Source: Bacilli bacterium
Lineage (GTDB): Bacteria; Bacillota_I; Bacilli_A; RFN20; DUOF01
Assembly: GCA_017517765.1 (NCBI GenBank)
Contig: JAFWYE010000006.1
Span: forward strand, 620,001-684,000
DNA: 64,000 nucleotides
Direction of reading: 5' to 3'
The position numbers were made by a program, and so were the translations under genes. Positions 1 to 64,000 of this stretch are shown here, in pieces. Below the pieces are notes generated by a model. It was not told the origin of the DNA and did not search any database. It saw only the letters and a list, made by a program, of their open reading frames with translations. Every line of letters starts with the position of its first letter. The stretch's first letter is position 1.

Positions 1-94
1 AAAAAGAGTCATATGCATTTATTTTTTTTATGCTCGCTATAATTAAAGTAAAAACTAATATAAATGGAATAATAAAATAACTAACACTAATCAT
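1..94 (-). CDS. spmB: Spore maturation protein B, N-terminal fragment (cut by window edge)
   Basis: Reading the minus strand from an ATG at 94 gives MISVSYFIIPFILVFTLIIA, a hydrophobic start like the beginning of SpmB, followed by a Ser-Phe region near the edge as in the family. A ribosome site (AGGAGAA) lies just upstream, and the ATG overlaps the last 8 bases of spmA, as expected for this coupled pair. In spore formers SpmA and SpmB are needed for normal dehydration of the spore core. Only about 31 codons are in view, so the call rests on this short match plus position next to spmA. Confidence 0.75.
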   Translation of the reverse strand, partial: MISVSYFIIPFILVFTLIIASIKKINAYDSF

Positions 95-665
95 TTTCTT
101 TTCTCCTAAAATAATAGTCACTAATAAGACCAGCTAGACATGAAAAGAAAGTTGCAATAATTGGCAAAAATATCATATCGCTAGGGTTGTTGCTACCTAA
201 TGCACTTCTAATGGAGATAACGGTAGTAGGTATAATTGTTACTCCTGCTGTATTTAAAACTAGAAATGTCACCATCTCATTTGTAGCCTCTTTTTTATCC
301 CCTTCATTTAATTCCTGCATTCTCTTTATTGCTTTTAATCCACTAGGAGTTGCCCCATACCCTAGCCCCAACATGTTAGACACGATATTAGTAGATACAT
401 AATCAAGTGCTAATTCATCTTTAAACTTAGGCATAATTAAAGTAAAAAGAGGTCTAATTTTTTTAGACATCCATCTAATAAAGCCCACATCAGTTAAAAT
501 ATTCATAATGCCATTCCAAAAACATGCACTGCTGACTAAAGTAATAAGTAAACTAACACTTTCTTTTGGAACATTCAAAATTGCATTTGAAACATTACTA
601 ATTCTCCCAGTAAATGCCCCATAAATAATAGAAATAAAAAAGATACTAATCCAAATAATGTTCAT
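87..665 (-). CDS. spmA: Spore maturation protein A
   Basis: This is a 192-residue integral membrane protein of the nucleoside-recognition/SpmA family. The N terminus (MNIIWISIFFISIIYGAFTG), the GRISNVSNAIL segment and the central GLGYGATPSGLKAI stretch are characteristic. Length matches the family. SpmA works with SpmB in spore core dehydration in the developing forespore. The ATG has a GGTGAT ribosome site. A CATATATT box at 681-688 resembles the -10 of the mother-cell sigma-E class but is weak evidence in such A+T-rich DNA. The gene starts 41 bases after the HEXXH paralog at 707-3298 with no terminator visible between them, so read-through from that pair is possible. Confidence 0.93.
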   Translation of the reverse strand: MNIIWISIFFISIIYGAFTGRISNVSNAILNVPKESVSLLITLVSSACFWNGIMNILTDVGFIRWMSKKIRPLFTLIMPKFKDELALDYVSTNIVSNMLGLGYGATPSGLKAIKRMQELNEGDKKEATNEMVTFLVLNTAGVTIIPTTVISIRSALGSNNPSDMIFLPIIATFFSCLAGLISDYYFRRKEND

Positions 666-706
666 TTTATCACCTAGAACAATATATGAATTTGTATCTT
701 TATTTA

Positions 707-3298
707 TTATTTCTTCTTTGAAGTAACACTTCTTCTAGAAAATACTTTTGTGATTCTATCAAAATGAGTATCTAAATAAGATAAATATTTATTAAACTCT
801 TCTTTAGCACTACTTGTCTTAGTAAGTGACAATTCTCTTGCCACTTCTTCGCTTATTTTATTTTGCAAATATAATTTATTAAGTTCTTCTAAGTTATCTT
901 GAGACTTTTTATCTCTGCTTGGATTAATTTTATTTTTCAATATAGCAAGATATCTATCTTTATCTTCACCTTTGTTAACAAACTCCACTAATTCCTCAAG
1001 AGAATATTTTCTTAGTCCTTCCATAGTTACTTCATATTCATAGGTTAGTGACTTATATTTCCTTTTAAACTCATCTACCCCAACAAGCTCAATATAATGT
1101 TTATCAACAACTCTTTCAAAGATGGAATCCAAATCACTAGGCCTCTTACTAGAATCTATTCTTTCAATACTGTGATAATATTTTAAAGAACTCTCGATTT
1201 TTGATAGACTTGCTTTTTTCTCTTTAACTGACTTTTTACCATTATCCAACCCAAAGAAAGCATCTGTTAATAATTTAGCTTTAAACTCCGTATCAAACTC
1301 ATAACTAAAGTAATCATAATTATCTTTGTAGTATTCATCTCCTAGAATTTCTTTTATAATCTCATCTTTAGCATAATAGTTAATATCATAATCATCTTCA
1401 AAATTAGCTTCTTCGATATTCTTGAACTGTATAGCGTGATTTATTTCATGATGCAAAGTCTTAATCATATTATAAACACTTCTATTGTGACCATTATATA
1501 AGCTAACCCTTTTTAAATCTTTATTCTCACAACCATAAGTATCTTTATCTTTGCTATAATCAAAAACCTCAACAGAGTAATCATTTAATCCATTGTTTTT
1601 TAAAACCTTTAGTGCATACATTTTTATTGCAAGCATATCCTCAATAGATAACTCACTCCTGTTTTTGTCTTTTAAAGATACAATATGTTCCTCTAAATTA
1701 TCTTTAGAGAGAATCTTTAATAATTTGTATTCATCCTTTTGATCATATGTATATTTTTTAAATGCACTCTTTTCAAGAAGAATTTTAGTATCCATATTAA
1801 TCTTTAACTTATCCATAACTTCTTTATGAGTAAAATAGTTACTAGAAATCATAGACATAGATAGTATATCTTCATTAAAAGCACTTACTACTGCATCAAC
1901 ATCTTTCTCACTAAATTCGTTTGAATAATTAAATGAGGGAATCTCTACAATTAAATTTCTTAGCCTAAAATAAGTATCTTCAAAGAAATTAGACTTAACA
2001 AGCTCTTTTTTCTTAGCAAGTATATTTTTTAGTATAGGGAGTGCTTGTTTTGATGGGATATCAATAAGAGTCTCCTCATCATATCTAACTCCTAACATAA
2101 TCGCAGCCATATTTACATCTTTTTCACTTAATACTCTTAATGCTCTATAATCTGCATACATAAGAAAAGAATCTACTTGCAAGATATCTTGCTTTAAAAT
2201 TACTTCTTTATATCTTTGGTATTCTTCTTCACTTATATCATCTTTTACAAAGTCCTCTAAAAATTCCACATCATGGTTATCATAAGCATTTTTTAAAACC
2301 CTTACAGTAGAATCAAAATCATTTTCTAAAGATGCTAAAAAGAAATTAAAGTTTACTCTAGCAAAACTAGGATGATCTATTAATTTAAAGTTATTATCAT
2401 TTAATATTTTTGCTAATCTTTTAGCGTCTTTATCATCTAAATTCACTTTAGAATATGCTCCATCTAAATTACTCAAAAAAATAGAATAGCTCCCTTTATT
2501 TTCCAAACATGAAAAAAGTAATTCTTTTTCCACATTAAAAACTCCTACCATTTCTTTTAACTTATCTTTATCCTCTTTTGAATGTTTACTCATAAAAATG
2601 TTTTCAAGATGAATTAAACACTCTATATATAAATCTTGATTATCTTTTATAGAGTCAAGTAAAGTATAACTTCTAGTAGATAAAGTCTTTAAAGGGTCTT
2701 TAGCTAAAGATGCATATATAAAATCATGATAAACACAAGCTAACTCTAAATCTTTTGCAGTTAAAACATAATCATTATTTATTAATGTCTCCCTAAATTC
2801 TTTTCTATCTTCTTCCCTTAAAAGAATATTTGAATGTTCTTTTAAAAACTCAATTGTTTTCTTATAATCATTTTTTAAAGATACATTTATTAACCCAGGA
2901 TTATTATAGATAAAATAAGTCATTTCATTAGAAACAACAAAACTATTATCTAAAAATATTCTCTTTATATCATCTGACATTGCAAACGCACTACCATGTT
3001 TAACCAAAATATTTATTGTATTCTTATAATTATTTAATAAGCTTCTTTTTAATAATTCTTCGTTGCATGCAAAAGCCCTGTAATTATAATCATCAATTAC
3101 AATATTTCCTCTATTTAAAATATATTCACTAACCTCTCTAGGATACTTCTTAGCTACCCACTCCATATAATTTTTACTTTTAACAATTCTATCTGGAGTA
3201 CTTTCATTAATAATGTATTGTTCTTTTTTCAACAATTCTAATTCTTGTTTAGTAAGTGTAGTATCACTATTATTAGTTAAAATATCTTCTAGTTTCAT
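707..3298 (-). CDS. Large repeat protein with C-terminal HEXXH metallopeptidase-like domain (shorter paralog)
   Basis: I do not recognise a named family. The protein (863 residues from ATG 3298) starts with alpha-helical repeats carrying the signature V-S-L-K-N-D-Y-x-x-T-I-E-x-L, for example SLKNDYKKTIEFLKEH. A second region near residues 605-675 holds HEINH (H617, E618, H621) and, 50 residues later, YEFDTEFKAK (E671), the arrangement of a gluzincin-type zinc site. No signal peptide or membrane segment is visible, so it is probably cytoplasmic. The ATG at 3298 is preferred over an upstream GTG at 3307 because AGGTG lies 7-8 bases before it. It directly follows the longer paralog, so the two are probably co-transcribed. 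Zinc binding and protease activity are inference. Confidence 0.7.
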   Translation of the reverse strand: MKLEDILTNNSDTTLTKQELELLKKEQYIINESTPDRIVKSKNYMEWVAKKYPREVSEYILNRGNIVIDDYNYRAFACNEELLKRSLLNNYKNTINILVKHGSAFAMSDDIKRIFLDNSFVVSNEMTYFIYNNPGLINVSLKNDYKKTIEFLKEHSNILLREEDRKEFRETLINNDYVLTAKDLELACVYHDFIYASLAKDPLKTLSTRSYTLLDSIKDNQDLYIECLIHLENIFMSKHSKEDKDKLKEMVGVFNVEKELLFSCLENKGSYSIFLSNLDGAYSKVNLDDKDAKRLAKILNDNNFKLIDHPSFARVNFNFFLASLENDFDSTVRVLKNAYDNHDVEFLEDFVKDDISEEEYQRYKEVILKQDILQVDSFLMYADYRALRVLSEKDVNMAAIMLGVRYDEETLIDIPSKQALPILKNILAKKKELVKSNFFEDTYFRLRNLIVEIPSFNYSNEFSEKDVDAVVSAFNEDILSMSMISSNYFTHKEVMDKLKINMDTKILLEKSAFKKYTYDQKDEYKLLKILSKDNLEEHIVSLKDKNRSELSIEDMLAIKMYALKVLKNNGLNDYSVEVFDYSKDKDTYGCENKDLKRVSLYNGHNRSVYNMIKTLHHEINHAIQFKNIEEANFEDDYDINYYAKDEIIKEILGDEYYKDNYDYFSYEFDTEFKAKLLTDAFFGLDNGKKSVKEKKASLSKIESSLKYYHSIERIDSSKRPSDLDSIFERVVDKHYIELVGVDEFKRKYKSLTYEYEVTMEGLRKYSLEELVEFVNKGEDKDRYLAILKNKINPSRDKKSQDNLEELNKLYLQNKISEEVARELSLTKTSSAKEEFNKYLSYLDTHFDRITKVFSRRSVTSKKK

Positions 3299-3307
3299 TT
3301 TAAACAC

Positions 3308-6300
3308 CTACACGTTTCTTCTTTTGTTATATTCCTCTTTTGACATTCTAGAATCTTCTTCGATTATTCTCTCTGCAACATCTAAATACTTAGATAATGT
3401 TACAGCATACTTTTCTATATCTAATTTCTTACCCTTATTAAGGCTGTCAATAATACTTTCTAATAACTCATTTAACTCTTCATCGCCTTTACTAGCTTGT
3501 CTAAATCTTTCAATATCATCTAAATAATTTTCATTATAAACCGGATTTAATCTATGTCTTAATACACACTTATAAACATCTTTATCTAATTCAAAAGCAT
3601 CTTTATAAGAGTTAACTAATTCTTCAATACTATACCTTTTTACAGGAACACTCTCTAAATCATATTCAAACTTAACTATTGGATATGCCCTAGTAATATC
3701 TCTAGGAGTCTTTCCTGTGTTTAGTGCTATATTTAAGCCTAGTTCAAACAATTCATCTAAAGAATATTCTTCTCCATCAAACATTCTTTTTCCACTAAGT
3801 TTGTATTTATTTCTACCTGCCCCAAATCTAGTTAAACTCTCTCTATCAAATAAAGCTTCAATATCTTCACCTTTTGATAAAACTTTATCTTCTAATCTTA
3901 AATTCTTAACAGATTCCATTTGTGCTTTTAATTCTGTATCATATTCAAAACTAATATTCCAATAATTCTCATTGTAGTAATCAAATCTAAAATTATCCCT
4001 TAAGATTGTTCTTAAAAACTTATCTTTTGAATACACAATAATATCTTCGTCACTACTTACATCCATACTAGATACATCTATATCTTGCCTAGCATGATTA
4101 TTTTCATGAATTATAGTTTCCATCATCCCAAATATAGACTCATCATGTCCATTATAAAGCTTTAAGGATTGTCCTCCACAAACACCCAAATTATTCTTCC
4201 CTCTAGCATAACTAAAAATATCTATCTTATACTCTTTTAATCCTTTTTTATAGTGATCTTTTTTAGCAAATAAAGCTAATGCTAGCATTTGAGTTAAATT
4301 CATATCTTTTCTTGTTATACCCATACTTTGCATATGAGCCAATTCATCTTCGATTGTATCAAATTTACTATGCAAACAATCAAGTAACTTTTGCTCATCT
4401 TCTTTATTAAAAACATAGCTACTATTAAAATAAACCCTGTTATATAAATCCACTACGTCCTCATTCTCTAAATGAGGTCTAATTTGTTCCATATTTTTAA
4501 ATGGAATATAACTTAGAGGAGCACCATGACTAATCAAAAACTTTTGATATCTTTCATCGTCTCCCCCACTAAATAATCCCCAAGATAGCATAGCTACAAG
4601 TTTAGGATGCTCTTTAAGATTAATCTCTTTTTTCTCACTCATTGCGATAAGTTTCTCCATAATAGATTCACTTTGTCTTCTATCAATCATTGCATGTGAA
4701 CTTTTAATATTTTCAATTTCTCTTAATGCCCCATCAAAATTTTTCTCTAATCTTTCTACTAAAAGGGATGGTGTTCTAGATATAAGTCTATATAGCAATT
4801 CTGAGTCTCTATTATGATTCTTTAATATATTAACAATCTTATTAACTTCTTCTGCGCTAAGACTTATATTATTTATCATAAGCTTATCATGCATTAGTAT
4901 TTCTCTAGTTTTATCATAATCATTTTCTAAAGATGCAATTAAAAATAATGGATGTAAATATAATAAATTAGCATTATCTTTAGTAGCTACAAAATTATTC
5001 TTTTTTAGCATCTCATAAACTTGATTATAAGCCACTTCATCGCCTAATTTAATTTGAGTAGTCTTATCACCCATCATTAAATTATTTAATGTAGTTTCAT
5101 AATTTTCATTAAGAGCCCTAACAAGAATATTATTATCTTGAGTTATAAATTCTCTTATAACAACATTAAACTTTCTACCAGGTCTAGTTATACCTCTAAC
5201 AAAAGTATCCTCTAAATCCTTACCATACTCCTCTAGTTTTTCTTTAACAAAATCATCTAAAACAAATAACTCATTAATCCCATGTTCTATTGTTCTATCA
5301 AAATCATTTTTTAAAGATACATCAAACATAAAATCCACTAAATATGGGTTATTATCCTTATATCCTACAACATAGTCATTTAGAATCAATTCATCTCTTA
5401 TAGCTTGCTTTGCCTCATCACTATATTTAGTAGAGTCACTCACTCTTAAAAGATTTAAAGCAACTTTATAGTCATCCTGTATAAATTTTCTTATTAACTC
5501 AGGGTTAGAATTAATAAGATGAGTAACTGATTTTCTAGTATTATAAGAATTATCTAATTCATCTATATTTTCTATAATAAGATTTTGAATAATATCATAA
5601 TCTTTTTCACTTATATAATCATAAATATGCTCACCAGAAGTAAATGTGGCAAGCGGATCATTTCTAAATGAATATCTAACTAATCTAGTCATTTCATCCT
5701 TAGATAAAAAAGAATTAAATTCATGATATATTTCACTAGTCATAATAAATCCTGGTTGATTCATAAATATTTCTTCAATATCTAAATTATGTAAGTAATC
5801 TCTAGACTCTTTATTATATCTATCTTTAGCAAGTGCTAAAACAGTATTATATGGATCATGTTCAAAAGAGATATCCACAAAATCCATTGATATCTTAGCT
5901 AAATTCAAATTATTTTCATCAAGAACAAACTTATTTTTTCTCAAATACGGTTCCATAATTTTAAAGTATCTATACGAAGACTCTACATTAAAAGGATAAT
6001 TAGCCATATCAGCCATAGCTAATAAAGTAGCTTCATAATTATTTCTAAGTGAAACCTCTAATACTTCTGGCCATTTATCTAACATCCTATAAGAATTAGC
6101 CTTTAAAATATATTTATCTCCCACTAAATTTGCAACTGTATCTCCCGACAAATGGCTTAACATAAATGACCATTTTTCAAGTAACTCTATTGTAGTATCA
6201 TAATCATTTTGAAGTGAAACTTTTAAAAGCGCAGGACTATTTTTAGCAAGAGCAATTGTATCTCCATCCAAAATAAAATCATGATTCTTATTAATATATT

Positions 6301-6904
6301 TATTTACAATTTCTTCTGTCAATATTTCCTCTACATCATAATGGTGATTCCTTATATACTCCATTGTAGCCTCATAATCATTTTCAAAAGATCTAGTGAG
6401 TTTGAATATAGCAAAATCTCTATCTTCAAAAGTGCCATCAACTTCATTTCCATCTATCCCTAAAACAAAACCCTTATCTTCTCTAATTAAGTCTTTTAGT
6501 ATCTCTAATGATTCAGGAGATAAAAACATACTCATAGTACTTTTAAGAGAATCCTCTACATCTTTTCTTCTGCTCTCTAATAATTTTTCCTTCACTCTTG
6601 GGACATCCATATAAAAATCAACTGTATGAGTATCTAATATCACAGTATCAGGATTTATTATTTCCTCTGCAAGTTTTCTACTCTCATCAGTTAGCAAATG
6701 TCTACTCATTGAATGTGTTAAAAACCAAGAGAAAAATTCTTCTCCATTTTCGTAGGCATACTTTATTACTTCAGGATAAGTTTCATATATTTCTTTATAT
6801 TCTTCAAATGGATGCTCCCCTGTGATATAGAAACGCAAGAAAGACTCTCTTTTTTCTTTATCCAATCCCTTTAACATCTCCAATGTATCAACAAACCCTT
6901 CCAT
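3308..6904 (-). CDS. Large repeat protein with C-terminal HEXXH metallopeptidase-like domain (longer paralog)
   Basis: This 1198-residue protein is a paralog of the next gene. About ten copies of a degenerate repeat are visible, each centred on S-L-x-N-D-Y-x-x-T-x-x-x-L (SLQNDYDTTIELLEKW, SLRNNYEATLLAMADM, SLKNDFDRTIEHGINE, SLENDYDKTREILMHD), consistent with a helical solenoid of roughly 60-residue units with variable insertions. The C-terminal domain shares YNGHxxS, HENNH (H933, E934, H937), a D-D-Y/K-D stretch and SFEYDTELKAQ (E987/E991) with the shorter paralog. No signal peptide or transmembrane helix is seen. ATG 6904 is chosen because AAGAAGG lies 8 bases upstream; a GTG at 6913 is the alternative. 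An extended -10 (TGTTATAAT) precedes the gene. The substrate is unknown. Confidence 0.7.
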   Translation of the reverse strand: MEGFVDTLEMLKGLDKEKRESFLRFYITGEHPFEEYKEIYETYPEVIKYAYENGEEFFSWFLTHSMSRHLLTDESRKLAEEIINPDTVILDTHTVDFYMDVPRVKEKLLESRRKDVEDSLKSTMSMFLSPESLEILKDLIREDKGFVLGIDGNEVDGTFEDRDFAIFKLTRSFENDYEATMEYIRNHHYDVEEILTEEIVNKYINKNHDFILDGDTIALAKNSPALLKVSLQNDYDTTIELLEKWSFMLSHLSGDTVANLVGDKYILKANSYRMLDKWPEVLEVSLRNNYEATLLAMADMANYPFNVESSYRYFKIMEPYLRKNKFVLDENNLNLAKISMDFVDISFEHDPYNTVLALAKDRYNKESRDYLHNLDIEEIFMNQPGFIMTSEIYHEFNSFLSKDEMTRLVRYSFRNDPLATFTSGEHIYDYISEKDYDIIQNLIIENIDELDNSYNTRKSVTHLINSNPELIRKFIQDDYKVALNLLRVSDSTKYSDEAKQAIRDELILNDYVVGYKDNNPYLVDFMFDVSLKNDFDRTIEHGINELFVLDDFVKEKLEEYGKDLEDTFVRGITRPGRKFNVVIREFITQDNNILVRALNENYETTLNNLMMGDKTTQIKLGDEVAYNQVYEMLKKNNFVATKDNANLLYLHPLFLIASLENDYDKTREILMHDKLMINNISLSAEEVNKIVNILKNHNRDSELLYRLISRTPSLLVERLEKNFDGALREIENIKSSHAMIDRRQSESIMEKLIAMSEKKEINLKEHPKLVAMLSWGLFSGGDDERYQKFLISHGAPLSYIPFKNMEQIRPHLENEDVVDLYNRVYFNSSYVFNKEDEQKLLDCLHSKFDTIEDELAHMQSMGITRKDMNLTQMLALALFAKKDHYKKGLKEYKIDIFSYARGKNNLGVCGGQSLKLYNGHDESIFGMMETIIHENNHARQDIDVSSMDVSSDEDIIVYSKDKFLRTILRDNFRFDYYNENYWNISFEYDTELKAQMESVKNLRLEDKVLSKGEDIEALFDRESLTRFGAGRNKYKLSGKRMFDGEEYSLDELFELGLNIALNTGKTPRDITRAYPIVKFEYDLESVPVKRYSIEELVNSYKDAFELDKDVYKCVLRHRLNPVYNENYLDDIERFRQASKGDEELNELLESIIDSLNKGKKLDIEKYAVTLSKYLDVAERIIEEDSRMSKEEYNKRRNV

Positions 6905-6925
6905 ATAACACACCTTCTTAAAAAA

Positions 6926-6934
6926 ATTATAACA
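6926..6934 (-). promoter_or_regulatory. Extended -10 promoter for the HEXXH pair
   Basis: The minus strand reads TG-T-TATAAT, with the TATAAT hexamer at 6926-6931, 22 bases before the ATG at 6904. No good -35 is present. The site lies between the terminator of the TPR gene and the first HEXXH gene, where a promoter is needed. Confidence 0.5.
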
Positions 6935-6975
6935 TAAGACAACTTCTCTTCCTATTTTTTACTAGAATAATCCCC

Positions 6976-7006
6976 AATAAAAAAAATAGAGATATTAATC
7001 TCTATT
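6976..7006 (-). terminator. Rho-independent terminator of the tcdA-TPR operon
   Basis: A 9-bp stem AATAGAGAT/ATCTCTATT with a 4-base loop is followed on the minus strand by a run of eight T. It overlaps the stop codon of the TPR gene and separates it from the HEXXH pair. Confidence 0.85.
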
Positions 7007-7888
7007 TATATACTTTTCTAAATCTTTACTAAATCCAATCGGTATTCCCTCTTTTGAAGCAATACTTATAAATTCTTCTTCATTAAAATCAATATCTCTA
7101 TCAAGTGGCTTAATTTCATTTAGTTCATCATATAATTCTTTTACCGGATTTAAATTATAGCTCTTTTGATACATTACATATTCATAATCTTTATTAATAA
7201 ATTTATAACAATAGTTACCTACAAAATAATAAAAATCCCCTAAGTCTTCTTGTCTATATAAATACTTATGCGCTGCCAATAGCTCTTCTTTTGCTTCATC
7301 AAATTTCATATTAACTTTAAGAAGTAACGCCTTAAAGAAATATGCTTCTTTTAAAAATGGACTATATAGTTTAGCTAAATCAAACGACAACATTGCCTCT
7401 TTTGTTTTATTTTCTTCTAATAAGATTCTACCATAAATAAAATAAGCATAACCTTTATTTAAATTTGTATAGATAATCTCTCTATCATCTTTATTAATTG
7501 CTTCATACATTTCTCTTTCTTTTTCATCTTCAATATAAACAACATTGGCAAATTCATCATTTATGTAACTATTAGAAAAAGATTTAATCATCGATTCAAG
7601 TAACTCTTTTACTTCCTTTATCTTACCCTTATCAAAATATTCCACAGCAAGACTAATTCCATAATTAATACTATCAGTATACTTATCTAACATTTCTAAG
7701 TATGCTGCTTTCTTATCTCTATCTAAATACTCTTTTTCCTTTATCAAAATCTTATCTAATAAATTATTGTATCTAGGATGACTTTTGTATTTTTCTTTTT
7801 TAATATCAAGTATCTCTAAATTAGACTCATAATCATTAGATAGATCTCCAAAAACATCCTCTATAATATCTTTTATTTCCTTTTCCAT
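6995..7888 (-). CDS. TPR-like helical repeat protein
   Basis: This 297-residue soluble protein looks fully alpha-helical. The segment around residues 125-255 carries TPR-like units, for example YFIYGRILLEENKTKEAMLS and FFKALLLKVNMKFDEAKEEL, with the small/aromatic pattern of TPR helices. It has no enzyme motif, signal peptide or membrane segment, so it is probably a cytoplasmic scaffold or adaptor. It is the last gene of a tight operon with tcdA, a TtcA-like enzyme and a lipid kinase, 10 bases after the kinase gene. The partner is unknown, and the operon gives no single pathway to borrow a function from. Confidence 0.6.
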   Translation of the reverse strand: MEKEIKDIIEDVFGDLSNDYESNLEILDIKKEKYKSHPRYNNLLDKILIKEKEYLDRDKKAAYLEMLDKYTDSINYGISLAVEYFDKGKIKEVKELLESMIKSFSNSYINDEFANVVYIEDEKEREMYEAINKDDREIIYTNLNKGYAYFIYGRILLEENKTKEAMLSFDLAKLYSPFLKEAYFFKALLLKVNMKFDEAKEELLAAHKYLYRQEDLGDFYYFVGNYCYKFINKDYEYVMYQKSYNLNPVKELYDELNEIKPLDRDIDFNEEEFISIASKEGIPIGFSKDLEKYINRD

Positions 7889-7898
7889 TATTTCACCC

Positions 7899-8732
7899 CT
7901 ATACTTCTACTTTATAAGATAAAACATCATTTATTGTTTCCCCATCAATTTGAAGTGCAGTAGGTTTATCGAAAGTAACCTCTATAATTTTTCCTTTAGT
8001 CATTCTTACATTTTTATCATATTTTGGATGTTTTCCTTTAAAAATGCTTGGAAAAATCCACAATGTTTTAAGCTTACTTTTACAAAAATAAACTACACTA
8101 GTAAGTAAACCATCTTCCCTATTTTGATATGGAGCAACCATCATTCCCCCACCAAAATATCTCCCCTTCATACTAGGAGCTAGCCAAACATTTTTATATT
8201 TATTAACCACACCATCTACACTAACAATAGCATTAACTGGTTTATAAGCAAAAAGTAATCCTTTAATAGCTATTAAAGTATAATTAATTTTCCTTTTGCT
8301 ACTATTTTTTCTCATTTCATTACCTACATAAGCACAATATCCATCAATTCCATATCCAATTCCATTAAAGAAATATCTTGTCATTCCATTTACTGTAACC
8401 TTAGGTAAATTAGTTAAATATTTATTAATATGAGTGAAATCTTCTTTAGAATTCAAATCATTTAAAAAATCATTTCCACTACCCGCTCTATACATATAAA
8501 TGTCATTATGAATATCTTCTAAATCTATATCATTAACAAAATGATTAAGAGTCCCATCCCCTCCAACAAGAATAACATCATCATTGCTAGATAAGTTCTC
8601 CATAAAAGATTTAGCATCTAATCCGATTAAATTGATGCACTCATATTTTCCTTTTAACTTTTCTTTAACTTCTTCAACTACTTGTTCACCTTTTTTATTA
8701 TTAGACAATGGATTATACAATACATATTTCAT
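7899..8732 (-). CDS. Diacylglycerol/lipid kinase family protein
   Basis: The 277-residue protein has the diacylglycerol kinase catalytic fold. NPLSNNKKGE near the start is the nucleotide-binding loop, GGDGTLNHFVND (from about residue 57) is the signature motif, and RAGSGNDF follows. The C-terminal lobe with LQIDGE is also typical. Enzymes of this family phosphorylate diacylglycerol or related lipids at the inner face of the membrane, feeding phosphatidic acid back into phospholipid synthesis. YegS/BmrU-type proteins share the fold with uncertain substrates, so DagK itself is not assured. It sits 2 bases after the TtcA-like gene in the same operon. Confidence 0.85.
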   Translation of the reverse strand: MKYVLYNPLSNNKKGEQVVEEVKEKLKGKYECINLIGLDAKSFMENLSSNDDVILVGGDGTLNHFVNDIDLEDIHNDIYMYRAGSGNDFLNDLNSKEDFTHINKYLTNLPKVTVNGMTRYFFNGIGYGIDGYCAYVGNEMRKNSSKRKINYTLIAIKGLLFAYKPVNAIVSVDGVVNKYKNVWLAPSMKGRYFGGGMMVAPYQNREDGLLTSVVYFCKSKLKTLWIFPSIFKGKHPKYDKNVRMTKGKIIEVTFDKPTALQIDGETINDVLSYKVEV

Positions 8733-8734
8733 AA

Positions 8735-9565
8735 TTATTCTCCTTTATTATCATAATCATCTAGGTAAGAAATATATTTATCGCCTTTTTTATAACCTAG
8801 AATCATATCCATATTTACATTACTAGCACTAGAGAAAATATTGCTCTCTACAAATTGATTGTAAGATATTAACTCTTTTATAAGTAATTTTGTTTTTAGT
8901 CTTTGTGAACTAACTTTATCCGATTTAACTTCATCTGTAAATTTACAAGCACATTCAATAAACTCCAATTCATTTCTTTTACACCAACCCTTAATATCCT
9001 TTTCTCTTATTAGATATAAAGGTCTAATTAACTCCATTCCTTCATAATTGTCGCTATGTAATTTAGGAAGCATAGTTTGAAAAGTACCCGAATTAAGCAT
9101 GTTCATTAAAGTAGTTTCTATTACATCATCATAATGATGTCCTAAAGCAATCTTGTTACAATTTAAGCCTTGAGCAAAATTGTAAAGTGCTCCTCTTCGC
9201 ATCTTAGCACATAAATAACATGGACTTTTAGTTTGTATGGAAGCCACTTCAAATATATCTGTTTCAAAAATCTTAGCATCAATATTTAATATCTCTAAAT
9301 TTTCTTTTATCTTATCTAGATTCCTTTTGTTATATCCAGGATTCATAACTATAAACTCTAATTCAAAATATACATCGCTATGTCTTTTTAACTCTTGAAA
9401 AAGTTTAGCCATAACCATTGAGTCTTTTCCCCCAGAAATACAAACACAAATTCTATCATTTTCCTTTATAAGTTCGTATTCCTTTATAGCCTTCATAAAC
9501 TTACTCCAAAGCCTAGACCTATAAGTTGTAATTATACTTCTTTCTATTTCTTTATATCTTTCCAT
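8735..9565 (-). CDS. TtcA-family PP-loop ATPase (tRNA thiolation-like)
   Basis: This 276-residue protein has the PP-loop SGGKDS (residues 44-49), a CxxC at C116/C119 (SPCYLCAK), GHHYDD near residue 143 and a further ECAC at C205/C207. This is the layout of TtcA/TtuA enzymes, which adenylate a tRNA base and replace oxygen with sulfur using an iron-sulfur cluster held by three cysteines. TtcA proper makes 2-thiocytidine-32 in tRNA. Bacillota hold several related proteins whose target base is not settled, so I leave the symbol blank. It is encoded 2 bases after tcdA, another tRNA-modification enzyme, which supports a tRNA role. Confidence 0.8.
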   Translation of the reverse strand: MERYKEIERSIITTYRSRLWSKFMKAIKEYELIKENDRICVCISGGKDSMVMAKLFQELKRHSDVYFELEFIVMNPGYNKRNLDKIKENLEILNIDAKIFETDIFEVASIQTKSPCYLCAKMRRGALYNFAQGLNCNKIALGHHYDDVIETTLMNMLNSGTFQTMLPKLHSDNYEGMELIRPLYLIREKDIKGWCKRNELEFIECACKFTDEVKSDKVSSQRLKTKLLIKELISYNQFVESNIFSSASNVNMDMILGYKKGDKYISYLDDYDNKGE

Positions 9566-9567
9566 AA

Positions 9568-10269
9568 CTAACTCCTTAATAAGTCTTTTACTACTTCACT
9601 TGCAATTATTAAACCCGCAACCGAAGGGGTAAAAGCATTACTTCCAGGTATTGCTCTTTTACCATCCTCTTTAATTGTTTCAACTTTTATAGGCTCTTCC
9701 TTAGAGTATACCACCTTTAATTTCTTTATATTTCTCTCCTTTAACTCTTTTCTCATCACCTTAGCTAAAGGACATACACTTGTTTTATAAATATCGCTCA
9801 CTTCAAACATACAAGGATTCATTTTATTTCCTGTACCCATACTAGAAATAACACTACACCCTTCATTATTTGCCTTAACAACTAATTCGATTTTTCCCGT
9901 AACTGTATCTATGCAATCCACAACATAATCATACTTAGAAAAATCAAACTCGTGACTATTCTCTGGCAAAAAGAATGTTTTGTAAGTATTAATTTTGCAT
10001 TTTTCATTAATACTTAAAGCTCTTTCTTTTGCAACTTCTACCTTATCTTTTCCCACAGTAAAAATAGTAGCTAATATTTGTCTATTAATATTAGATTCAC
10101 TAACCACATCGTTATCTATCAAATCAAAATTCTCAATGCCACTTCTAACTAGTGCTTCAAGTACGTAGCCGCCAACACCACCAAGACCAAAAATAGCTAC
10201 TTTTTTATTTTTTAGTTTTTCTAGTCCCGCTTTAGTAAATAGCATCTCACTTCTAACAAATTTAGACAC
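9568..10269 (-). CDS. tcdA: tRNA threonylcarbamoyladenosine dehydratase
   Basis: This ThiF/E1-like enzyme (233 residues) has the ATP-binding GLGGVGGYVLEAL (from residue 28), DNDVVSESNINRQ and VVDCIDT motifs of TcdA/CsdL. TcdA uses ATP to cyclise the t6A side chain at position 37 of ANN-decoding tRNAs to ct6A. The length is a little short of the E. coli enzyme but typical of Bacillota. Translation starts at GTG 10269, with AGGAG 9 bases upstream. It is the first gene of a four-gene operon and is followed by another tRNA-modification enzyme. Confidence 0.88.
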   Translation of the reverse strand: MSKFVRSEMLFTKAGLEKLKNKKVAIFGLGGVGGYVLEALVRSGIENFDLIDNDVVSESNINRQILATIFTVGKDKVEVAKERALSINEKCKINTYKTFFLPENSHEFDFSKYDYVVDCIDTVTGKIELVVKANNEGCSVISSMGTGNKMNPCMFEVSDIYKTSVCPLAKVMRKELKERNIKKLKVVYSKEEPIKVETIKEDGKRAIPGSNAFTPSVAGLIIASEVVKDLLRS

Positions 10270-10289
10270 AATTAACCACTCCTAAAAAC

Positions 10290-10318
10290 ATTTTACTAGG
10301 TTATTAGCAAAATGTAAA
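10290..10318 (-). promoter_or_regulatory. Sigma-A type promoter of the tcdA operon
   Basis: On the minus strand TTTACA (10318-10313) is followed after 17 bases by TAAAAT (10295-10290). This is close to consensus with ideal spacing, 21 bases upstream of the GTG start of tcdA. Confidence 0.7.
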
Positions 10319-10343
10319 AAAACTTTTATTGTTTTTTGTAATA

Positions 10344-10366
10344 TAAAAAGCATGTTTTACATGCTT
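10344..10366 (-). terminator. Terminator of dacF
   Basis: A 7-bp stem AAGCATG/CATGCTT with loop TTTTA is followed on the minus strand by TTTTATATT. It overlaps the dacF stop codon. The T-run is short, so efficiency may be modest. Confidence 0.6.
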
Positions 10367-11402
10367 ATTTAAATATATTAATCCATTTCTTAAACCCTTT
10401 TATTTTATTAGATTCATTAATTGAAATTGCACATACCCCAATAAGTTCATCTTTATTAGTATTACTAACATACACCTTAGTCTCTTTCCCTTCAATTTTA
10501 TGAATCAATTTATATTCGCCTAATATATTTATTTCTAAGGTAGCATAAATATCCTCGTTACAATCTATTATATAATCCTCTATATAATTTTTTCCCTTAC
10601 TAAGCACCTTAAAAGACTGATATTTCTCAAAATTTTTCTCACACAAAAATTTATGAAAGTTAAAGTCATTACCACAATCCAAAGTAACTACAATAAATGT
10701 GGTTTCATCTTTTCTAGAAGCGCTCACAAGTGTTCTCCTTGCCTTGTCAGTAAATCCTGTCTTTCCACCCAAATTATATTTATAATTAGTTAGCAATTTA
10801 TTTTTGTTTTTCCAAGTCCCTATCTCGCTTTTATATGACTTAGTATTAATTATCTTAGCAAACAATTCATTACTAATTGCCTCGCTCATAAGAATTGCCA
10901 AATCATAGCTAGTAGAGAAATTTCCCTCCTCATTTGCATCCAATCCACTTGGATTGTTAAATAAAGAATTCTTCATTCCTATATCACTGGCTTTTTCATT
11001 CATAAGGATGACAAATTCCTCCACACTTCCACTAACACCTCTAGCAATTGCTAAAGCTGCATCATTACCGCTCCTTAGCATTAACCCATATATTAAATCT
11101 AACAAACTAATAGTATTTCCCTCTTTTAAATAAATACTACTTCCATAAGTATTTAAATCCTCTTCCAATATAGTTATTTCTTTATCTAAATTCCCTTTTT
11201 CTATTGCAACCAAAGCAGTCATTATCTTAGAAACGGAAGCGACATTTCTAACAAGATGGATATTTTTACCCTCTATAACATTTTTGTTATTTGCATCCAT
11301 AACAATATAACTTTTACTTATATATTGATCATAATTAGCACTAACTTTAATAGACACAACACACAAAATAAGTACAATAAAAAAACACACAACTTTCTTC
11401 AT
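10365..11402 (-). CDS. dacF: D-alanyl-D-alanine carboxypeptidase (peptidase S11, DacF/PBP5-like)
   Basis: The 345-residue protein starts with a signal peptide (MKKVVCFFIVLILCVV...). It has all three penicillin-binding catalytic motifs: SVSK with S56 and K59, SGN at 111-113, and KTG at 214-216. It removes the terminal D-Ala from peptidoglycan stem peptides outside the membrane and so limits cross-linking. DacF homologues in spore formers act in cortex synthesis, but nothing in the sequence separates vegetative from sporulation use. No C-terminal amphipathic anchor is obvious. It is the last gene of a possible pepC-pepF-HD-dacF transcript and has a terminator at its stop. Confidence 0.88.
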   Translation of the reverse strand: MKKVVCFFIVLILCVVSIKVSANYDQYISKSYIVMDANNKNVIEGKNIHLVRNVASVSKIMTALVAIEKGNLDKEITILEEDLNTYGSSIYLKEGNTISLLDLIYGLMLRSGNDAALAIARGVSGSVEEFVILMNEKASDIGMKNSLFNNPSGLDANEEGNFSTSYDLAILMSEAISNELFAKIINTKSYKSEIGTWKNKNKLLTNYKYNLGGKTGFTDKARRTLVSASRKDETTFIVVTLDCGNDFNFHKFLCEKNFEKYQSFKVLSKGKNYIEDYIIDCNEDIYATLEINILGEYKLIHKIEGKETKVYVSNTNKDELIGVCAISINESNKIKGFKKWINIFK

Positions 11403-11446
11403 TATCTCACCAATAAAAGTTATGTGTTTATTATTTTATTTATGTA

Positions 11447-11971
11447 TTAATCAAAGTAATTATTAATTCTTTCAAGAAGTTTATTTGATAGATACTTATT
11501 GGCAAAACCTAACTCATCATAGATTACTTTTCCTTCCTCTACATAAGCAATTTGCTTTTCTTTACTCCAACCTTTTGGAGCACACCTAAGATTGTAAACT
11601 CTATCAGCTAGTTTAACTATAGCAACCTCTTTTCTATTTGTCTTAATTCTTTCTATAGAATCCATCATCTTAATAGATTTATCCAAAGAATCATTCTTGG
11701 TTAAGGCACTCACACCATCCGCTATACTTTTACCAAATTTATTCTCTATCATTTCATAAGTTACATTTGTGTCTTCGATTGTATCATGAAGCAAAGCTAC
11801 CTTTAATGCGTAATCTAAATCAAAATCTTCTTCACCATTCTCATATGCTTCTAAAACATTACTTGCAACTCCCACAATATGAGTAACATAAGCCACTTTA
11901 GGTTCAAACATTTTTTGACCTTCATGAGCAATTGACGCAAACATTAAAACTTCTTCTAAATCTTTAATCAT
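11447..11971 (-). CDS. HD-domain hydrolase, MESH1/SpoT-like
   Basis: This 174-residue protein consists of one HD domain. H31 (VTHIVGV), H62-D63 in LLHDTIEDTNVTYEMIENKFG and a later LADRVYNL give the metal-binding His/Asp set of the SpoT hydrolase half. Proteins of this size resemble MESH1, which removes the 3'-pyrophosphate of (p)ppGpp and in animals also acts on NADPH. The synthetase and regulatory domains of Rel are absent, so it is a stand-alone hydrolase. It lies 16 bases after pepF. The substrate is inferred from the fold only. Confidence 0.7.
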   Translation of the reverse strand: MIKDLEEVLMFASIAHEGQKMFEPKVAYVTHIVGVASNVLEAYENGEEDFDLDYALKVALLHDTIEDTNVTYEMIENKFGKSIADGVSALTKNDSLDKSIKMMDSIERIKTNRKEVAIVKLADRVYNLRCAPKGWSKEKQIAYVEEGKVIYDELGFANKYLSNKLLERINNYFD

Positions 11972-11987
11972 TAATACTATTCTCCCA

Positions 11988-13802
11988 TTATCTTGATTTA
12001 CTACTTTTTGTACTCTGAATATTCTTTTTTTCTTTTAGCAATTCTTTTAATTGATGAATTGCATTCTTTAAGTCATCAAACAAGATTGTATAAGGCTCAT
12101 CGCTTTCTAAATCTACTCCAACCTTCTTTAATAGGGCATCTGGATAATCGCATCCTCCACTCTTTAATAATTCAAAATATTTCTCTCTCATATTATTTTT
12201 ATCTTCTAAAATACATGTAGCAATGTAATTTGCACTAGTAAAACTAGTTGCATATTTATAAACATAGAATGGTCTATAGAAATGAGATATTCTAATCCAT
12301 TCATGCTCAAGCAAATCATCAACCTCAATTACTCCACCAAAATGCTTATCTAATAGTTTACGATACTCACTTTTAATTACAGGCAAGTTAACAGGTACTT
12401 CATCCTCAATTAATGAATGCATTCTCTCTTCAAACTCACTAAACATAGTTTGTCTAAATACTGTAGATTTAATATTCTTTATATATCTGTCTAAATAATA
12501 AATTTTATCATCGATATCCTTACTATTTTCTAACATATATTTATTAAGTAATATCTCATTAACAGTAGAAGCAACTTCTGCCACATAAATTGCATATCCA
12601 GAAGTTTCATATGGTTGATTCTTATTTGAATAGTAACTATGCATTGCATGACCTGCTTCATGTGCTAAAGTAGACATACTATTATAATCATCAGTGTTAT
12701 TTAAGAAAATATATGGATGTGTGTCATAACCACCAAATTGATATCCACCACTTGATTTAGTATCGCTTGGATAAACATCGATCCATCTCTCATTATATGC
12801 CTTATCAAGTAAAGATACATATTCCTCTCCTAAAACTGAAAGTGCATCTTTTACAATGCTGAATTGAGTTTCATAATCAAACTTTTTATCTAAAGAGCTG
12901 ATAGATATGTAACTATCATAATATTTAAAGTCATCAATACCAGATTCCTCTTTTAATAATTTAAAGTATTCTTTCATTACATCAACATTATTATTTACTT
13001 GATTTAGCAAATTGTAATATACACCTTCAGGAATTCTACTTCCTTTTAACACAGCACTTAAATATGAATCATGATTTCTAAGAGCAAGATCTGATGACCC
13101 TTGTTTTAAATGATATACAAATAGTTTAGAAAACGTATGAGAAAATTGCTTATATACTTCATACAAACCTGTATATGCCTTTTCTCTTACTTCTCTATTT
13201 GGGTTACCCATATATAAACCATATAATTCATCATTCAACTTATATTCTTTACCATCTACAGTAAATGATTTAAATGATAAGTTTGTATCAATTAATGTGT
13301 CATAAATATCGCTGAATCCATCATCATAACTAGAAGTAATAGATAGCGCTCTCTCTTCAATTTCACTAAGTACATGCTTCTTATTTTGAATAATAGATTC
13401 AAAATCTAATTTATGAACTTTAAATGCATCTTTCTTTAGCAAGTCCAAATAAAATGCATCATCATTGCTAGCAAGTTCTGGGCTTATATATGAAGTAACT
13501 TGAGATAACTTAAATTGTAAATTTTGTATTTTATCAAGATTGGTTTGATATACATCATCTTTTAAAGCTATATCATGACCTAAATAACTATACAAATATA
13601 ACTTCATAAACTTTCTCGAAAACCATTCATTAAAGTCCATATATTCCTTTAACGTTTCTTCCGTATTTAATCTTCCCTTATAGTCTTCATATCTAGACAC
13701 ATTTGCCAACAATTCTTCAAAATCTTTTTCCCAATCTTGTTGAGTTGGATATATATCTCTTAAATCCCACTTATACTTATCTAATGCTTCTTCTCTTTCC
13801 AT
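11988..13802 (-). CDS. pepF: Oligoendopeptidase F
   Basis: This M3-family zinc peptidase (604 residues from ATG 13802) has STLAHEAGHAMHS with zinc ligands H381 and H385 and catalytic E382. The N-terminal helical region and the C-terminal FRQTMFSEFEERMH segment are also family hallmarks. PepF cuts peptides of roughly 7-17 residues in the cytoplasm. A GTG three codons upstream is possible, but AGAGGTG is spaced correctly for the ATG. It lies 37 bases downstream of pepC, so the two peptide-degrading enzymes are probably expressed together. Confidence 0.93.
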   Translation of the reverse strand: MEREEALDKYKWDLRDIYPTQQDWEKDFEELLANVSRYEDYKGRLNTEETLKEYMDFNEWFSRKFMKLYLYSYLGHDIALKDDVYQTNLDKIQNLQFKLSQVTSYISPELASNDDAFYLDLLKKDAFKVHKLDFESIIQNKKHVLSEIEERALSITSSYDDGFSDIYDTLIDTNLSFKSFTVDGKEYKLNDELYGLYMGNPNREVREKAYTGLYEVYKQFSHTFSKLFVYHLKQGSSDLALRNHDSYLSAVLKGSRIPEGVYYNLLNQVNNNVDVMKEYFKLLKEESGIDDFKYYDSYISISSLDKKFDYETQFSIVKDALSVLGEEYVSLLDKAYNERWIDVYPSDTKSSGGYQFGGYDTHPYIFLNNTDDYNSMSTLAHEAGHAMHSYYSNKNQPYETSGYAIYVAEVASTVNEILLNKYMLENSKDIDDKIYYLDRYIKNIKSTVFRQTMFSEFEERMHSLIEDEVPVNLPVIKSEYRKLLDKHFGGVIEVDDLLEHEWIRISHFYRPFYVYKYATSFTSANYIATCILEDKNNMREKYFELLKSGGCDYPDALLKKVGVDLESDEPYTILFDDLKNAIHQLKELLKEKKNIQSTKSSKSR

Positions 13803-13839
13803 CTTCTTCACCTCTATTATTTTATATCTACTTTTATAA

Positions 13840-15159
13840 TTAATCCGCTAAAGTTCCCATTGGATCCCATGGATTTAAATGGATTGGTTTTTCCTCTAAC
13901 AATTTCTTTTGCTCTTCAGTTAAATACTTTTTGTCTACAACTGCTTGATAAACAAATCTATCAAACCATGTATCACTGCACATATAATATCCCTTATTAG
14001 CAACATCACTTCCCCAAGAGTTTTCTATCTTCCATTTAGTTGATTTTCCATCAACTACATTAACTCCAGTTAAAACCATTGCGTGATTCATTGCACTATG
14101 TCTGTAAAGCAATGATTCTTCTTTAGTTAAATCAAAATCAATTTCAAAACTCTCATTATAAGTGAATAATTTGTCATCCCAATTACCTTTACTTCTATCA
14201 CCATAATTAGAGCAATCACTTCCAAACCATACTAGTTCTTTGTTGCTTAGTTGAGCTAAAACTAAATCTTTAAAGTCTTTCATGTTGAGATTTAAATAAA
14301 TGATATCTTTTCCATCAATAACATTACCCAAATAGTCTACAGTATATGTTTTATTAAATGGCTTATTTACTGTTGGAGCATTAATAATACTTACATAATT
14401 TTTAAGTACATCCCCAACATATTCCTTATAAAAATTAGCTGGTGTAACATCTTTTATAATGTGATATTCTTTATTCTTATCTACATATTCAAAGTCAAAT
14501 TTAGTTGGTGGAACACCAAAACAAGTGCAAAGAAGGTTATAAGCTTCTTTCATAGTCTTATCCTTTATTTCTCTAACCTTAGTTTCGCTATCTTCTTTTC
14601 TAATATCTGCATTAAACTTTCTTAGCATAGAGTTAATTAAATAATTCATTTGTCTAGTTCCACTACTAGCACTGGTTTCAGGCATAGCATCTTTACTAAC
14701 TAAACCATATTTTTCAACAACGTTAACAAACATATCCCATTGTCCACCATCTGCAATACCTGTTTGCAATAACCAAACTAATACTCTATCATCTACATCT
14801 CTATCTTTTAACTCAATAGATTTTTCTAAGATAAAGTTAATCTTCTCTAGCTTGTCATAAAAAGCAACATAGTTTTGAGAAAATTCAAAATTCTCAATAT
14901 TATATTTCTTACCAATTATTTCCCTTAAAAAGTTAAGACCAGCAAATATCCAACATCTTCCACTTTGACGTTGATTAGTTGCGCTCATTGTAGGAATATC
15001 TATGCTAAATCTAAAAGCATCTTTTCCTTCTGCCTCAATATTATAAGTAGAACTATTAATATCGTTTTTAGCAATTGCTCTCCTTAATGTAGCTAAATTT
15101 GTATTTTTCTTGTATTCACAAGAAGTATTTTCTAACCATTCTTTATTTATTTCTTTCAT
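13840..15159 (-). CDS. pepC: Aminopeptidase C (bleomycin hydrolase family)
   Basis: This C1-family cysteine peptidase has 439 residues from ATG 15159. Catalytic Cys69 lies in RQSGRCWIFAG, the His in HAMVLTGV and the Asn in ENSWG, all intact. The length matches PepC/BLMH enzymes, which form hexameric barrels and trim peptides from the N terminus in the cytoplasm. The reading frame extends 32 codons further upstream, but those codons read through a promoter-like region and the AGAGGTG ribosome site, so MKEINKEW is the start. TTAAAA and TATAAT spaced by 17 bases lie upstream (15182-15210). Confidence 0.93.
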   Translation of the reverse strand: MKEINKEWLENTSCEYKKNTNLATLRRAIAKNDINSSTYNIEAEGKDAFRFSIDIPTMSATNQRQSGRCWIFAGLNFLREIIGKKYNIENFEFSQNYVAFYDKLEKINFILEKSIELKDRDVDDRVLVWLLQTGIADGGQWDMFVNVVEKYGLVSKDAMPETSASSGTRQMNYLINSMLRKFNADIRKEDSETKVREIKDKTMKEAYNLLCTCFGVPPTKFDFEYVDKNKEYHIIKDVTPANFYKEYVGDVLKNYVSIINAPTVNKPFNKTYTVDYLGNVIDGKDIIYLNLNMKDFKDLVLAQLSNKELVWFGSDCSNYGDRSKGNWDDKLFTYNESFEIDFDLTKEESLLYRHSAMNHAMVLTGVNVVDGKSTKWKIENSWGSDVANKGYYMCSDTWFDRFVYQAVVDKKYLTEEQKKLLEEKPIHLNPWDPMGTLAD

Positions 15160-15181
15160 GTTTACACCTCTTACCTTTAAA

Positions 15182-15210
15182 ATTATACTCCAAAATAGGA
15201 AGAATTTTAA
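15182..15210 (-). promoter_or_regulatory. Promoter of pepC
   Basis: On the minus strand TTAAAA (15210-15205) and TATAAT (15187-15182) are separated by 17 bases, just upstream of the pepC ribosome site. The -10 is perfect and the -35 weak. Confidence 0.55.
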
Positions 15211-15216
15211 ATAAAT

Positions 15217-15224
15217 GTTATTAT
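15217..15224 (+). promoter_or_regulatory. Extended -10 in the leader shared with two other membrane-protein genes
   Basis: TGTTATTAT lies 18 bases before the ATG at 15243 and is followed by AAGAGGTGA. The same arrangement (TGyTAyTAT, then GAGGTGA, then ATG) precedes the genes at 16615 and 63292. No -35 is visible. Confidence 0.5.
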
Positions 15225-15242
15225 ATTTTAAGAGGTGAGAAT

Positions 15243-15716
15243 ATGGATCCATCAATTTTGCCTCCAGAGAGAAAAATTTCTCTCAGGAGATTTCTATATT
15301 TATTCAACTATGTGCCAATTATAGTATATTTATTTCTTATTGTTGTTGTTTTTTTAATAATAGCATTTGTTAATATAAAACAAGTTGAAGGAGCATATAT
15401 AGCAAGTATTTTAGGAGTTGTTTTCTTAATTGCCTCATCCTTTATTATTTTCAAATATAACCATAAAGCCTTCGATTACATTATTTCTGTAAAAAAAGGC
15501 ACTCGTTGTTTTGTCTTAGTAAGACATATTTCTTATCAAAAAAAGCCAACTGTAAGAGTATCTTATAAAACTTCTAAAAAGGTGATTTTTGCTTGGGTTG
15601 AAATGTCAAAAAATGAAGCAGAAAAAATCTCTCAATATTCAAAATTACCTGCTTTTTATTACATGGGTTCTATTTTCCTTGATTGGAAAAATATAGATGA
15701 ATATGGAATAAGATAA
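15243..15716 (+). CDS. Small two-TM membrane protein of the VKKGTR family
   Basis: I do not recognise the family. The 157-residue protein has a short cytoplasmic start (MDPSILPPERKISLRRF), two hydrophobic segments (about residues 22-45 and 52-70) and a soluble tail with VKKGTRCFVLVRH and KLPAFYYMGSIFLDWKNIDE. It resembles each half of the protein at 16615-17736. ATG 15243 is chosen because AGAGGTGA lies directly upstream and the paralog starts identically (ATGGATCCATC); upstream in-frame codons are non-coding. It is divergent from pepC and encoded head-on to replication. Confidence 0.7.
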   Translation: MDPSILPPERKISLRRFLYLFNYVPIIVYLFLIVVVFLIIAFVNIKQVEGAYIASILGVVFLIASSFIIFKYNHKAFDYIISVKKGTRCFVLVRHISYQKKPTVRVSYKTSKKVIFAWVEMSKNEAEKISQYSKLPAFYYMGSIFLDWKNIDEYGIR

Positions 15717-15746
15717 AATAGGACTAATATAAATAAAATCATTGCT

Positions 15747-15774
15747 TTTAACTATTAAAAAAATAAGGTATAAT
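15747..15774 (+). promoter_or_regulatory. Promoter of rluB
   Basis: TATAAT at 15769-15774 is a perfect -10, preceded after 16 bases by a weak -35 (TTTAAC, 15747-15752). It lies 23 bases before the rluB ATG, with GGAGG between. Confidence 0.55.
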
Positions 15775-15797
15775 ACACCTGTGTTAGGAGGGTTTAT

Positions 15798-16526
15798 ATG
15801 GAAAGATTGCAAAAAATAATAGCTCAAGCCGGTATTTGCTCTAGAAGAAAAGCTGAAGAATTAATTGTTCAAGGAAGAGTTAGTGTTAATGGTAAAGTTA
15901 TAACTGAACTAGGTTTTAAAGCAGACATAAGTGATAAAATCACCGTAGATAATAAACCAATATTTAAAAAAGAAAGATTGGTATATTTAGTATTAAACAA
16001 ACCACGAAATACTGTGGCTACAGTTAAAGACGATAGAGGAAGAAAAACAGTTTTAGATTGCATTGAAAATGTCCATAAAAGAATTTATCCTGTAGGAAGA
16101 CTTGATTATGATACTACAGGTGTACTACTTTTAACAAATGATGGAGAGCTAGCAAATAAACTTACTCATCCTTCTAATGAAATAGATAAAGTTTACATTG
16201 CTACAATAAAGGGAGAAATAACTAAAGAAGATATCGAAAAATTAGAAAATGGTGTAGAGTTTGATGGTAAAACATCATCTCCTTGTAAAGCCGTATTAAA
16301 TAAATATAATAAAGATAAAGATAAGTCTATTGTAGAATTGACAATTCATGAAGGAAGAAATCATCAAGTTAAGAAGATGTTTGAAGCTATAGGAAAAGAA
16401 GTAATAAAATTACATCGTGATTCTTTTGCAGGCATTTCTAGTAAGGGTTTATATGAGGGTCAATCAAGAAAATTAACTGATGCAGAAGTAAAAGAATTAA
16501 AAAAATTAACTAACAAAGATAAATAA
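15798..16526 (+). CDS. rluB: 23S rRNA pseudouridine synthase, RluB/RsuA family
   Basis: The 242-residue protein has an N-terminal S4 RNA-binding domain (MERLQKIIAQAGICSRRKAE...) followed by the synthase domain with GRLDYDTTGVLLLTNDG, where D103 is the catalytic aspartate. The family isomerises a uridine in 23S rRNA near the peptidyl transferase centre. Length and motifs match B. subtilis RluB. GGAGG lies just before the ATG. It is one of three plus-strand genes on the otherwise minus-strand left arm, flanked by two related membrane proteins, and has its own promoter and terminator. Confidence 0.92.
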   Translation: MERLQKIIAQAGICSRRKAEELIVQGRVSVNGKVITELGFKADISDKITVDNKPIFKKERLVYLVLNKPRNTVATVKDDRGRKTVLDCIENVHKRIYPVGRLDYDTTGVLLLTNDGELANKLTHPSNEIDKVYIATIKGEITKEDIEKLENGVEFDGKTSSPCKAVLNKYNKDKDKSIVELTIHEGRNHQVKKMFEAIGKEVIKLHRDSFAGISSKGLYEGQSRKLTDAEVKELKKLTNKDK

Positions 16527-16552
16527 GGTCACTTTAGAGTGATCTTTTTTTA
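16526..16552 (+). terminator. Rho-independent terminator of rluB
   Basis: The 8-bp stem AGGTCACT/AGTGATCT with loop TTAG is followed by TTTTTTTAT, immediately after the rluB stop. Confidence 0.9.
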
Positions 16553-16614
16553 TTTGCTTCTCTAAAATTGTTTAAGTGAATGATAAATGCTACTATATTC
16601 ATGAGGTGAATATT

Positions 16615-17736
16615 ATGGATCCATCTATGTTACCACACGAAAGAAAGATTAGTATTAAGCATTTTATACACTCAATTAACTATATAGCCCCTGTCGTTAT
16701 AGCTATATTTTTATTTGCGGGAGTTTATTTGATTTATTTATCCGCAACTTTAGAAAGCAGCCAATACGAAGTTACTGGCATGAGGATTATGGGTTCAATA
16801 TTTGCTATTATGTCTTTAGCTGGAGAAATATTTCTTTTAAAGCCAGGAATCAGTTATATTATAGGTGTCAAAAAAGGTACACGACTATTTGCAGATGTCA
16901 TACATGTTTCTTCACACCAAAGTGTTTCTTTAAAGGGCAACATTTCATACACAGAGCACGAACAAATTGTTTATCCATCTTCTAAAAATACCGAAATATG
17001 CCATGGATATGCAAAAATTCCTGTATTCTTTTATAAAAACAATTTCTATATAGATTGGCACAATATAAAAGATTATGGTATTAAAATTAAATCAGACAAT
17101 GAAAACAATAAGCTCTATGCTAGCAAATTAGATAAAGACGTGGCAGAACTAGCCTTAAAAGCAGCTAGAGATACTCATGAGCAAAAACATGTTGCAATGG
17201 AAACCATTTACAGAAATTATTATAGGGCAATGATGATTCCATTTAGCTTTGCTCTTATTGCAAGCATTATATTTTTTATTCCACTTACTATCACATCAAT
17301 TATTGAATTTATTCATGATCCATTTGTTGAAGTCAGATACCTTGGTTTAATCTTCTTTGATTTTATTGTAGGCGCATTTTTATATTACACTACTCCATCA
17401 GTCTTAAAATATCCAAAATATAAAAATGGAGTAAAAAAAGGAGAAAGAGTTATAGCTTATTCTAGAACATATAACTCTATTGGAGCATATAAGGCAATCA
17501 CAGGTAGAAAGGTAGATTATCCAAATGAATTATCCTCTGAAGAAACTATACTAGAACTCACATACATAAATAATCAAGGCATAGAAATTATAAATTCATA
17601 TTCTGTTTCAAAAAATCTATTTCCATATGATATAGAATCATTTACATGTCTTCCTGCATTTTATCATAAAAAAAGTATAATTCCTGACTGGGAAGGCATA
17701 TCAATAAGATGTACATTAAATAATTATACAGAATAA
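16615..17736 (+). CDS. Four-TM membrane protein, internal duplication of the VKKGTR family
   Basis: I do not recognise this 373-residue protein, but its structure is readable. The first half has two membrane segments, VKKGTRLFADVIHVS and PVFFYKNNFYIDWHNIKDYG. The second half repeats the plan: two hydrophobic segments around residues 215-275, VKKGERVIAYSR, and LPAFYHKKSIIPDWEGI. Each half resembles the 157-residue protein at 15243, so a two-TM unit was duplicated and fused. ATG 16615 follows GAGGTGA; a frame start 13 codons earlier lacks one. The leader and first 11 coding bases match those of the gene at 15243. Confidence 0.7.
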   Translation: MDPSMLPHERKISIKHFIHSINYIAPVVIAIFLFAGVYLIYLSATLESSQYEVTGMRIMGSIFAIMSLAGEIFLLKPGISYIIGVKKGTRLFADVIHVSSHQSVSLKGNISYTEHEQIVYPSSKNTEICHGYAKIPVFFYKNNFYIDWHNIKDYGIKIKSDNENNKLYASKLDKDVAELALKAARDTHEQKHVAMETIYRNYYRAMMIPFSFALIASIIFFIPLTITSIIEFIHDPFVEVRYLGLIFFDFIVGAFLYYTTPSVLKYPKYKNGVKKGERVIAYSRTYNSIGAYKAITGRKVDYPNELSSEETILELTYINNQGIEIINSYSVSKNLFPYDIESFTCLPAFYHKKSIIPDWEGISIRCTLNNYTE

Positions 17737-17766
17737 AAAAAGGTCGCTATTTATGCGGCCTTTTTC
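17735..17766. terminator. Bidirectional terminator between convergent genes
   Basis: The stem AGGTCGC/GCGGCCT (17741-17761, one G-T pair) is flanked by an A-run on the left and a T-run on the right, so it can stop transcription from both sides. It lies between the convergent genes ending at 17736 and 17747. Confidence 0.8.
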
Positions 17767-18142
17767 TGTTCTCTATTATATAGTCTTGAACTTTATCATC
17801 TATCTCAATTTCTTGAACAATCTTTTTAGAATATTCTTTGTACCATATAGCAAAATCTCTTACTGTTTTAAATTCATTCGCACTTACATTTTGAGAAATA
17901 ATCCTATTACATTCATCCTCATATAAAGACTTATCTTCACTTTTAAACAACTTGAATCTAATTACATATTGTCTTCCTTGTCTTTTTCTTTTAGAGTTAA
18001 TGAATTGAGTAATCTCATAGATTGCTTCCAATGATTTTTTGTCTTGATATACTCTTTCAGGATCATCATTTATGATTGCTAATGTATTTTCTTGTCTTTT
18101 TTCAACGCTTGGTATTTCAATAACTGCAAATTTATCTGCCAT
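17747..18142 (-). CDS. Small unknown protein, paralog 3 of the parB-proximal cluster
   Basis: Unknown 131-residue, charged, soluble protein. It is related to the two genes upstream: all begin with a short beta-like segment, then have N-T/V-L-x-I-I with a D/Q-x-P-E-x-V-Y box, a helix with A-I-Y-E-I-T, a D-E-C-N-R-I-I (here DECNRIIS) and F-x-x-W-Y-K-E-Y. No catalytic motif is clear. ATG 18142 is chosen because GGAG is 8 bases upstream; a GTG at 18151 is in frame. It is separated from its paralogs by a terminator and has its own strong promoter with a perfect DnaA box beside it. Confidence 0.6.
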   Translation of the reverse strand: MADKFAVIEIPSVEKRQENTLAIINDDPERVYQDKKSLEAIYEITQFINSKRKRQGRQYVIRFKLFKSEDKSLYEDECNRIISQNVSANEFKTVRDFAIWYKEYSKKIVQEIEIDDKVQDYIIENRKRPHK

Positions 18143-18162
18143 AATTATCACTCCTATATAAA

Positions 18163-18191
18163 ATTATAAAATATATTTTAGAGCCTTTCAA
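18163..18191 (-). promoter_or_regulatory. Sigma-A promoter of paralog 3
   Basis: On the minus strand TTGAAA (18191-18186), a 17-base spacer and TATAAT (18168-18163) make a near-consensus promoter 21 bases upstream of the ATG at 18142. Confidence 0.8.
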
Positions 18192-18194
18192 TAC

Positions 18195-18203
18195 TTATCC
18201 ACA
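18195..18203 (+). promoter_or_regulatory. Perfect DnaA box next to the promoter of paralog 3
   Basis: TTATCCACA matches the 9-base DnaA box consensus exactly and ends 3 bases upstream of the -35 of the promoter at 18163-18191. Perfect boxes are expected about once per window by chance at this composition; here five are seen, two of them inside dnaA. Confidence 0.6.
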
Positions 18204-18230
18204 ATATAAAAACCCCTATCTAAGGGGTTT
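18203..18230 (-). terminator. Terminator of paralog 2
   Basis: A stem AAACCCC/GGGGTTT around a 7-base loop is followed on the minus strand by TTTTTATATT. The stop codon of paralog 2 lies within the hairpin. Confidence 0.85.
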
Positions 18231-18638
18231 ATTATTGATATCTGCACATTTTTTAAATTCACTTATAATTGAAGGAACATTTCTTTTATAAACTTCTACG
18301 AAGTCTGTTATTTTTTCATAAACAGGAACAGGATCACATCCCTTTATGATTCTATCACATTCATTCATATAAAAATCAACATCATCTTTTTTCATAAGTT
18401 TCATATCAAGACGATATCTACAACTCGGTCTTACTTTAGGAATACCTCTAGTTGAACTTGATATATCTATAGTTGAAATAGTGTTTTGAATCCCTTTAGT
18501 AATTTGAGCCATTTCAAGAAGAGATAACTTATAGTTACTATAAACATCTTCTGGTTCTTGACAAATTATAGCAACCACTTGAGATTCTAACCCTTTTGAT
18601 GATTCTCTTGATTCTTCAATAATTATTTTGTTTGCCAT
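18216..18638 (-). CDS. Small unknown protein, paralog 2 of the parB-proximal cluster
   Basis: Unknown 140-residue protein, the most divergent of three paralogs. It keeps the ICQEPEDVYSNYK box, a YRLDMKLM strand, NECDRIIKG and a C-terminal FVEVYKRNVPSIISE helix in the same order as its neighbours. An insertion rich in Ser/Thr (around residues 55-70) is unique to it. There is no signal peptide or membrane segment. It is 13 bases downstream of paralog 1 and shares its promoter; a terminator follows. Confidence 0.6.
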   Translation of the reverse strand: MANKIIIEESRESSKGLESQVVAIICQEPEDVYSNYKLSLLEMAQITKGIQNTISTIDISSSTRGIPKVRPSCRYRLDMKLMKKDDVDFYMNECDRIIKGCDPVPVYEKITDFVEVYKRNVPSIISEFKKCADINNKPLR

Positions 18639-18651
18639 TTTTATATTCCTC

Positions 18652-19014
18652 CTATCTGCTATTATTAGATTTCTTTTTTAATTCCCCTTCTATTATTTTG
18701 GGAGAATACTCTTCTTTATACCATTTAGAAAAAGCCATTATTGTATCAAATTCTCTAATTGCGCCATTTCCATCTAGGATGTTATTACAATCCATTTCAT
18801 TAATTTTATCTTCGTCACAGAGTTGTAATGTTAATCTATATCCACCGATTACACTGTTTCTGATTTCATTAATTTTAGCAACAATTTTTTGGATTTCTGC
18901 TAAAATAGAACGATAATCATGCACTTCTGCTGGTGGTTGCTTAATAACCCCCAAAACATTTCTTTCTTCTTTAATATTATTAGGAAGCTCTAGCATAATA
19001 AATCTTTTTTCCAT
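18652..19014 (-). CDS. Small unknown protein, paralog 1 of the parB-proximal cluster
   Basis: Unknown 120-residue soluble protein, first of three tandem paralogs. Shared features are MEKRFIMLELP (compare FAVIEIP in paralog 3), NVLGVIKQPPAEV, a YRLTLQL strand, MDCNNILDG and a FSKWYKEEYSPKII helix. An EMDCNNI/DECNRII/NECDRII cysteine-centred motif is the most conserved point in the three. The role is unknown. Position beside parB-parA suggests, but does not show, a link to chromosome or cell-cycle functions. Confidence 0.6.
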   Translation of the reverse strand: MEKRFIMLELPNNIKEERNVLGVIKQPPAEVHDYRSILAEIQKIVAKINEIRNSVIGGYRLTLQLCDEDKINEMDCNNILDGNGAIREFDTIMAFSKWYKEEYSPKIIEGELKKKSNNSR

Positions 19015-19038
19015 CTATAATCACATCCTTGCTTAAAC

Positions 19039-19067
19039 ATTTTACAATAACTTCCCTTCCATCTCAA
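19039..19067 (-). promoter_or_regulatory. Promoter of paralogs 1 and 2
   Basis: On the minus strand TTGAGA (19067-19062), a 17-base spacer ending in TTG, and TAAAAT (19044-19039) precede the ATG at 19014. Confidence 0.65.
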
Positions 19068-19086
19068 CCATAAAATTTATTTGAAA

Positions 19087-19113
19087 TAAAAAAAAGATAA
19101 GTTTCCTTATCTT
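19087..19113 (-). terminator. Terminator of the parA-parB operon
   Basis: The perfect 8-bp stem AAGATAAG/CTTATCTT with loop TTTC (19094-19113) is followed on the minus strand by a run of T. It ends the mnmG-rsmG-parA-parB-orphan transcript. Confidence 0.88.
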
Positions 19114-19402
19114 AATTTATCTTTTGAATTGTGCCTACAAAAAGGTTTTTCTTACTTTTAACATGGGTTAACTTATATTTTTTATATTGTTTTTTAAAAG
19201 ATTCACACGTTTCTTTTCCAATATAGAGCGCCATAAACTCTTTAGTTTCTGCATCTACACCCAAAACATCTTTAGCAAACTCTCTTAAAAACATGCTGTT
19301 TTTTCCAAATATTGTCCCATTTAAAAATTTAACTACCTCTTTTTGATAATCAATCTTTATTTCTATAACATCGCCATTTTCGTATGTTAATGAACTAGGC
19401 AT
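19112..19402 (-). CDS. Small unknown protein translationally coupled to parB
   Basis: I do not recognise this 96-residue protein. It looks like a small alpha/beta domain with a basic C-terminal half (KKQYKKYKLTHVKSKKNLF), which could bind nucleic acid or another acidic partner. Its ATG is one base after the parB stop codon, so translation is probably coupled. It is the last gene of the operon and carries the operon terminator at its stop. It has no signal peptide, membrane segment or catalytic motif that I can see. Confidence 0.65.
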   Translation of the reverse strand: MPSSLTYENGDVIEIKIDYQKEVVKFLNGTIFGKNSMFLREFAKDVLGVDAETKEFMALYIGKETCESFKKQYKKYKLTHVKSKKNLFVGTIQKIN

Positions 19403-19403
19403 A

Positions 19404-20252
19404 CTATAATAACTCCATTATTCTCTTTAAAGTTGCTTCATCCTTGAATGAAATTCTTATTTCATTATCCTTTATTTTAACCTTAGTTTTAAATTTCTTA
19501 TGTAATGCACTAGTAACATAATCAAAATATGGATTATATTCTTTTTGATCAGGCTTCTTTGCTTTATTTACTTCTCTACCATGTGCAAGGTTAGCTAATG
19601 CTTCAATTTGTCTTGAAGTATAACCTAGTTCAATTGCATCATTTGCAATTTTAATAGCATCACTTTCACTCAAGTTAATAAGAGGCTTTACTTGTCCCAT
19701 AGTTAAAACACCATTGATTACATAATCTTGAATAACTTGTGGTAAATTTAATAATCTCATAATATTAGCAATATAAGATCTAGATTTACCTACTCTTTGA
19801 CCGATTTGTTCTTGAGTAAGACCTAATTTAGTACATAAACTATCATAAGCCTTAGCTTCTTCAATAACATTTAATTCTTCTCTTTGAATGTTTTCAATGA
19901 TAGATAACTCCATCATTTGCTTATCATCGAATTCAGCAACTATAGCAGGAACTTTAGTTAATCCAGCTATTTTACTTGCTCTAAATCTTCTTTCTCCAGC
20001 TAAAATTTGATATCTTCCATCACTTGTTTTTCTAAGTAAAATCGGAGATATAACACCATATGTCTTAATTGATGTAGCTAGTTCTTGTAGTTTAACTTCA
20101 TCAAAGATTTTTCTTGGTTGATATGGGTTAGTATCAATTAACTTAGTAGAAACTTCTTGTCTAGATTCACTACTAGCATATTCTTTTAATTTTTCAATTT
20201 CTTTTAACTCTTCACTTATTTCAAAAACATTAATTTTGCTCTGATTTTGCAT
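19404..20252 (-). CDS. parB: Chromosome-partitioning protein ParB
   Basis: The 282-residue protein shows the ParB plan: an N-terminal region, the CTP-binding domain with YQILAGERRFRASKIAGL and ELSIIENIQREELN, the helix-turn-helix parS-binding domain (LTQEQIGQRVGKSRSYIANI) and a C-terminal dimerisation part. ParB loads at parS near the origin as a CTP-dependent clamp and, with ParA, segregates origins. Noc is a close relative, but the immediately adjacent parA and the parS-like sites favour ParB. It overlaps the end of parA by 23 bases. Confidence 0.93.
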   Translation of the reverse strand: MQNQSKINVFEISEELKEIEKLKEYASSESRQEVSTKLIDTNPYQPRKIFDEVKLQELATSIKTYGVISPILLRKTSDGRYQILAGERRFRASKIAGLTKVPAIVAEFDDKQMMELSIIENIQREELNVIEEAKAYDSLCTKLGLTQEQIGQRVGKSRSYIANIMRLLNLPQVIQDYVINGVLTMGQVKPLINLSESDAIKIANDAIELGYTSRQIEALANLAHGREVNKAKKPDQKEYNPYFDYVTSALHKKFKTKVKIKDNEIRISFKDEATLKRIMELL

Positions 20253-21012
20253 TATTTATTACCTCCCTAGCGAAACTCATATAAGCATCAAAAGCTGGTG
20301 TACCTGGAGCATATTCCACAATAGTTTTACCTGCTTTTTGCGATTCAATAATTTTATTACTTCTTGGTAGAGTTGTTCTATACACCCTACTATTAACAAA
20401 CATTTCTCTAATTTCTTTTTCAATTTCTTTGTTAATATTAAATTTTGGATCGTACATATTAAGCACTATTCCACTCACATATAACTTCTTATTAAAAGAG
20501 TTTTTGATTCTTCTAACAGCAGCATATGCCTCAATTAAGCTTTGTTTAGAAAAGTAATGACACACTGATGGAATTATTACATCATCACTAGCACTTAATA
20601 CATTTACATTTAGTCCCATTCCTGGAGGACAATCTATAACTATATAGTCATACTTTCTTCTAACATTTTTTAAGATCTCTTTTAATCTAGAATATCTATT
20701 TTTTTCATATAATGTAGCAAGTTCAACATCAGCTCCAGCAAGCAGTGGAGAAGATGGAATAAAATCTAATTTTCTAACACCTGTTGGTTTAATTATGTTA
20801 GCAATTTCAGCTTTTCCAACAAGGGCTTCATATAAACTTGCTCCTAAATTATATCTATCAAACCCTAACCCCATAGTAGCATCACAAATCGGATCTGTAT
20901 CAATTAGTAATGTCTTTTTTCCAAGATAGGCTAAGGATGCAGCTAAATTAATAGCCACTGTAGTTTTACCTACACCACCTTTTTGATTAACAATTGCAAC
21001 AACTTCAGCCAT
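20230..21012 (-). CDS. parA: Chromosome-partitioning ATPase ParA (Soj)
   Basis: The 260-residue MinD/ParA-type ATPase has the deviant Walker A KGGVGKTT (residues 11-18), LLIDTDP (Walker A') and YIVIDCPPGMG (Walker B). It dimerises with ATP, binds DNA non-specifically and is released by ParB; in Bacillus the homologue Soj also regulates DnaA. Length and motifs are normal. Compared with Soj the N-terminal motif is the usual one (VNQKGGVGKTT). It follows rsmG by 13 bases within the mnmG operon. Confidence 0.95.
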   Translation of the reverse strand: MAEVVAIVNQKGGVGKTTVAINLAASLAYLGKKTLLIDTDPICDATMGLGFDRYNLGASLYEALVGKAEIANIIKPTGVRKLDFIPSSPLLAGADVELATLYEKNRYSRLKEILKNVRRKYDYIVIDCPPGMGLNVNVLSASDDVIIPSVCHYFSKQSLIEAYAAVRRIKNSFNKKLYVSGIVLNMYDPKFNINKEIEKEIREMFVNSRVYRTTLPRSNKIIESQKAGKTIVEYAPGTPAFDAYMSFAREVINNAKSEQN

Positions 21013-21025
21013 TGTATATCCCTCC

Positions 21026-21730
21026 TTATAGTGGTTTTTTCTTCATTTTGTTGTAATCTCTTGGATATTTATTAGGTGTATAATCTAGCTTTGTATACAC
21101 TAGGTTATATCTCTTTCCAAAACTCTTAGGTAAAATAATTTTTTGCTTTTGTGTTAAGTCTAACTTTAACTCTCTACATGCAGCATCACATTCAGCCGCT
21201 TCTTCTTTAGCTAAAGGTCCTTTTAAAGCGATGAATTTTCCACCAATCTTTACCATTGGTGAGCTAAGTTCCATTAAAACATTAAGTCTTGAAACTGCTC
21301 TAGCAGTAACATAATCATATTCTTCTCTATGTTCTCTACCATAGTCTTCTGCTCTAGCAACTACAACATCAATACCCTCTAATCCTAATTCTTCAATAAC
21401 AAGTTTTACAAAATCCATTCTCTTATTCATCGAATCAAGTGCTATTACATGTAAATCAGGGAAAGCAATTTTTAATGGTATAGATGGGAAACCAGCACCA
21501 GTTCCTACATCACATAAAGTCTTTCCTTTTAAATCATTTTCAAAAGATAATGTTAAGCAATCATAGAAGTGTTTTTCATAAACATCTTCTTTTTGAATAA
21601 TAGTAGTTAAATTTAATCTTTCATTCCAAATTTGAAGTAATTCAAAATATCTTCTAAATTGCTTTTCTTGTTTTTCTGTCAATAAAATATCATGCTCTGC
21701 TAATAAGTCTTTAAATTGTTGTTCATTCAT
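21026..21730 (-). CDS. rsmG: 16S rRNA (guanine-527 N7) methyltransferase
   Basis: The 234-residue SAM-dependent enzyme has CDVGTGAGFPSIPLKIAFP (SAM-binding loop), VARAEDYG and TARAVSRLNVLMEL, all RsmG hallmarks. It methylates G527 in 16S rRNA. It overlaps the end of mnmG by 8 bases, the usual gidA-gidB arrangement near the origin. Confidence 0.95.
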   Translation of the reverse strand: MNEQQFKDLLAEHDILLTEKQEKQFRRYFELLQIWNERLNLTTIIQKEDVYEKHFYDCLTLSFENDLKGKTLCDVGTGAGFPSIPLKIAFPDLHVIALDSMNKRMDFVKLVIEELGLEGIDVVVARAEDYGREHREEYDYVTARAVSRLNVLMELSSPMVKIGGKFIALKGPLAKEEAAECDAACRELKLDLTQKQKIILPKSFGKRYNLVYTKLDYTPNKYPRDYNKMKKKPL

Positions 21731-23591
21731 CGTTTTTTACCCCTTTCATCTTTAAATACATTAACAATATTGATATATCACTTGGATTTACACCAGATAT
21801 TCTTGATGCTTGCCCTATATTTAATGGCTTAACTTTATTAAGTTTTTGCCTTGCTTCAAGCGCCAAATTATCTATGGTGTTATAATCTATATCTTTATCT
21901 AAAACTAGATTTTCTAGTTTTTTACTGTTTTGCGCAGCTTTCTCTTCTTTAGAGATATACCCAGCAAACTTAATTTGAATTTCTACTTCTTCCAAAACCT
22001 CATCCTCATAGTTTAATTTGTCAGTAAACCTTTGGATATCTTTATAGGAAATGTTAGGCCTTTTTAGTAATTCATAATATGATAAGCTGTTTTCTATGCT
22101 CTCATTTTTTTCATTTTTTAACCAATCGCAAAATTCGCTGCTCTTTTTAAACTTATATTCTTTAAGTAGTTCTTTAAGATCATCTATTGCCTTTACTTTA
22201 TCCATAAACTTTTTATATCTATCTTCACTAAGAAGCCCCACGTCATGACCATATTTAGATAGTCTTAAGTCTGCGTTGTCGTGTCTTAGAATCAATCTAT
22301 ATTCAGCTCGCGATGTAAGCATTCTATATGGCTCTTTTGTTCCCTTAGTTGCTAGATCATCTATCATTACTCCAATATAAGCTTCATCCCTTTGTAAGAT
22401 TAGCGGTTCTTTGCCTTTTATCTTTTGACATGCATTTATACCTGCCATAAGGCCTTGAGCCGCAGCCTCTTCATAACCGCTTGTTCCATTTATTTGTCCT
22501 GCTGTAAATAAATTTTTAATTATCTTGTTTTCTAAGCTAGGCCAAATTGTAAGTGGATCTATTGCATCATATTCGATAGCATATGCAAATATTTTAACTC
22601 TTGCATTTTCAAATCCTGGCAAAGAATGAATCATTTCAAGTTGTACATCCTCTGGCATCGATGTTGAAAATCCTTGTAAGTATACTGTATCTAATTCTTC
22701 AGATTCAGGTTCAACAAATAGTTGATGTCTTTCTTTATCTGAAAATCTAACTATTTTATCTTCAATTGATGGACAATACCTAGGCCCAATTCCTTCAACA
22801 ACTCCACCATACATTGCCGATTTTTCTAAGTTTTCTAGAATAATTTGCTTTGTTTTATCAGTAGTGTGAATTAAATAACATAACCTTTGTTTTTCTAATG
22901 GAACAAACTCACTAGTTGTATAAGAGAATGCTAAGTTCCCTTCACTACCAGGTTGAATTTCCATATTAGAGAAATCAACGCTATCAGTATATATTCTAGG
23001 AGGGGTTCCTGTTTTTAGTCTTTGAATAGGAACACCTAACTCAGCAAGATGTTTGGATAATCCTTTAGCAGATGGTTCATTATCAGGTCCTTCAATTTTA
23101 AAACTGTGTCCCCTTAAGGTTCTGGACTCAAGATAAGTGCCTGTAGTAAGAATAACAGTTTGTGAAACTATTTTTTCACCATTTTCCAAAACAACACCAT
23201 GGCATACATTATCTTCACAAATAAGTCCTGTTACCATAGCTTCTTTTATTTCAAGCCTTTCTTGTTCTTGCAAAACCTTTTGCATATTTCTCTTATATAG
23301 TAATTTGTCGCTTTGTGCTCTTAAACATCTAACACCAGGACCTTTAGCAGTATTCAACATTTTCATTTGCAAATATGTTTGATCGGTATTTATCCCCATT
23401 TGTCCACCCAAAGCATCAATTTCTCTAACAATAACACCTTTGGCTGGACCTCCAATAGAGGGATTACAAGGCATAGAAGCTATATTTTCTTTGTTTAAAG
23501 TAATAAGTAAAGTTGACATTCCAATACGTGCAGATGACAAAGCAGCCTCAACTCCAGCATGTCCGCCGCCCACAACAATCACATCATACAT
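21723..23591 (-). CDS. mnmG: tRNA uridine-34 carboxymethylaminomethyl synthesis enzyme MnmG
   Basis: The FAD-binding protein (622 residues from ATG 23591) begins with DVIVVGGGHAGVEAALSSAR. It carries NPSIGGPAKGVIVREIDALGGQ and LKTGTPPRI, and closes with a helical domain for MnmE and tRNA. With MnmE (also in this window) it makes the cmnm5 modification at the wobble uridine. The ATG is chosen because AGGTGGGAG lies directly upstream; 13 further in-frame codons upstream cross that ribosome site. It is the first gene of the operon ending with parA, parB and a small orphan. Confidence 0.96.
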   Translation of the reverse strand: MYDVIVVGGGHAGVEAALSSARIGMSTLLITLNKENIASMPCNPSIGGPAKGVIVREIDALGGQMGINTDQTYLQMKMLNTAKGPGVRCLRAQSDKLLYKRNMQKVLQEQERLEIKEAMVTGLICEDNVCHGVVLENGEKIVSQTVILTTGTYLESRTLRGHSFKIEGPDNEPSAKGLSKHLAELGVPIQRLKTGTPPRIYTDSVDFSNMEIQPGSEGNLAFSYTTSEFVPLEKQRLCYLIHTTDKTKQIILENLEKSAMYGGVVEGIGPRYCPSIEDKIVRFSDKERHQLFVEPESEELDTVYLQGFSTSMPEDVQLEMIHSLPGFENARVKIFAYAIEYDAIDPLTIWPSLENKIIKNLFTAGQINGTSGYEEAAAQGLMAGINACQKIKGKEPLILQRDEAYIGVMIDDLATKGTKEPYRMLTSRAEYRLILRHDNADLRLSKYGHDVGLLSEDRYKKFMDKVKAIDDLKELLKEYKFKKSSEFCDWLKNEKNESIENSLSYYELLKRPNISYKDIQRFTDKLNYEDEVLEEVEIQIKFAGYISKEEKAAQNSKKLENLVLDKDIDYNTIDNLALEARQKLNKVKPLNIGQASRISGVNPSDISILLMYLKMKGVKNDE

Positions 23592-23620
23592 TAAGCTCCC
23601 ACCTCTTTCCTTACATAATA

Positions 23621-23649
23621 ATTTAATCACTTTAAAAAACCAGTGTCAA
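23621..23649 (-). promoter_or_regulatory. Promoter of the mnmG-rsmG-parA-parB operon
   Basis: On the minus strand a perfect -35 TTGACA (23649-23644), a 17-base spacer ending TGA, and TTAAAT (23626-23621) form an extended -10 promoter 30 bases upstream of mnmG. Confidence 0.7.
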
Positions 23650-23660
23650 CAAAGTAGATA

Positions 23661-23676
23661 AGTTTCATGTGAAACA
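23661..23676. promoter_or_regulatory. parS: parS-like ParB site upstream of mnmG
   Basis: AGTTTCATGTGAAACA matches 14 of 16 bases of the bacterial parS consensus TGTTTCACGTGAAACA. It lies 11 bases upstream of the -35 of the mnmG-parAB promoter, so ParB bound here could also affect its own operon. Confidence 0.75.
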
Positions 23677-23679
23677 TTA

Positions 23680-23716
23680 AAAAAAGCCCGATTTTTTATA
23701 AAAATAACCGGACTTA
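23680..23716 (-). terminator. Terminator of the alpha/beta hydrolase gene
   Basis: The stem AAGCCCGAT/ACCGGACTT (23684-23715, with G-T pairs) has a 14-base loop and is followed on the minus strand by TTTTTAAT. It lies 22 bases downstream of the hydrolase stop. Confidence 0.75.
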
Positions 23717-23737
23717 TTAGTTTTGGATTTTAATTTT

Positions 23738-24847
23738 TTACTTAGTTGTTCTAATTAACAAACTATCATCAGCTTCTTGCAAAGCATCAAATCTTGCAGG
23801 ATTAACAATTGGCTCATTTACAACTGTTATAGTAGCTTCTTTTCCACTAACAATAGGAGCCCCAACAATTGTAACCTCATTTTCTTCATTTACAGGATTA
23901 GAAATAATTTCTGGTTGAACCACACTAGCTCCAGTTTCAGCCCAGCCTATAATTGAATCCATAAGTTCAAATCTTCCAGCATCAAATAACAATTGATGTC
24001 TTCCTTTAACTATAGCACAAGAAACATTTTTAAAACCTCTATGTCTATAATATCTTTCTAACGCTTCTGTTTTTCTACCTCTTAATGTTGTAAGGTCATG
24101 ATCACCAGATATAAATAACATTGGTGTAGTTCTATCGGTTTGTTTCATTCGCATAAATAAATGAGGCATAAATACTTTTCTTAAATAGTAATAAAAGTAA
24201 TGGCCAACAGTACCAGGTTGATTAATATATTCTGCAGCCACAATTTTCTTGATTTGTTCTTTATCACTTGTCATCCAAGAATATTTGCTTCCACCCTCGA
24301 ATCTAATTGCTAAAGACTTGTTCTTAGAAAAATGTCCAAATTTACTAACGCTATTATCCCAGAAAAATAATTTTCTAATATATGCGCCAAGTAAGAATCC
24401 ATAGTCTTGTAATCTTGGCATACCCCAACCTATTGTCACTACTCTATCAACAACTTCTGGGAATTCTTTCATCAAGTGTAAACACAACATAGATCCAAAA
24501 TCATTACCAACTAAACATATTTTAGCATTAGGATGTTCTCTTTTTGCAATAATAGTTAATGCGTGAACATTGTATGCAGCATAGTAAGAATCTTTTCTTC
24601 CCCAGTTTTTACGGCACATTTTTTTATTAACGTCTCCACTTTTTCCATATTGCCATTCATCAATTGCATATAAGGCATAACCCTTGTTAGAAAGGTATTC
24701 TCCTATTTCATCATATAGAGCACCTGTTCCTTCCATGCCAGTAGCGAAAACAAAAACTTCATTAGTACTATTTTTAGCTTCAGCTACTTCGTTAGTGTAA
24801 TAAAAATAACTTTTTAAATTAGGTCCTACAGCCTTGTGTTCATACAT
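23738..24847 (-). CDS. Alpha/beta hydrolase with an Asp at the nucleophile elbow
   Basis: The 369-residue protein has an alpha/beta hydrolase core without a signal peptide. VFVFATGMEG supplies the oxyanion region, the elbow is LVGNDFGSM (G114-N-D116-F-G118), GDHD at 248-251 provides an acid and GRHQLL an apparent catalytic H284. The middle region looks like a cap domain. The elbow residue is Asp, as in haloalkane dehalogenases and epoxide hydrolases, rather than the Ser of lipases and esterases. A roughly 60-residue C-terminal tail (after 310) is Val/Pro/Asn/Glu-rich and low in structure, with two similar ITVV/VTIV segments. The substrate is unknown. It has its own promoter (TATAAT near 24870) and terminator. 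Confidence 0.75.
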   Translation of the reverse strand: MYEHKAVGPNLKSYFYYTNEVAEAKNSTNEVFVFATGMEGTGALYDEIGEYLSNKGYALYAIDEWQYGKSGDVNKKMCRKNWGRKDSYYAAYNVHALTIIAKREHPNAKICLVGNDFGSMLCLHLMKEFPEVVDRVVTIGWGMPRLQDYGFLLGAYIRKLFFWDNSVSKFGHFSKNKSLAIRFEGGSKYSWMTSDKEQIKKIVAAEYINQPGTVGHYFYYYLRKVFMPHLFMRMKQTDRTTPMLFISGDHDLTTLRGRKTEALERYYRHRGFKNVSCAIVKGRHQLLFDAGRFELMDSIIGWAETGASVVQPEIISNPVNEENEVTIVGAPIVSGKEATITVVNEPIVNPARFDALQEADDSLLIRTTK

Positions 24848-24937
24848 ATCTAATCACCTCAACAATTTGATTATAACATCATCAAATAAATAAATAAACA
24901 TTTTTTTATTTAGCGCACAGAGTACATGTGTAAAACA

Positions 24938-25783
24938 TTATTTATTTTTGCACACTAAATCATATACGTAATTTTTCTTTATATTGTATTTATCAGTCAA
25001 TATAGAGACTATTTCTTTACTGGTTTTTCCTTGCTTTGTCAGTTCACTTATCTGGCAAATAAGCTCATTTTCCCCAACATTTTCAATTACCTTGTTATTA
25101 CCTTCTACAATAACAACCATTTCACCTTTTAAAGAATCTGCAACTTCTAAAACCTCACTAACAGAACCCCTTACATATTCTTCAAATTTTTTTGTAAGTT
25201 CTCTAGCTAAAACTATATTTCTGTCACCAAAAACCTTTAAAAGGTCTGTTAAAAATTCTTTTATCCTGTGTGGAGACTCATAAAAAATTAACGTTTCTTT
25301 GTTATTTTTTAAACCTTCTAATTCTTTCTTTCTCGCGCTAGATTTAGAATCTAAAAAGCCAACAAAAGTAAACCTTGTTAGAGAAAAACCTGAAGCCACT
25401 AAAGCATTTAAAAATGCACTAGCCCCAGAGATTGTTGTAACATTAAATCCAGCCTTAATAACCTCATTAACTAAGACACTTCCTGGATCACTTACAAGCG
25501 GATATCCCGCATCACTAATAAGCGCTATATCCTTTCCCTCACTCATTATTCCAAGAAACTTTTCCACACTTTCTCTTTCGTTAAACTTATGATAAGAAAG
25601 CACTGGTGTAGAAATATCAAAATGATTCAGAAGAATTTTACTTGTTCGCGTGTCTTCACACCCTATCACGCTTACCGATTTAAGTGTTTCTATCGCTCTT
25701 GGAGTAAACTCCCCTAAATTCCCTACGGGAGTAGCAACAAGATATAATGTTGGCTTACCATTAACAAACGTTTGTTGTCTCAT
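24938..25783 (-). CDS. rsmI: 16S rRNA cytidine-1402 2'-O-methyltransferase
   Basis: This 281-residue tetrapyrrole-methylase-fold enzyme has LYLVATPVGNLGEFTPRAI, GCEDTRTSKILL, ISDAGYPLVSDPG and FYESPHRI, all specific to RsmI. It methylates the ribose of C1402 in the ribosomal P site. The C-terminal helical region is complete. Its ATG overlaps the stop of ricT, so it is the last gene of the tmk-holB-ricT-rsmI operon. Confidence 0.95.
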   Translation of the reverse strand: MRQQTFVNGKPTLYLVATPVGNLGEFTPRAIETLKSVSVIGCEDTRTSKILLNHFDISTPVLSYHKFNERESVEKFLGIMSEGKDIALISDAGYPLVSDPGSVLVNEVIKAGFNVTTISGASAFLNALVASGFSLTRFTFVGFLDSKSSARKKELEGLKNNKETLIFYESPHRIKEFLTDLLKVFGDRNIVLARELTKKFEEYVRGSVSEVLEVADSLKGEMVVIVEGNNKVIENVGENELICQISELTKQGKTSKEIVSILTDKYNIKKNYVYDLVCKNK

Positions 25784-26595
25784 TATTTCATCATCCCATT
25801 CACTTCTTCAAAGCTGATAACTTTAATAATTTCTTTGTCACTACTTTCAATTTTAACGGTTTTAGAAAGCAAATTAACCCCCGTTATCTTATAGTCTATG
25901 CCATCACATTTAAATCTAGTTCCATATCTAGGCGCATCCTTTTTTAATTCTGTATAATCTTGATCTTCATATTTTAAGCAGCACAAAAGTTTCCCGCATT
26001 GCCCAGATAATTTTTGAATATTCAAAGCTAGAAATTGATTCTTTGCCATATTGATGCTAATGCCTTCAAATTCATTCAAAAAACTCTTACAACAAAGCGG
26101 CAAACCACATATTCCTATTCCACCTGTTATTTTACTTCTATCTCTTGGCCCTATTTGCTTAAGCTCTATTCTACACTTTAATTTATTAGAAAGTTCTTTT
26201 AATAATTCCCTAAAATCAACTCTTTCCTCTGATACATATCTAAATAAAATCTTACTTTTATCCAAAACATAAAAAGCATCAACAAGCCTCATGTTTAAGC
26301 CCAAAGACTTAACACACTCGTTGAATATCGCTACAGCCTCATTTGCACTTTCCTTATTTAGATAATAAAACTTCATATCCTCTTCAGTTGCAACCCTAAG
26401 AATTGATTTTGAAGAATATCCTTGGCTTTCACTTTCAGTTATTGGGTTTTTACAAACAATTCCAACCTCTAAGCCAAATTCACTTTCAACTACTACATAA
26501 TCACCTTTTTTTATACTAGAAAGAGAAGAATAAAAATAATTCTTTTCTTTATTAGAATCTAATTCAACTTCTAAATAATAACCTTCATTAGCCAT
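25783..26595 (-). CDS. ricT: PSP1-domain protein RicT (YaaT)
   Basis: The 270-residue protein has the PSP1 domain with GGIGICGLPLCCKSFL, the LSGQCGKLLCCLKYE cysteine motif and KDAPRYGT, matching YaaT/RicT. In Bacillus it forms an iron-sulfur complex with YlbF and YmcA that promotes RNase Y-dependent mRNA maturation and sporulation. The cysteines are intact. YabA, usually next to it, is missing here. It lies 3 bases downstream of holB. Confidence 0.93.
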   Translation of the reverse strand: MANEGYYLEVELDSNKEKNYFYSSLSSIKKGDYVVVESEFGLEVGIVCKNPITESESQGYSSKSILRVATEEDMKFYYLNKESANEAVAIFNECVKSLGLNMRLVDAFYVLDKSKILFRYVSEERVDFRELLKELSNKLKCRIELKQIGPRDRSKITGGIGICGLPLCCKSFLNEFEGISINMAKNQFLALNIQKLSGQCGKLLCCLKYEDQDYTELKKDAPRYGTRFKCDGIDYKITGVNLLSKTVKIESSDKEIIKVISFEEVNGMMK

Positions 26596-26598
26596 ATT

Positions 26599-27558
26599 TT
26601 ATTCTCCTTTCAAATTTATAATTACGCTATCAAGCAACAATTTCAAATTAGCATTTAAATCTATTTGACTCTTATATCGCATTATTTTTTCTACTTTATC
26701 CGATATATTAGGCATTTTATCATGTACATTCTTTAATAAATCTTTATGCTCAACAAAGTTAACATCTTCACTATCATAATTTACTACATCAAGCAAAAAT
26801 AAATCTAGTATGTCTAAAAATAACCTAAAGTTAACTTTATCTAAAGTAACATCTCCCATTTCAACTTGAGAAAAGTATAATATATTTTCTCCTTCAACAT
26901 ATTCATTAAACATCTCTATTACTAAATCCTTTAAAGAAATATATTTACTATTATTATAACAATCTTCAATAAGAGACATACTTCCATTAAATGAAGCAAG
27001 CACTAAAGCATCCTCTAAAACAATACCTTTTTTTATAGCTTCTACAACTAGTTCTCGTTTACTTGCTTTAGATAGCCTTAAATTTAAACATCTAGAAATT
27101 ATTGTAGGCAAAACATTATTAATATTCTCCGTTGTAATAATTGCATAAGTATCTTCATCGGGCTCTTCTAAAAACTTAAGCAAAGAATTTATGGCTTCAC
27201 TGGTAGAGTGTTCAATAAGATTAATTATATAAATTCTTTTTGCATTATCTTCTACACTACTAAGAGAAAATCTCTCTTGCATCTTTTCGATTTCACCTTT
27301 TTTAATTGTTTGATTTTTACCATCAATAACAATTAAATCAGCATAATTACCATTATTTATTTTTATACATTTAATGTCATCTTCGCTAGGCTCATCACCA
27401 TCACACACTATCCAACACGCACTATATTTAGCAATTTCTAAAAGTGGGATATCTTTGCTGCCATTTAACAAAATTGCTTGAGGAAACTTACCTCTTTTTT
27501 TAGAGTTTAACAGTGTGTTATAAAACACACTTTGATATTTATTTAGATATTCTTTCAT
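26599..27558 (-). CDS. holB: DNA polymerase III delta' subunit
   Basis: The 319-residue clamp-loader protein has a degenerate ATPase domain: FPQAILLNGSKDIPLLEIAK replaces a canonical Walker A, while EAINSLLKFLEEPDEDTYAI and the NVLPTIISRC motif (SRC) are conserved. The Cys-rich zinc site typical of DnaX is not present, as expected for delta'. Delta' opens and loads the beta clamp DnaN. ATG 27558 is preferred to 27564 because AGAGG is 9 bases upstream of it. It overlaps the end of tmk by 20 bases. Confidence 0.85.
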   Translation of the reverse strand: MKEYLNKYQSVFYNTLLNSKKRGKFPQAILLNGSKDIPLLEIAKYSACWIVCDGDEPSEDDIKCIKINNGNYADLIVIDGKNQTIKKGEIEKMQERFSLSSVEDNAKRIYIINLIEHSTSEAINSLLKFLEEPDEDTYAIITTENINNVLPTIISRCLNLRLSKASKRELVVEAIKKGIVLEDALVLASFNGSMSLIEDCYNNSKYISLKDLVIEMFNEYVEGENILYFSQVEMGDVTLDKVNFRLFLDILDLFLLDVVNYDSEDVNFVEHKDLLKNVHDKMPNISDKVEKIMRYKSQIDLNANLKLLLDSVIINLKGE

Positions 27559-28192
27559 AGCCATTTTCCTCTAATTTTCTCTTAACTAATGTATAGACAT
27601 CGTGTATTACTTCCTCAAACGGTTTACTAGCATCAATAACCACAATCCTATCTGGGAACATTTCTGCTATTTGCTTATACCCACTTCTAACCCTATCGTG
27701 ATACTCCAAAGAAGCTAAGTCCAATCTATTTACTTCTCTATCCTTGTTTTTATTAATTCTCTCTAATCCTATTCTAGGATCTACATCAAAAAGAATTGTA
27801 AGGTTAGGTTTGCATCCCATGGTAGCAATTTCATTTATGTCAATAACTCTCTCTAGACCAACTTTTCCTGCAATCCCTTGATAAACATAACTAGAATCTA
27901 TAAATCTATCACAAATAAATATTGCCCCTTTATCAAGCTCAGGTAAAACCTTTTCTACTATATGTTGTCTTCTACTTGCGGCAAACAAAAACGTTTCAGT
28001 TAGAGCATCCATCATAGTATTTTCCTTATCTAATAACACTTCTCTTATTTGAGTAGCAATTTTAATTCCTCCAGGTTCTCTAGAAGTAACTATATTTGTA
28101 TATCCATCATTATTAAGAAGTTTTATAACCTCTTGTAAAACAGAAGTTTTTCCACTTCCTTCTCCACCTTCAATAGTAATAAAATATCCCAT
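27539..28192 (-). CDS. tmk: Thymidylate kinase
   Basis: The 217-residue enzyme has the P-loop EGGEGSGKTSV, TSREPGG (dTMP contact), FICDRFIDSSYVYQG and a LID region with R-x-x-x-R. It phosphorylates dTMP to dTDP. ATG 28192 is chosen because AAGGAGA is 9 bases upstream; ATG 28198 is too close. An extended -10 (TGATATAAT) precedes it. It leads the operon tmk-holB-ricT-rsmI; yaaQ and yaaR, found between tmk and holB in B. subtilis, are absent. Confidence 0.94.
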   Translation of the reverse strand: MGYFITIEGGEGSGKTSVLQEVIKLLNNDGYTNIVTSREPGGIKIATQIREVLLDKENTMMDALTETFLFAASRRQHIVEKVLPELDKGAIFICDRFIDSSYVYQGIAGKVGLERVIDINEIATMGCKPNLTILFDVDPRIGLERINKNKDREVNRLDLASLEYHDRVRSGYKQIAEMFPDRIVVIDASKPFEEVIHDVYTLVKRKLEENGYERISK

Positions 28193-28246
28193 AATCATAT
28201 CTCCTTACATCCTTATTATTATATCATAATCACATGTATTATTTTA

Positions 28247-28276
28247 TAAAAAAAAGTAACTAATTATTAGTTACTT
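28247..28276 (-). terminator. Terminator of divIC
   Basis: The stem AAGTAACTA/TAGTTACTT (28254-28276) is followed on the minus strand by a T-run. It overlaps the divIC stop codon and ends the yabP-yabQ-divIC transcript. Confidence 0.85.
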
Positions 28277-28573
28277 TATAAGACTTACTGAATCCTCATT
28301 ACTATCAATATATTGATAATTGCTATCAATATAAATGCTATGATACTCTTCATTTCTTAATACGTCAAAATTATCTCTTAAATAATTACTTTCTTGTTTT
28401 AGTGACTCCAAGTTTTTAGTAAGAGTAGATCTTTTATTAACAAGAGTAATATACTCAACAACTTGATATGCGCAAAAAACAAGAGCAAACACAGAAAATA
28501 CTACGATCACATAAGAAATTGCTCGGTTGATTTTCTTTTTCTTCTCATCTTCTTCAAGCTGTGTTCTTTCCAT
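28271..28573 (-). CDS. divIC: Septum formation protein DivIC/FtsB-like
   Basis: The 100-residue bitopic protein has a charged N-terminal tail, one transmembrane segment (about residues 20-42) and an extracellular coiled-coil (LTKNLESLKQESNYLRDN) followed by a short acidic tail. This is the DivIC/FtsB plan. Such proteins hold FtsL and DivIB in the division complex. The start is supported by AGGTG 9 bases upstream. The first 67 bases overlap the 3' end of yabQ in another frame. Order yabP-yabQ-divIC matches B. subtilis. Confidence 0.85.
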   Translation of the reverse strand: MERTQLEEDEKKKKINRAISYVIVVFSVFALVFCAYQVVEYITLVNKRSTLTKNLESLKQESNYLRDNFDVLRNEEYHSIYIDSNYQYIDSNEDSVSLIK

Positions 28574-28917
28574 GATTTTTTACACCTACCTTTTACATTA
28601 TTTATTATACTAGATATCTTTAAAAATAAATAATTATATAGGCAAGAAAAATATTTATCATAAAATCTCATATGTAAAACGTACCCCAAAACCAAAGAAG
28701 CAACTAAATATATGGATAGTATTCCCTCACTTATTTTATAAATAATTAAATAATAGACTCCTGTTACAAAAGGGAAAAACGAAAGAGTTATCAAATTTTT
28801 TACCAATTTTATTTTTTGTAACAAAATCTCTATAAAGGTGTAAATATTAGTTACAATCATAGAAAAGATTATAGATACTATTACAAGTTGAAATTGTACT
28901 TCTAATTCTAAAATCAT
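28507..28917 (-). CDS. yabQ: Spore cortex protein YabQ-like
   Basis: This 136-residue membrane protein has three hydrophobic segments (about residues 8-30, 44-62 and 66-84) and a basic C-terminal tail. Sequence similarity to YabQ is modest, but its position between yabP and divIC is the B. subtilis order and supports the call. YabQ is needed for spore cortex formation and lies in the outer forespore membrane. Its ATG overlaps the end of yabP, and its last 67 bases overlap divIC. Confidence 0.78.
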   Translation of the reverse strand: MILELEVQFQLVIVSIIFSMIVTNIYTFIEILLQKIKLVKNLITLSFFPFVTGVYYLIIYKISEGILSIYLVASLVLGYVLHMRFYDKYFSCLYNYLFLKISSIINNVKGRCKKSWKEHSLKKMRRKRKSTEQFLM

Positions 28918-29189
28918 TTAAATATTTTCTTTAATAATCCGCCACTTTTTTCTTTTCCTGAACTAACATACTCAATTTTATTTACTTCACCTTTTATTGT
29001 TAATTCTTCCTTATCATTATCCATTTTTCCAAGCATCAAACCCTTACCCGTTATATGCATATATCCCATCACAGTCTCAATCAAAAATTCACTTGAGTCA
29101 AAACTATCTATAGATTTTACCCCTTCTATAACTAAGTCGCTTTTATTAACTAGTTTTACACTATGTTTTAAATTAATTTCTTCATTCAT
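28914..29189 (-). CDS. yabP: Sporulation protein YabP
   Basis: The 91-residue protein has KLVNKSDLVIEGVKSIDSFD, FLIETVMGYMHITGKGL and a LTIKGEVNKIEYVSS ending, the YabP/YqfC fold. The length is close to B. subtilis YabP (about 100 residues). It acts in spore development, probably with YabQ. ATG 29189 follows GGAGG; the frame extends 12 codons upstream through that site. CATATAGT at 29208-29215 resembles a sigma-E -10. yabN and yabO, normally upstream, are absent. Confidence 0.88.
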   Translation of the reverse strand: MNEEINLKHSVKLVNKSDLVIEGVKSIDSFDSSEFLIETVMGYMHITGKGLMLGKMDNDKEELTIKGEVNKIEYVSSGKEKSGGLLKKIFK

Positions 29190-29233
29190 ATATATTCCTC
29201 CTATAAAACTATATGAATAAAACAATTAATTTA

Positions 29234-29713
29234 TCATTCTTTTAATAGTTTACATATATAATCAACCATAAAATTAAGAATTTCAACATCACTTATAGAA
29301 AACATTTTATCCTCGTATACAATAAGATGAAATTTATCATTTATGTAGGCTATGTAAAAATTCTTATTATTATAATTCCCTCTCATAACAACCTTTTTAT
29401 TATACAAAGATAAATTTTTATTTTTTATAAATGCTTCTATCAAAGAGACATCTTTACCGTATTCAATAATTATATTATCCCCTTCACACATTACACTACT
29501 TCTATAAAATTTTGTGTAATAAAGTTGAAGCAACTTAAATATTTCTTCTTCATGAACATCTATCGGAGCACTCTTTTTTAACATCACCTTATTATCATCT
29601 ACATAAAACTCTATATTATCTCCTTGTTCCATATTTAATTTTTCTCTAACTGATTTAGGAATTACAATTCTACCCAACTCATCAAGTTTTCTAATAGCAC
29701 CTATCTCTTTTAT
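29234..29713 (-). CDS. spoVT: Stage V sporulation regulator SpoVT, start codon uncertain
   Basis: The N-terminal AbrB-type swapped-hairpin domain (GAIRKLDELGRIVIPKSVRE, ILLK-like VMLKK) is followed by a GAF-like C-terminal domain. This is SpoVT, which controls forespore gene expression. Aligning with B. subtilis SpoVT (MKATGIVRRIDDLGR) puts the initiator at an ATA codon at 29713; a GGTGAT ribosome site lies 4 bases upstream. A TTG at 29725 and a GTG at 29722 are in frame, but lie inside or before that site. The exact start is therefore open. The gene is next to mfd as in B. subtilis but has its own terminator boundary. Confidence 0.85.
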   Translation of the reverse strand: MKEIGAIRKLDELGRIVIPKSVREKLNMEQGDNIEFYVDDNKVMLKKSAPIDVHEEEIFKLLQLYYTKFYRSSVMCEGDNIIIEYGKDVSLIEAFIKNKNLSLYNKKVVMRGNYNNKNFYIAYINDKFHLIVYEDKMFSISDVEILNFMVDYICKLLKE

Positions 29714-29756
29714 AATAATCACCAATTTTATTATTTGTTAACTTAAAACATGTATA

Positions 29757-29785
29757 CAAAAAAAGGCAATATCTCTATATTGCCT
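29757..29785 (-). terminator. Terminator of mfd
   Basis: The stem AGGCAATAT/ATATTGCCT with loop CTCT (29764-29785) is followed on the minus strand by TTTTTTT. It overlaps the mfd stop and separates mfd from spoVT. Confidence 0.9.
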
Positions 29786-32700
29786 GTAATATTTCCTTAA
29801 TATAGAAAACCCAATTTGTATTAAGCTTTCTTATCCTTATTCGTATATTATCTTTATTAAAACTCAAATTAATATTTTTATAATCTAGTTCATTTGCTTT
29901 TTCAAAAAGGACAACCCCAATACCATCTTTATTAGATAATTCTTTAGATAAATGTATATCAATAAAATCTTTATTATCTTTTATATCTTTAACCTTATCT
30001 TCACTCGCTAATATATCAATTCTTTTCTTTTCAATAAGCATAGAAACGTTGCTTGGCATTTGACCATAAATATCATTTACGTTATTTTCAAATTCTTCAA
30101 GCGCCTCAAGAGATTGTACTTTTTCTAACTTTTTATATAAATCAATTTTGTTATCATCTCTTGATGCATACTCAATTGGAATGTGTCCATTAACTTGTAT
30201 GTTTTTTCTAGCAACTGTTTCTTCTTTTACAATTCCTTTTCTTTCTTCTATAGCTTCTTTTAGTAAATCTAAATATAAATCAATACCAACGTTTTCAATA
30301 AATCCAGATTGATTTTCTCCAAGAATATCCCCTGCACCTCGTATAGTTAAATCCTTTAAAGCAATCTTATATCCACTACCGAGTTCAGTAAACTCCTTTA
30401 TTGCCTTAAGCCTATTATATGCTTCCTCGTTCATCTTCTTTTTAGGATTATATAATAAATAAGCATATGCAATTCTTTCTCCTCTACCAACTCTACCCTT
30501 TATTTGATATAGTTGAGAAAGCCCAAAATGATCTGCATCTTCTACAATCATAGTGTTAGCATTTGGTATATCAATTCCTGTTTCTATAATTGTGGTAGAT
30601 ACTAAAACATTTATTTTATTGTTATAGAAATCATATGTAGTATCCTCTATTATTTCTTTTGGCATCTTTCCATGAACTATTCCAACCTTACTGCCTGGAA
30701 TCTCATGTTCAATTCTAAACGCAATGCTTGAAAGATCACTTGTGTTATTATGAAGATAAAATACTTGTCCACCTCTACCAATTTCTCTTTCTATAACTTC
30801 CTTTATTAGCCTTGGATTTTTTTCTACAACATACGTCTGAATAGGCATTCTTTTTAATGGAGGAGTATTAAGTTGAGCCAAACTCCTTATTCCAATTAAA
30901 CTAAGTTGCATAGTTCTAGGAATAGGTGTTGCACTTAAAGTTAAGACATCTATAGAGTTTTTTATCTCTTTAATTTTTTCTTTGTGCTCTACTCCAAATC
31001 TTTGTTCTTCGTCTACAATTAAAAGGCCTAAATCTTTAAATACCACATCTTTAGATAGTATTCTATGCGTGCCAATAAGCATATCTATTTTGCCTTCACG
31101 TAGTTCGGTTAGTATTCTTTCTGTTTCTTTTGGAGTTTTAAATCTATTTAAAACCTCAATTCTAACATTAAAGTTCTTAAATCTATTAATTGCATTTTGA
31201 TAATGTTGGCTTGATAAAAGTGTAGTAGGACACAAAAATGCCACTTGTTTACTATCCTTTATAGCTTTAAAAGCCCCAACAAAAGCAACTTCTGTTTTTC
31301 CAAAACCAACATCCCCACAAATAAGCATATCCATAGGAATCTTACTTTCCATTTCTCTTTTGAGTTGCAAAATCGCACTTCTTTGATCTTTTGTTAAAAC
31401 ATAGGGAAAATCATTTTCAAACATCATATTTAGTTCATCATCTTTAGAAAATGCATAACCAATTTTTTTAGTTCTTTCTTCATACATAAGAAGTAGTTTT
31501 CCTGCAATATCATCAACTTTATCTTTTATTCTTTGTTTAGTTTTTTTCCAATCATCGCTTCCAAGTTTAGAAAGGGTAGGCTTTTTGCCTTCACCTATAG
31601 AATATTTTCTAACAAGAGAAAATTGTTCTAATGGGACAAATAAAGTCTCTCCGTTTTTATATTCTAGTTTAAGATAGTCTCTATCCATGTTATTAACTTT
31701 AACTGTTTCGATACCCAAATATTTTCCTATACCATGAGTTTCATGTACTAGATAATCTCCTATATTTAGTTCTTCATAATCATTAATAACAGTAGCGCTC
31801 TTATATTTTGTAAAATATCTTCCAGAATTAACCTTATTTAAAAATAATTCTTTACTAGATAAATAAACTCTTTTAAGTTCACTTACTTCAAATCCTTCGA
31901 TTAATTCATCTTCTATTAATACAAAAGCTCTTTTATCTATATTATATTCATCACACCACATATATAAATTATTTATTTGGTGTTCATTTTTCAAATAAAT
32001 ATATATATCATATTTCATATCAATATAGTTTTTGATTAACCTGGCAGCAATTTTACTAGATCCATAACAAGAAACTATGCTACCAACATTAAATTCAAAG
32101 GCTTTTTCATTTGAAAAATCATTTAAGTATTGAACATGATTTGCCTTAGATAAAACCGAACTAAAATCATTGTATAAAGTTATTCCCGATAATGTTTTAC
32201 CAGATTTAAATAGTTCATCTTTGTATTCAAAAGTATCTTTTAATAGCAATTCATAGTTACTATTAATCGCATTGTAGTCTATCAAAACTGTAGAAGACGG
32301 ATCAAAGTAATCATATAAAGTCGAATAGTTAGCAATCATTGAATAATACTTGTATAAATACCCTTCTTTATAGTTATTAACTATCTTATAGATATCCATT
32401 TCTACATTATCTTTTAGCATTTGATACGATGCAAGTTCTAATTTTGGCTCATCCTTTTTTAATTGTGCCTTCAAAACATTCTCTACATCAGTTGTATCTT
32501 CAATTAGTAATTCGCTCGCTGGTATTATTTTTACATTATTAACTTTTTCAATTGTTTTTTGTGTTTCTGAATCAAAAAATCTTATGCTATCAATTTCATC
32601 ATCAAAAAATTCAATTCTTATTGGATTATCGTAATTAACACTATAAATATCCACTACTTCACCACGCTTAGAAAATTCCAAAGTCGTAGAAACTTTACTT

Positions 32701-33182
32701 ACAGGTTTATATCCAACGTTCATTAAATAATTTACTAGTTTATCCCTATTTAACTCTTCTCCTACAGATATGGATTTAATGTTGTTTTTAAAAGTTTCAA
32801 CTTGAGGTAAAAATCTAAGATACGCACTTGTATGAGTAATCAAGATTCTTTCTTCTTTTTCATGTAACATAGAATACATTGCGTATACCCTATTTGCACT
32901 CATTTCAAGCGACTCAGCAAATGCTTCAATTTGTACAGTTTCATCGGCAAAAAAAGTCAATAAATCTTTGTCTTGCAAAAATGATGACAAATATTCATAT
33001 AACAAAGAAGCACTATGTAAACTATTACAAACAATGAGCATATTTCTTTTATTTTTTTTAAAAGAAGAGGCTATTAATAGAGACTTAGAAATTAAAGATG
33101 AACTAGAAAAACTTCTCTTTAAATTAGAGAAGTTTTCTATTATTTCATTTTCTTTAAATAAATCTAATATTTTTTCTTTCAT
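29775..33182 (-). CDS. mfd: Transcription-repair coupling factor
   Basis: The 1135-residue superfamily-2 translocase has an N-terminal UvrB-homology module, the CarD-like RNA polymerase-binding domain (GDYLVHETHGIGKYLG), the RecG-like ATPase (ICGDVGFGKTEVAFV, LIVDEEQRFG, TLSATPIPRTM) and a C-terminal regulatory domain. Mfd removes stalled RNA polymerase and recruits UvrA. Length is slightly below B. subtilis Mfd (1177). It starts 1 base after pth; the fin gene usually between them is absent. Confidence 0.97.
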   Translation of the reverse strand: MKEKILDLFKENEIIENFSNLKRSFSSSSLISKSLLIASSFKKNKRNMLIVCNSLHSASLLYEYLSSFLQDKDLLTFFADETVQIEAFAESLEMSANRVYAMYSMLHEKEERILITHTSAYLRFLPQVETFKNNIKSISVGEELNRDKLVNYLMNVGYKPVSKVSTTLEFSKRGEVVDIYSVNYDNPIRIEFFDDEIDSIRFFDSETQKTIEKVNNVKIIPASELLIEDTTDVENVLKAQLKKDEPKLELASYQMLKDNVEMDIYKIVNNYKEGYLYKYYSMIANYSTLYDYFDPSSTVLIDYNAINSNYELLLKDTFEYKDELFKSGKTLSGITLYNDFSSVLSKANHVQYLNDFSNEKAFEFNVGSIVSCYGSSKIAARLIKNYIDMKYDIYIYLKNEHQINNLYMWCDEYNIDKRAFVLIEDELIEGFEVSELKRVYLSSKELFLNKVNSGRYFTKYKSATVINDYEELNIGDYLVHETHGIGKYLGIETVKVNNMDRDYLKLEYKNGETLFVPLEQFSLVRKYSIGEGKKPTLSKLGSDDWKKTKQRIKDKVDDIAGKLLLMYEERTKKIGYAFSKDDELNMMFENDFPYVLTKDQRSAILQLKREMESKIPMDMLICGDVGFGKTEVAFVGAFKAIKDSKQVAFLCPTTLLSSQHYQNAINRFKNFNVRIEVLNRFKTPKETERILTELREGKIDMLIGTHRILSKDVVFKDLGLLIVDEEQRFGVEHKEKIKEIKNSIDVLTLSATPIPRTMQLSLIGIRSLAQLNTPPLKRMPIQTYVVEKNPRLIKEVIEREIGRGGQVFYLHNNTSDLSSIAFRIEHEIPGSKVGIVHGKMPKEIIEDTTYDFYNNKINVLVSTTIIETGIDIPNANTMIVEDADHFGLSQLYQIKGRVGRGERIAYAYLLYNPKKKMNEEAYNRLKAIKEFTELGSGYKIALKDLTIRGAGDILGENQSGFIENVGIDLYLDLLKEAIEERKGIVKEETVARKNIQVNGHIPIEYASRDDNKIDLYKKLEKVQSLEALEEFENNVNDIYGQMPSNVSMLIEKKRIDILASEDKVKDIKDNKDFIDIHLSKELSNKDGIGVVLFEKANELDYKNINLSFNKDNIRIRIRKLNTNWVFYIKEILQAI

Positions 33183-33183
33183 A

Positions 33184-33744
33184 TTAATTATATCTACTCT
33201 CTATAACATGAAAATCTACACCATTAATGAAATCATCAATAACTTTAATGATAGTTTTTTGCTTTTCATTTAAAAGGCTAGTGTCTTCATCACTAAACTT
33301 TCCTAAAACATAATCAACAACTGGTATATTTTTATCTTTGCTTATACCAATTCTAATTCTTTTAAAGTTTTCATCTCCCACTCTAGAGATGATGCTTTTA
33401 ATCCCATTATGGCCGGCACTACCACCTTTAGAGCGAATTTTTATCTTTGCCACGTCTAAATCAAGGTCATCATGAATGATTAATATATCTTCTTTTTCTA
33501 TTTTAAAATAGCGCATAAAATCAATTACACAATCCCCAGACAAATTCATATAAGTTTGAGGCTCAAGAAATATAACCTTTTCACCTTTTTCACCTACATA
33601 ATCAGTGTACAAACCATTAAATTTCTTCTTATTTAATTCGATTCTTTTTGAATCAAGATAAGAATCAAGAAAGATGAAACCAACATTATGTCTAGTATTT
33701 TTATATTCCCTTCCAGGATTTCCCAAACCAACTACAAGCTTCAT
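33184..33744 (-). CDS. pth: Peptidyl-tRNA hydrolase
   Basis: The 186-residue enzyme begins MKLVVGLGNPGREYKNTRHN with catalytic H20, and has FLEPQTYMNLSG, IIHDDLDL and GSAGHNGIKSI. It releases peptides from prematurely dissociated peptidyl-tRNA. B. subtilis calls it spoVC because a mutant blocks sporulation. It starts 15 bases after the giant surface gene ends and is followed directly by mfd. Confidence 0.96.
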   Translation of the reverse strand: MKLVVGLGNPGREYKNTRHNVGFIFLDSYLDSKRIELNKKKFNGLYTDYVGEKGEKVIFLEPQTYMNLSGDCVIDFMRYFKIEKEDILIIHDDLDLDVAKIKIRSKGGSAGHNGIKSIISRVGDENFKRIRIGISKDKNIPVVDYVLGKFSDEDTSLLNEKQKTIIKVIDDFINGVDFHVIESRYN

Positions 33745-33758
33745 CTTTCTTCCTCCTA

Positions 33759-36700
33759 TTAAATTACTCTAACCTTTTTCTTAACAAATATTCTATATCC
33801 TGGAATAAGCGCTAAGATACCCGTCATAAATATCATTGTCCATCCTAATGGATCTTCCATAAAAAAGTTAGTACCAACACTATATCCTAAAACTCCATTA
33901 GCAACATCTTTAGTAACTACAAACACAATAACTGTACCGCCAATATTTGTAACTTCCTTAATCGCTTCTTTACTAATGAATTGTTGTGCCACAAAATCAA
34001 ATTGATTATTATTTAACCTATTTGCAACACTTCCACTACTTACTAAGAAGTAACTATTTTCAGGATCTAGAGTTCTATATCCTAATAATCCATTACTTAC
34101 ACACTCAGAGCCAGTTACTTGACTTGGTAATGCAAATATAATTACATCATCTTCTGAATATGTATATCCTTCTTCTTTGCCACCAATAATCAAGTTATTA
34201 ATTTGATAGTTATAATGACGTTTAACATTAACCATAGAACCATTGATACATACATTATTTGTATTATTAACAGTAACCATTATAACACTTCTATTACCTG
34301 CTGCGTCAACAATAACAAATGTATGTTCACCAAATGACTCAATCAATTCACCGGTATATTTCTTATCTTCAGAGTTGTACTCTGCACTATACATTGCACC
34401 ATCAACAGTAACACTTACAATTGGTGCAATCATCTCATTTTCAGGAGCGCTCCAAGAAAGAACTACATCTTTTCTTACAGATTTACTATCTCCTGATAAC
34501 TCATATTTAGGAGCTTGTCTATAAATATAGAATGTTATGCTCTCTCCAACATGTCCAACACCATCTATTGGAGTCAATACATATTTACCTTCTCTAGTTA
34601 ATCCTAGTAGAGAGTCATAAGTCATTTCGGCTTCATAAGTTTTATCTGCCTCATTTAGCGCAGTATAAGAAACCTCTATACGAGAATTAATTTCAGAAAG
34701 TTCATCAATTACATTAGCTTTAACGCTATCGATATTTGTATACATATAAGGTGCCATACTTGCTTGTCCGTTTGAAACATTAATTGTTGGTGCCTCATTA
34801 TCTAGAGCAAACCAATCCTTAGATGTATTTCCTAAATTAATTGGATCATCTGTAGCAACAATCATAAAGTATCCTGACTTATATATATCAAATGTATATG
34901 TAAACTCTCCACTATCAATTGTATCAAATATTTGGCCGCCTTCCACCAAACTTCCATTTGGCAATCTTGTCATACATACATCATCTTTAATGTCATCACA
35001 TTTATATATTGTTGCAATATTTGTAGCATCCTCTGAATCTAGAGACACCACAACAGTACTAATATATGTTGTTGTTCCTTCAGCTGTTCTACCATCTATT
35101 GTAATGATAGGCGCTTTTCTATCAATTATTACAAATAATTTAGTATAAATATCTGATTTTCCATTAATAGAAACTGTAAGTTCTATTCTTATTTCATCTT
35201 TTAATCTATCCTCGCTACCATACAAGAATACACTATCTTGGCTGATAGGATCTTTTAAAGCATAAATGCTATTATTATATGAACTATAATTATTACCATT
35301 TACTACCATAGAATATGTATATTGTTCTAAAGTACAATCCTTAGTTAACAATCCATCCATACACTTTAATATAGCCTGAGTTGGAATTCTTTCTCCATAC
35401 TCATATTGTCTTCCAGGAATAACCTCGCCTGCAGCATCATATAATGGAACACCTGTAGTCGGATTAACCATAACTTCAAATAAACCAACATCAGGAGGAT
35501 TTATTGTTATCTTAATAGTATATACAGCTTCACCATTTTCATTACCAACAGCATCCACAAATTTAAATTCATATTCATGAACACCTGCTACTATTGGCGC
35601 AAATTTATATGTAGCTCTAAATGGTATTGTATAATCTACACCTTCGTCTATTGTTACCCATGTAGAAGGGAATTCACTATCACCAGGAGCTTTAACTCTA
35701 TATACTAATGAAGTAAAGCTATAAGATGCATATCCACCCCAAGCAATTGTAACAAACGTATTTGTGTATTCAATTGTTTTTGATTGGCTAGAAATAATCT
35801 CTTGTGTATCTTCTACATCAGCCTCTTCACTATTGTCTAGATATAGATTAAAGTTTTGATCATTTCCTGGTAGAAGAGAGTTATCTGGTGCAGTGCTATC
35901 CAATTCGATTGTATAACCACCAAACATATTTTTTGCAAATCCTTTGATTACTACTTGCGTATAATATTTATTTTCTTCCCATGTTGTAGAAGAACCAGGA
36001 ACTTGAGCATAATTTCCTTCTTCATCTAAGTAATAATACTTATCATAATTTATTTCCCAATCATCTGGTCTTTCTGTTGTTAACTCCAATTTGTTGGCAC
36101 CACTAACACCTACAAAATTAGCTAATCTAGTAATAGTATCAGAGAATAAATCTATGACCTCTACTTTATATACTCCATCACACGCATGACTGGCATCATT
36201 GATAGCAGCAATCATATATATACCATTACCTTTATCAGATATACTTAATTCGCAAGAACCAACCTCAACTGTATTAACCCCTTCAAAAACAGAAATGCTT
36301 ACCATATCAATTTTAGAAGGTTCTACTTCATCAAGTGTCAAATTAGAATATGCTGGATATTTGTATACATTTACATAATTCAAATTAGAATTAACCTTTA
36401 TTGTAAAGAAGCTATTAGCAATTAAATTAACATCATCGTATGTGTGAATATTATTAACAAAGCCTTCTTCCTCAGTTGCAAATGTATTCTCTATAATATA
36501 TGGATTGAAAATAAATTCTTTATAATTACTATTTCCGAAGTTATCCACGATTTCTAATTTATACGCTCCAACACAATTATAATCTTCATTGTAATTGAAT
36601 CTAAATTCTATATTAGATGGCAATGTACCTGTTGTTGATGTAAGCATTGAGTAACATATATTACCCGCATTTGAACTGATTAAATCATATTCTTTATCAA

Positions 36701-39700
36701 CAACATCATATTTATAAATCTTTACATAATCATTACTTAATCCTGTAACTTTAGATTTAGTGCTAATGCCAATTAACACATTTGAATTAGTTGATTCATC
36801 ATACTTAGAATATTCAATTTCTGGAACTTCATCTGTATGTGAGAAATTAATTATAACTTTGTTTCCTGCGCTATCTATAATAGACATATTATTAACAGTT
36901 TCAGCTCCAATATCTATAATACATGCAAATGCATCTTTTATATAATAAGTTCCTGTTTGCCATGTCTCATTTGTGTTAGCAACATAATTGCCTCCATCAT
37001 AAGTATAGAATAACGTATATGATGTATCCCAATCACTAGGTTTATCATTTATTAAGCTATATCCATCAACACGAACAATCTTTCCATTTAAATTGTGATA
37101 GTTCATTTTTCCATTCGTTATAATCGATAAAGTTGCATATGAATATATTTCACTGAATTTACCATTTTTAACAGTTGTTACAACTTCGAACAATCTACTT
37201 ATATCGCCATTCTTACTATTGAATAATTCAATATGCGATTTTTTATTTAAATATCTAGTTGTTTCTCTATCAGTTTCGTTTTTAAGAGCTAAATCAAAAA
37301 TTGTATGATTTTTTGCATATACTGGAATAAGCGGGCAGCTATATCCTTGAGATGTACAAATATCCCAACCAGAACTATATGTAAACTCTATATCCTTATC
37401 CGAATACTCATTTACGCTATCGAAAAGTTCATTTTTATCATTGAAGTAAGCCTCTTTATAATAATCATAATAATGAGTTCCTCCAATTGCAGGTTTATAT
37501 TGTCCCATTGAATAATCATATGTACTAAAGTAAGTTACAAATACACAACCATTTGAATATGTAGCTCCTTTAAACTCACAAGTATTCTTGTATAAGTTAG
37601 TATTTTCTATCTTACTTAATTGCCACCATTGTGAGTTTACCCAAATATAATCACCATATTCAGCAACATTATGATCATTATCATATCTAGTTATACTTTC
37701 TAAAGGAATGTAATTTCCTAACTCAACATAATTTAAGTCTGTTGATTCCGCATATAATCTAACACCAAAGTAAACAACGTTACTATGATGCGGATTTGTA
37801 TTATCTTGATCTATATATATAATAGTTCCTTCAGATCCTGAAACTAATTTTTGCTTATCACAGTTTGAGTTAGAAAGGGTTCCTCCCCAGCCTAATCCTG
37901 TGCTTACACAACTAATTGTATGAGTAGTTGTATCTAGTGCCAATTCTATTGTATTATTTACACCACTTATAACTTTCAAGTTAACTTTTATACACTCTTT
38001 GTTAGCTTCTGGACTACATCTATCACCAGCAAATGAGTAAGTGTAAGAAATAGCCCCATTAACAACAACTCTTGTTCTTAATAAATATGTATATTGATAC
38101 ATAGTGCTTGTTAAACTAGCATCTGTATAAATAACTTGTCTAATTTCTGGATCGCTAAATTTTCTTTCCGCAGTAAATGTTGGAATAATCATTTCATATA
38201 TATCTTGCAATATTGTAGTCATTACTGTATCAACAGGTGTCTCTGGAGCAAAATATGTTGTGTGTCCAAATGCATTATAGAAATCATAACCACTAGCAAT
38301 TTGTGTTGATACACTATCATAGTATAAATTATACATATACAGTTTTGCCTCTTCGTAACTAGCGATAGCATAGAAGTTAGGACTATTAAAGTTACCAATA
38401 TATTTTGAGTCTAATACATTAACATCACTTGCTATAGAGTAATCTACAGAGTAGTAAGTTCTAGCCGCAAATTCAGGATTTGTATTAGCCACATATGATT
38501 CTCCATCAAGCACATAATAACTCTCATACTCAGCTTCCCAATCAACTGGTCTATTAATAAGAAGATTATATGTAGGAACTTTTAACTCGTTATAATTTTG
38601 ATAATTATCAACATTTAATGTTGATGTAGGAACACTAAACCAATAGTTAATACCTGTCGGCTTATTGTTATCAGCGTTAACTGTATAAGCAGTATTATCT
38701 ACAATAAGAGAATTAGCTAACATAGTGCTCATGTTTCCATATGTATCTTTTAACATTAGAGCTCTATAAACCCCATCTTTATAAACTCTAGCCGTAACAT
38801 TATTAACCACGTAAGTTTGTTCTCTATTTTTCTCACAATCACTCTCGCCTTTTCCAACAACACAAAGGGCTGCATCTCTTCCTACTAAATAATAGTAAGT
38901 TTCATGAACCATAAACCCTTTTGACAAATCTGCTTGTTTATATTTAATTTCATAAACTACATTTCCCTTATCGTCCATATAGAATACAGTAACAATTTTT
39001 TTACCACTTTCTATTGTTTCTGTATGACTCATATATCCCTCATAGCCAATAGCATTAGTTTTAGATACATCAACATAATCTTGAATACCCTCATCATATG
39101 AAACCAATGTTACATCTGTAGAATTTGAGCCATCTTTGATTTCTATATAGTTAGTATCATTTTCAACAAAAGACAATGATCCACCCATGTATTCACTAGT
39201 ATATTTATTACCATATATAGTATAAACTACATCTACTCTATCTTTATTTATAACAAAGTATACTGTTGATATGTTTTTACTCAAAACATATGCTGCAGTA
39301 GTATAATCATTATCTTCTTTGTAAAGTAAATCAGACTTATAGGCATATTGACCTAAGTCATATGCAAATGCTTTGTAAACACCATTGGAATCGTTTCTTC
39401 TAAATGTATATGAATTATATTGTCCAAACATTATTCCTCTAGGGTTATATAGTAAATCATCAACGATAGCACAAGATGTTGGATCTTCTGAATATTCATT
39501 AATGCCACAAGTATAGAACAATACTTTAGCATTTGAACTTATATGTGTTGGTGAGTCAGTAGCTACAAATGTAACAGCACTATTGATTTTTCCTGTAAAA
39601 TCATCAGGATTAGTAGATGTTACATTAGAGAATAATAGATTTCCTCTATCATCTTGAATATTAAGATCTGGCATTATTGTATCCATTACAAATACTTGTT

Positions 39701-42700
39701 TATAAAGGATATTACTACTATTACCTGCATAATCTTGTACTTGATATGCAATTTTATAAACTGCTATTCCTGTGTTACCATCAATTTTAGTAATCGGATT
39801 CAAATCTGTACCAATATTTGTCCATACTTGAATATCATTATAAGTATTATGTTTTAACAATTCAGAGAAATAATATGTGTTTTGAGTATCAATAACATAA
39901 CAATATTCAGAATTTTCACTATAAGCAACGCATTGCTTATCGTTAACTGCAGTAGTTTTAATTAACAAGTAATATGTTTTGTCTTCGTCTTTTAACTCAT
40001 AATCATCAACTTTTCTAAATTTGCCTTCTTGAGTTTTTTCATAGTTCTTATATGTTATCAATGGTGCATATCTATAGAATTCATGATTAACCACAGTAAG
40101 TATTGATCCTTGATCATCATAAATATCTAAATCTGAACGATATTGATACGCATCATCAAATGCATTATTTGTTGTAGCATATTCAATATATGCGTTTGAA
40201 TCTCTTCCAGATGCAAAGTTGATTTCAGGATTTATTCTGTCAATTACAATTACAATTTCAACTGAATCTCTTCCAGCAAAATCACTAACAACAAATTTGA
40301 TTATCCTAAATGTTGATTGATCACTATCATCAGTTTCAAATAAGAAAGTTGACATCTCATTATCATAATCAAACTTAGTATTAGTAGGATACTCACAACT
40401 ACTAGTTAATAAATCACCATTTCTATCATATTTAGTTGTTGTACAAGATTTCATTTGTGATATAAATTCGCTAAATGTAACTTGAACATTACTATTTGAC
40501 AAATAAACAGTTGATGGAGCACTATCGTTTTTTAAGACATAATCATGTGACGAAATTACTTCCCAAGAAGTACACTCTCCATATTCATCTTCTTGTACAC
40601 ACTTTTTGATGCCACCTTCAACAACATAAGGTGAAATTCCATCTTCTACAATAATAGGTAAATATTGACCATTAGGATTAATATTTCCAACAGAATCCAT
40701 CATTGTCACATAAATCCATCTTGCATCTCCGCCTGTAGTAGGTACACCAAATTGAAAGTTAACCGGACTTCCGTCTTTCATTTTTATTGATTTGTTAGAA
40801 CCATCTGTCTCAACCTCATAGAATACCATTGTTATAACATTATCAAAGGCCTTGATAGTAGGATCTGTAGCGTTATGAATATCTTCACATCTTAAAATAT
40901 AAGTGTATGCAGGATCTGTAGTTACATATCTTGGATCAAGGAATTTAAATCCATTTATTCTGTCACAAGTAAACGTTTTTCCTACATAATCATTTGAAAT
41001 AACAGTAATTGTTCTTTCTCTTATATTTGCATTATTAATTTCTTCGTTAGTAACATATGTTTTGTTTACATTATCTGTTCCATCCTCTTCATATGTTGGA
41101 GGAACATAGTCTGCCCAGAAGTTTATTTCTATATCTTTAATAGTAACATTTCCTAAAGCGTCTTGAGCAGATATAGAAACAATAACATTTCCATCGTATG
41201 GCAATCCAGCCAATGTTTCAATTAACTGCAAGCCTGTAGGAATGGAACTCATTTGAATTTCTGTATTTAATTCATATTGATTATTAGCAACTGCAGGACA
41301 AATATCTGGAGTAGAAACAGCGTTTCCATAAGTAAATGAATAGCAGTATGAGTTAACATTACTTAATCCATCTTCTATTCTAATTGTCAACTTAGGATCT
41401 TTAGTGTAAGCTCCTACTAAATATGCATCTCCATTATCATTAGGAATAAAGTTAACTGCCCCATCATCAACTGCAGTAAGAGTTATTGTTGGCGCGCTCT
41501 TATCAATTACAAATTTGTATATTTCTTGGTTTCCACTTGCATCTTGGAATATAACTGTGTAGTTTCCACTATTTGAGAAGATAAGTCTTGATGTTCCGTT
41601 TTTATCTTCTGAAAGCGTAGTATTGATGTATCCTTTAGAACACTCATTTGCATAATTATCATCAGATAAAGCTTTCGCCACATTACACAAGTATGGCGTA
41701 GTATCAACAACAACATGCATCATTAATAATCTATTTTCTCTTGCATCTGTAGTATTTTGAGCTGTGTAGTAATTTAAGTCAAAATGTACATTACTAGCTC
41801 CACCAATTGTTGTTTGCGAATTTGTACTAGTCAATACATATTCTCCATCAACTTTTTGGAAGCTATATAAAGCGTTATTAGTAAATACAAAGTCTCCACC
41901 ATTAGTAGTCAGCGTAGTTACTTTGCCATCAACTGTATTCTCATTGAAGCTATCATCTATATAGAATGTTTCTGTTAGTACAGCAGTAGCATTAACATAT
42001 CCAGAAGCACTCATTTTTGTTTCTACCACACTAATCTCATAGAATGTGTTAAGACCACTAAAGATATATGCTCCTCCACCAGTCAAAACTTCATATATGC
42101 CATATGTTTTTAACACGGCATAATCTATAATTCCTGTGTCATCAGAATTTTCTGGTAAATACATAACAACTCTAGATGAAGATGTACATACAGAATCTGT
42201 TGGTAGCGGGTCATCTATACCAAAGGCGCTACCTAAAATCACAATTTCTTTACATACAGTGTCTGCAAAAGGTAGTCCATATTCATTTTTGCTATTATAA
42301 ACTCTTATTGTAAACACAATATTAGTTTTTACTGTAAATCCAACAAATACACTATTTGGTGAGAAATAAGTTTTTTCGTATCCTGAAATTTCAGGCACTT
42401 TGCTGCTTCCAAGCGGATATACATGATCTTCGCTAAAAGAAGTAAGTTGAGTTGCATCAACAACAGTTCCTGTGAAATCGAATGGATGACCTGTTATACC
42501 ATCAAAATAATAATTTCCATCAGTAGGAGTTAGTACTCCTGGATGTGAAGCAGAATAACCTATTTTCAAATCTAATTGTGTAACATATAAACTAGCACTA
42601 ACTGGTTTTATTGTTCCAAAGTCAAGTCCTTGAGTTATGTTAAAGTCATATATACCATCAACTATATTAAAGTGTTTAGTTCCTAATGTTTCATCGATTG

Positions 42701-45700
42701 TATATATTTCTAGTCCTGTAAGTGGATCCACGTCAACTGTTTCTGTTCCATCTTTGTATTTTGGAACAGTATATGGTATATCAACACCACCACTAACAAC
42801 TCCATCTATTGTTTTAGTTGTTCTTGTGAAAACAATTTCAATTCTTTTTGATGTTAAAATTAATGGGTTTGCATATTCAATTAATCCACTTGTAGGATTA
42901 TATTGATATATAATTTTTCCATTACTATCATTGTAATCAATTCTAAACGTATTATCCGCCTCAAGTTCATATGACAGTGGTAACGCTTGAATATATGTAC
43001 CTTCTTCTTTGCTTATAACTAATTGATAACGTCTTTGCTCTGTGGTTGCAAATCTAAACTGATTAGTATTTGAAAGTACAATCGCAGAACCTTTATCCAC
43101 ATATTCAATAGTTCTCTCAAAGAATTCACCACTAGTAAATTCAGGATTGCTATTCAATACGTATGCAGTACCGTTGTGATAATAATAATTTGTATAATGA
43201 AGATCCCAATTATCTGGTTTTGTTGACAATTGGCCATAATTAAGTTTCATTTCTTTTTCTTGAATTATTCCATTTTCATCATAATGATAAATCACGTTAT
43301 TTCTAACAAAGAAGTTATCTCCTAAATAGAATGTTTCTCCTTCTTTTTCATATGTGGCATTAGTTAATTCAAATCTTTCTTCATATCCTGCAACTTCCAC
43401 AAAATAGCCATTATCAATTTTATAAGTGTAGCTATTAATTGGGTTAGCGTATAGCCCTGCAGCATCTGGAGTTAAAACTACAGTTCCATCAATATTTTCT
43501 CTATCTCTATAACTTACTGCATAAATGTAATTTGTAACCATTTCGTTAAATTCTCTTGCAGCATTACTATCTTGAGCGAAAATTGTTTCATCGTTTTCAT
43601 CATCATAACAAGGATCAGCTGAATCAACTACGGAACAAGATTGTCTAGCCAAAGAAGTAATCATAAAGTCTTTTATGCTATTTGTTTCATAGAAATTAAT
43701 TGTTAAAGAGAATGATGTTGTAACCATTTCTGGTTTATCTACTGTTCCTCTATTTTCCTTTACAAGATCTGTAACAATTAAACTTGGCGCATTGGTACCT
43801 ACAACAAAATAGAAAGTTATAACATTTCCACTTCTATCAGCGAAAGTAATAGAATTTACCTTTGTAGGATTGCTCTTATTATATCTAAATGATTGATATA
43901 CATATTTATCTCTGTCAGCCATACATGTCAAACTATTGTCATTACATGTTATCGGATAAACAGTTTTATTAACCATTATATAAGCATAATCATCAATATC
44001 AATTATGTCATTAATATCAAAGTCTTTAGCAATGTAAGCAGGAGTATCTGCACTATTACCTCTTTGAGAAGTTGAGTTATGTTCTTTATCTCCAATTGTT
44101 GGAACGTTATAAGCAATTTTTGGAGCTGTATTGTCTAAAAAGAATGTTTTAGCTTTTCCTTTTACAAGGTCTATTCCAGTTCCATAACTGTAATAAACTT
44201 CATAACATGCATTCGTAGATATAAATACAGATGAGTCATTGTAATAATAAAGGATGTTTCCACTAGCATCACTAACAGCTCTTAAATCTGTATAAGTAGT
44301 TCCATTATATAAATATTTATAGATAGCTACTGGATTAGGCTCTCCATCAACTGTTTCTAGAGAAGAAGAAACATATCTTCCGCCAAAGTAAACATTTTTC
44401 TTAGTACCAACATAAATTTCTTTTTTAGCACCATTTTCACCTAATTCATATACATTAATTGTTAAATTTGTTGTTGCTGTTCTTAAAATTTCTTGATAGC
44501 TAGTTAAATATTCTTTTGTATATAATTCTTGCTCATATTCATCAATGTCGCTAGAAGGAATACTGCCATTGTAAATAGTGTTTCTTGTGCTAACAAAGTA
44601 ATTATTATAGTTTAAGAAATCTTTAATAACTGAATTGATAGATTTCAAATCTGCAAACGCATATCCTGCTTTACCACTACAGTTTGAAACTGTTGAACTT
44701 GTTACTCTACAAGCATCAACTGAATTAGATGTGCTACTATTACCAACGTAGTCTATATAATAAATGTAGTAGCTAGCTCCACTAGGAATATATTGTCCTG
44801 AATACAAAGAAGCACCTAATGTTTCTCTAGGAACACTTCCATCTACTCTTACGACTCTAGAAAATTCTTGATAATAAGCATACATTTTTGCATATTCTAT
44901 GCTTCCAAAAGCCGCACTTAATTGATCTGAGTGATCAAAGGTTTTTGCGTTAGGATTACTTGGATCGATATGTTCCATATTGTATCCAGTTGTATTTCCC
45001 ACATCAAAATAATATCCGATCATATCATATATATCTTTAGCAGCATAAGCACTACCAGTGAAGTAATAGCTAAAATCAAAGTTATAACGAACTGTAGTTG
45101 AAACACCGTTTTGAATAAACTCGTATTCTGTACTACCTGGTACTAATCTTATCGCAGTAGAAGCAACATATGTGTATGATCTTGAATATGTATACCACTT
45201 TAAAATACCTGTTTTTCCATCAGTTAAATCAATAGGAACTGGGGCACTAGTAATCATAACTGTTCTATATAAAACAATTTTTGCTCCAGTATCTGTAGTT
45301 ATATGGTATTCAAGTAAAGCTCCAATTCCTACTTCAGTTATAACAGAACTAGGAATATATTCCCCACTTGAATCACTGTTTCCAATACAACTAGATGGTC
45401 TAACTATAGAACTATTGTATGCAACTTTATAATAGCAATATTTATAATGAACTTCGCTTGGTGAATCCACTCTAACCAAATTTATTGTTTCATTTGTTAA
45501 TTGTGCATTGTATTCATTCAAGAATCCTCTGTTATCCAAAACTAAAAGCATTGGGTCGCTTATTGTAACTTTCTTTGGATAGTAAACATCGACAACTTGA
45601 GCGTTATTTTTAACAATTTCTCCATAATAAGAAGGTCCGTATGGAGTATTAATTGTTCCATTTAATGAATAATTACTATTTCTAGACACAATTGTTTCGC

Positions 45701-47054
45701 TAACTTCAAATGTTGAAATGTCAATTGTATAAGATAATGAATTTGTTCCATCATTTGCTGTACCTGTCAATGAATATTTATTTCCACCTATATGAACGAT
45801 ATTTGTAAAGATATCATTAGTAGCACTTCCATATAAACCAGCATGATGATACATATTTCCTTCGTTATCTAATTCTAGTACAAAAGCATCACTGTATCCA
45901 GGTCTTGTATTAATTGCGCTGATTGTTCCCCCAGCAGAAATTTGAAGAGCTCTAGTTTCACCTATAACAATATTTCTTCCACTACCATTAGCGATGATTT
46001 TTGTAAGTTTAGCATCTTCTTCAAATAATTTTACATTTTTGCCAGTTCCTGAACGATCAGTTTTGAAGTAAGTATATAATCCTTTACTTGTACTTGTTCC
46101 TGATAATTCATAACCAACAGCATACAAATATTCACCCTTAAGAATAATGCTATTATATTCACCATCAGCACTATTAGTATGAATTGTTTCAATAGAAGCT
46201 GTTGAATATAAATCGATAAGAGGTTTGCCATTAGCGTCTTTTCCAACTAAATATATTGCAGTAGAAGAAGCCAAGCAACCACTGTTATAAACAACTCCAT
46301 CTTTCTTTATTCCTATAACTGCGTCACCTGAAATAGTTGTTCCCTCAACATTTACAGCCATAACAACCCCACTGTGACTTGTTGGTGTTAAATCAATGTT
46401 TCCAATAAGATAATATTTGTTTTCAAGTCTTAAAACATCAGATAATCTTATGTCATAGGCGTCCCCTATGTAGTATTGTATTTTAGTTCTAACAAGTTCT
46501 TTTCCAACTAAATTTGTTATAACAACATAAGTTGCTTTGTTACTAACAACAAAATTTATTACATTTTTACTATCAGAATCATAAAAAGCACTAACAATTT
46601 GGGCATCAATATTATTATCATCATCTACATCAAAAGAGTTAAAAGCTCCTAAATTGTAATTTTTAGATGTGTCAAAATTGGCATCTAAAATTCTTACATA
46701 CCTATATTCACTATACTCTTTAGAATTGAATTCGTAGCGATACTCAATTGTGTAATGCCCTGGGCCATAATCTGATGGTACAAAACCATCAACATTAGTT
46801 CCACTATTATTTACATACACGCCTTTCTTTTTATATGAATTTCTCTCCTCAGTTGTACATGTTCCTGAATACCCTAATTCTGAGTCACTCCAGTTACTGT
46901 TACTTCCTCCAAATGTTAAATAGGCATTATTATCTGCAAGCGTCATTTTACAATCACTTGCCGCCTTTATGTCTATTTGTGAGAATATTGCCATAGCAAA
47001 AATGCTCACTATAAAAACAATACCCCTATAAAAAATACTTTTTCTTGAATGCAT
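33759..47054 (-). CDS. Giant membrane-anchored surface protein with propeller-like and Ig-like repeats
   Basis: This protein has about 4431 residues. A signal peptide ends near IDIKAA. Residues about 100-450 look like a beta-propeller of SBBP type (DAFVLELDNEGNMYHHAGLY, YLVGKD, YAVGYE, IVIGET). The rest carries at least eight IDxxAPxI joints typical of Ig-like/HYR domains (FVIDKSAPTITL, FALDNEAPTINV, VIIDRKAPIITI). Four copies of a PxDWxxxY...YYxxxGxYVxNxN module lie at about 43.2, 38.5, 37.0 and 36.0 kb. Over 20 cysteine pairs recur along the chain. The C terminus has one membrane segment and KKKVRVI, with no LPXTG motif. ATG 47054 is preferred over GTG 47063 on spacing from GTGGGG. Probably an adhesin; the ligand is unknown. 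Confidence 0.8.
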   Translation of the reverse strand: MHSRKSIFYRGIVFIVSIFAMAIFSQIDIKAASDCKMTLADNNAYLTFGGSNSNWSDSELGYSGTCTTEERNSYKKKGVYVNNSGTNVDGFVPSDYGPGHYTIEYRYEFNSKEYSEYRYVRILDANFDTSKNYNLGAFNSFDVDDDNNIDAQIVSAFYDSDSKNVINFVVSNKATYVVITNLVGKELVRTKIQYYIGDAYDIRLSDVLRLENKYYLIGNIDLTPTSHSGVVMAVNVEGTTISGDAVIGIKKDGVVYNSGCLASSTAIYLVGKDANGKPLIDLYSTASIETIHTNSADGEYNSIILKGEYLYAVGYELSGTSTSKGLYTYFKTDRSGTGKNVKLFEEDAKLTKIIANGSGRNIVIGETRALQISAGGTISAINTRPGYSDAFVLELDNEGNMYHHAGLYGSATNDIFTNIVHIGGNKYSLTGTANDGTNSLSYTIDISTFEVSETIVSRNSNYSLNGTINTPYGPSYYGEIVKNNAQVVDVYYPKKVTISDPMLLVLDNRGFLNEYNAQLTNETINLVRVDSPSEVHYKYCYYKVAYNSSIVRPSSCIGNSDSSGEYIPSSVITEVGIGALLEYHITTDTGAKIVLYRTVMITSAPVPIDLTDGKTGILKWYTYSRSYTYVASTAIRLVPGSTEYEFIQNGVSTTVRYNFDFSYYFTGSAYAAKDIYDMIGYYFDVGNTTGYNMEHIDPSNPNAKTFDHSDQLSAAFGSIEYAKMYAYYQEFSRVVRVDGSVPRETLGASLYSGQYIPSGASYYIYYIDYVGNSSTSNSVDACRVTSSTVSNCSGKAGYAFADLKSINSVIKDFLNYNNYFVSTRNTIYNGSIPSSDIDEYEQELYTKEYLTSYQEILRTATTNLTINVYELGENGAKKEIYVGTKKNVYFGGRYVSSSLETVDGEPNPVAIYKYLYNGTTYTDLRAVSDASGNILYYYNDSSVFISTNACYEVYYSYGTGIDLVKGKAKTFFLDNTAPKIAYNVPTIGDKEHNSTSQRGNSADTPAYIAKDFDINDIIDIDDYAYIMVNKTVYPITCNDNSLTCMADRDKYVYQSFRYNKSNPTKVNSITFADRSGNVITFYFVVGTNAPSLIVTDLVKENRGTVDKPEMVTTSFSLTINFYETNSIKDFMITSLARQSCSVVDSADPCYDDENDETIFAQDSNAAREFNEMVTNYIYAVSYRDRENIDGTVVLTPDAAGLYANPINSYTYKIDNGYFVEVAGYEERFELTNATYEKEGETFYLGDNFFVRNNVIYHYDENGIIQEKEMKLNYGQLSTKPDNWDLHYTNYYYHNGTAYVLNSNPEFTSGEFFERTIEYVDKGSAIVLSNTNQFRFATTEQRRYQLVISKEEGTYIQALPLSYELEADNTFRIDYNDSNGKIIYQYNPTSGLIEYANPLILTSKRIEIVFTRTTKTIDGVVSGGVDIPYTVPKYKDGTETVDVDPLTGLEIYTIDETLGTKHFNIVDGIYDFNITQGLDFGTIKPVSASLYVTQLDLKIGYSASHPGVLTPTDGNYYFDGITGHPFDFTGTVVDATQLTSFSEDHVYPLGSSKVPEISGYEKTYFSPNSVFVGFTVKTNIVFTIRVYNSKNEYGLPFADTVCKEIVILGSAFGIDDPLPTDSVCTSSSRVVMYLPENSDDTGIIDYAVLKTYGIYEVLTGGGAYIFSGLNTFYEISVVETKMSASGYVNATAVLTETFYIDDSFNENTVDGKVTTLTTNGGDFVFTNNALYSFQKVDGEYVLTSTNSQTTIGGASNVHFDLNYYTAQNTTDARENRLLMMHVVVDTTPYLCNVAKALSDDNYANECSKGYINTTLSEDKNGTSRLIFSNSGNYTVIFQDASGNQEIYKFVIDKSAPTITLTAVDDGAVNFIPNDNGDAYLVGAYTKDPKLTIRIEDGLSNVNSYCYSFTYGNAVSTPDICPAVANNQYELNTEIQMSSIPTGLQLIETLAGLPYDGNVIVSISAQDALGNVTIKDIEINFWADYVPPTYEEDGTDNVNKTYVTNEEINNANIRERTITVISNDYVGKTFTCDRINGFKFLDPRYVTTDPAYTYILRCEDIHNATDPTIKAFDNVITMVFYEVETDGSNKSIKMKDGSPVNFQFGVPTTGGDARWIYVTMMDSVGNINPNGQYLPIIVEDGISPYVVEGGIKKCVQEDEYGECTSWEVISSHDYVLKNDSAPSTVYLSNSNVQVTFSEFISQMKSCTTTKYDRNGDLLTSSCEYPTNTKFDYDNEMSTFLFETDDSDQSTFRIIKFVVSDFAGRDSVEIVIVIDRINPEINFASGRDSNAYIEYATTNNAFDDAYQYRSDLDIYDDQGSILTVVNHEFYRYAPLITYKNYEKTQEGKFRKVDDYELKDEDKTYYLLIKTTAVNDKQCVAYSENSEYCYVIDTQNTYYFSELLKHNTYNDIQVWTNIGTDLNPITKIDGNTGIAVYKIAYQVQDYAGNSSNILYKQVFVMDTIMPDLNIQDDRGNLLFSNVTSTNPDDFTGKINSAVTFVATDSPTHISSNAKVLFYTCGINEYSEDPTSCAIVDDLLYNPRGIMFGQYNSYTFRRNDSNGVYKAFAYDLGQYAYKSDLLYKEDNDYTTAAYVLSKNISTVYFVINKDRVDVVYTIYGNKYTSEYMGGSLSFVENDTNYIEIKDGSNSTDVTLVSYDEGIQDYVDVSKTNAIGYEGYMSHTETIESGKKIVTVFYMDDKGNVVYEIKYKQADLSKGFMVHETYYYLVGRDAALCVVGKGESDCEKNREQTYVVNNVTARVYKDGVYRALMLKDTYGNMSTMLANSLIVDNTAYTVNADNNKPTGINYWFSVPTSTLNVDNYQNYNELKVPTYNLLINRPVDWEAEYESYYVLDGESYVANTNPEFAARTYYSVDYSIASDVNVLDSKYIGNFNSPNFYAIASYEEAKLYMYNLYYDSVSTQIASGYDFYNAFGHTTYFAPETPVDTVMTTILQDIYEMIIPTFTAERKFSDPEIRQVIYTDASLTSTMYQYTYLLRTRVVVNGAISYTYSFAGDRCSPEANKECIKVNLKVISGVNNTIELALDTTTHTISCVSTGLGWGGTLSNSNCDKQKLVSGSEGTIIYIDQDNTNPHHSNVVYFGVRLYAESTDLNYVELGNYIPLESITRYDNDHNVAEYGDYIWVNSQWWQLSKIENTNLYKNTCEFKGATYSNGCVFVTYFSTYDYSMGQYKPAIGGTHYYDYYKEAYFNDKNELFDSVNEYSDKDIEFTYSSGWDICTSQGYSCPLIPVYAKNHTIFDLALKNETDRETTRYLNKKSHIELFNSKNGDISRLFEVVTTVKNGKFSEIYSYATLSIITNGKMNYHNLNGKIVRVDGYSLINDKPSDWDTSYTLFYTYDGGNYVANTNETWQTGTYYIKDAFACIIDIGAETVNNMSIIDSAGNKVIINFSHTDEVPEIEYSKYDESTNSNVLIGISTKSKVTGLSNDYVKIYKYDVVDKEYDLISSNAGNICYSMLTSTTGTLPSNIEFRFNYNEDYNCVGAYKLEIVDNFGNSNYKEFIFNPYIIENTFATEEEGFVNNIHTYDDVNLIANSFFTIKVNSNLNYVNVYKYPAYSNLTLDEVEPSKIDMVSISVFEGVNTVEVGSCELSISDKGNGIYMIAAINDASHACDGVYKVEVIDLFSDTITRLANFVGVSGANKLELTTERPDDWEINYDKYYYLDEEGNYAQVPGSSTTWEENKYYTQVVIKGFAKNMFGGYTIELDSTAPDNSLLPGNDQNFNLYLDNSEEADVEDTQEIISSQSKTIEYTNTFVTIAWGGYASYSFTSLVYRVKAPGDSEFPSTWVTIDEGVDYTIPFRATYKFAPIVAGVHEYEFKFVDAVGNENGEAVYTIKITINPPDVGLFEVMVNPTTGVPLYDAAGEVIPGRQYEYGERIPTQAILKCMDGLLTKDCTLEQYTYSMVVNGNNYSSYNNSIYALKDPISQDSVFLYGSEDRLKDEIRIELTVSINGKSDIYTKLFVIIDRKAPIITIDGRTAEGTTTYISTVVVSLDSEDATNIATIYKCDDIKDDVCMTRLPNGSLVEGGQIFDTIDSGEFTYTFDIYKSGYFMIVATDDPINLGNTSKDWFALDNEAPTINVSNGQASMAPYMYTNIDSVKANVIDELSEINSRIEVSYTALNEADKTYEAEMTYDSLLGLTREGKYVLTPIDGVGHVGESITFYIYRQAPKYELSGDSKSVRKDVVLSWSAPENEMIAPIVSVTVDGAMYSAEYNSEDKKYTGELIESFGEHTFVIVDAAGNRSVIMVTVNNTNNVCINGSMVNVKRHYNYQINNLIIGGKEEGYTYSEDDVIIFALPSQVTGSECVSNGLLGYRTLDPENSYFLVSSGSVANRLNNNQFDFVAQQFISKEAIKEVTNIGGTVIVFVVTKDVANGVLGYSVGTNFFMEDPLGWTMIFMTGILALIPGYRIFVKKKVRVI

Positions 47055-47085
47055 ATACCCCACTGCCTTTCATTTCCATGTTTTA

Positions 47086-47126
47086 ATTATAAATTAAAAG
47101 GGTCAAAATCTTCAATGATTTGACCC
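47086..47126 (-). terminator. Terminator after folD, overlapping a promoter for the giant gene
   Basis: The hairpin GGGTCAAA...TTTGACCC (47100-47126) is followed on the minus strand by TTTTAATTT, ending the dus-folD transcript. TATAAT at 47091-47086 with TTGAAG (47115-47110) 18 bases upstream forms a plausible promoter for the giant gene that starts inside the hairpin loop. Confidence 0.65.
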
Positions 47127-47167
47127 CGATAATGTCATTAATTGTCTTAAATTAGTAGATATAGGTT

Positions 47168-48001
47168 CTATTTTTCCATTTTTTTCCTAAAAGAAGCAAC
47201 AGTTTGAGTTAATAACATGTTAATTGTCATTGGCCCAACACCTCCTGGAACTGGAGTATAGGCACTTGCAATTTCATAAGCATCCTTACTAACATCTCCA
47301 ACATTTCCTGGATTATATCCAGCATCAACAATAACTACACCCTCTTTTAACCATTCTTTTTTAATAAACTCTGGCTTCCCAACACAAGCAACTACAATAT
47401 CAGCTTGTTTCAATAGTTCTGGTAAATTTTTAGTTTTACTATGTGCAATTGTAACTGTAGCATTTTTATTTAAAAGAAGCATACTTACTGGCTTTCCCAA
47501 TATTGCACTTCTTCCAACTACTACTGCATATTTACCTTCAAGTTCAACGTTATAATGTTCAAGCAAAGTCATAATGCCCAAAGGAGTAGCACTTTTAAAT
47601 GCTTCCTTTCCATGAGAAAAAGCGCCAAAACTAGCCGTATTTACACCATCTACATCTTTATTTACACCAATTGAATCAAAACATCTAGATTCATCTATAT
47701 GTTTTGGAATTGGATGTTGCAATAAAATACCATCTACATTTTCATCATCATTTAATTCTTTTATTTTGTTAACTAATTCTTCCTCACTAATAGAGGCTTC
47801 TAGTCCTACATGAATTGATTCAATTCCTACTCTAGCACAAGCATTTTCTTTCATTCTAACGTAAGTGACTGAAGCAGGATCATCCCCTACTAATATTGTA
47901 GCTAGTACTGGGACTTTATTATATTTTTCTTTTAGTGTACCGACTTCTTCTTTTAATGCTAATTCTCTTTCTTTAGCTAATGTTTTTCCATCTAAGATCA
48001 T
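47168..48001 (-). CDS. folD: Methylenetetrahydrofolate dehydrogenase/cyclohydrolase
   Basis: The 277-residue bifunctional enzyme has VGDDPASVTYVRMKENAC (catalytic Tyr and Lys), DVDGVN, and VVVGRSAILGKPVSMLL (NADP site). It converts 5,10-methylene-THF to 10-formyl-THF in the cytoplasm. Length and motifs are standard. Its ATG overlaps the stop of the dihydrouridine synthase by 4 bases. Confidence 0.96.
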   Translation of the reverse strand: MILDGKTLAKERELALKEEVGTLKEKYNKVPVLATILVGDDPASVTYVRMKENACARVGIESIHVGLEASISEEELVNKIKELNDDENVDGILLQHPIPKHIDESRCFDSIGVNKDVDGVNTASFGAFSHGKEAFKSATPLGIMTLLEHYNVELEGKYAVVVGRSAILGKPVSMLLLNKNATVTIAHSKTKNLPELLKQADIVVACVGKPEFIKKEWLKEGVVIVDAGYNPGNVGDVSKDAYEIASAYTPVPGGVGPMTINMLLTQTVASFRKKMEK

Positions 48002-48981
48002 ATTATTTCCTCCTTTAATCTCTTCAAATATTCATTAAGTAAATTTTCTAACTCAACATAAGTTTCCACTTTATTTATAAGCTCTTTTGCATATGTGGAA
48101 TTTGGCATTCCTTTAATATAAAAACAAGCCAAGCTTCTCATCTCTTTCATACCTCTAGATTCTCCCTTTAATTCTATAAGTTCTTTAGCATGCCTTAGAC
48201 ACACTGAAACTCTCTCTTCAAAAGAAGGTTCTTTTAATATTTCACCAGTCTCCAAATAATGATTAATTTGAGTAAATAACCATGGATTACCTAGACTTCC
48301 TCTACCTATTGCAATTGCATCACACCCTGTATATTTAAGTGTATGAATAGCGCTTTCAATATCGACAACATCTCCATTTGCAACAACCGGTATTTTCACA
48401 CTTTCTTTAACCATTTTTATCGCATCTAGATTAACTTTTCCAGAGTACATATCATTCCTTGTTCTACCATGAACACAAATAAGTTTTACACCAGCTTTTT
48501 CCATCAATTTTGCAACTTCCACTGCATTAATATTATCCTTATCAAAACCTATTCTTATTTTAACACTAACTGGTTTATCGCTTGCTTCTACGATTGCCTT
48601 TACCTTGTCATATGCATCTAAAGGATCTTTAAGCCAAAAGCTACCTGCTCTTGCCTTTAAAACCTTGGGAACAGGGCAACCCATATTTATATCTAAAACA
48701 TCATGTTTTCCTACCTCATTTAATATTTTAGTAGCTTTGACTAAATATTCTTTATCTCCACCAAATATTTGCAAAGCACATGGATGTTCATCCTCTTCAA
48801 TATCAATCATTTCAAACGTTCTTTTACTATCAAAGCATAAAGCTTTGTCACTAATCATTTCACTAACTACTAATCCAGCACCATATTCCATCATAATTTT
48901 TCTATATACAGAATTGGTATATCCTGCTAGTGGCGCCAAAAACACTCTAGACTTAACTTTTACACCATTCAAATCAATCAT
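47998..48981 (-). CDS. dusB: tRNA-dihydrouridine synthase
   Basis: The 327-residue FMN enzyme begins with a TIM barrel (RVFLAPLAGYTNSVYRKI), holds the catalytic Cys in INMGCPVPKVLKARAG, and has VKIRIGFD, VHGRTR and GDV/AIGRGSLGNPW. It reduces uridines in tRNA. DusB is the usual Bacillota paralog; the exact site is not determined by sequence. The loop after the catalytic Cys reads KARAGSFWL rather than the common KNGEGSALL, with no catalytic residue lost. Confidence 0.93.
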   Translation of the reverse strand: MIDLNGVKVKSRVFLAPLAGYTNSVYRKIMMEYGAGLVVSEMISDKALCFDSKRTFEMIDIEEDEHPCALQIFGGDKEYLVKATKILNEVGKHDVLDINMGCPVPKVLKARAGSFWLKDPLDAYDKVKAIVEASDKPVSVKIRIGFDKDNINAVEVAKLMEKAGVKLICVHGRTRNDMYSGKVNLDAIKMVKESVKIPVVANGDVVDIESAIHTLKYTGCDAIAIGRGSLGNPWLFTQINHYLETGEILKEPSFEERVSVCLRHAKELIELKGESRGMKEMRSLACFYIKGMPNSTYAKELINKVETYVELENLLNEYLKRLKEEII

Positions 48982-49054
48982 CGTTAATGCACCTCTTTAT
49001 CAATTTTAAATCATATACTCTTTTTTTGCTATACTCTTATTTTATAAATTAATA

Positions 49055-49085
49055 AAAATTAAAAAAGGTGAGTTAACTCACCTTT
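49055..49085 (-). terminator. Terminator of the Clp ATPase gene
   Basis: The perfect palindrome AAAGGTGAGTTAACTCACCTTT forms a stem followed on the minus strand by TTTTTTAATTTT. It overlaps the stop codon at 49073. Confidence 0.88.
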
Positions 49086-51118
49086 ATTTCATCATCTTTG
49101 TTTTGAAATTTTTTTCTATTTACTCTTTTACAAATTTCTTTTTTCAAATTTCTTACCCCTTTTATTTTATCATCCATCGATTCAATAAGTTCTTCTATAT
49201 TTAAATCACATGCTAGCTCCTCAAGATATTTATCACCTATAATTTTATAATCATTTTTCTCCAATTTATTAAACAAATAAATATCATCTAACCTGTTTAC
49301 TAATTCTTCTTTTAAAAATCTAGTAACTTGTTTTTCTACTTCTTCTTTATTTGCCTCATTTTTATTAAATCCTAAATTATTTTCTATCTTATTAAAACCT
49401 AGATTGCTTGTCATAACAATTATTGAATTAGAAAAGTCTATTTTTCTTTTTCTAGAATCAATCAAATACCCCTCATCAAAAACGTTTAAAAATACGTTTA
49501 TAACCTCTTTACTGGCCTTTTCTATTTCATCTAAAATTACTACACTGCTGGGATTTGTTTTTATCTTATCTAAAAGATATGAGCCACTATCAAAGCCGAC
49601 ATATCCAGGGTCAGCTCCTATAAGTTTAGATACACTACTTGAATCTCCATATCCTTCCATATCAATTTTTATATAATTTCCCTCTTTAAAGTAGATATTT
49701 CCAAGTTCTTTAGCAAGTTCAGTTTTACCTACTCCAGAATCCCCTAAAAACAAGTAAACTCCTCTTGGCCCATTACCTTTTTTTAGTTCATTCATAGCTA
49801 AATTTTCACATAAAGAATCAATCACTTTGTCTTGTCCAATAATCTTCTCTTTTAATTTTTTATTTAAATAAAAAATATTCTTTGCCTCTAAATCCACTTT
49901 ATAGAGCTCATTTATTGCATCTTTTACATGGCTAAAATTGACTTCTTTTTCCTCACTATTTTTAGCTATAACTGAAGCATAATCTATTACATCTATTGCC
50001 TTGTCTGGAAACCTATATTCTTTAACAAATTTATCTAACGAATTAACAATAAAAGAACATATTTCTTCCCCTATTTTAACACCATGGTAACTCTCATAAT
50101 CACCCTTTAAATTGACCAAAACATCTATTGTATCTCTAGGTGTTATTTCATCCAAAAATATCGTCATAAATCTACGATTAATAGCCTTTTCTTTTTCAAT
50201 TATTTTGCTATATTCTTCATATGTTGTAGCACCAATACAACACACTTCTTTTCTAGCTAAATAAGGCTTTAAAATATTACTTGCATCTATTGCCCCTTCT
50301 GCGCCACCAGCTCCTACAATATTATGAATTTCATCAATAAATAATATTGCATTATGATCTTCTTTTACTTTCTTTAATATCTTATTTAATTTTTCCTCAA
50401 ACTCTCCTCTATATTTAGTCCCCGCAACAGTAACAGACATATCTAGTTCATATATAACTTTATCTTTTAAGCTTTCACTTACCTCGCCCTTAACAATTTT
50501 ATATGCTAAATATTCCACTAAAGCACTTTTACCTACTCCAGCCTCTCCCACTAACAAAACATTTGCTTTTTGCTTTTTTAAAAGAGTATTTTCAATAAGT
50601 TTTAATTCCTTTTCTCTTTTATACACTTTAATAGGATTTTCCTTTGCTTTACTATTCAAATTAGTTAATTCATTTACCCCATCTAATAAAGATACTTTTT
50701 TAATTTTTAAAGATTCTAATAACTTATTTATATCAACCTTATACTTTGTTAATATTTCTTTGGTTATAGTCTCATCTTTTTCAACAAGAGCATACATTAA
50801 AACGCCTTCACTAACCTTATCTTCTCCCAAATTTTTAGATAATGTTTCAGCATGAGATAATATCTCTTTTAAATTACTTGTATACTCCATGTAAAATGGT
50901 AGTTCCTCATTGAGAGGAAAGATATCTATAAGATCTTCTTTTACCTTTTCAAATACCACATCATATTTTAATAATTCCTTACTAAGTTTGTTATCCTTTA
51001 GTTTTAAGAAGCTTAATAATAAATGTTCGCTTCCAACATTACAATGCCCAAAATCAAAGGCGATAGATTCACATACCGCTATATACTTGCCAGCTTTACT
51101 AGAAAAGTTTTCAAGCAT
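49073..51118 (-). CDS. ClpC/ClpA-like AAA+ unfoldase lacking the middle domain
   Basis: The 681-residue HSP100 protein has a Clp_N repeat domain (to about 150), D1 (GEAGVGKSALVEYLA, AILFIDEIHNIVGAGGAEG) and D2 (LGDSGVGKTELAKELG, VVILDEIEKASKEV). NNLGFNK in D2 is positioned as the LGF loop that docks ClpP. The linker between D1 and D2 is short: there is no UVR-bearing middle domain, which ClpC uses to bind McsB or MecA. It is about 130 residues shorter than ClpC. ATG 51118 follows GGAGG. No ctsR or mcsAB is adjacent, so I avoid the symbol clpC. Confidence 0.85.
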   Translation of the reverse strand: MLENFSSKAGKYIAVCESIAFDFGHCNVGSEHLLLSFLKLKDNKLSKELLKYDVVFEKVKEDLIDIFPLNEELPFYMEYTSNLKEILSHAETLSKNLGEDKVSEGVLMYALVEKDETITKEILTKYKVDINKLLESLKIKKVSLLDGVNELTNLNSKAKENPIKVYKREKELKLIENTLLKKQKANVLLVGEAGVGKSALVEYLAYKIVKGEVSESLKDKVIYELDMSVTVAGTKYRGEFEEKLNKILKKVKEDHNAILFIDEIHNIVGAGGAEGAIDASNILKPYLARKEVCCIGATTYEEYSKIIEKEKAINRRFMTIFLDEITPRDTIDVLVNLKGDYESYHGVKIGEEICSFIVNSLDKFVKEYRFPDKAIDVIDYASVIAKNSEEKEVNFSHVKDAINELYKVDLEAKNIFYLNKKLKEKIIGQDKVIDSLCENLAMNELKKGNGPRGVYLFLGDSGVGKTELAKELGNIYFKEGNYIKIDMEGYGDSSSVSKLIGADPGYVGFDSGSYLLDKIKTNPSSVVILDEIEKASKEVINVFLNVFDEGYLIDSRKRKIDFSNSIIVMTSNLGFNKIENNLGFNKNEANKEEVEKQVTRFLKEELVNRLDDIYLFNKLEKNDYKIIGDKYLEELACDLNIEELIESMDDKIKGVRNLKKEICKRVNRKKFQNKDDEIKVS

Positions 51119-51177
51119 TAATATCCCTCCTATATGTAGTTTATGTGGTTTCAAAAGTAATTATTGTCAATTTTTAG

Positions 51178-51912
51178 TTATTGATACAATTTTCTTGCAA
51201 CTCCCCTTGTATCCACTCCTCCAAGACCTACACCTTTTGAAATGGTTTTCTTTAAAACATTTTCTACATCAATGAACTCATTAACATGGCTTTTACAGAC
51301 ACTAATTGCTATATATACTGGGTCTAAAACATTAATATTTTTTCTAGAAGGGGAACTAGCAAAATTTGCTCCCGCTTCTATTAGTCCTTCATAATATGAT
51401 TGACAAGCACCTGCAAAAATAACTAACGAATCCTTCCCTGATTCATAAATTCTAGCTTTTTTTACCGCCTTTACAAAATACTCACTATTTTCAAATTTTT
51501 CTCTGCCTTCTATAATCTTTACACTATCATGACCAGTTATAACTAGAACGTCTGGCTTATGTTCAATTAGCAAATTAATAATTTGCTTTTCCATCTTTTT
51601 TTCATCCATATAATATCCTTTCGCAGGAATATTATATTTTTTATATAATTCCATCGATTTATTTAAATATTTTTCATCTCCATCAAGATGTAAGACACAA
51701 CCTGGTATTAATCTAGAATCTCTTACATCTACTAAGTCCATATCTATTTTTTCTTCTTCACCATCATATTTTTTTAAATCTTCAAAGAAAGCATCTGCTT
51801 TTATTCTTAAATATTCTCCAGTTAAATACACCAAATCATTTTCAATATTAGTAATTCTAAAAACTATATCATTGTTATACTTTTTTCTGGTAACTAAATC
51901 TCCTATTTTCAT
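51178..51912 (-). CDS. yabG: Sporulation-specific protease YabG
   Basis: The 244-residue protein has GCVLHLDGDEKYLNKS, PDVLVITGHDS and LVIFAGACQSYYEGLIEAGA, followed by NFASSPSR, all YabG signatures. The His and Cys of those motifs are the presumed catalytic residues. YabG processes spore coat and germination proteins late in sporulation. ATG 51912 is used because GAGGTG lies 9 bases before it; that site forms part of the 3' stem of a terminator for the preceding gene. Position just downstream of rsmA is as in B. subtilis except for one inserted gene. Confidence 0.93.
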   Translation of the reverse strand: MKIGDLVTRKKYNNDIVFRITNIENDLVYLTGEYLRIKADAFFEDLKKYDGEEEKIDMDLVDVRDSRLIPGCVLHLDGDEKYLNKSMELYKKYNIPAKGYYMDEKKMEKQIINLLIEHKPDVLVITGHDSVKIIEGREKFENSEYFVKAVKKARIYESGKDSLVIFAGACQSYYEGLIEAGANFASSPSRKNINVLDPVYIAISVCKSHVNEFIDVENVLKKTISKGVGLGGVDTRGVARKLYQ

Positions 51913-51946
51913 ATAAAAAAACACCTCACATAATTATATGAGGTAT
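51913..51946 (-). terminator. Terminator of the MBL gene that also holds the yabG ribosome site
   Basis: On the minus strand ACCTCA-TATAATTATG-TGAGGT forms a hairpin followed by seven T, then ATATG, the yabG start. The GAGGTG ribosome site of yabG is the 3' arm of this hairpin. CATATAAT at 51940-51933 resembles a late-sporulation -10. Confidence 0.7.
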
Positions 51947-51957
51947 TAATTAATATG

Positions 51958-52635
51958 TTATTTTAAATATTCAGGTATATTAAATCCCTTATCCTTAATC
52001 TTGTTATATAGTTCTTCACTTTCTATATGCATCAAAGTTATTTTTGTTTTATCCATTTTCATAATTTCTTTATAATCCATATGAACAGAAATTGCTTCTC
52101 CTATTTCTGTATAGATATCTTCATATTTTGGATCATTTACTACTAACTTTAAATAATCTATTTCATTTGAATCTCCGGTATATAGTGTCTTAACATTGTT
52201 CTTTGAAAAAATTATACTATAGCATTCTAGCATTGGAGTATGTTTCGTTTTTCTTAAATTGACGTCAAAAGAAAAATCAAATTCTTCTTTTTTAACAATT
52301 TCATAAAAAGATTTATCCACAGCCATAATATCTAATAGTGCTATTAATTTTTCACTAAAAGTATCACTATTATCTAATATTTTTACTTTTATATTTAAAG
52401 CTATCGCAGCATATTGAATAAATGTCGCTAGCCCACCCACATGATCTCCATGCATATGTGTAATAATTACATATATTTTATTTATGTTATTTAATAAATT
52501 ATATCTAATTGTTTTATCAAAAGTATCTAATCCATAATCTATAAATAGTATTTTATCTTCTTCTTTTATATAAGCAGCATTACACCCTAATTCAGTATAA
52601 AATGCCCCTCCAATTCCAATAAAATTTAATTTCAT
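51958..52635 (-). CDS. Metallo-beta-lactamase fold hydrolase
   Basis: The 225-residue protein has the binuclear metal motif THMHGDHVGG, ILFIDYGLD upstream, and TGDSNE and MHIESE downstream as further ligands or strands. It resembles RNase Z and other phosphodiesterases of the fold rather than beta-lactamases. Candidate substrates are RNA ends or a cyclic phosphate, but nothing is specific. It starts directly after rsmA (4-base overlap) and is inserted between rsmA and yabG, which are neighbours in B. subtilis. A terminator follows. Confidence 0.8.
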   Translation of the reverse strand: MKLNFIGIGGAFYTELGCNAAYIKEEDKILFIDYGLDTFDKTIRYNLLNNINKIYVIITHMHGDHVGGLATFIQYAAIALNIKVKILDNSDTFSEKLIALLDIMAVDKSFYEIVKKEEFDFSFDVNLRKTKHTPMLECYSIIFSKNNVKTLYTGDSNEIDYLKLVVNDPKYEDIYTEIGEAISVHMDYKEIMKMDKTKITLMHIESEELYNKIKDKGFNIPEYLK

Positions 52636-53459
52636 TTTGATAGTTCCTCCAAAATATTTTTAAACTCTAAAATAGTTAGTTCTTCAATTCTAACTGTAGG
52701 CTTAACATCCATCTTAACAAATTTTTCTAAAACATATTCTTTATCATACGGCAATGTATTAATAATAGACTTTCTTCTATTTTTTAAACAATCTTTTAAT
52801 ATATCAAAATAAGACATGTCCAAATTATATAAATCTTTTACAAGATTAAACTCTAAAACAATAGAATCCACATTAGGTCTTGGCTCAAAATCATTTTTGC
52901 TAACATGAGTAATTACCTTAGCATCACAATAATTATCAATTAAAACTTTCAAAAAACTTTCTATTTTATCTTCTTTTTTAATAAATTTCTTTCCAACTTC
53001 TTTTTGCATCATTGCTACAATCTTAGTAATTTTTTCATTACCTGTTGAAATAATTTTTTCTAAAATATCACTAGTAATGTAGTATGGTAAGTTACTTACT
53101 ATAATCACTTCTCTGTATTCTTTATTGTCGTCAATAAGCTTGTTTAAATCTACTTTTAAAAAATCTTCATTGATTATTTCTAGCTTATTCATATCTAAGT
53201 TTTGTTTTAAAACTTCTACCATATTTTTATCAATCTCTATAGCGATTACTTTATTTGATATATTTAAAAGCTCTTGAGTCAGTGCACCAAGTCCTGGCCC
53301 TATTTCTATAACTAGTGTTTCCCCTTTTATATTTAACCCAGAAGTGATTTTTTTAATTGTATCATAATTAATAAGAAAATTTTGTCCATAACCTTTTTTT
53401 GCAATAAGATTATTTTCTTTTAAAATTCTAAATGTTTCTTTCTTAGTTGCTATAATCAT
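52632..53459 (-). CDS. rsmA: 16S rRNA adenine-1518/1519 dimethyltransferase
   Basis: The 275-residue enzyme has KKGYGQNFLINYDT, VIEIGPGLGALTQEL (SAM site) and the catalytic VSNLPYYITSDI. It dimethylates two adjacent adenines in 16S rRNA. It overlaps the end of rnmV by 17 bases. The rnmV-rsmA order matches B. subtilis. Confidence 0.96.
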   Translation of the reverse strand: MIIATKKETFRILKENNLIAKKGYGQNFLINYDTIKKITSGLNIKGETLVIEIGPGLGALTQELLNISNKVIAIEIDKNMVEVLKQNLDMNKLEIINEDFLKVDLNKLIDDNKEYREVIIVSNLPYYITSDILEKIISTGNEKITKIVAMMQKEVGKKFIKKEDKIESFLKVLIDNYCDAKVITHVSKNDFEPRPNVDSIVLEFNLVKDLYNLDMSYFDILKDCLKNRRKSIINTLPYDKEYVLEKFVKMDVKPTVRIEELTILEFKNILEELSK

Positions 53460-53985
53460 CTTTTATCACTTCCTTAATCATATCTATAGTTATATTAAAC
53501 ATATTAATTCTTCTTAAAAAGTTTTTTCCATTACACCATCCCAAATGATACTTACTACAGACTTTTTCTCTCTTTTGTTTTGAATCTGCTTTTCCAACAA
53601 ATCCAAGTTCATATAAATCATTGTAAGTAACATCCCCTATTGCAACATTTGTAAACGTCACTACATTTTCTAAAGCTTGTAATATATCTTCTTTTCTAGT
53701 TTCTGCAATTCCTACTTTCTTACCACGTATGGCTTTACTTTTTTCTACAAAAGCATTTTTACATCCATTAGTGTATTGATTAATCTTATTTCTTATTTGC
53801 ATTCCCGGATAATCAGGATCGGTTAGAATTATTACCCCTCTAGTTTCATTTGCTTTTTTTATTAATTCTAATGTTTCCTTACTTATCTCGCTGCCATTAG
53901 TAATAATAATTTCTACATCTAAAAAACTCTTTAGCAGTGTATAATCACTCTTACCTTCCACCACTATAACTTCTTTAATTTTCAC
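53443..53985 (-). CDS. rnmV: Ribonuclease M5
   Basis: The 180-residue Toprim protein begins VKIKEVIVVEGKSDYTLLKS and has ITNGSEI and GVIILTDPDYPGMQIR (Toprim acidic residues) with a C-terminal rRNA-binding part. It matures 5S rRNA. The B. subtilis protein starts MKIKEIIVVEG, so GTG 53985 is the best start; ATG 53994 would add three residues. The start region coincides with a parS-like sequence and overlaps the end of tatD. Confidence 0.93.
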   Translation of the reverse strand: MKIKEVIVVEGKSDYTLLKSFLDVEIIITNGSEISKETLELIKKANETRGVIILTDPDYPGMQIRNKINQYTNGCKNAFVEKSKAIRGKKVGIAETRKEDILQALENVVTFTNVAIGDVTYNDLYELGFVGKADSKQKREKVCSKYHLGWCNGKNFLRRINMFNITIDMIKEVIKDDYSN

Positions 53986-54745
53986 GTGAAACATCCAGGA
54001 TGTTACATGCATTTATAAATGTTTCATCCTCTACCACTTCTATAGGTAGTCCTTTTATCTTAGCTATTTCTTCTGCAACATATTTTATGTGTGCTGGTTC
54101 GTTTCTTGTTCCTCTATATGGAGTAGGAGTTAAATATGGCGCATCTGTTTCTAATAAAATATATTTTAAATCTAATTTTTCCACAACTGACTTAACTTCT
54201 TTTGCATTCTTATATGTGACTACCCCTCCAAAAGCAAACATAAATCCATAATTAATTAGCTCTTTTGCAATCTCATAAGAGTAAGCATAGCAATGCATTA
54301 TTCCTTTTTTATAACAATCACTGTATTCTTTTAATATATCAACAGTATCCTTACATGCATCTCTAGAATGAATTATTATAGGTAAGTTGTGCTTTTTTGC
54401 TAGCTTTAATTGCTTTATAAAAAGATCGCTTTGATTTTCTTTTATAACACCATCATAATGATAATCTAAACCTATTTCGCCTATAGCAACAACTTTATCA
54501 GAAATCAATTTTTCTAATTTAATCAAATCAGTATCATATTTTGTATTTGCCTCACTTGGATGTATTCCAATAGCAGCATACACAAAAGGATATTCACTTG
54601 CTATTTTAACAGCCTGAATACTACTTTCTAAATCAAAGCCAACTACTACCATTTTGCTAACATTATTTTTCAAAGCATTATCAATTATATCTTTATAATT
54701 TTCATATGAAGAATCATTTAAATGTACATGTGTATCAAATAACAT
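53975..54745 (-). CDS. tatD: TatD-family metal-dependent DNase
   Basis: The 256-residue amidohydrolase-fold protein has FDTHVHLND, VAIGEIGLDYHYDG, PIIIHSRDA and LETDAPYLTPTPYRG, the full TatD metal set. It resembles B. subtilis YabD, which lies before rnmV as here. TatD enzymes degrade DNA or RNA ends. It is 7 bases downstream of mnmE. Confidence 0.94.
   Translation of the reverse strand: MLFDTHVHLNDSSYENYKDIIDNALKNNVSKMVVVGFDLESSIQAVKIASEYPFVYAAIGIHPSEANTKYDTDLIKLEKLISDKVVAIGEIGLDYHYDGVIKENQSDLFIKQLKLAKKHNLPIIIHSRDACKDTVDILKEYSDCYKKGIMHCYAYSYEIAKELINYGFMFAFGGVVTYKNAKEVKSVVEKLDLKYILLETDAPYLTPTPYRGTRNEPAHIKYVAEEIAKIKGLPIEVVEDETFINACNILDVSREN
53978..53993. promoter_or_regulatory. parS: parS-like ParB site at the rnmV start
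   Basis: ATTTTCACGTGAAACA matches 14 of 16 bases of parS, with the core TTTCACGTGAAACA perfect. It lies across the rnmV start codon and the tatD stop, 5 kb from oriC. Confidence 0.8.
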
Positions 54746-54752
54746 ACTACAC

Positions 54753-56084
54753 CTACTTTCCTAAACAAAATCTAGAAAATATTTCATCCACCATATTAAG
54801 CTTAGCCTTGTGTCCTAAAATATCTCTTATATTTTCTAAAGCTTGTGTTAATTCCACGGTTAACAAATCCACAGGAACCAACTCTAACTCTTTTATAACA
54901 TTAGTTAACAACATATGGCTATTTTCTAATAATCCTATATGTCTTACATTAGACAATAATGGTTTGTTGTTATATTCTTTTAAATCAAAACCAATTGAAT
55001 TAATAATAGCGCTTTTTAACTCTTCTATATCGTTATCTCTAGCACTTATAGTTATACAATCATAATTAAAGTCATTTATCTTAATTTCCTTTTTATTTGC
55101 TACTATAATTCTATTCTTATTTTTGGTTAATTCTAATAATTCAAAGTCATCTCTATTAAGTTCTCTAGATGAATCTAAAACAACGATTACAATATCAGCT
55201 TTATTTGCCAAATCTAATGACTTTTCTATACCGATTTTTTCTACTTTATTATCTGTATTTCTAACACCTGCTGTATCCAATAAATTTATTTTCAATCCCT
55301 CTAAAATTATTTGTCCTTCAACAACATCTCTGGTAGTTCCCTCTATATCAGTAACAATCGCTTTTTCCTCATTTAATAAAGCATTCAATATACTAGATTT
55401 ACCAACGTTAGGCTTTCCTAGTATCGCAATATTTATTCCATCTTTAATTGTTTTTCCTACCTTGGAATCTTTTATTAATGTTTCAATATCTTCTTTTATT
55501 TTATTTATTCTAGTAAATGCATAATCTTTTGTAACAACTTCAGCTTCATCATACTCAGGATAATCTATATTAACTTCTATATTAGCTAATAAATCCAAAA
55601 AATCTTTCTCTATATCTTCAACTAATTTAGAAGTGTTACCCATTAGAGAATTTACCGCTAATTTTGCTTCTAATTCACTTCCTGCTCTAATCATATCATT
55701 TATAGATTCAGCTTGTACTAAATCTATTTTATTATTAAGAAAAGCTCTTTTTGAAAACTCTCCTCTATTAGCTAATCTTGCTCCCATCTTTAAACATAAA
55801 GCAATAATTCTTTTAACAATAAACATTCCACCATGACAATTGATTTCAAAAGAATCTTCACCAGTAAATGATCTAGGTGCAACAAAAGTAGAAACCAATA
55901 CTTGGTCAATAATTTCTCCTTCATCTACTATATTTCCAAAATAAACTTTATTACCCTCATAATTAGCCTTATTAGAAAAAATCTTTTTTAACAATTCTAA
56001 AGAATTATCTCCACTAACTCTAATTATACTCAAAGCACTCTCCATCATAGGAGTTGCTAAAGCCACTATAACATCATTATACAT
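54753..56084 (-). CDS. mnmE: tRNA modification GTPase MnmE
   Basis: The 443-residue protein has the N-terminal formyl-THF domain, a helical domain, the G domain inserted in it (GKPNVGKSSILNALL, DIEGTTRDVVEG, LLDTAGVR, VANK) and the C-terminal FCLGK with its catalytic Cys. With MnmG it modifies wobble uridines of tRNA. TATAAT at 56108-56103 precedes the gene. It leads the mnmE-tatD-rnmV-rsmA-MBL operon. Confidence 0.96.
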   Translation of the reverse strand: MYNDVIVALATPMMESALSIIRVSGDNSLELLKKIFSNKANYEGNKVYFGNIVDEGEIIDQVLVSTFVAPRSFTGEDSFEINCHGGMFIVKRIIALCLKMGARLANRGEFSKRAFLNNKIDLVQAESINDMIRAGSELEAKLAVNSLMGNTSKLVEDIEKDFLDLLANIEVNIDYPEYDEAEVVTKDYAFTRINKIKEDIETLIKDSKVGKTIKDGINIAILGKPNVGKSSILNALLNEEKAIVTDIEGTTRDVVEGQIILEGLKINLLDTAGVRNTDNKVEKIGIEKSLDLANKADIVIVVLDSSRELNRDDFELLELTKNKNRIIVANKKEIKINDFNYDCITISARDNDIEELKSAIINSIGFDLKEYNNKPLLSNVRHIGLLENSHMLLTNVIKELELVPVDLLTVELTQALENIRDILGHKAKLNMVDEIFSRFCLGK

Positions 56085-56102
56085 ACTATCACCTTCTTAA
56101 AA

Positions 56103-56108
56103 ATTATA
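56103..56108 (-). promoter_or_regulatory. -10 element of the mnmE operon
   Basis: A perfect TATAAT on the minus strand, about 19 bases upstream of the mnmE ATG and downstream of the jag terminator. No convincing -35 is visible. Confidence 0.45.
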
Positions 56109-56116
56109 CATAAATA

Positions 56117-56150
56117 AAATAAAAAAGTATAGTTTAAAAACTATACTTCT
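56117..56150 (-). terminator. Terminator of the yidC-jag operon
   Basis: The stem AAGTATAGTTT/AAACTATACTT is followed on the minus strand by TTTTTTATTTTATTT. It lies 17 bases downstream of the jag stop and upstream of mnmE. Confidence 0.9.
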
Positions 56151-56165
56151 TTTTAATGCTTTTAC

Positions 56166-56756
56166 TTATTCTTCAACGTAGTGAATACTTAATCTTCTTT
56201 CTTTTCCTTGACCATGACTTTCTGTCTTTATGTTATGATAGCTAGCTAAAGCACCATGAATTATTCTTCTCTCATCACTAGGCATAGGATTTAAAGTTAT
56301 TGTATTCTTAGTTGTTTGAACTTCTTTTGCATACTTTCTTGCCATTTGTATTAATTTTTCATATTTTTCTTCTTTATAATCAGACACATCTAATAAAATT
56401 TTGTAATGCTTAGAGAATCTTTGATTAATAGCAACTCTTACAAGTTCATTCATTGCTTGTAATGTTTTTCCACCCTTGCCAATCAATACAGCATCTCTAT
56501 CCGTTTTAATAGCCATATTAATAACTTCTTTTTCATATTTTGCATTTAATTCTACAGTTAAACCCATATTAGTTAAAACTGTAGTTAAATAACTTTTTAC
56601 ATAATCAATTACATCAGCCACAAAATAAGCTTCAATTTCACATTTCTCTTCAGTATTTGTTACAACTCTATATTGTAAATATTCGATATCAACGTTTTCG
56701 CCATCTGCAGCATGATCTAATGCTTCTTCTAAATTTTTTCCACTATAAATATTCAT
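56166..56756 (-). CDS. jag: KH/R3H RNA-binding protein Jag (KhpB)
   Basis: The 196-residue protein has a Jag N-terminal segment (YSGKNLEEALDHAA), a KH domain with VLIGKGGKTLQAMNEL and an R3H domain with NPMPSDERRIIHGAL. Jag/KhpB binds RNA with KhpA and affects cell elongation; in B. subtilis it is SpoIIIJ-associated. It is 17 bases after yidC, the usual neighbour. Confidence 0.92.
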   Translation of the reverse strand: MNIYSGKNLEEALDHAADGENVDIEYLQYRVVTNTEEKCEIEAYFVADVIDYVKSYLTTVLTNMGLTVELNAKYEKEVINMAIKTDRDAVLIGKGGKTLQAMNELVRVAINQRFSKHYKILLDVSDYKEEKYEKLIQMARKYAKEVQTTKNTITLNPMPSDERRIIHGALASYHNIKTESHGQGKERRLSIHYVEE

Positions 56757-56773
56757 ATTAACACCTCTAAAAA

Positions 56774-58033
56774 CTATTTTACTATTTTTGCTTTCTTTTT
56801 CCTATTACCTAGGGCCTTTAATTTTTCTTTAACAATATCTAAACTAAATATAGTTGTTTGAATTATTGAGAATATAGAACCTACAACCCAATAGATAACT
56901 AATGCTGCCGGTAATACAAACGCAGATAACACAACCATAACAATCATCATAATAGTCATCATATTCATTTGCTTTTGAGTTGCATTCTTAGGAGTCTTTT
57001 TATACTCAGGAGTAGGATTTTTCTTTTCTTTAAACCATCTAATAATAGTAGGTAGTTTCATAGTAAGAACTTGTCCACCAACCATCAAAAGAAGTAATAC
57101 GATAGCAGCAATATTTCCTTGGAATATTTGCTCATTAACAGGTGTACCAAATTCTAATCCTAATAATATACCACTTCTTATTGCAACAGTTTGGTTCATT
57201 GCTGCCCATACCGCAATAAATATAGGGAATTGTATAAACATAGTTAAGAAACTTGATAAAGGATTTATATTATTATCCTTATATAGTGCCATCATCTTTG
57301 TAGATAAAACTTGTTTTTCTGCATCACTTGTGTTTGGATCGCTAAATCTAGCTTGTAACGCTTGAATTTCAGGTTGAATTTCTTGCATTCTCATATTTCC
57401 TATTTGGCCTTTAAATCCAATAATTAACATAAGACTTCTTATTATTAAAACTACTAACACTATAGCAGCAAGTTGTGCACCACCTTGTCCACCAAATGAA
57501 TGAGTGAAAGTTGACATTAACCATGAAAGTGGATACACAATAAGACCTTCCAATAAACCAGTTTTCCATGCATCTCCCCATGTTTTAGCTTCCAACTTTG
57601 CGCCTGTTGTTGGATCGTTTTCACCTGTAACAGTTAAACAAGCTTGAGGATGTTCTGCAAACATAGATTGCACATTAGCTGTCACATATTCTTGAAATGC
57701 ATCTGTTCTTGTTGCAATATATTCTTTACTTTCATCAGTATAATCAACACCTGGATATTGAGCTTCTAGCTCTTTTGCAACTTGAGCCTTAGATTTTGTA
57801 CCTTCAAAATTTCCATTCTCATAATATATATTGAATTCATCTGGATAAACAGTTTTACCCTCTTCTGTTGAAAACCTTGTTCTCCAGTCATCAATATTAT
57901 TTTCTTCTATTTGAGCTTTTATATTTGATAAATCTTGTTCTGTACACATAGAATTAGTACAAGAACAACCTGTAGCAATCAAAACCCCAAACAATAAGAC
58001 TGTTAAAATTTTAATCATCTTTTTGTTTTTCAT
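56774..58033 (-). CDS. yidC: Membrane protein insertase YidC, lipoprotein form
   Basis: The 419-residue protein has a lipoprotein signal (lipobox ATGC, Cys23), then a long extracytoplasmic stretch (about residues 24-165), five hydrophobic segments and a basic C-terminal tail (GNRKKKAKIVK). The central QEIQPEIQALQARFSD and the conserved FIQFPIFIAVWAAMNQ identify YidC/SpoIIIJ. It inserts membrane proteins. It is longer than usual Bacillota forms (about 260-330) because of the N-terminal extension. It overlaps rnpA by one base. Confidence 0.93.
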   Translation of the reverse strand: MKNKKMIKILTVLLFGVLIATGCSCTNSMCTEQDLSNIKAQIEENNIDDWRTRFSTEEGKTVYPDEFNIYYENGNFEGTKSKAQVAKELEAQYPGVDYTDESKEYIATRTDAFQEYVTANVQSMFAEHPQACLTVTGENDPTTGAKLEAKTWGDAWKTGLLEGLIVYPLSWLMSTFTHSFGGQGGAQLAAIVLVVLIIRSLMLIIGFKGQIGNMRMQEIQPEIQALQARFSDPNTSDAEKQVLSTKMMALYKDNNINPLSSFLTMFIQFPIFIAVWAAMNQTVAIRSGILLGLEFGTPVNEQIFQGNIAAIVLLLLMVGGQVLTMKLPTIIRWFKEKKNPTPEYKKTPKNATQKQMNMMTIMMIVMVVLSAFVLPAALVIYWVVGSIFSIIQTTIFSLDIVKEKLKALGNRKKKAKIVK

Positions 58034-58374
58034 TAATCGTTTTCTCCTTTTACAAAAATTTTATTAATATCTTTTTTTAAACTTTCAAAATTTTCTTGAT
58101 ATGTCATTTCCAAAAATTTCTTTCTAGCTATAATGATCACATCATAACTTAAATTAGAATCTAATAGGTTGTCTATCATACTAACGAATTGTCTTTTAAT
58201 TCTATGTCTGATAACAGAGTTACCTAACTTTGAACTAACGCTAACCCCAACTCTTATATGGTTTAAATCATTTTTTGAATAGTAGATAGTATAATTTCCA
58301 CGTGAAACATTTTTTCTTTGATCTAATACAGTTTTAAAATCTTGATTTTTTAATAATCTAAATTTTCTTTTCAT
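58033..58374 (-). CDS. rnpA: Ribonuclease P protein component
   Basis: The 113-residue basic protein has the RNR motif region VSVSSKLGNSVIRHRIKRQF, specific to RnpA. It assists the RNase P RNA in trimming tRNA 5' ends. It lies between rpmH and yidC as in most Bacillota; a strong terminator separates it from rpmH. A third parS-like sequence lies near its 5' end. Confidence 0.93.
   Translation of the reverse strand: MKRKFRLLKNQDFKTVLDQRKNVSRGNYTIYYSKNDLNHIRVGVSVSSKLGNSVIRHRIKRQFVSMIDNLLDSNLSYDVIIIARKKFLEMTYQENFESLKKDINKIFVKGEND
58294..58309. promoter_or_regulatory. parS: Weaker parS-like site inside rnpA
   Basis: ATTTCCACGTGAAACA matches 13 of 16 bases of parS; the CACGTGAAACA half is perfect. 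It lies in rnpA, about 300 bases from the oriC region. Confidence 0.55.
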
Positions 58375-58400
58375 ATAAATATCACCTAAATATTTTCAAA

Positions 58401-58437
58401 AAAAATGGGCTGTTAGATTTTTAACTAAACAGCCCTT
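58401..58437 (-). terminator. Terminator or attenuator between rpmH and rnpA
   Basis: The stem GGGCTGTTTAG/CTAACAGCCC (58407-58436, one bulged base) is followed on the minus strand by ATTTTTTT. It lies just after the rpmH stop, so rnpA expression depends on read-through. Confidence 0.88.
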
Positions 58438-58441
58438 TAAA

Positions 58442-58576
58442 TTAAGCAGATAGTACTTGTCTACCTTTGCTTCTTCTTCTAGCAAGAACCTTGCGTCCAT
58501 TTTTAGTAGCCATTCTAGCTCTGAAACCATGAACTGCGGAATGTTTTCTCTTACTTGGTTGATATGTTCTTTTCAT
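58442..58576 (-). CDS. rpmH: Ribosomal protein L34
   Basis: This 44-residue protein reads [20 protein letters not shown] at its start and ends in [12 protein letters not shown], an exact L34 pattern. GGAGGTG lies 7 bases before the ATG. It is the gene closest to oriC on the left arm and has a consensus promoter. It is too short for an ORF cut-off of 60 codons and is easily missed. Confidence 0.97.
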
Positions 58577-58611
58577 TTCGACACCTCCATTAATTAATAC
58601 ATAGCGATAAA

Positions 58612-58640
58612 ATTATAAGTTATAGAGTTTGTGTTGTCAA
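58612..58640 (-). promoter_or_regulatory. Consensus promoter of rpmH
   Basis: On the minus strand perfect TTGACA (58640-58635) and perfect TATAAT (58617-58612) are separated by 17 bases. This should be one of the strongest sigma-A promoters in the window. Confidence 0.9.
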
Positions 58641-58948
58641 CTCATAATGTTTTTTATTTATTTTTTTTAGTTTTAAACATGTTAATTAAGTGTTTATTTA
58701 CGTGTTTGTGGATTGGCACTTTTATCAATCCTAGATTGAGAAAACTCGATGTGTGGAAACTTTATTTCATGTGTAGAAAATGTTAATTATTTTAAACAAT
58801 TTTATGCACAGTTGAAAACATAAAAATAATTCACTTTTTTTTCAACATTTAAGTTGTGGAAAACTCCATTTTTGTAGTATAGTAATAATGATTTATGTGT
58901 GGAAAAGGTTGTGGAAAGCAATTTTAGTGATTTTTTTTGCACATAATA

Positions 58949-58957
58949 TGTTATATT
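58949..58957 (+). promoter_or_regulatory. Extended -10 of the dnaA promoter
   Basis: TGTTATATT lies 28 bases before the dnaA ATG, downstream of the DnaA-box cluster, so DnaA can autoregulate. No -35 of quality is seen. Confidence 0.45.
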
Positions 58958-58985
58958 ATTGTGGCGACGAGGGGAGAAAACAAAA

Positions 58986-60335
58986 ATGAATTTATCTAAA
59001 TTATCCACAGTTTGGGGAGAAGTCCTACAAATTGTACAGGATCAACTTACAGATAATAGTGTTTTTGATGCCTTATTTCAGAATTCAAAGCTATACAAAG
59101 TAGATGGGGATACTGCGTATATTAGTGTGCAAACAAGATTTGCTAAAGAATTACTGAATGAAAGGTACCTACAAATTATTGAAAAAGCTCTTGAAGATGT
59201 TACTACTTACAACTATAGTTGTAAAATATCTATGGAGTCTGAAGTAAATTATGTAGAAACAACTATGTCTGAAATTGATCAACAAACTTATGTATCAAAC
59301 TTAATTCCTAACTACACATTTGAAAATTTTGTAGTAGGTCCATCAAATCAAGAAGCGCAAAGCGCAGCTTTAACTACTGCTCTTGATCCTGGAAATTTCT
59401 ATAATCCACTATTCATTTATGGAAAAAGTGGTATTGGTAAAACACATTTACTTCACGCTATAGGAAATTATCTGTTGAAAACTAACCCTAATAAACGTGT
59501 TTATTACGTTTCTAGTGCAGAGTTCTTAGATGAATACGTAAATGCTATTAGATCTAGCCAAATTGATGAATTTAAAGAAAGTTTTAAACAAAATGATATT
59601 TTGTTAATCGATGATATTCAATTCCTTTCAGGAAAAGATAAAATAACAGAAACATTTTTCCACATATTTAACCACTTAGTAACAAGACATAAACAAATTG
59701 TTATAACAAGTGATAGAGCTCCTAATGAGTTGAAAAAACTAGAAGAAAGATTAGTTTCAAGATTTGCTAGTGGATTAAGTGTTCAAATAACTGCTCCTGA
59801 ATATGAAACTTCTTTAGAGATTCTAAAGAAGAAAATTGAAGGACAAACAATTTCAACAAAAACAATTAAAGAAGATGTTTTAAGTTATATTGCTTTGAAG
59901 TATTCAAAGGATATTAGACAATTAGAAGGTGCATTAAATAGATTAATGTTTTATGCTGAATCTTTTAAGAAGCAAAGTAAAGTAATTGACCTAACTATTG
60001 CACAAGAAGCCCTAAAGGGCTTAGTTGTAACACCAATACAACAAGCTGACACATTAACAGTGGAAAAAATAAAGATGACGGTAGCTGATTATTACAAGTT
60101 ATCCACATCTCAACTATCAAGTAGTGTAAGAGTTAGCAACATTTCCACAGCAAGACACATCGCAATGTACTTATGTAGGACATTATTAGATACACCTTTC
60201 ACTAAAATTGGTGATGAATTTGGCGGTAGAGATCACTCAACTGTTATAAATGCGTGTGAAAAGGTGGAAAAGTTGTTGAAAACAGATCCTAACTTTAAAC
60301 AAGCTGTTGAAGATATAAAAATCCTGTTGAGATAA
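58986..60335 (+). CDS. dnaA: Chromosomal replication initiator DnaA
   Basis: The 449-residue protein (ATG 58986, GAGGGGAG upstream) has an N-terminal interaction domain, the AAA+ domain (YGKSGIGKTHLLHAIG, LLIDDIQFLSGK) and the C-terminal box-binding helix GGRDHSTVINACEKV. It opens oriC and controls its own promoter. Perfect DnaA boxes lie in its coding sequence at 59001 and 60099. Nine extra in-frame codons upstream (from GTG 58959) include the ribosome site and are not used. Confidence 0.97.
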   Translation: MNLSKLSTVWGEVLQIVQDQLTDNSVFDALFQNSKLYKVDGDTAYISVQTRFAKELLNERYLQIIEKALEDVTTYNYSCKISMESEVNYVETTMSEIDQQTYVSNLIPNYTFENFVVGPSNQEAQSAALTTALDPGNFYNPLFIYGKSGIGKTHLLHAIGNYLLKTNPNKRVYYVSSAEFLDEYVNAIRSSQIDEFKESFKQNDILLIDDIQFLSGKDKITETFFHIFNHLVTRHKQIVITSDRAPNELKKLEERLVSRFASGLSVQITAPEYETSLEILKKKIEGQTISTKTIKEDVLSYIALKYSKDIRQLEGALNRLMFYAESFKKQSKVIDLTIAQEALKGLVVTPIQQADTLTVEKIKMTVADYYKLSTSQLSSSVRVSNISTARHIAMYLCRTLLDTPFTKIGDEFGGRDHSTVINACEKVEKLLKTDPNFKQAVEDIKILLR

Positions 60336-60490
60336 GGGTTTTGAAGGTGTGAAACAGTGAAACAAAAGAGGTTATCCACTTTTCCACACATTCCACACCG
60401 CTAATAATATATAATAATAAATATATATAATATAAATATAATATAAGAGAATAAAAGAAAAAATAAAATTGTGCACACGGAGGTATTTAA
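60336..60490. other. oriC: oriC, downstream DnaA boxes and DNA-unwinding element
   Basis: After dnaA come TTATCCACT (60372-60380) and TTTTCCACA (60380-60388), each one base from a perfect DnaA box, then a short CCGC and a run of TAATAATATATAATAATAAA-like A+T triplets to about 60475. Box pair, short GC step and triplet-rich A+T tract fit the DnaA-box and DnaA-trio arrangement of the B. subtilis unwinding region, so the double strand probably first opens here. Confidence 0.8.
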
Positions 60491-61615
60491 ATGCGTTTTA
60501 TAATTTCAAGAGATGTTTTGGAGAGTTCGTTGAATATAGTTTCTAAAGCAGTTACTAATAAAACTCCAATAGCAGTATTAACTGGTATTAAATTTGATTT
60601 AACAGAGGAAGGATTAAATTTAACAGGAAGTGATACTGACTTATCAATATCTACATTTATTCCAGTAGAAACTAATACAAGTCAAAATATTACAGTTTTC
60701 TCAACAGGTAGTTGTGTATTAAATGCAAAATATATAACTGAGATTGTTAAGAAAATTGATAGTGATAGAATTGAACTTGAACTAATAGATTCAACATTAG
60801 TTAAAATAACAGATCAAAAATCTAACTTTAGTTTAAATTCAATTAATGTTGCAGACTTCCCATTTATTGATTTTAATTTTGATAAGAATGTAATTGTTAT
60901 GAAAGGAGACTTATTAAAGCAAGTTATCTCTCAAACAATATTTGCAACAAGCATAAAAGAAACAAGACCTATATTAACAGGTGTTAATTTTAAAATTGAT
61001 GGAAATGTTTTAGAAGCTGTTGCTACAGATACATATAGATTAGCTAAAAAGAAAGTTGTTCTAGGAGACAGTGCCTATGTTAATGTAACAATTCCTAACA
61101 AGAGCTTAAGCGAAGTAAGTAAAATAATTTCAGGTAACGAAGAAGTAACAATTAATTTCTTTGACAAAAAAGTTTTATTCAAAGTAGGAGATACAATTGT
61201 TTCAACAAGAGTTATAAATGGTGTATATCCAGATACAACTAGACTTATTCCTGAAAACTTTGATTACAAATTAACAACACTAACTACTGATATAGTAAGT
61301 GCTGTAGATAGAGCTAGCCTTTTATCAACAGATGGAAACAATATTGTTAAACTATCAATGAATTTAGATAAAATTGAATTATCAAGTAGAAGTCAAGAAA
61401 TAGGATCTGTTGTGGAAAAGATTTCTAATTATGATTATAAAGGAAACAAATTAGATATTTCTTTCAGCGCACAATATATTCAAGATGCAATTAAAGCAAT
61501 TGGAAGTAATGAAGTTGAATTGTCATTCACAAGTGAAATGAAACCATTCATTATCAAAAATAAAGAAGATAATACAGTTGTTCAATTAGTATTACCTGTA
61601 AGAACTTATCAATAA
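60491..61615 (+). CDS. dnaN: DNA polymerase III beta sliding clamp
   Basis: The 374-residue protein shows the three-domain clamp pattern: MRFIISRDVLESSLNIVSKA, GVNFKIDGNVLEAVATDTYR and MKPFIIKNKEDN...QLVLPVRTY at the end. It tethers polymerase to DNA. CGGAGG is just before the ATG. Spacing and order after dnaA are standard; recF and gyrB, which usually follow, are not here. Confidence 0.97.
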   Translation: MRFIISRDVLESSLNIVSKAVTNKTPIAVLTGIKFDLTEEGLNLTGSDTDLSISTFIPVETNTSQNITVFSTGSCVLNAKYITEIVKKIDSDRIELELIDSTLVKITDQKSNFSLNSINVADFPFIDFNFDKNVIVMKGDLLKQVISQTIFATSIKETRPILTGVNFKIDGNVLEAVATDTYRLAKKKVVLGDSAYVNVTIPNKSLSEVSKIISGNEEVTINFFDKKVLFKVGDTIVSTRVINGVYPDTTRLIPENFDYKLTTLTTDIVSAVDRASLLSTDGNNIVKLSMNLDKIELSSRSQEIGSVVEKISNYDYKGNKLDISFSAQYIQDAIKAIGSNEVELSFTSEMKPFIIKNKEDNTVVQLVLPVRTYQ

Positions 61616-61623
61616 TAAAAATT

Positions 61624-61648
61624 AACTCTAGGAAACTAGAGTTTTTTT
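61624..61648 (+). terminator. Terminator of dnaN
   Basis: The perfect 8-bp stem AACTCTAG/CTAGAGTT with loop GAAA is followed by TTTTT, directly after dnaN. Confidence 0.92.
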
Positions 61649-61692
61649 GTGGAAAATTGTATATAATTTTTGGTATAAGAAGGAGAAACAAA

Positions 61693-61941
61693 ATGATACC
61701 TAGAGAAATTATTATTCAAATAAAAAAAGAAATTTTAAATAAAATAAATGAATTACCGATAAATGCTGAATTTAGACTAATAGAATTTTTAGATTTCTAT
61801 GAATTAGACGAAAGAGAAGAATTAGAAGTTGCAATAGATTTGTTAAGTGAACTTATGAATTTTAATTATTGTGAAGAAGTAGATATTCACATGGATGTAA
61901 GTGGATTACCTAAAAATATTCTTTTAAAAAAAATTAAATAA
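61693..61941 (+). CDS. Small unknown protein between dnaN and rpsF
   Basis: I do not recognise this 82-residue acidic protein. It contains predicted helices with many Glu and Ile and ends in a basic tail (NILLKKIK). It is not the S4-like YaaA that usually follows dnaN, and no catalytic motif is visible. ATG 61693 follows AGGAGA; a frame 12 codons longer crosses the ribosome site. It lies between two terminators, so it is a separate transcription unit. Confidence 0.6.
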   Translation: MIPREIIIQIKKEILNKINELPINAEFRLIEFLDFYELDEREELEVAIDLLSELMNFNYCEEVDIHMDVSGLPKNILLKKIK

Positions 61942-61968
61942 TCCACATTTGTGTGGGTTATTTTTTAT
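61939..61968 (+). terminator. Terminator of the small orphan
   Basis: The 9-bp stem TAATCCACA/TGTGGGTTA (one G-T pair) with loop TTTG is followed by TTTTTT. It overlaps the stop codon at 61939-61941. Confidence 0.9.
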
Positions 61969-62015
61969 TTGAAACTTTGTTATTTTATCAAATTAAAAAG
62001 TTTTAAAAATTTTAG

Positions 62016-62044
62016 TTTACAAACTTATATATTTTATATATAAT
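62016..62044 (+). promoter_or_regulatory. Promoter of the rpsF-ssb-rpsR operon
   Basis: TTTACA (62016-62021) and a perfect TATAAT (62039-62044) are spaced by 17 bases. The transcript would begin near 62051, giving an 80-base leader before rpsF. Confidence 0.85.
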
Positions 62045-62050
62045 TGTTAT

Positions 62051-62129
62051 CGCGTGAGTGAAGGTTAACGCAAATCTTCTCTGCTAACTGAGATTATAAG
62101 TTAGCTGATAGACCAAAGGGGGGTTAATA
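62051..62129 (+). promoter_or_regulatory. Structured leader of rpsF, candidate ribosomal-protein autoregulatory site
   Basis: The leader holds a perfect 7-bp hairpin GCTAACT/AGTTAGC (62083-62105) with a 9-base loop, then GATAGACC and the AAAGGGGGG ribosome site. S6:S18 leaders that repress this operon are known in Bacillota, but I do not see their CCG loop clearly, so identity is open. Confidence 0.4.
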
Positions 62130-62420
62130 ATGACAAAATATGAAATTATGTATATTTTGAACTCTACTCTAGATGAAGAAAGTAGAAAAACAACTATTGA
62201 AGGTTTAAATAAAATCTTAACTGACAATGGTGCTACAATCGAAGATGTTAATGAATGGGGAAATAGAGAATTCGCTTATGAAATTAACAAACAAACTAGA
62301 GGTTACTATGTAGTAACAACTTTAACTAGTAACGATGCTAAAGCAATTAACGAGTTTGATAGATTAAGTAAAATTAATAACAAAGTTATACGTCATATGA
62401 TCGTTAACTTAAGCAAATAA
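62130..62420 (+). CDS. rpsF: Ribosomal protein S6
   Basis: The 96-residue protein has YEIMYILNSTLDEE, EWGNREFAYEINKQTRGYYV and RHMIVNL, all S6 signatures. It binds 16S rRNA as a dimer with S18. The GGGGGG ribosome site and 80-base leader suggest translational control. It is followed by ssb in the usual order. Confidence 0.97.
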   Translation: MTKYEIMYILNSTLDEESRKTTIEGLNKILTDNGATIEDVNEWGNREFAYEINKQTRGYYVVTTLTSNDAKAINEFDRLSKINNKVIRHMIVNLSK

Positions 62421-62435
62421 TAAGGAGATTCGTTT

Positions 62436-62879
62436 ATGCTAAATAAAGTTATTTTAATTGGAAGAACTACTAAAGATGTAGACCTAAGAAAAACAAGTAG
62501 TGGAACTGCAGTTGCTACCTTCACATTAGCTGTGGATAACAGATTTGTACAAAAGGATGGTCAAAACACTGCTGATTTTATTTCATGCGTAGCATGGAAT
62601 AATACTGCTGAATTTATGAACAATTATGTTAAAAAAGGAAGCCTTGTAGCAGTAGAAGGTAGAATTCAAACAAGAAATTATGATAACAAAGACGGTAACA
62701 GAGTATATGTTACAGAAGTTGTTGTTGAAACATTAAAATCATTAGGATCAGGATCTAGAAATGCTGAAAGAACAGGAAGTAACTATGATGGTTATGAACC
62801 TACAGTTTCTACAAGTACAGATTATGATACTTCTGTAGATGTTAGTTATGATATCTCAGATGATGATTTACCATTTTAA
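62436..62879 (+). CDS. ssb: Single-stranded DNA-binding protein
   Basis: The 147-residue protein has an OB fold (MLNKVILIGRTTKDVDLRKT, FTLAVDNRF), a low-complexity linker and the acidic C-terminal tip DISDDDLPF that recruits replication and repair proteins. AAGGAG lies upstream. It sits between rpsF and rpsR as in most Bacillota. Confidence 0.97.
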   Translation: MLNKVILIGRTTKDVDLRKTSSGTAVATFTLAVDNRFVQKDGQNTADFISCVAWNNTAEFMNNYVKKGSLVAVEGRIQTRNYDNKDGNRVYVTEVVVETLKSLGSGSRNAERTGSNYDGYEPTVSTSTDYDTSVDVSYDISDDDLPF

Positions 62880-62907
62880 AAATATATAGGAAGGAGAACA
62901 AAATATT

Positions 62908-63138
62908 ATGGCAGCTTTCAAGAAACAAAAACCAAGAAAGAAAGTGTGTTATTTTACAAAAAATAAGATCACTTACATTGATTATAAAGATGTTGAACTT
63001 TTAAAGAGATTTGTAAGCTCTAATGGTAAGATTATTCCTCGTAGAATTACAGGAACATCTGCTAAATATCAAAGAATGTTAGCAGTAGCTATTAAAAGAG
63101 CTAGAGAAATGGCTTTATTACCATTCGTTCAAGATTAA
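62908..63138 (+). CDS. rpsR: Ribosomal protein S18
   Basis: The 76-residue basic protein has [20 protein letters not shown] and [20 protein letters not shown], both S18 hallmarks. It binds S6 and 16S rRNA. AGGAG precedes the ATG. It is the last gene of the operon and a terminator follows. Confidence 0.97.
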
Positions 63139-63157
63139 TCTTAATTTAAAATAATTT

Positions 63158-63184
63158 AAACTACTCTGACGAGTAGTTTTTTTT
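63158..63184 (+). terminator. Terminator of the rpsF operon
   Basis: The perfect 9-bp stem AAACTACTC/GAGTAGTTT with loop TGAC is followed by a run of T. Confidence 0.93.
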
Positions 63185-63291
63185 TATTCTATTTAATGGC
63201 TTTTTAATGTGAAATCTTTTTATGATTATGATCCACCTAAATATTAAAAAAATTAATAAATGTGTTATTATTTACTTAAGAGGTGAAGAAA

Positions 63292-63999
63292 ATGATTTTT
63301 TATGATTACATTTTGCCACTTATCGTAACAATTATAGGAGTAATTGGTTATGTGGTATTTTTTACAATCAAATATAAAGAAGCGCCAGAAGAAATAAAAA
63401 TGAAGCCTATAAAATGGCTATATGTTCTACTTGTTATAACTGAGGTACTTAAGATTTTTTATTTGATTCATCAAAATGGAGAATTTAGGCCATTAAGATA
63501 TCCTTTAGTGTTCTGTTCTACAGTGTTTTATACTGTACCATTATTTATGTTTAAAACTAAAATATCTGAGTTTGGAAAGATTTCCACAGTATATTTGTGT
63601 ATTGTTTCATTTGTTTTGTTTGCAGCAATTCAATGGATGTATAAAATGAGTCTGATTCAAGGACACAGTTATTTCTTCCATGGAGCTATGATGGCTATAG
63701 CTGTATATATGATAACTTCAAAAATATATAAATTTGATAAGAAGAAATTTTATGATATGTTTATATTTTTAGCGGGCTATGTAACATTTGCTGCAATACT
63801 TAGTTTATACATTGGGGAAGATATTTCTCTATTTGGTCCTTCAAGTTCTTATCTAGGGTTTATTTTTAATACTTTTGGATATTTTACAGGAATATTTATT
63901 TTACACATACTTTTCTATTTAGTGTGTTATGGAATATTTAATCTTATTGGACTATTTGTAAAAGAAGAAAAGATAGAGGAGGAAGTAAAAAATGTTTGA
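63292..63999 (+). CDS. Polytopic membrane protein, possibly YwaF/TMEM164-like
   Basis: The 235-residue protein has about seven hydrophobic segments with no N-terminal signal peptide. RYPLVFCSTVFYTVPLF and HSYFFHGAMMAIAVYM faintly recall the YwaF/TMEM164 family (conserved Cys after a Pro-Leu turn and a His-rich second motif), but similarity is weak. ATG 63292 is chosen because GAGGTGA is just upstream. The leader resembles that of the membrane genes at 15243 and 16615. The stop at 63997-63999 overlaps the next start. Confidence 0.55.
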   Translation: MIFYDYILPLIVTIIGVIGYVVFFTIKYKEAPEEIKMKPIKWLYVLLVITEVLKIFYLIHQNGEFRPLRYPLVFCSTVFYTVPLFMFKTKISEFGKISTVYLCIVSFVLFAAIQWMYKMSLIQGHSYFFHGAMMAIAVYMITSKIYKFDKKKFYDMFIFLAGYVTFAAILSLYIGEDISLFGPSSSYLGFIFNTFGYFTGIFILHILFYLVCYGIFNLIGLFVKEEKIEEEVKNV

Positions 64000-64000
64000 T
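63992..64000 (+). CDS. Start of the next gene (cut by window edge)
   Basis: ATG at 63992, overlapping the end of the previous gene by 8 bases, follows a strong AGGAGG ribosome site at 63977-63982. Only three codons (Met-Phe-Asp) are visible, so no product can be named, but coupling to the membrane protein is likely. Confidence 0.6.

Follow-up and report, generated by a model that had tools for sequence, protein, structure and literature searches.

Two adjacent genes of a Bacilli bacterium encode the large proteins P0001 and P0002, which we propose, with moderate confidence, to be cytosolic gluzincin-type zinc endopeptidases whose alpha-solenoid repeats select the target. In the proposed mechanism, the two His of an HExxH motif and the Glu of a downstream [FY]E[FY]DTE segment would hold one zinc ion, with the Glu of HExxH activating water, and the N-terminal helical repeats would form an alpha-solenoid that captures a particular protein, either a target or a partner, and delivers it to the C-terminal active site. 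Since the solenoids differ in length (about 10 repeats against 4-5), the paralogues would probably have different targets or work as a pair. We infer zinc binding, catalysis, solenoid function and targets: that catalysis is real is suggested by conservation of the HExxH Glu, and target selection by analogy, since alpha-solenoids usually work in this way. The combination of repeats with a zincin domain is new, the active site underlying it is of a known kind, and we put it forward as a well-supported prediction. In Bacillota, AAA+ machines with adaptors are credited with most cytosolic proteolysis; if the prediction is true, a soluble zincin with a repeat-built recognition arm of its own would amount to a targeted protease that is complete in itself.

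Gene calls and neighbourhood of the tandem pair

Features are listed in coordinates of the window, meaning the whole stretch of 64,000 nucleotides that was analysed, except for spmB, which lies outside it.

3308..6904, reverse strand: P0002, 1198 aa, likely start ATG 6904, possible start GTG 6913; predicted all-helical N-terminal region with about 10 repeats, then a C-terminal HExxHxxQ zincin domain
4679..6496, reverse strand: P0002 repeat array, period about 55-67 aa, core SLxNDYxxTIExL
3434..4426, reverse strand: P0002 zincin domain, residues 830-1160 in GTG numbering
4085..4108, reverse strand: P0002 HENNHARQ (H933, E934, H937 and Q940 in ATG numbering), invariant in 21 members, partly by construction
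3944..3946, reverse strand: P0002 E987 (ATG numbering), proposed third zinc ligand, equivalent Glu in 20/21 members
707..3298, reverse strand: P0001, 863 aa, likely start ATG 3298, possible start GTG 3307; about 4-5 repeats, then a C-terminal HExxHxxQ zincin domain
2267..3148, reverse strand: P0001 repeat array, same period (about 55-67 aa) and core (SLxNDYxxTIExL) as in P0002
818..1765, reverse strand: P0001 zincin domain, residues 515-830 in GTG numbering
1427..1450, reverse strand: P0001 HEINHAIQ (H617, E618, H621 and Q624 in ATG numbering), invariant in 21 members, partly by construction
1298..1300, reverse strand: P0001 E667 (ATG numbering; 670 from GTG), proposed third zinc ligand, Glu in 20/21 members
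87..665, reverse strand: spmA-like gene, Gate domain at 25.0 bits, under the Pfam cut-off of 29.6
L098:4071-4622, same strand, outside the window: spmB, which follows and overlaps spmA

The open reading frames were called at 707-3307(-) and 3308-6913(-), GTG starts included, and adjoin each other, confirming the tight tandem arrangement described in the sequence-only reading. Because a Shine-Dalgarno-like motif, AAGAAGGTG or AGGTG, can be read ∼6 nt before ATG 6904 and ATG 3298, respectively, these internal ATGs are likelier starts than the GTGs, and the end at 6904 given by that reading agrees with the likelier ATG of P0002. The TAG of P0002 abuts the P0001 reading frame, in the same frame and inside the P0001 ribosome-binding region, and the two genes are therefore probably translationally coupled. 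At window positions 3298-3310, a single TAG and three codons part P0002 from P0001 in one frame, such that read-through of this TAG would yield a fusion of ∼2070 aa carrying two protease domains. In neither P0001 nor P0002 did we find a hydrophobic segment fit for a signal or membrane helix (19-residue Kyte-Doolittle maxima of 0.97 and 0.83), and the first 40 residues of both fall below 0 on this scale. The absence of a secretion signal is thus confirmed by hydropathy, and both proteins are probably cytoplasmic.

A gap of 42 bp separates P0001 from the start of spmA, which is read from the same strand, so that spmA/spmB do lie directly downstream of the pair, as first read, and a simple scan found no terminator-like site between P0001 and spmA on their strand. 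This arrangement, together with a Spo0A match encoded in the host genome, would suit a sporulation-stage protease that is co-expressed with spmA/spmB. A search with a profile of the shared domain had been suggested as a way to find conserved neighbours, and in the relatives examined the neighbourhood proved not to be kept: around the family genes of G002, G003 and the other relatives read, the surroundings are unrelated and lack spmA/spmB, making the link a local one. We have therefore set the sporulation linkage aside and consider this role distinctly improbable.

Several other features of the surroundings were observed. Upstream of the pair lies a gene at window 6995-7888 (-) that encodes 297 aa with a TPR-like look and has no Pfam match; its transcript may end at an AT-rich hairpin with a trailing run of T at about 6980-7005. 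Diacylglycerol-kinase-like and QueH-like genes occur near the zincin gene both here (window 7899-8732 with L098:2418-3050) and in G751 (L066:2922-6488 (-)), in a different order and probably by chance. Further away, window 33759-47063 (-) holds a 4434-aa open reading frame with a signal-like N-terminus and a hydrophobic C-terminal stretch, apparently a giant surface protein.

Conserved residues of the zincin domain

The C-terminal domains of P0001 and P0002 align by BLASTP at 28% identity over 365 aa (E=2e-31), so the shared domain is real. Each carries three motifs, LYNGHNRS, HEINHAIQ and YEFDTEFKAK in P0001 and LYNGHDES, HENNHARQ and FEYDTELKAQ in P0002. In a core alignment of 21 family members, among which pairwise identities are often near 20%, both His and the Glu of HExxH and the Gln three residues on are present in 21/21, an invariance that is partly by construction, as later members were picked from hit loci by HExxH (some by HExxHxxQ). 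The Asn of a YYxxNY segment (21/21) and the Glu proposed as third ligand (20/21) played no part in member selection, and the Asp two residues after this Glu is found in 17 of the 21. The retention of these His, Glu, Gln and Asn residues and of the third-ligand Glu at identities near 20% therefore argues for selection for a metal site. The lone member without the third-ligand Glu, G419, looks secreted and is poorly aligned at that position; its gene (L085:622-2250 (-)) encodes a signal-like hydrophobic N-terminus (Kyte-Doolittle 1.55).

At the level of sequence, these counts bear out the earlier description of HExxH with a conserved downstream Glu as gluzincin-like. The downstream segment offers two Glu residues in an ExxxE arrangement, of which the second (P0001 E671 in ATG numbering) is kept in a five-member clade from the same taxonomic family and is not generally kept outside it, leaving the first as the better ligand candidate. 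The YNGH segment, which had been described as a motif of the shared domain, is a feature of the pair only; other members lack it, and we set it aside as a catalytic motif.

The very large non-catalytic part of both proteins raises the question of an inactive scaffold, in which the zincin fold would be kept for binding and would not catalyse. The HExxH Glu, however, is needed for catalysis and not for the fold, and its invariance in all 21 members makes such a scaffold very improbable.

AlphaFold2 models computed with three input sequences reached a pLDDT of 58 (P0001 domain) and 55 (P0002), with pTM of 0.31-0.46, and both low-confidence models contain a helix, two short strands, the HExxH helix and more helices. 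This order of secondary structure around the motif suits a zincin, yet a pLDDT of 55-58 is too low to place the ligands together. The first ∼890 residues of P0002 are modelled as almost all helix and loosely match alpha-solenoids. Fold searches with these weak models were uninformative, the hits being helical solenoids of a generic kind (TM-scores about 0.1-0.2) and no zincin, and solved structures gave no significant match to the domain of the pair.

Repeat arms and spread of a divergent family

The repeat arrays, about ten units in P0002 and four or five in P0001, were cross-validated: an HMM built from the P0001 units scores 67.9 bits on P0002, where the best of 200 shuffles reached 7.0, and one built from the P0002 units scores 53.2 bits on P0001, where the best of 200 shuffles reached 10.9. 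Several weaker repeat-to-repeat BLASTP alignments also connect the two proteins, and the HMMs match no other protein of the window. The repeats are genuine and beyond chance, in line with the helical repeat arrays noticed at first reading. No Pfam repeat family (TPR, HEAT, ankyrin and others) matches P0001 or P0002 at E<=1. Searched against other members of the zincin family, the repeat profile gave nothing above the shuffled level, and in 57 other genomes it found unrelated genes only, including matches in G008, G015 and G020 that were rejected after reading the genes. Because of these absences, the repeat arm is, as far as these searches reach, a local addition, with other members bearing other N-terminal parts, and the repeats cannot be essential to the chemistry of the family. 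In two members (G691 and G811; L063:4062-5291 (-) and L071:1015-2277 (+)), an N-terminal Cys4 zinc-ribbon-like segment (CPxC...CxxC) replaces the repeats. G002 also encodes, at L010:13049-14182 (-), a 377-aa protein made of near-perfect repeats of ∼27 aa (IPQEIINQYVANGGNLxxLTKEQ).

Iterative profile searches, in which new members were taken into the profile, recovered a 566-aa paralogue in the same genome (G000:C3), single relatives in two genomes of the same family (533 aa in G003 and 430 aa in G002), and a remote 350-aa paralogue with HExxHxxQ (G000:C2, L039:5105-6157 (-)), giving four copies in the host genome. Longer members are scattered in f17, another family of the class, where the first profile matched 6/98 genomes. 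A scan of 84,980 genomes gave no match with P0001 alone and only the G003 homologue with A3. Two weak profile matches were rejected on reading the genes, an M32 carboxypeptidase-like protein in G461 and an RNA polymerase alpha subunit in G492, and matches in other g105 genomes are probably of the latter kind. In a tree of the family, the pair, C3, G002 and G003 form one clade (support 0.997), within which P0001 groups with the G003 homologue (0.885), and P0001 and P0002 are thus not clearly each other's closest relative. The C2 paralogue falls among f17 sequences (0.94), a grouping that may reflect horizontal transfer or an ancient duplication.

Identity in the domain is 25-32% among same-family genomes versus 51-59% for TrmE, and 19% versus 42% in the comparison with G287, so by this measure the zincin domain evolves much more rapidly than a housekeeping gene. 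Such fast evolution, the patchy presence with four copies in the host, and the variable N-terminal parts, zinc ribbons included, are what a conflict protein might show, that is, a toxin or anti-element factor acting as a protease against invading elements or competitors. We judge this quite unlikely, as no PADLOC model matches, searches of viral contigs, phages and plasmids found no relatives, and the genes sit beside housekeeping genes with neither an export signal nor an immunity-like neighbour.

Returning to targeted proteases, the alignment places the catalytic domain as one branch of a fast-evolving, uncharacterised and divergent bacterial family with at least 21 aligned members, for which a searchable profile with a clear residue set is now at hand. 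Tentatively, and with less confidence than for the pair itself, we suggest an unlisted intracellular zinc-peptidase family, patchy in one Bacillota class, in which a constant catalytic core is joined to swapped recognition parts, here an alpha-solenoid of a new repeat in a tandem of two proteases with different targets.

Comparison with known metallopeptidases

By its motifs the domain is gluzincin-like, and it is placed in no named family. No Pfam, NCBIfam, PADLOC or PHROG model gave a convincing fit to P0001 or P0002, in keeping with the first impression that no family of this make-up is known. DUF6782 (PF20573, a putative metallopeptidase) matches P0001 weakly over the HExxH helix, at 15.5 bits against a cut-off of 27, with no match in the host genome at E<=0.001; for SprT-like (PF10263, cut-off 25.6 bits), the C3 paralogue scores 12.8, and P0001 and P0002 have no match.

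ImmA/IrrE (M78) proteins are, like the pair, cytosolic HExxH proteins, and they suggest another reading: a cytosolic gluzincin activated by stress or a partner and cutting one regulator, with the repeats as sensor or partner-binding module instead of a general arm for targeting. The first profile drew two HTH-ImmA/IrrE-like proteins (E about 1e-4), and comparison of A8 with these two reached a probability of 89.6% across the region of the strand and the HExxH helix. This alignment, however, rests on two sequences only and misses the third ligand, whose spacing differs in ImmA/IrrE. The pair has no Pfam match to the ImmA/IrrE family, and no XRE-type regulator lies beside the pair, the C3 paralogue, or the G002, G003 or f17 members read. 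We regard an ImmA/IrrE-like protease as unlikely.

The targeted-protease reading finds its nearest counterparts among small, unnamed zincins. A 12-member profile also reached proteins of ∼150 aa with the pattern HExRHxYQ...EIDA in f16 and f28 of the same class, which have weak DUF3920, DUF6782 and SprT-like scores. Proteins of this kind (HExRHxYQ...W...IEIDAI; A10; for example L086:1396-1893 (+) and L089:1339-1827 (+)) are common, and one relative lies on a plasmid of Tenericutes bacterium MO-XQ (CP017949.1). The best matches of the small-family profile among solved structures, both HExxH proteins and both below significance, are MJ1213 (E 0.04), which we take to be the minigluzincin projannalysin, and Ste24p (0.57); profiles A2 and A8 did not match solved minigluzincins of the MJ1213 type.

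The term minigluzincin is used for a fold class that has been compared with Wss1-type proteases (PMC4559962). MJ1213 shares with the domain of the pair a soluble minimal HExxH scaffold. The third ligand of minigluzincins is described as a third His and not Glu (PMC6925264), which would differ from the Glu seen in the pair's family. Ste24p, BlaR1 and MecR1 resemble the pair in an E-x-x-x-D/E-like helix (compare HE205LSH and E245KVCD; PMC6925264), and an HExxH plus ExxxD arrangement has been proposed for MecR1 (PMC6925264). Unlike the pair, minigluzincins and Ste24p have no repeats, neither matches it significantly in sequence, and Ste24p is embedded in the membrane. The ∼150-aa proteins differ from the pair in standing alone, in an invariant Trp and in lacking both repeats and the YYxxNY segment. 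Like the pair, they have an HExxH[AV]xQ helix and, downstream of it, an E-x-D-A helix, and profile-profile comparison of the two families (probability 97.6, E=2.8e-12), with the HExxH and Glu helices in register, points to a probable link between the pair's family and these small zincins.
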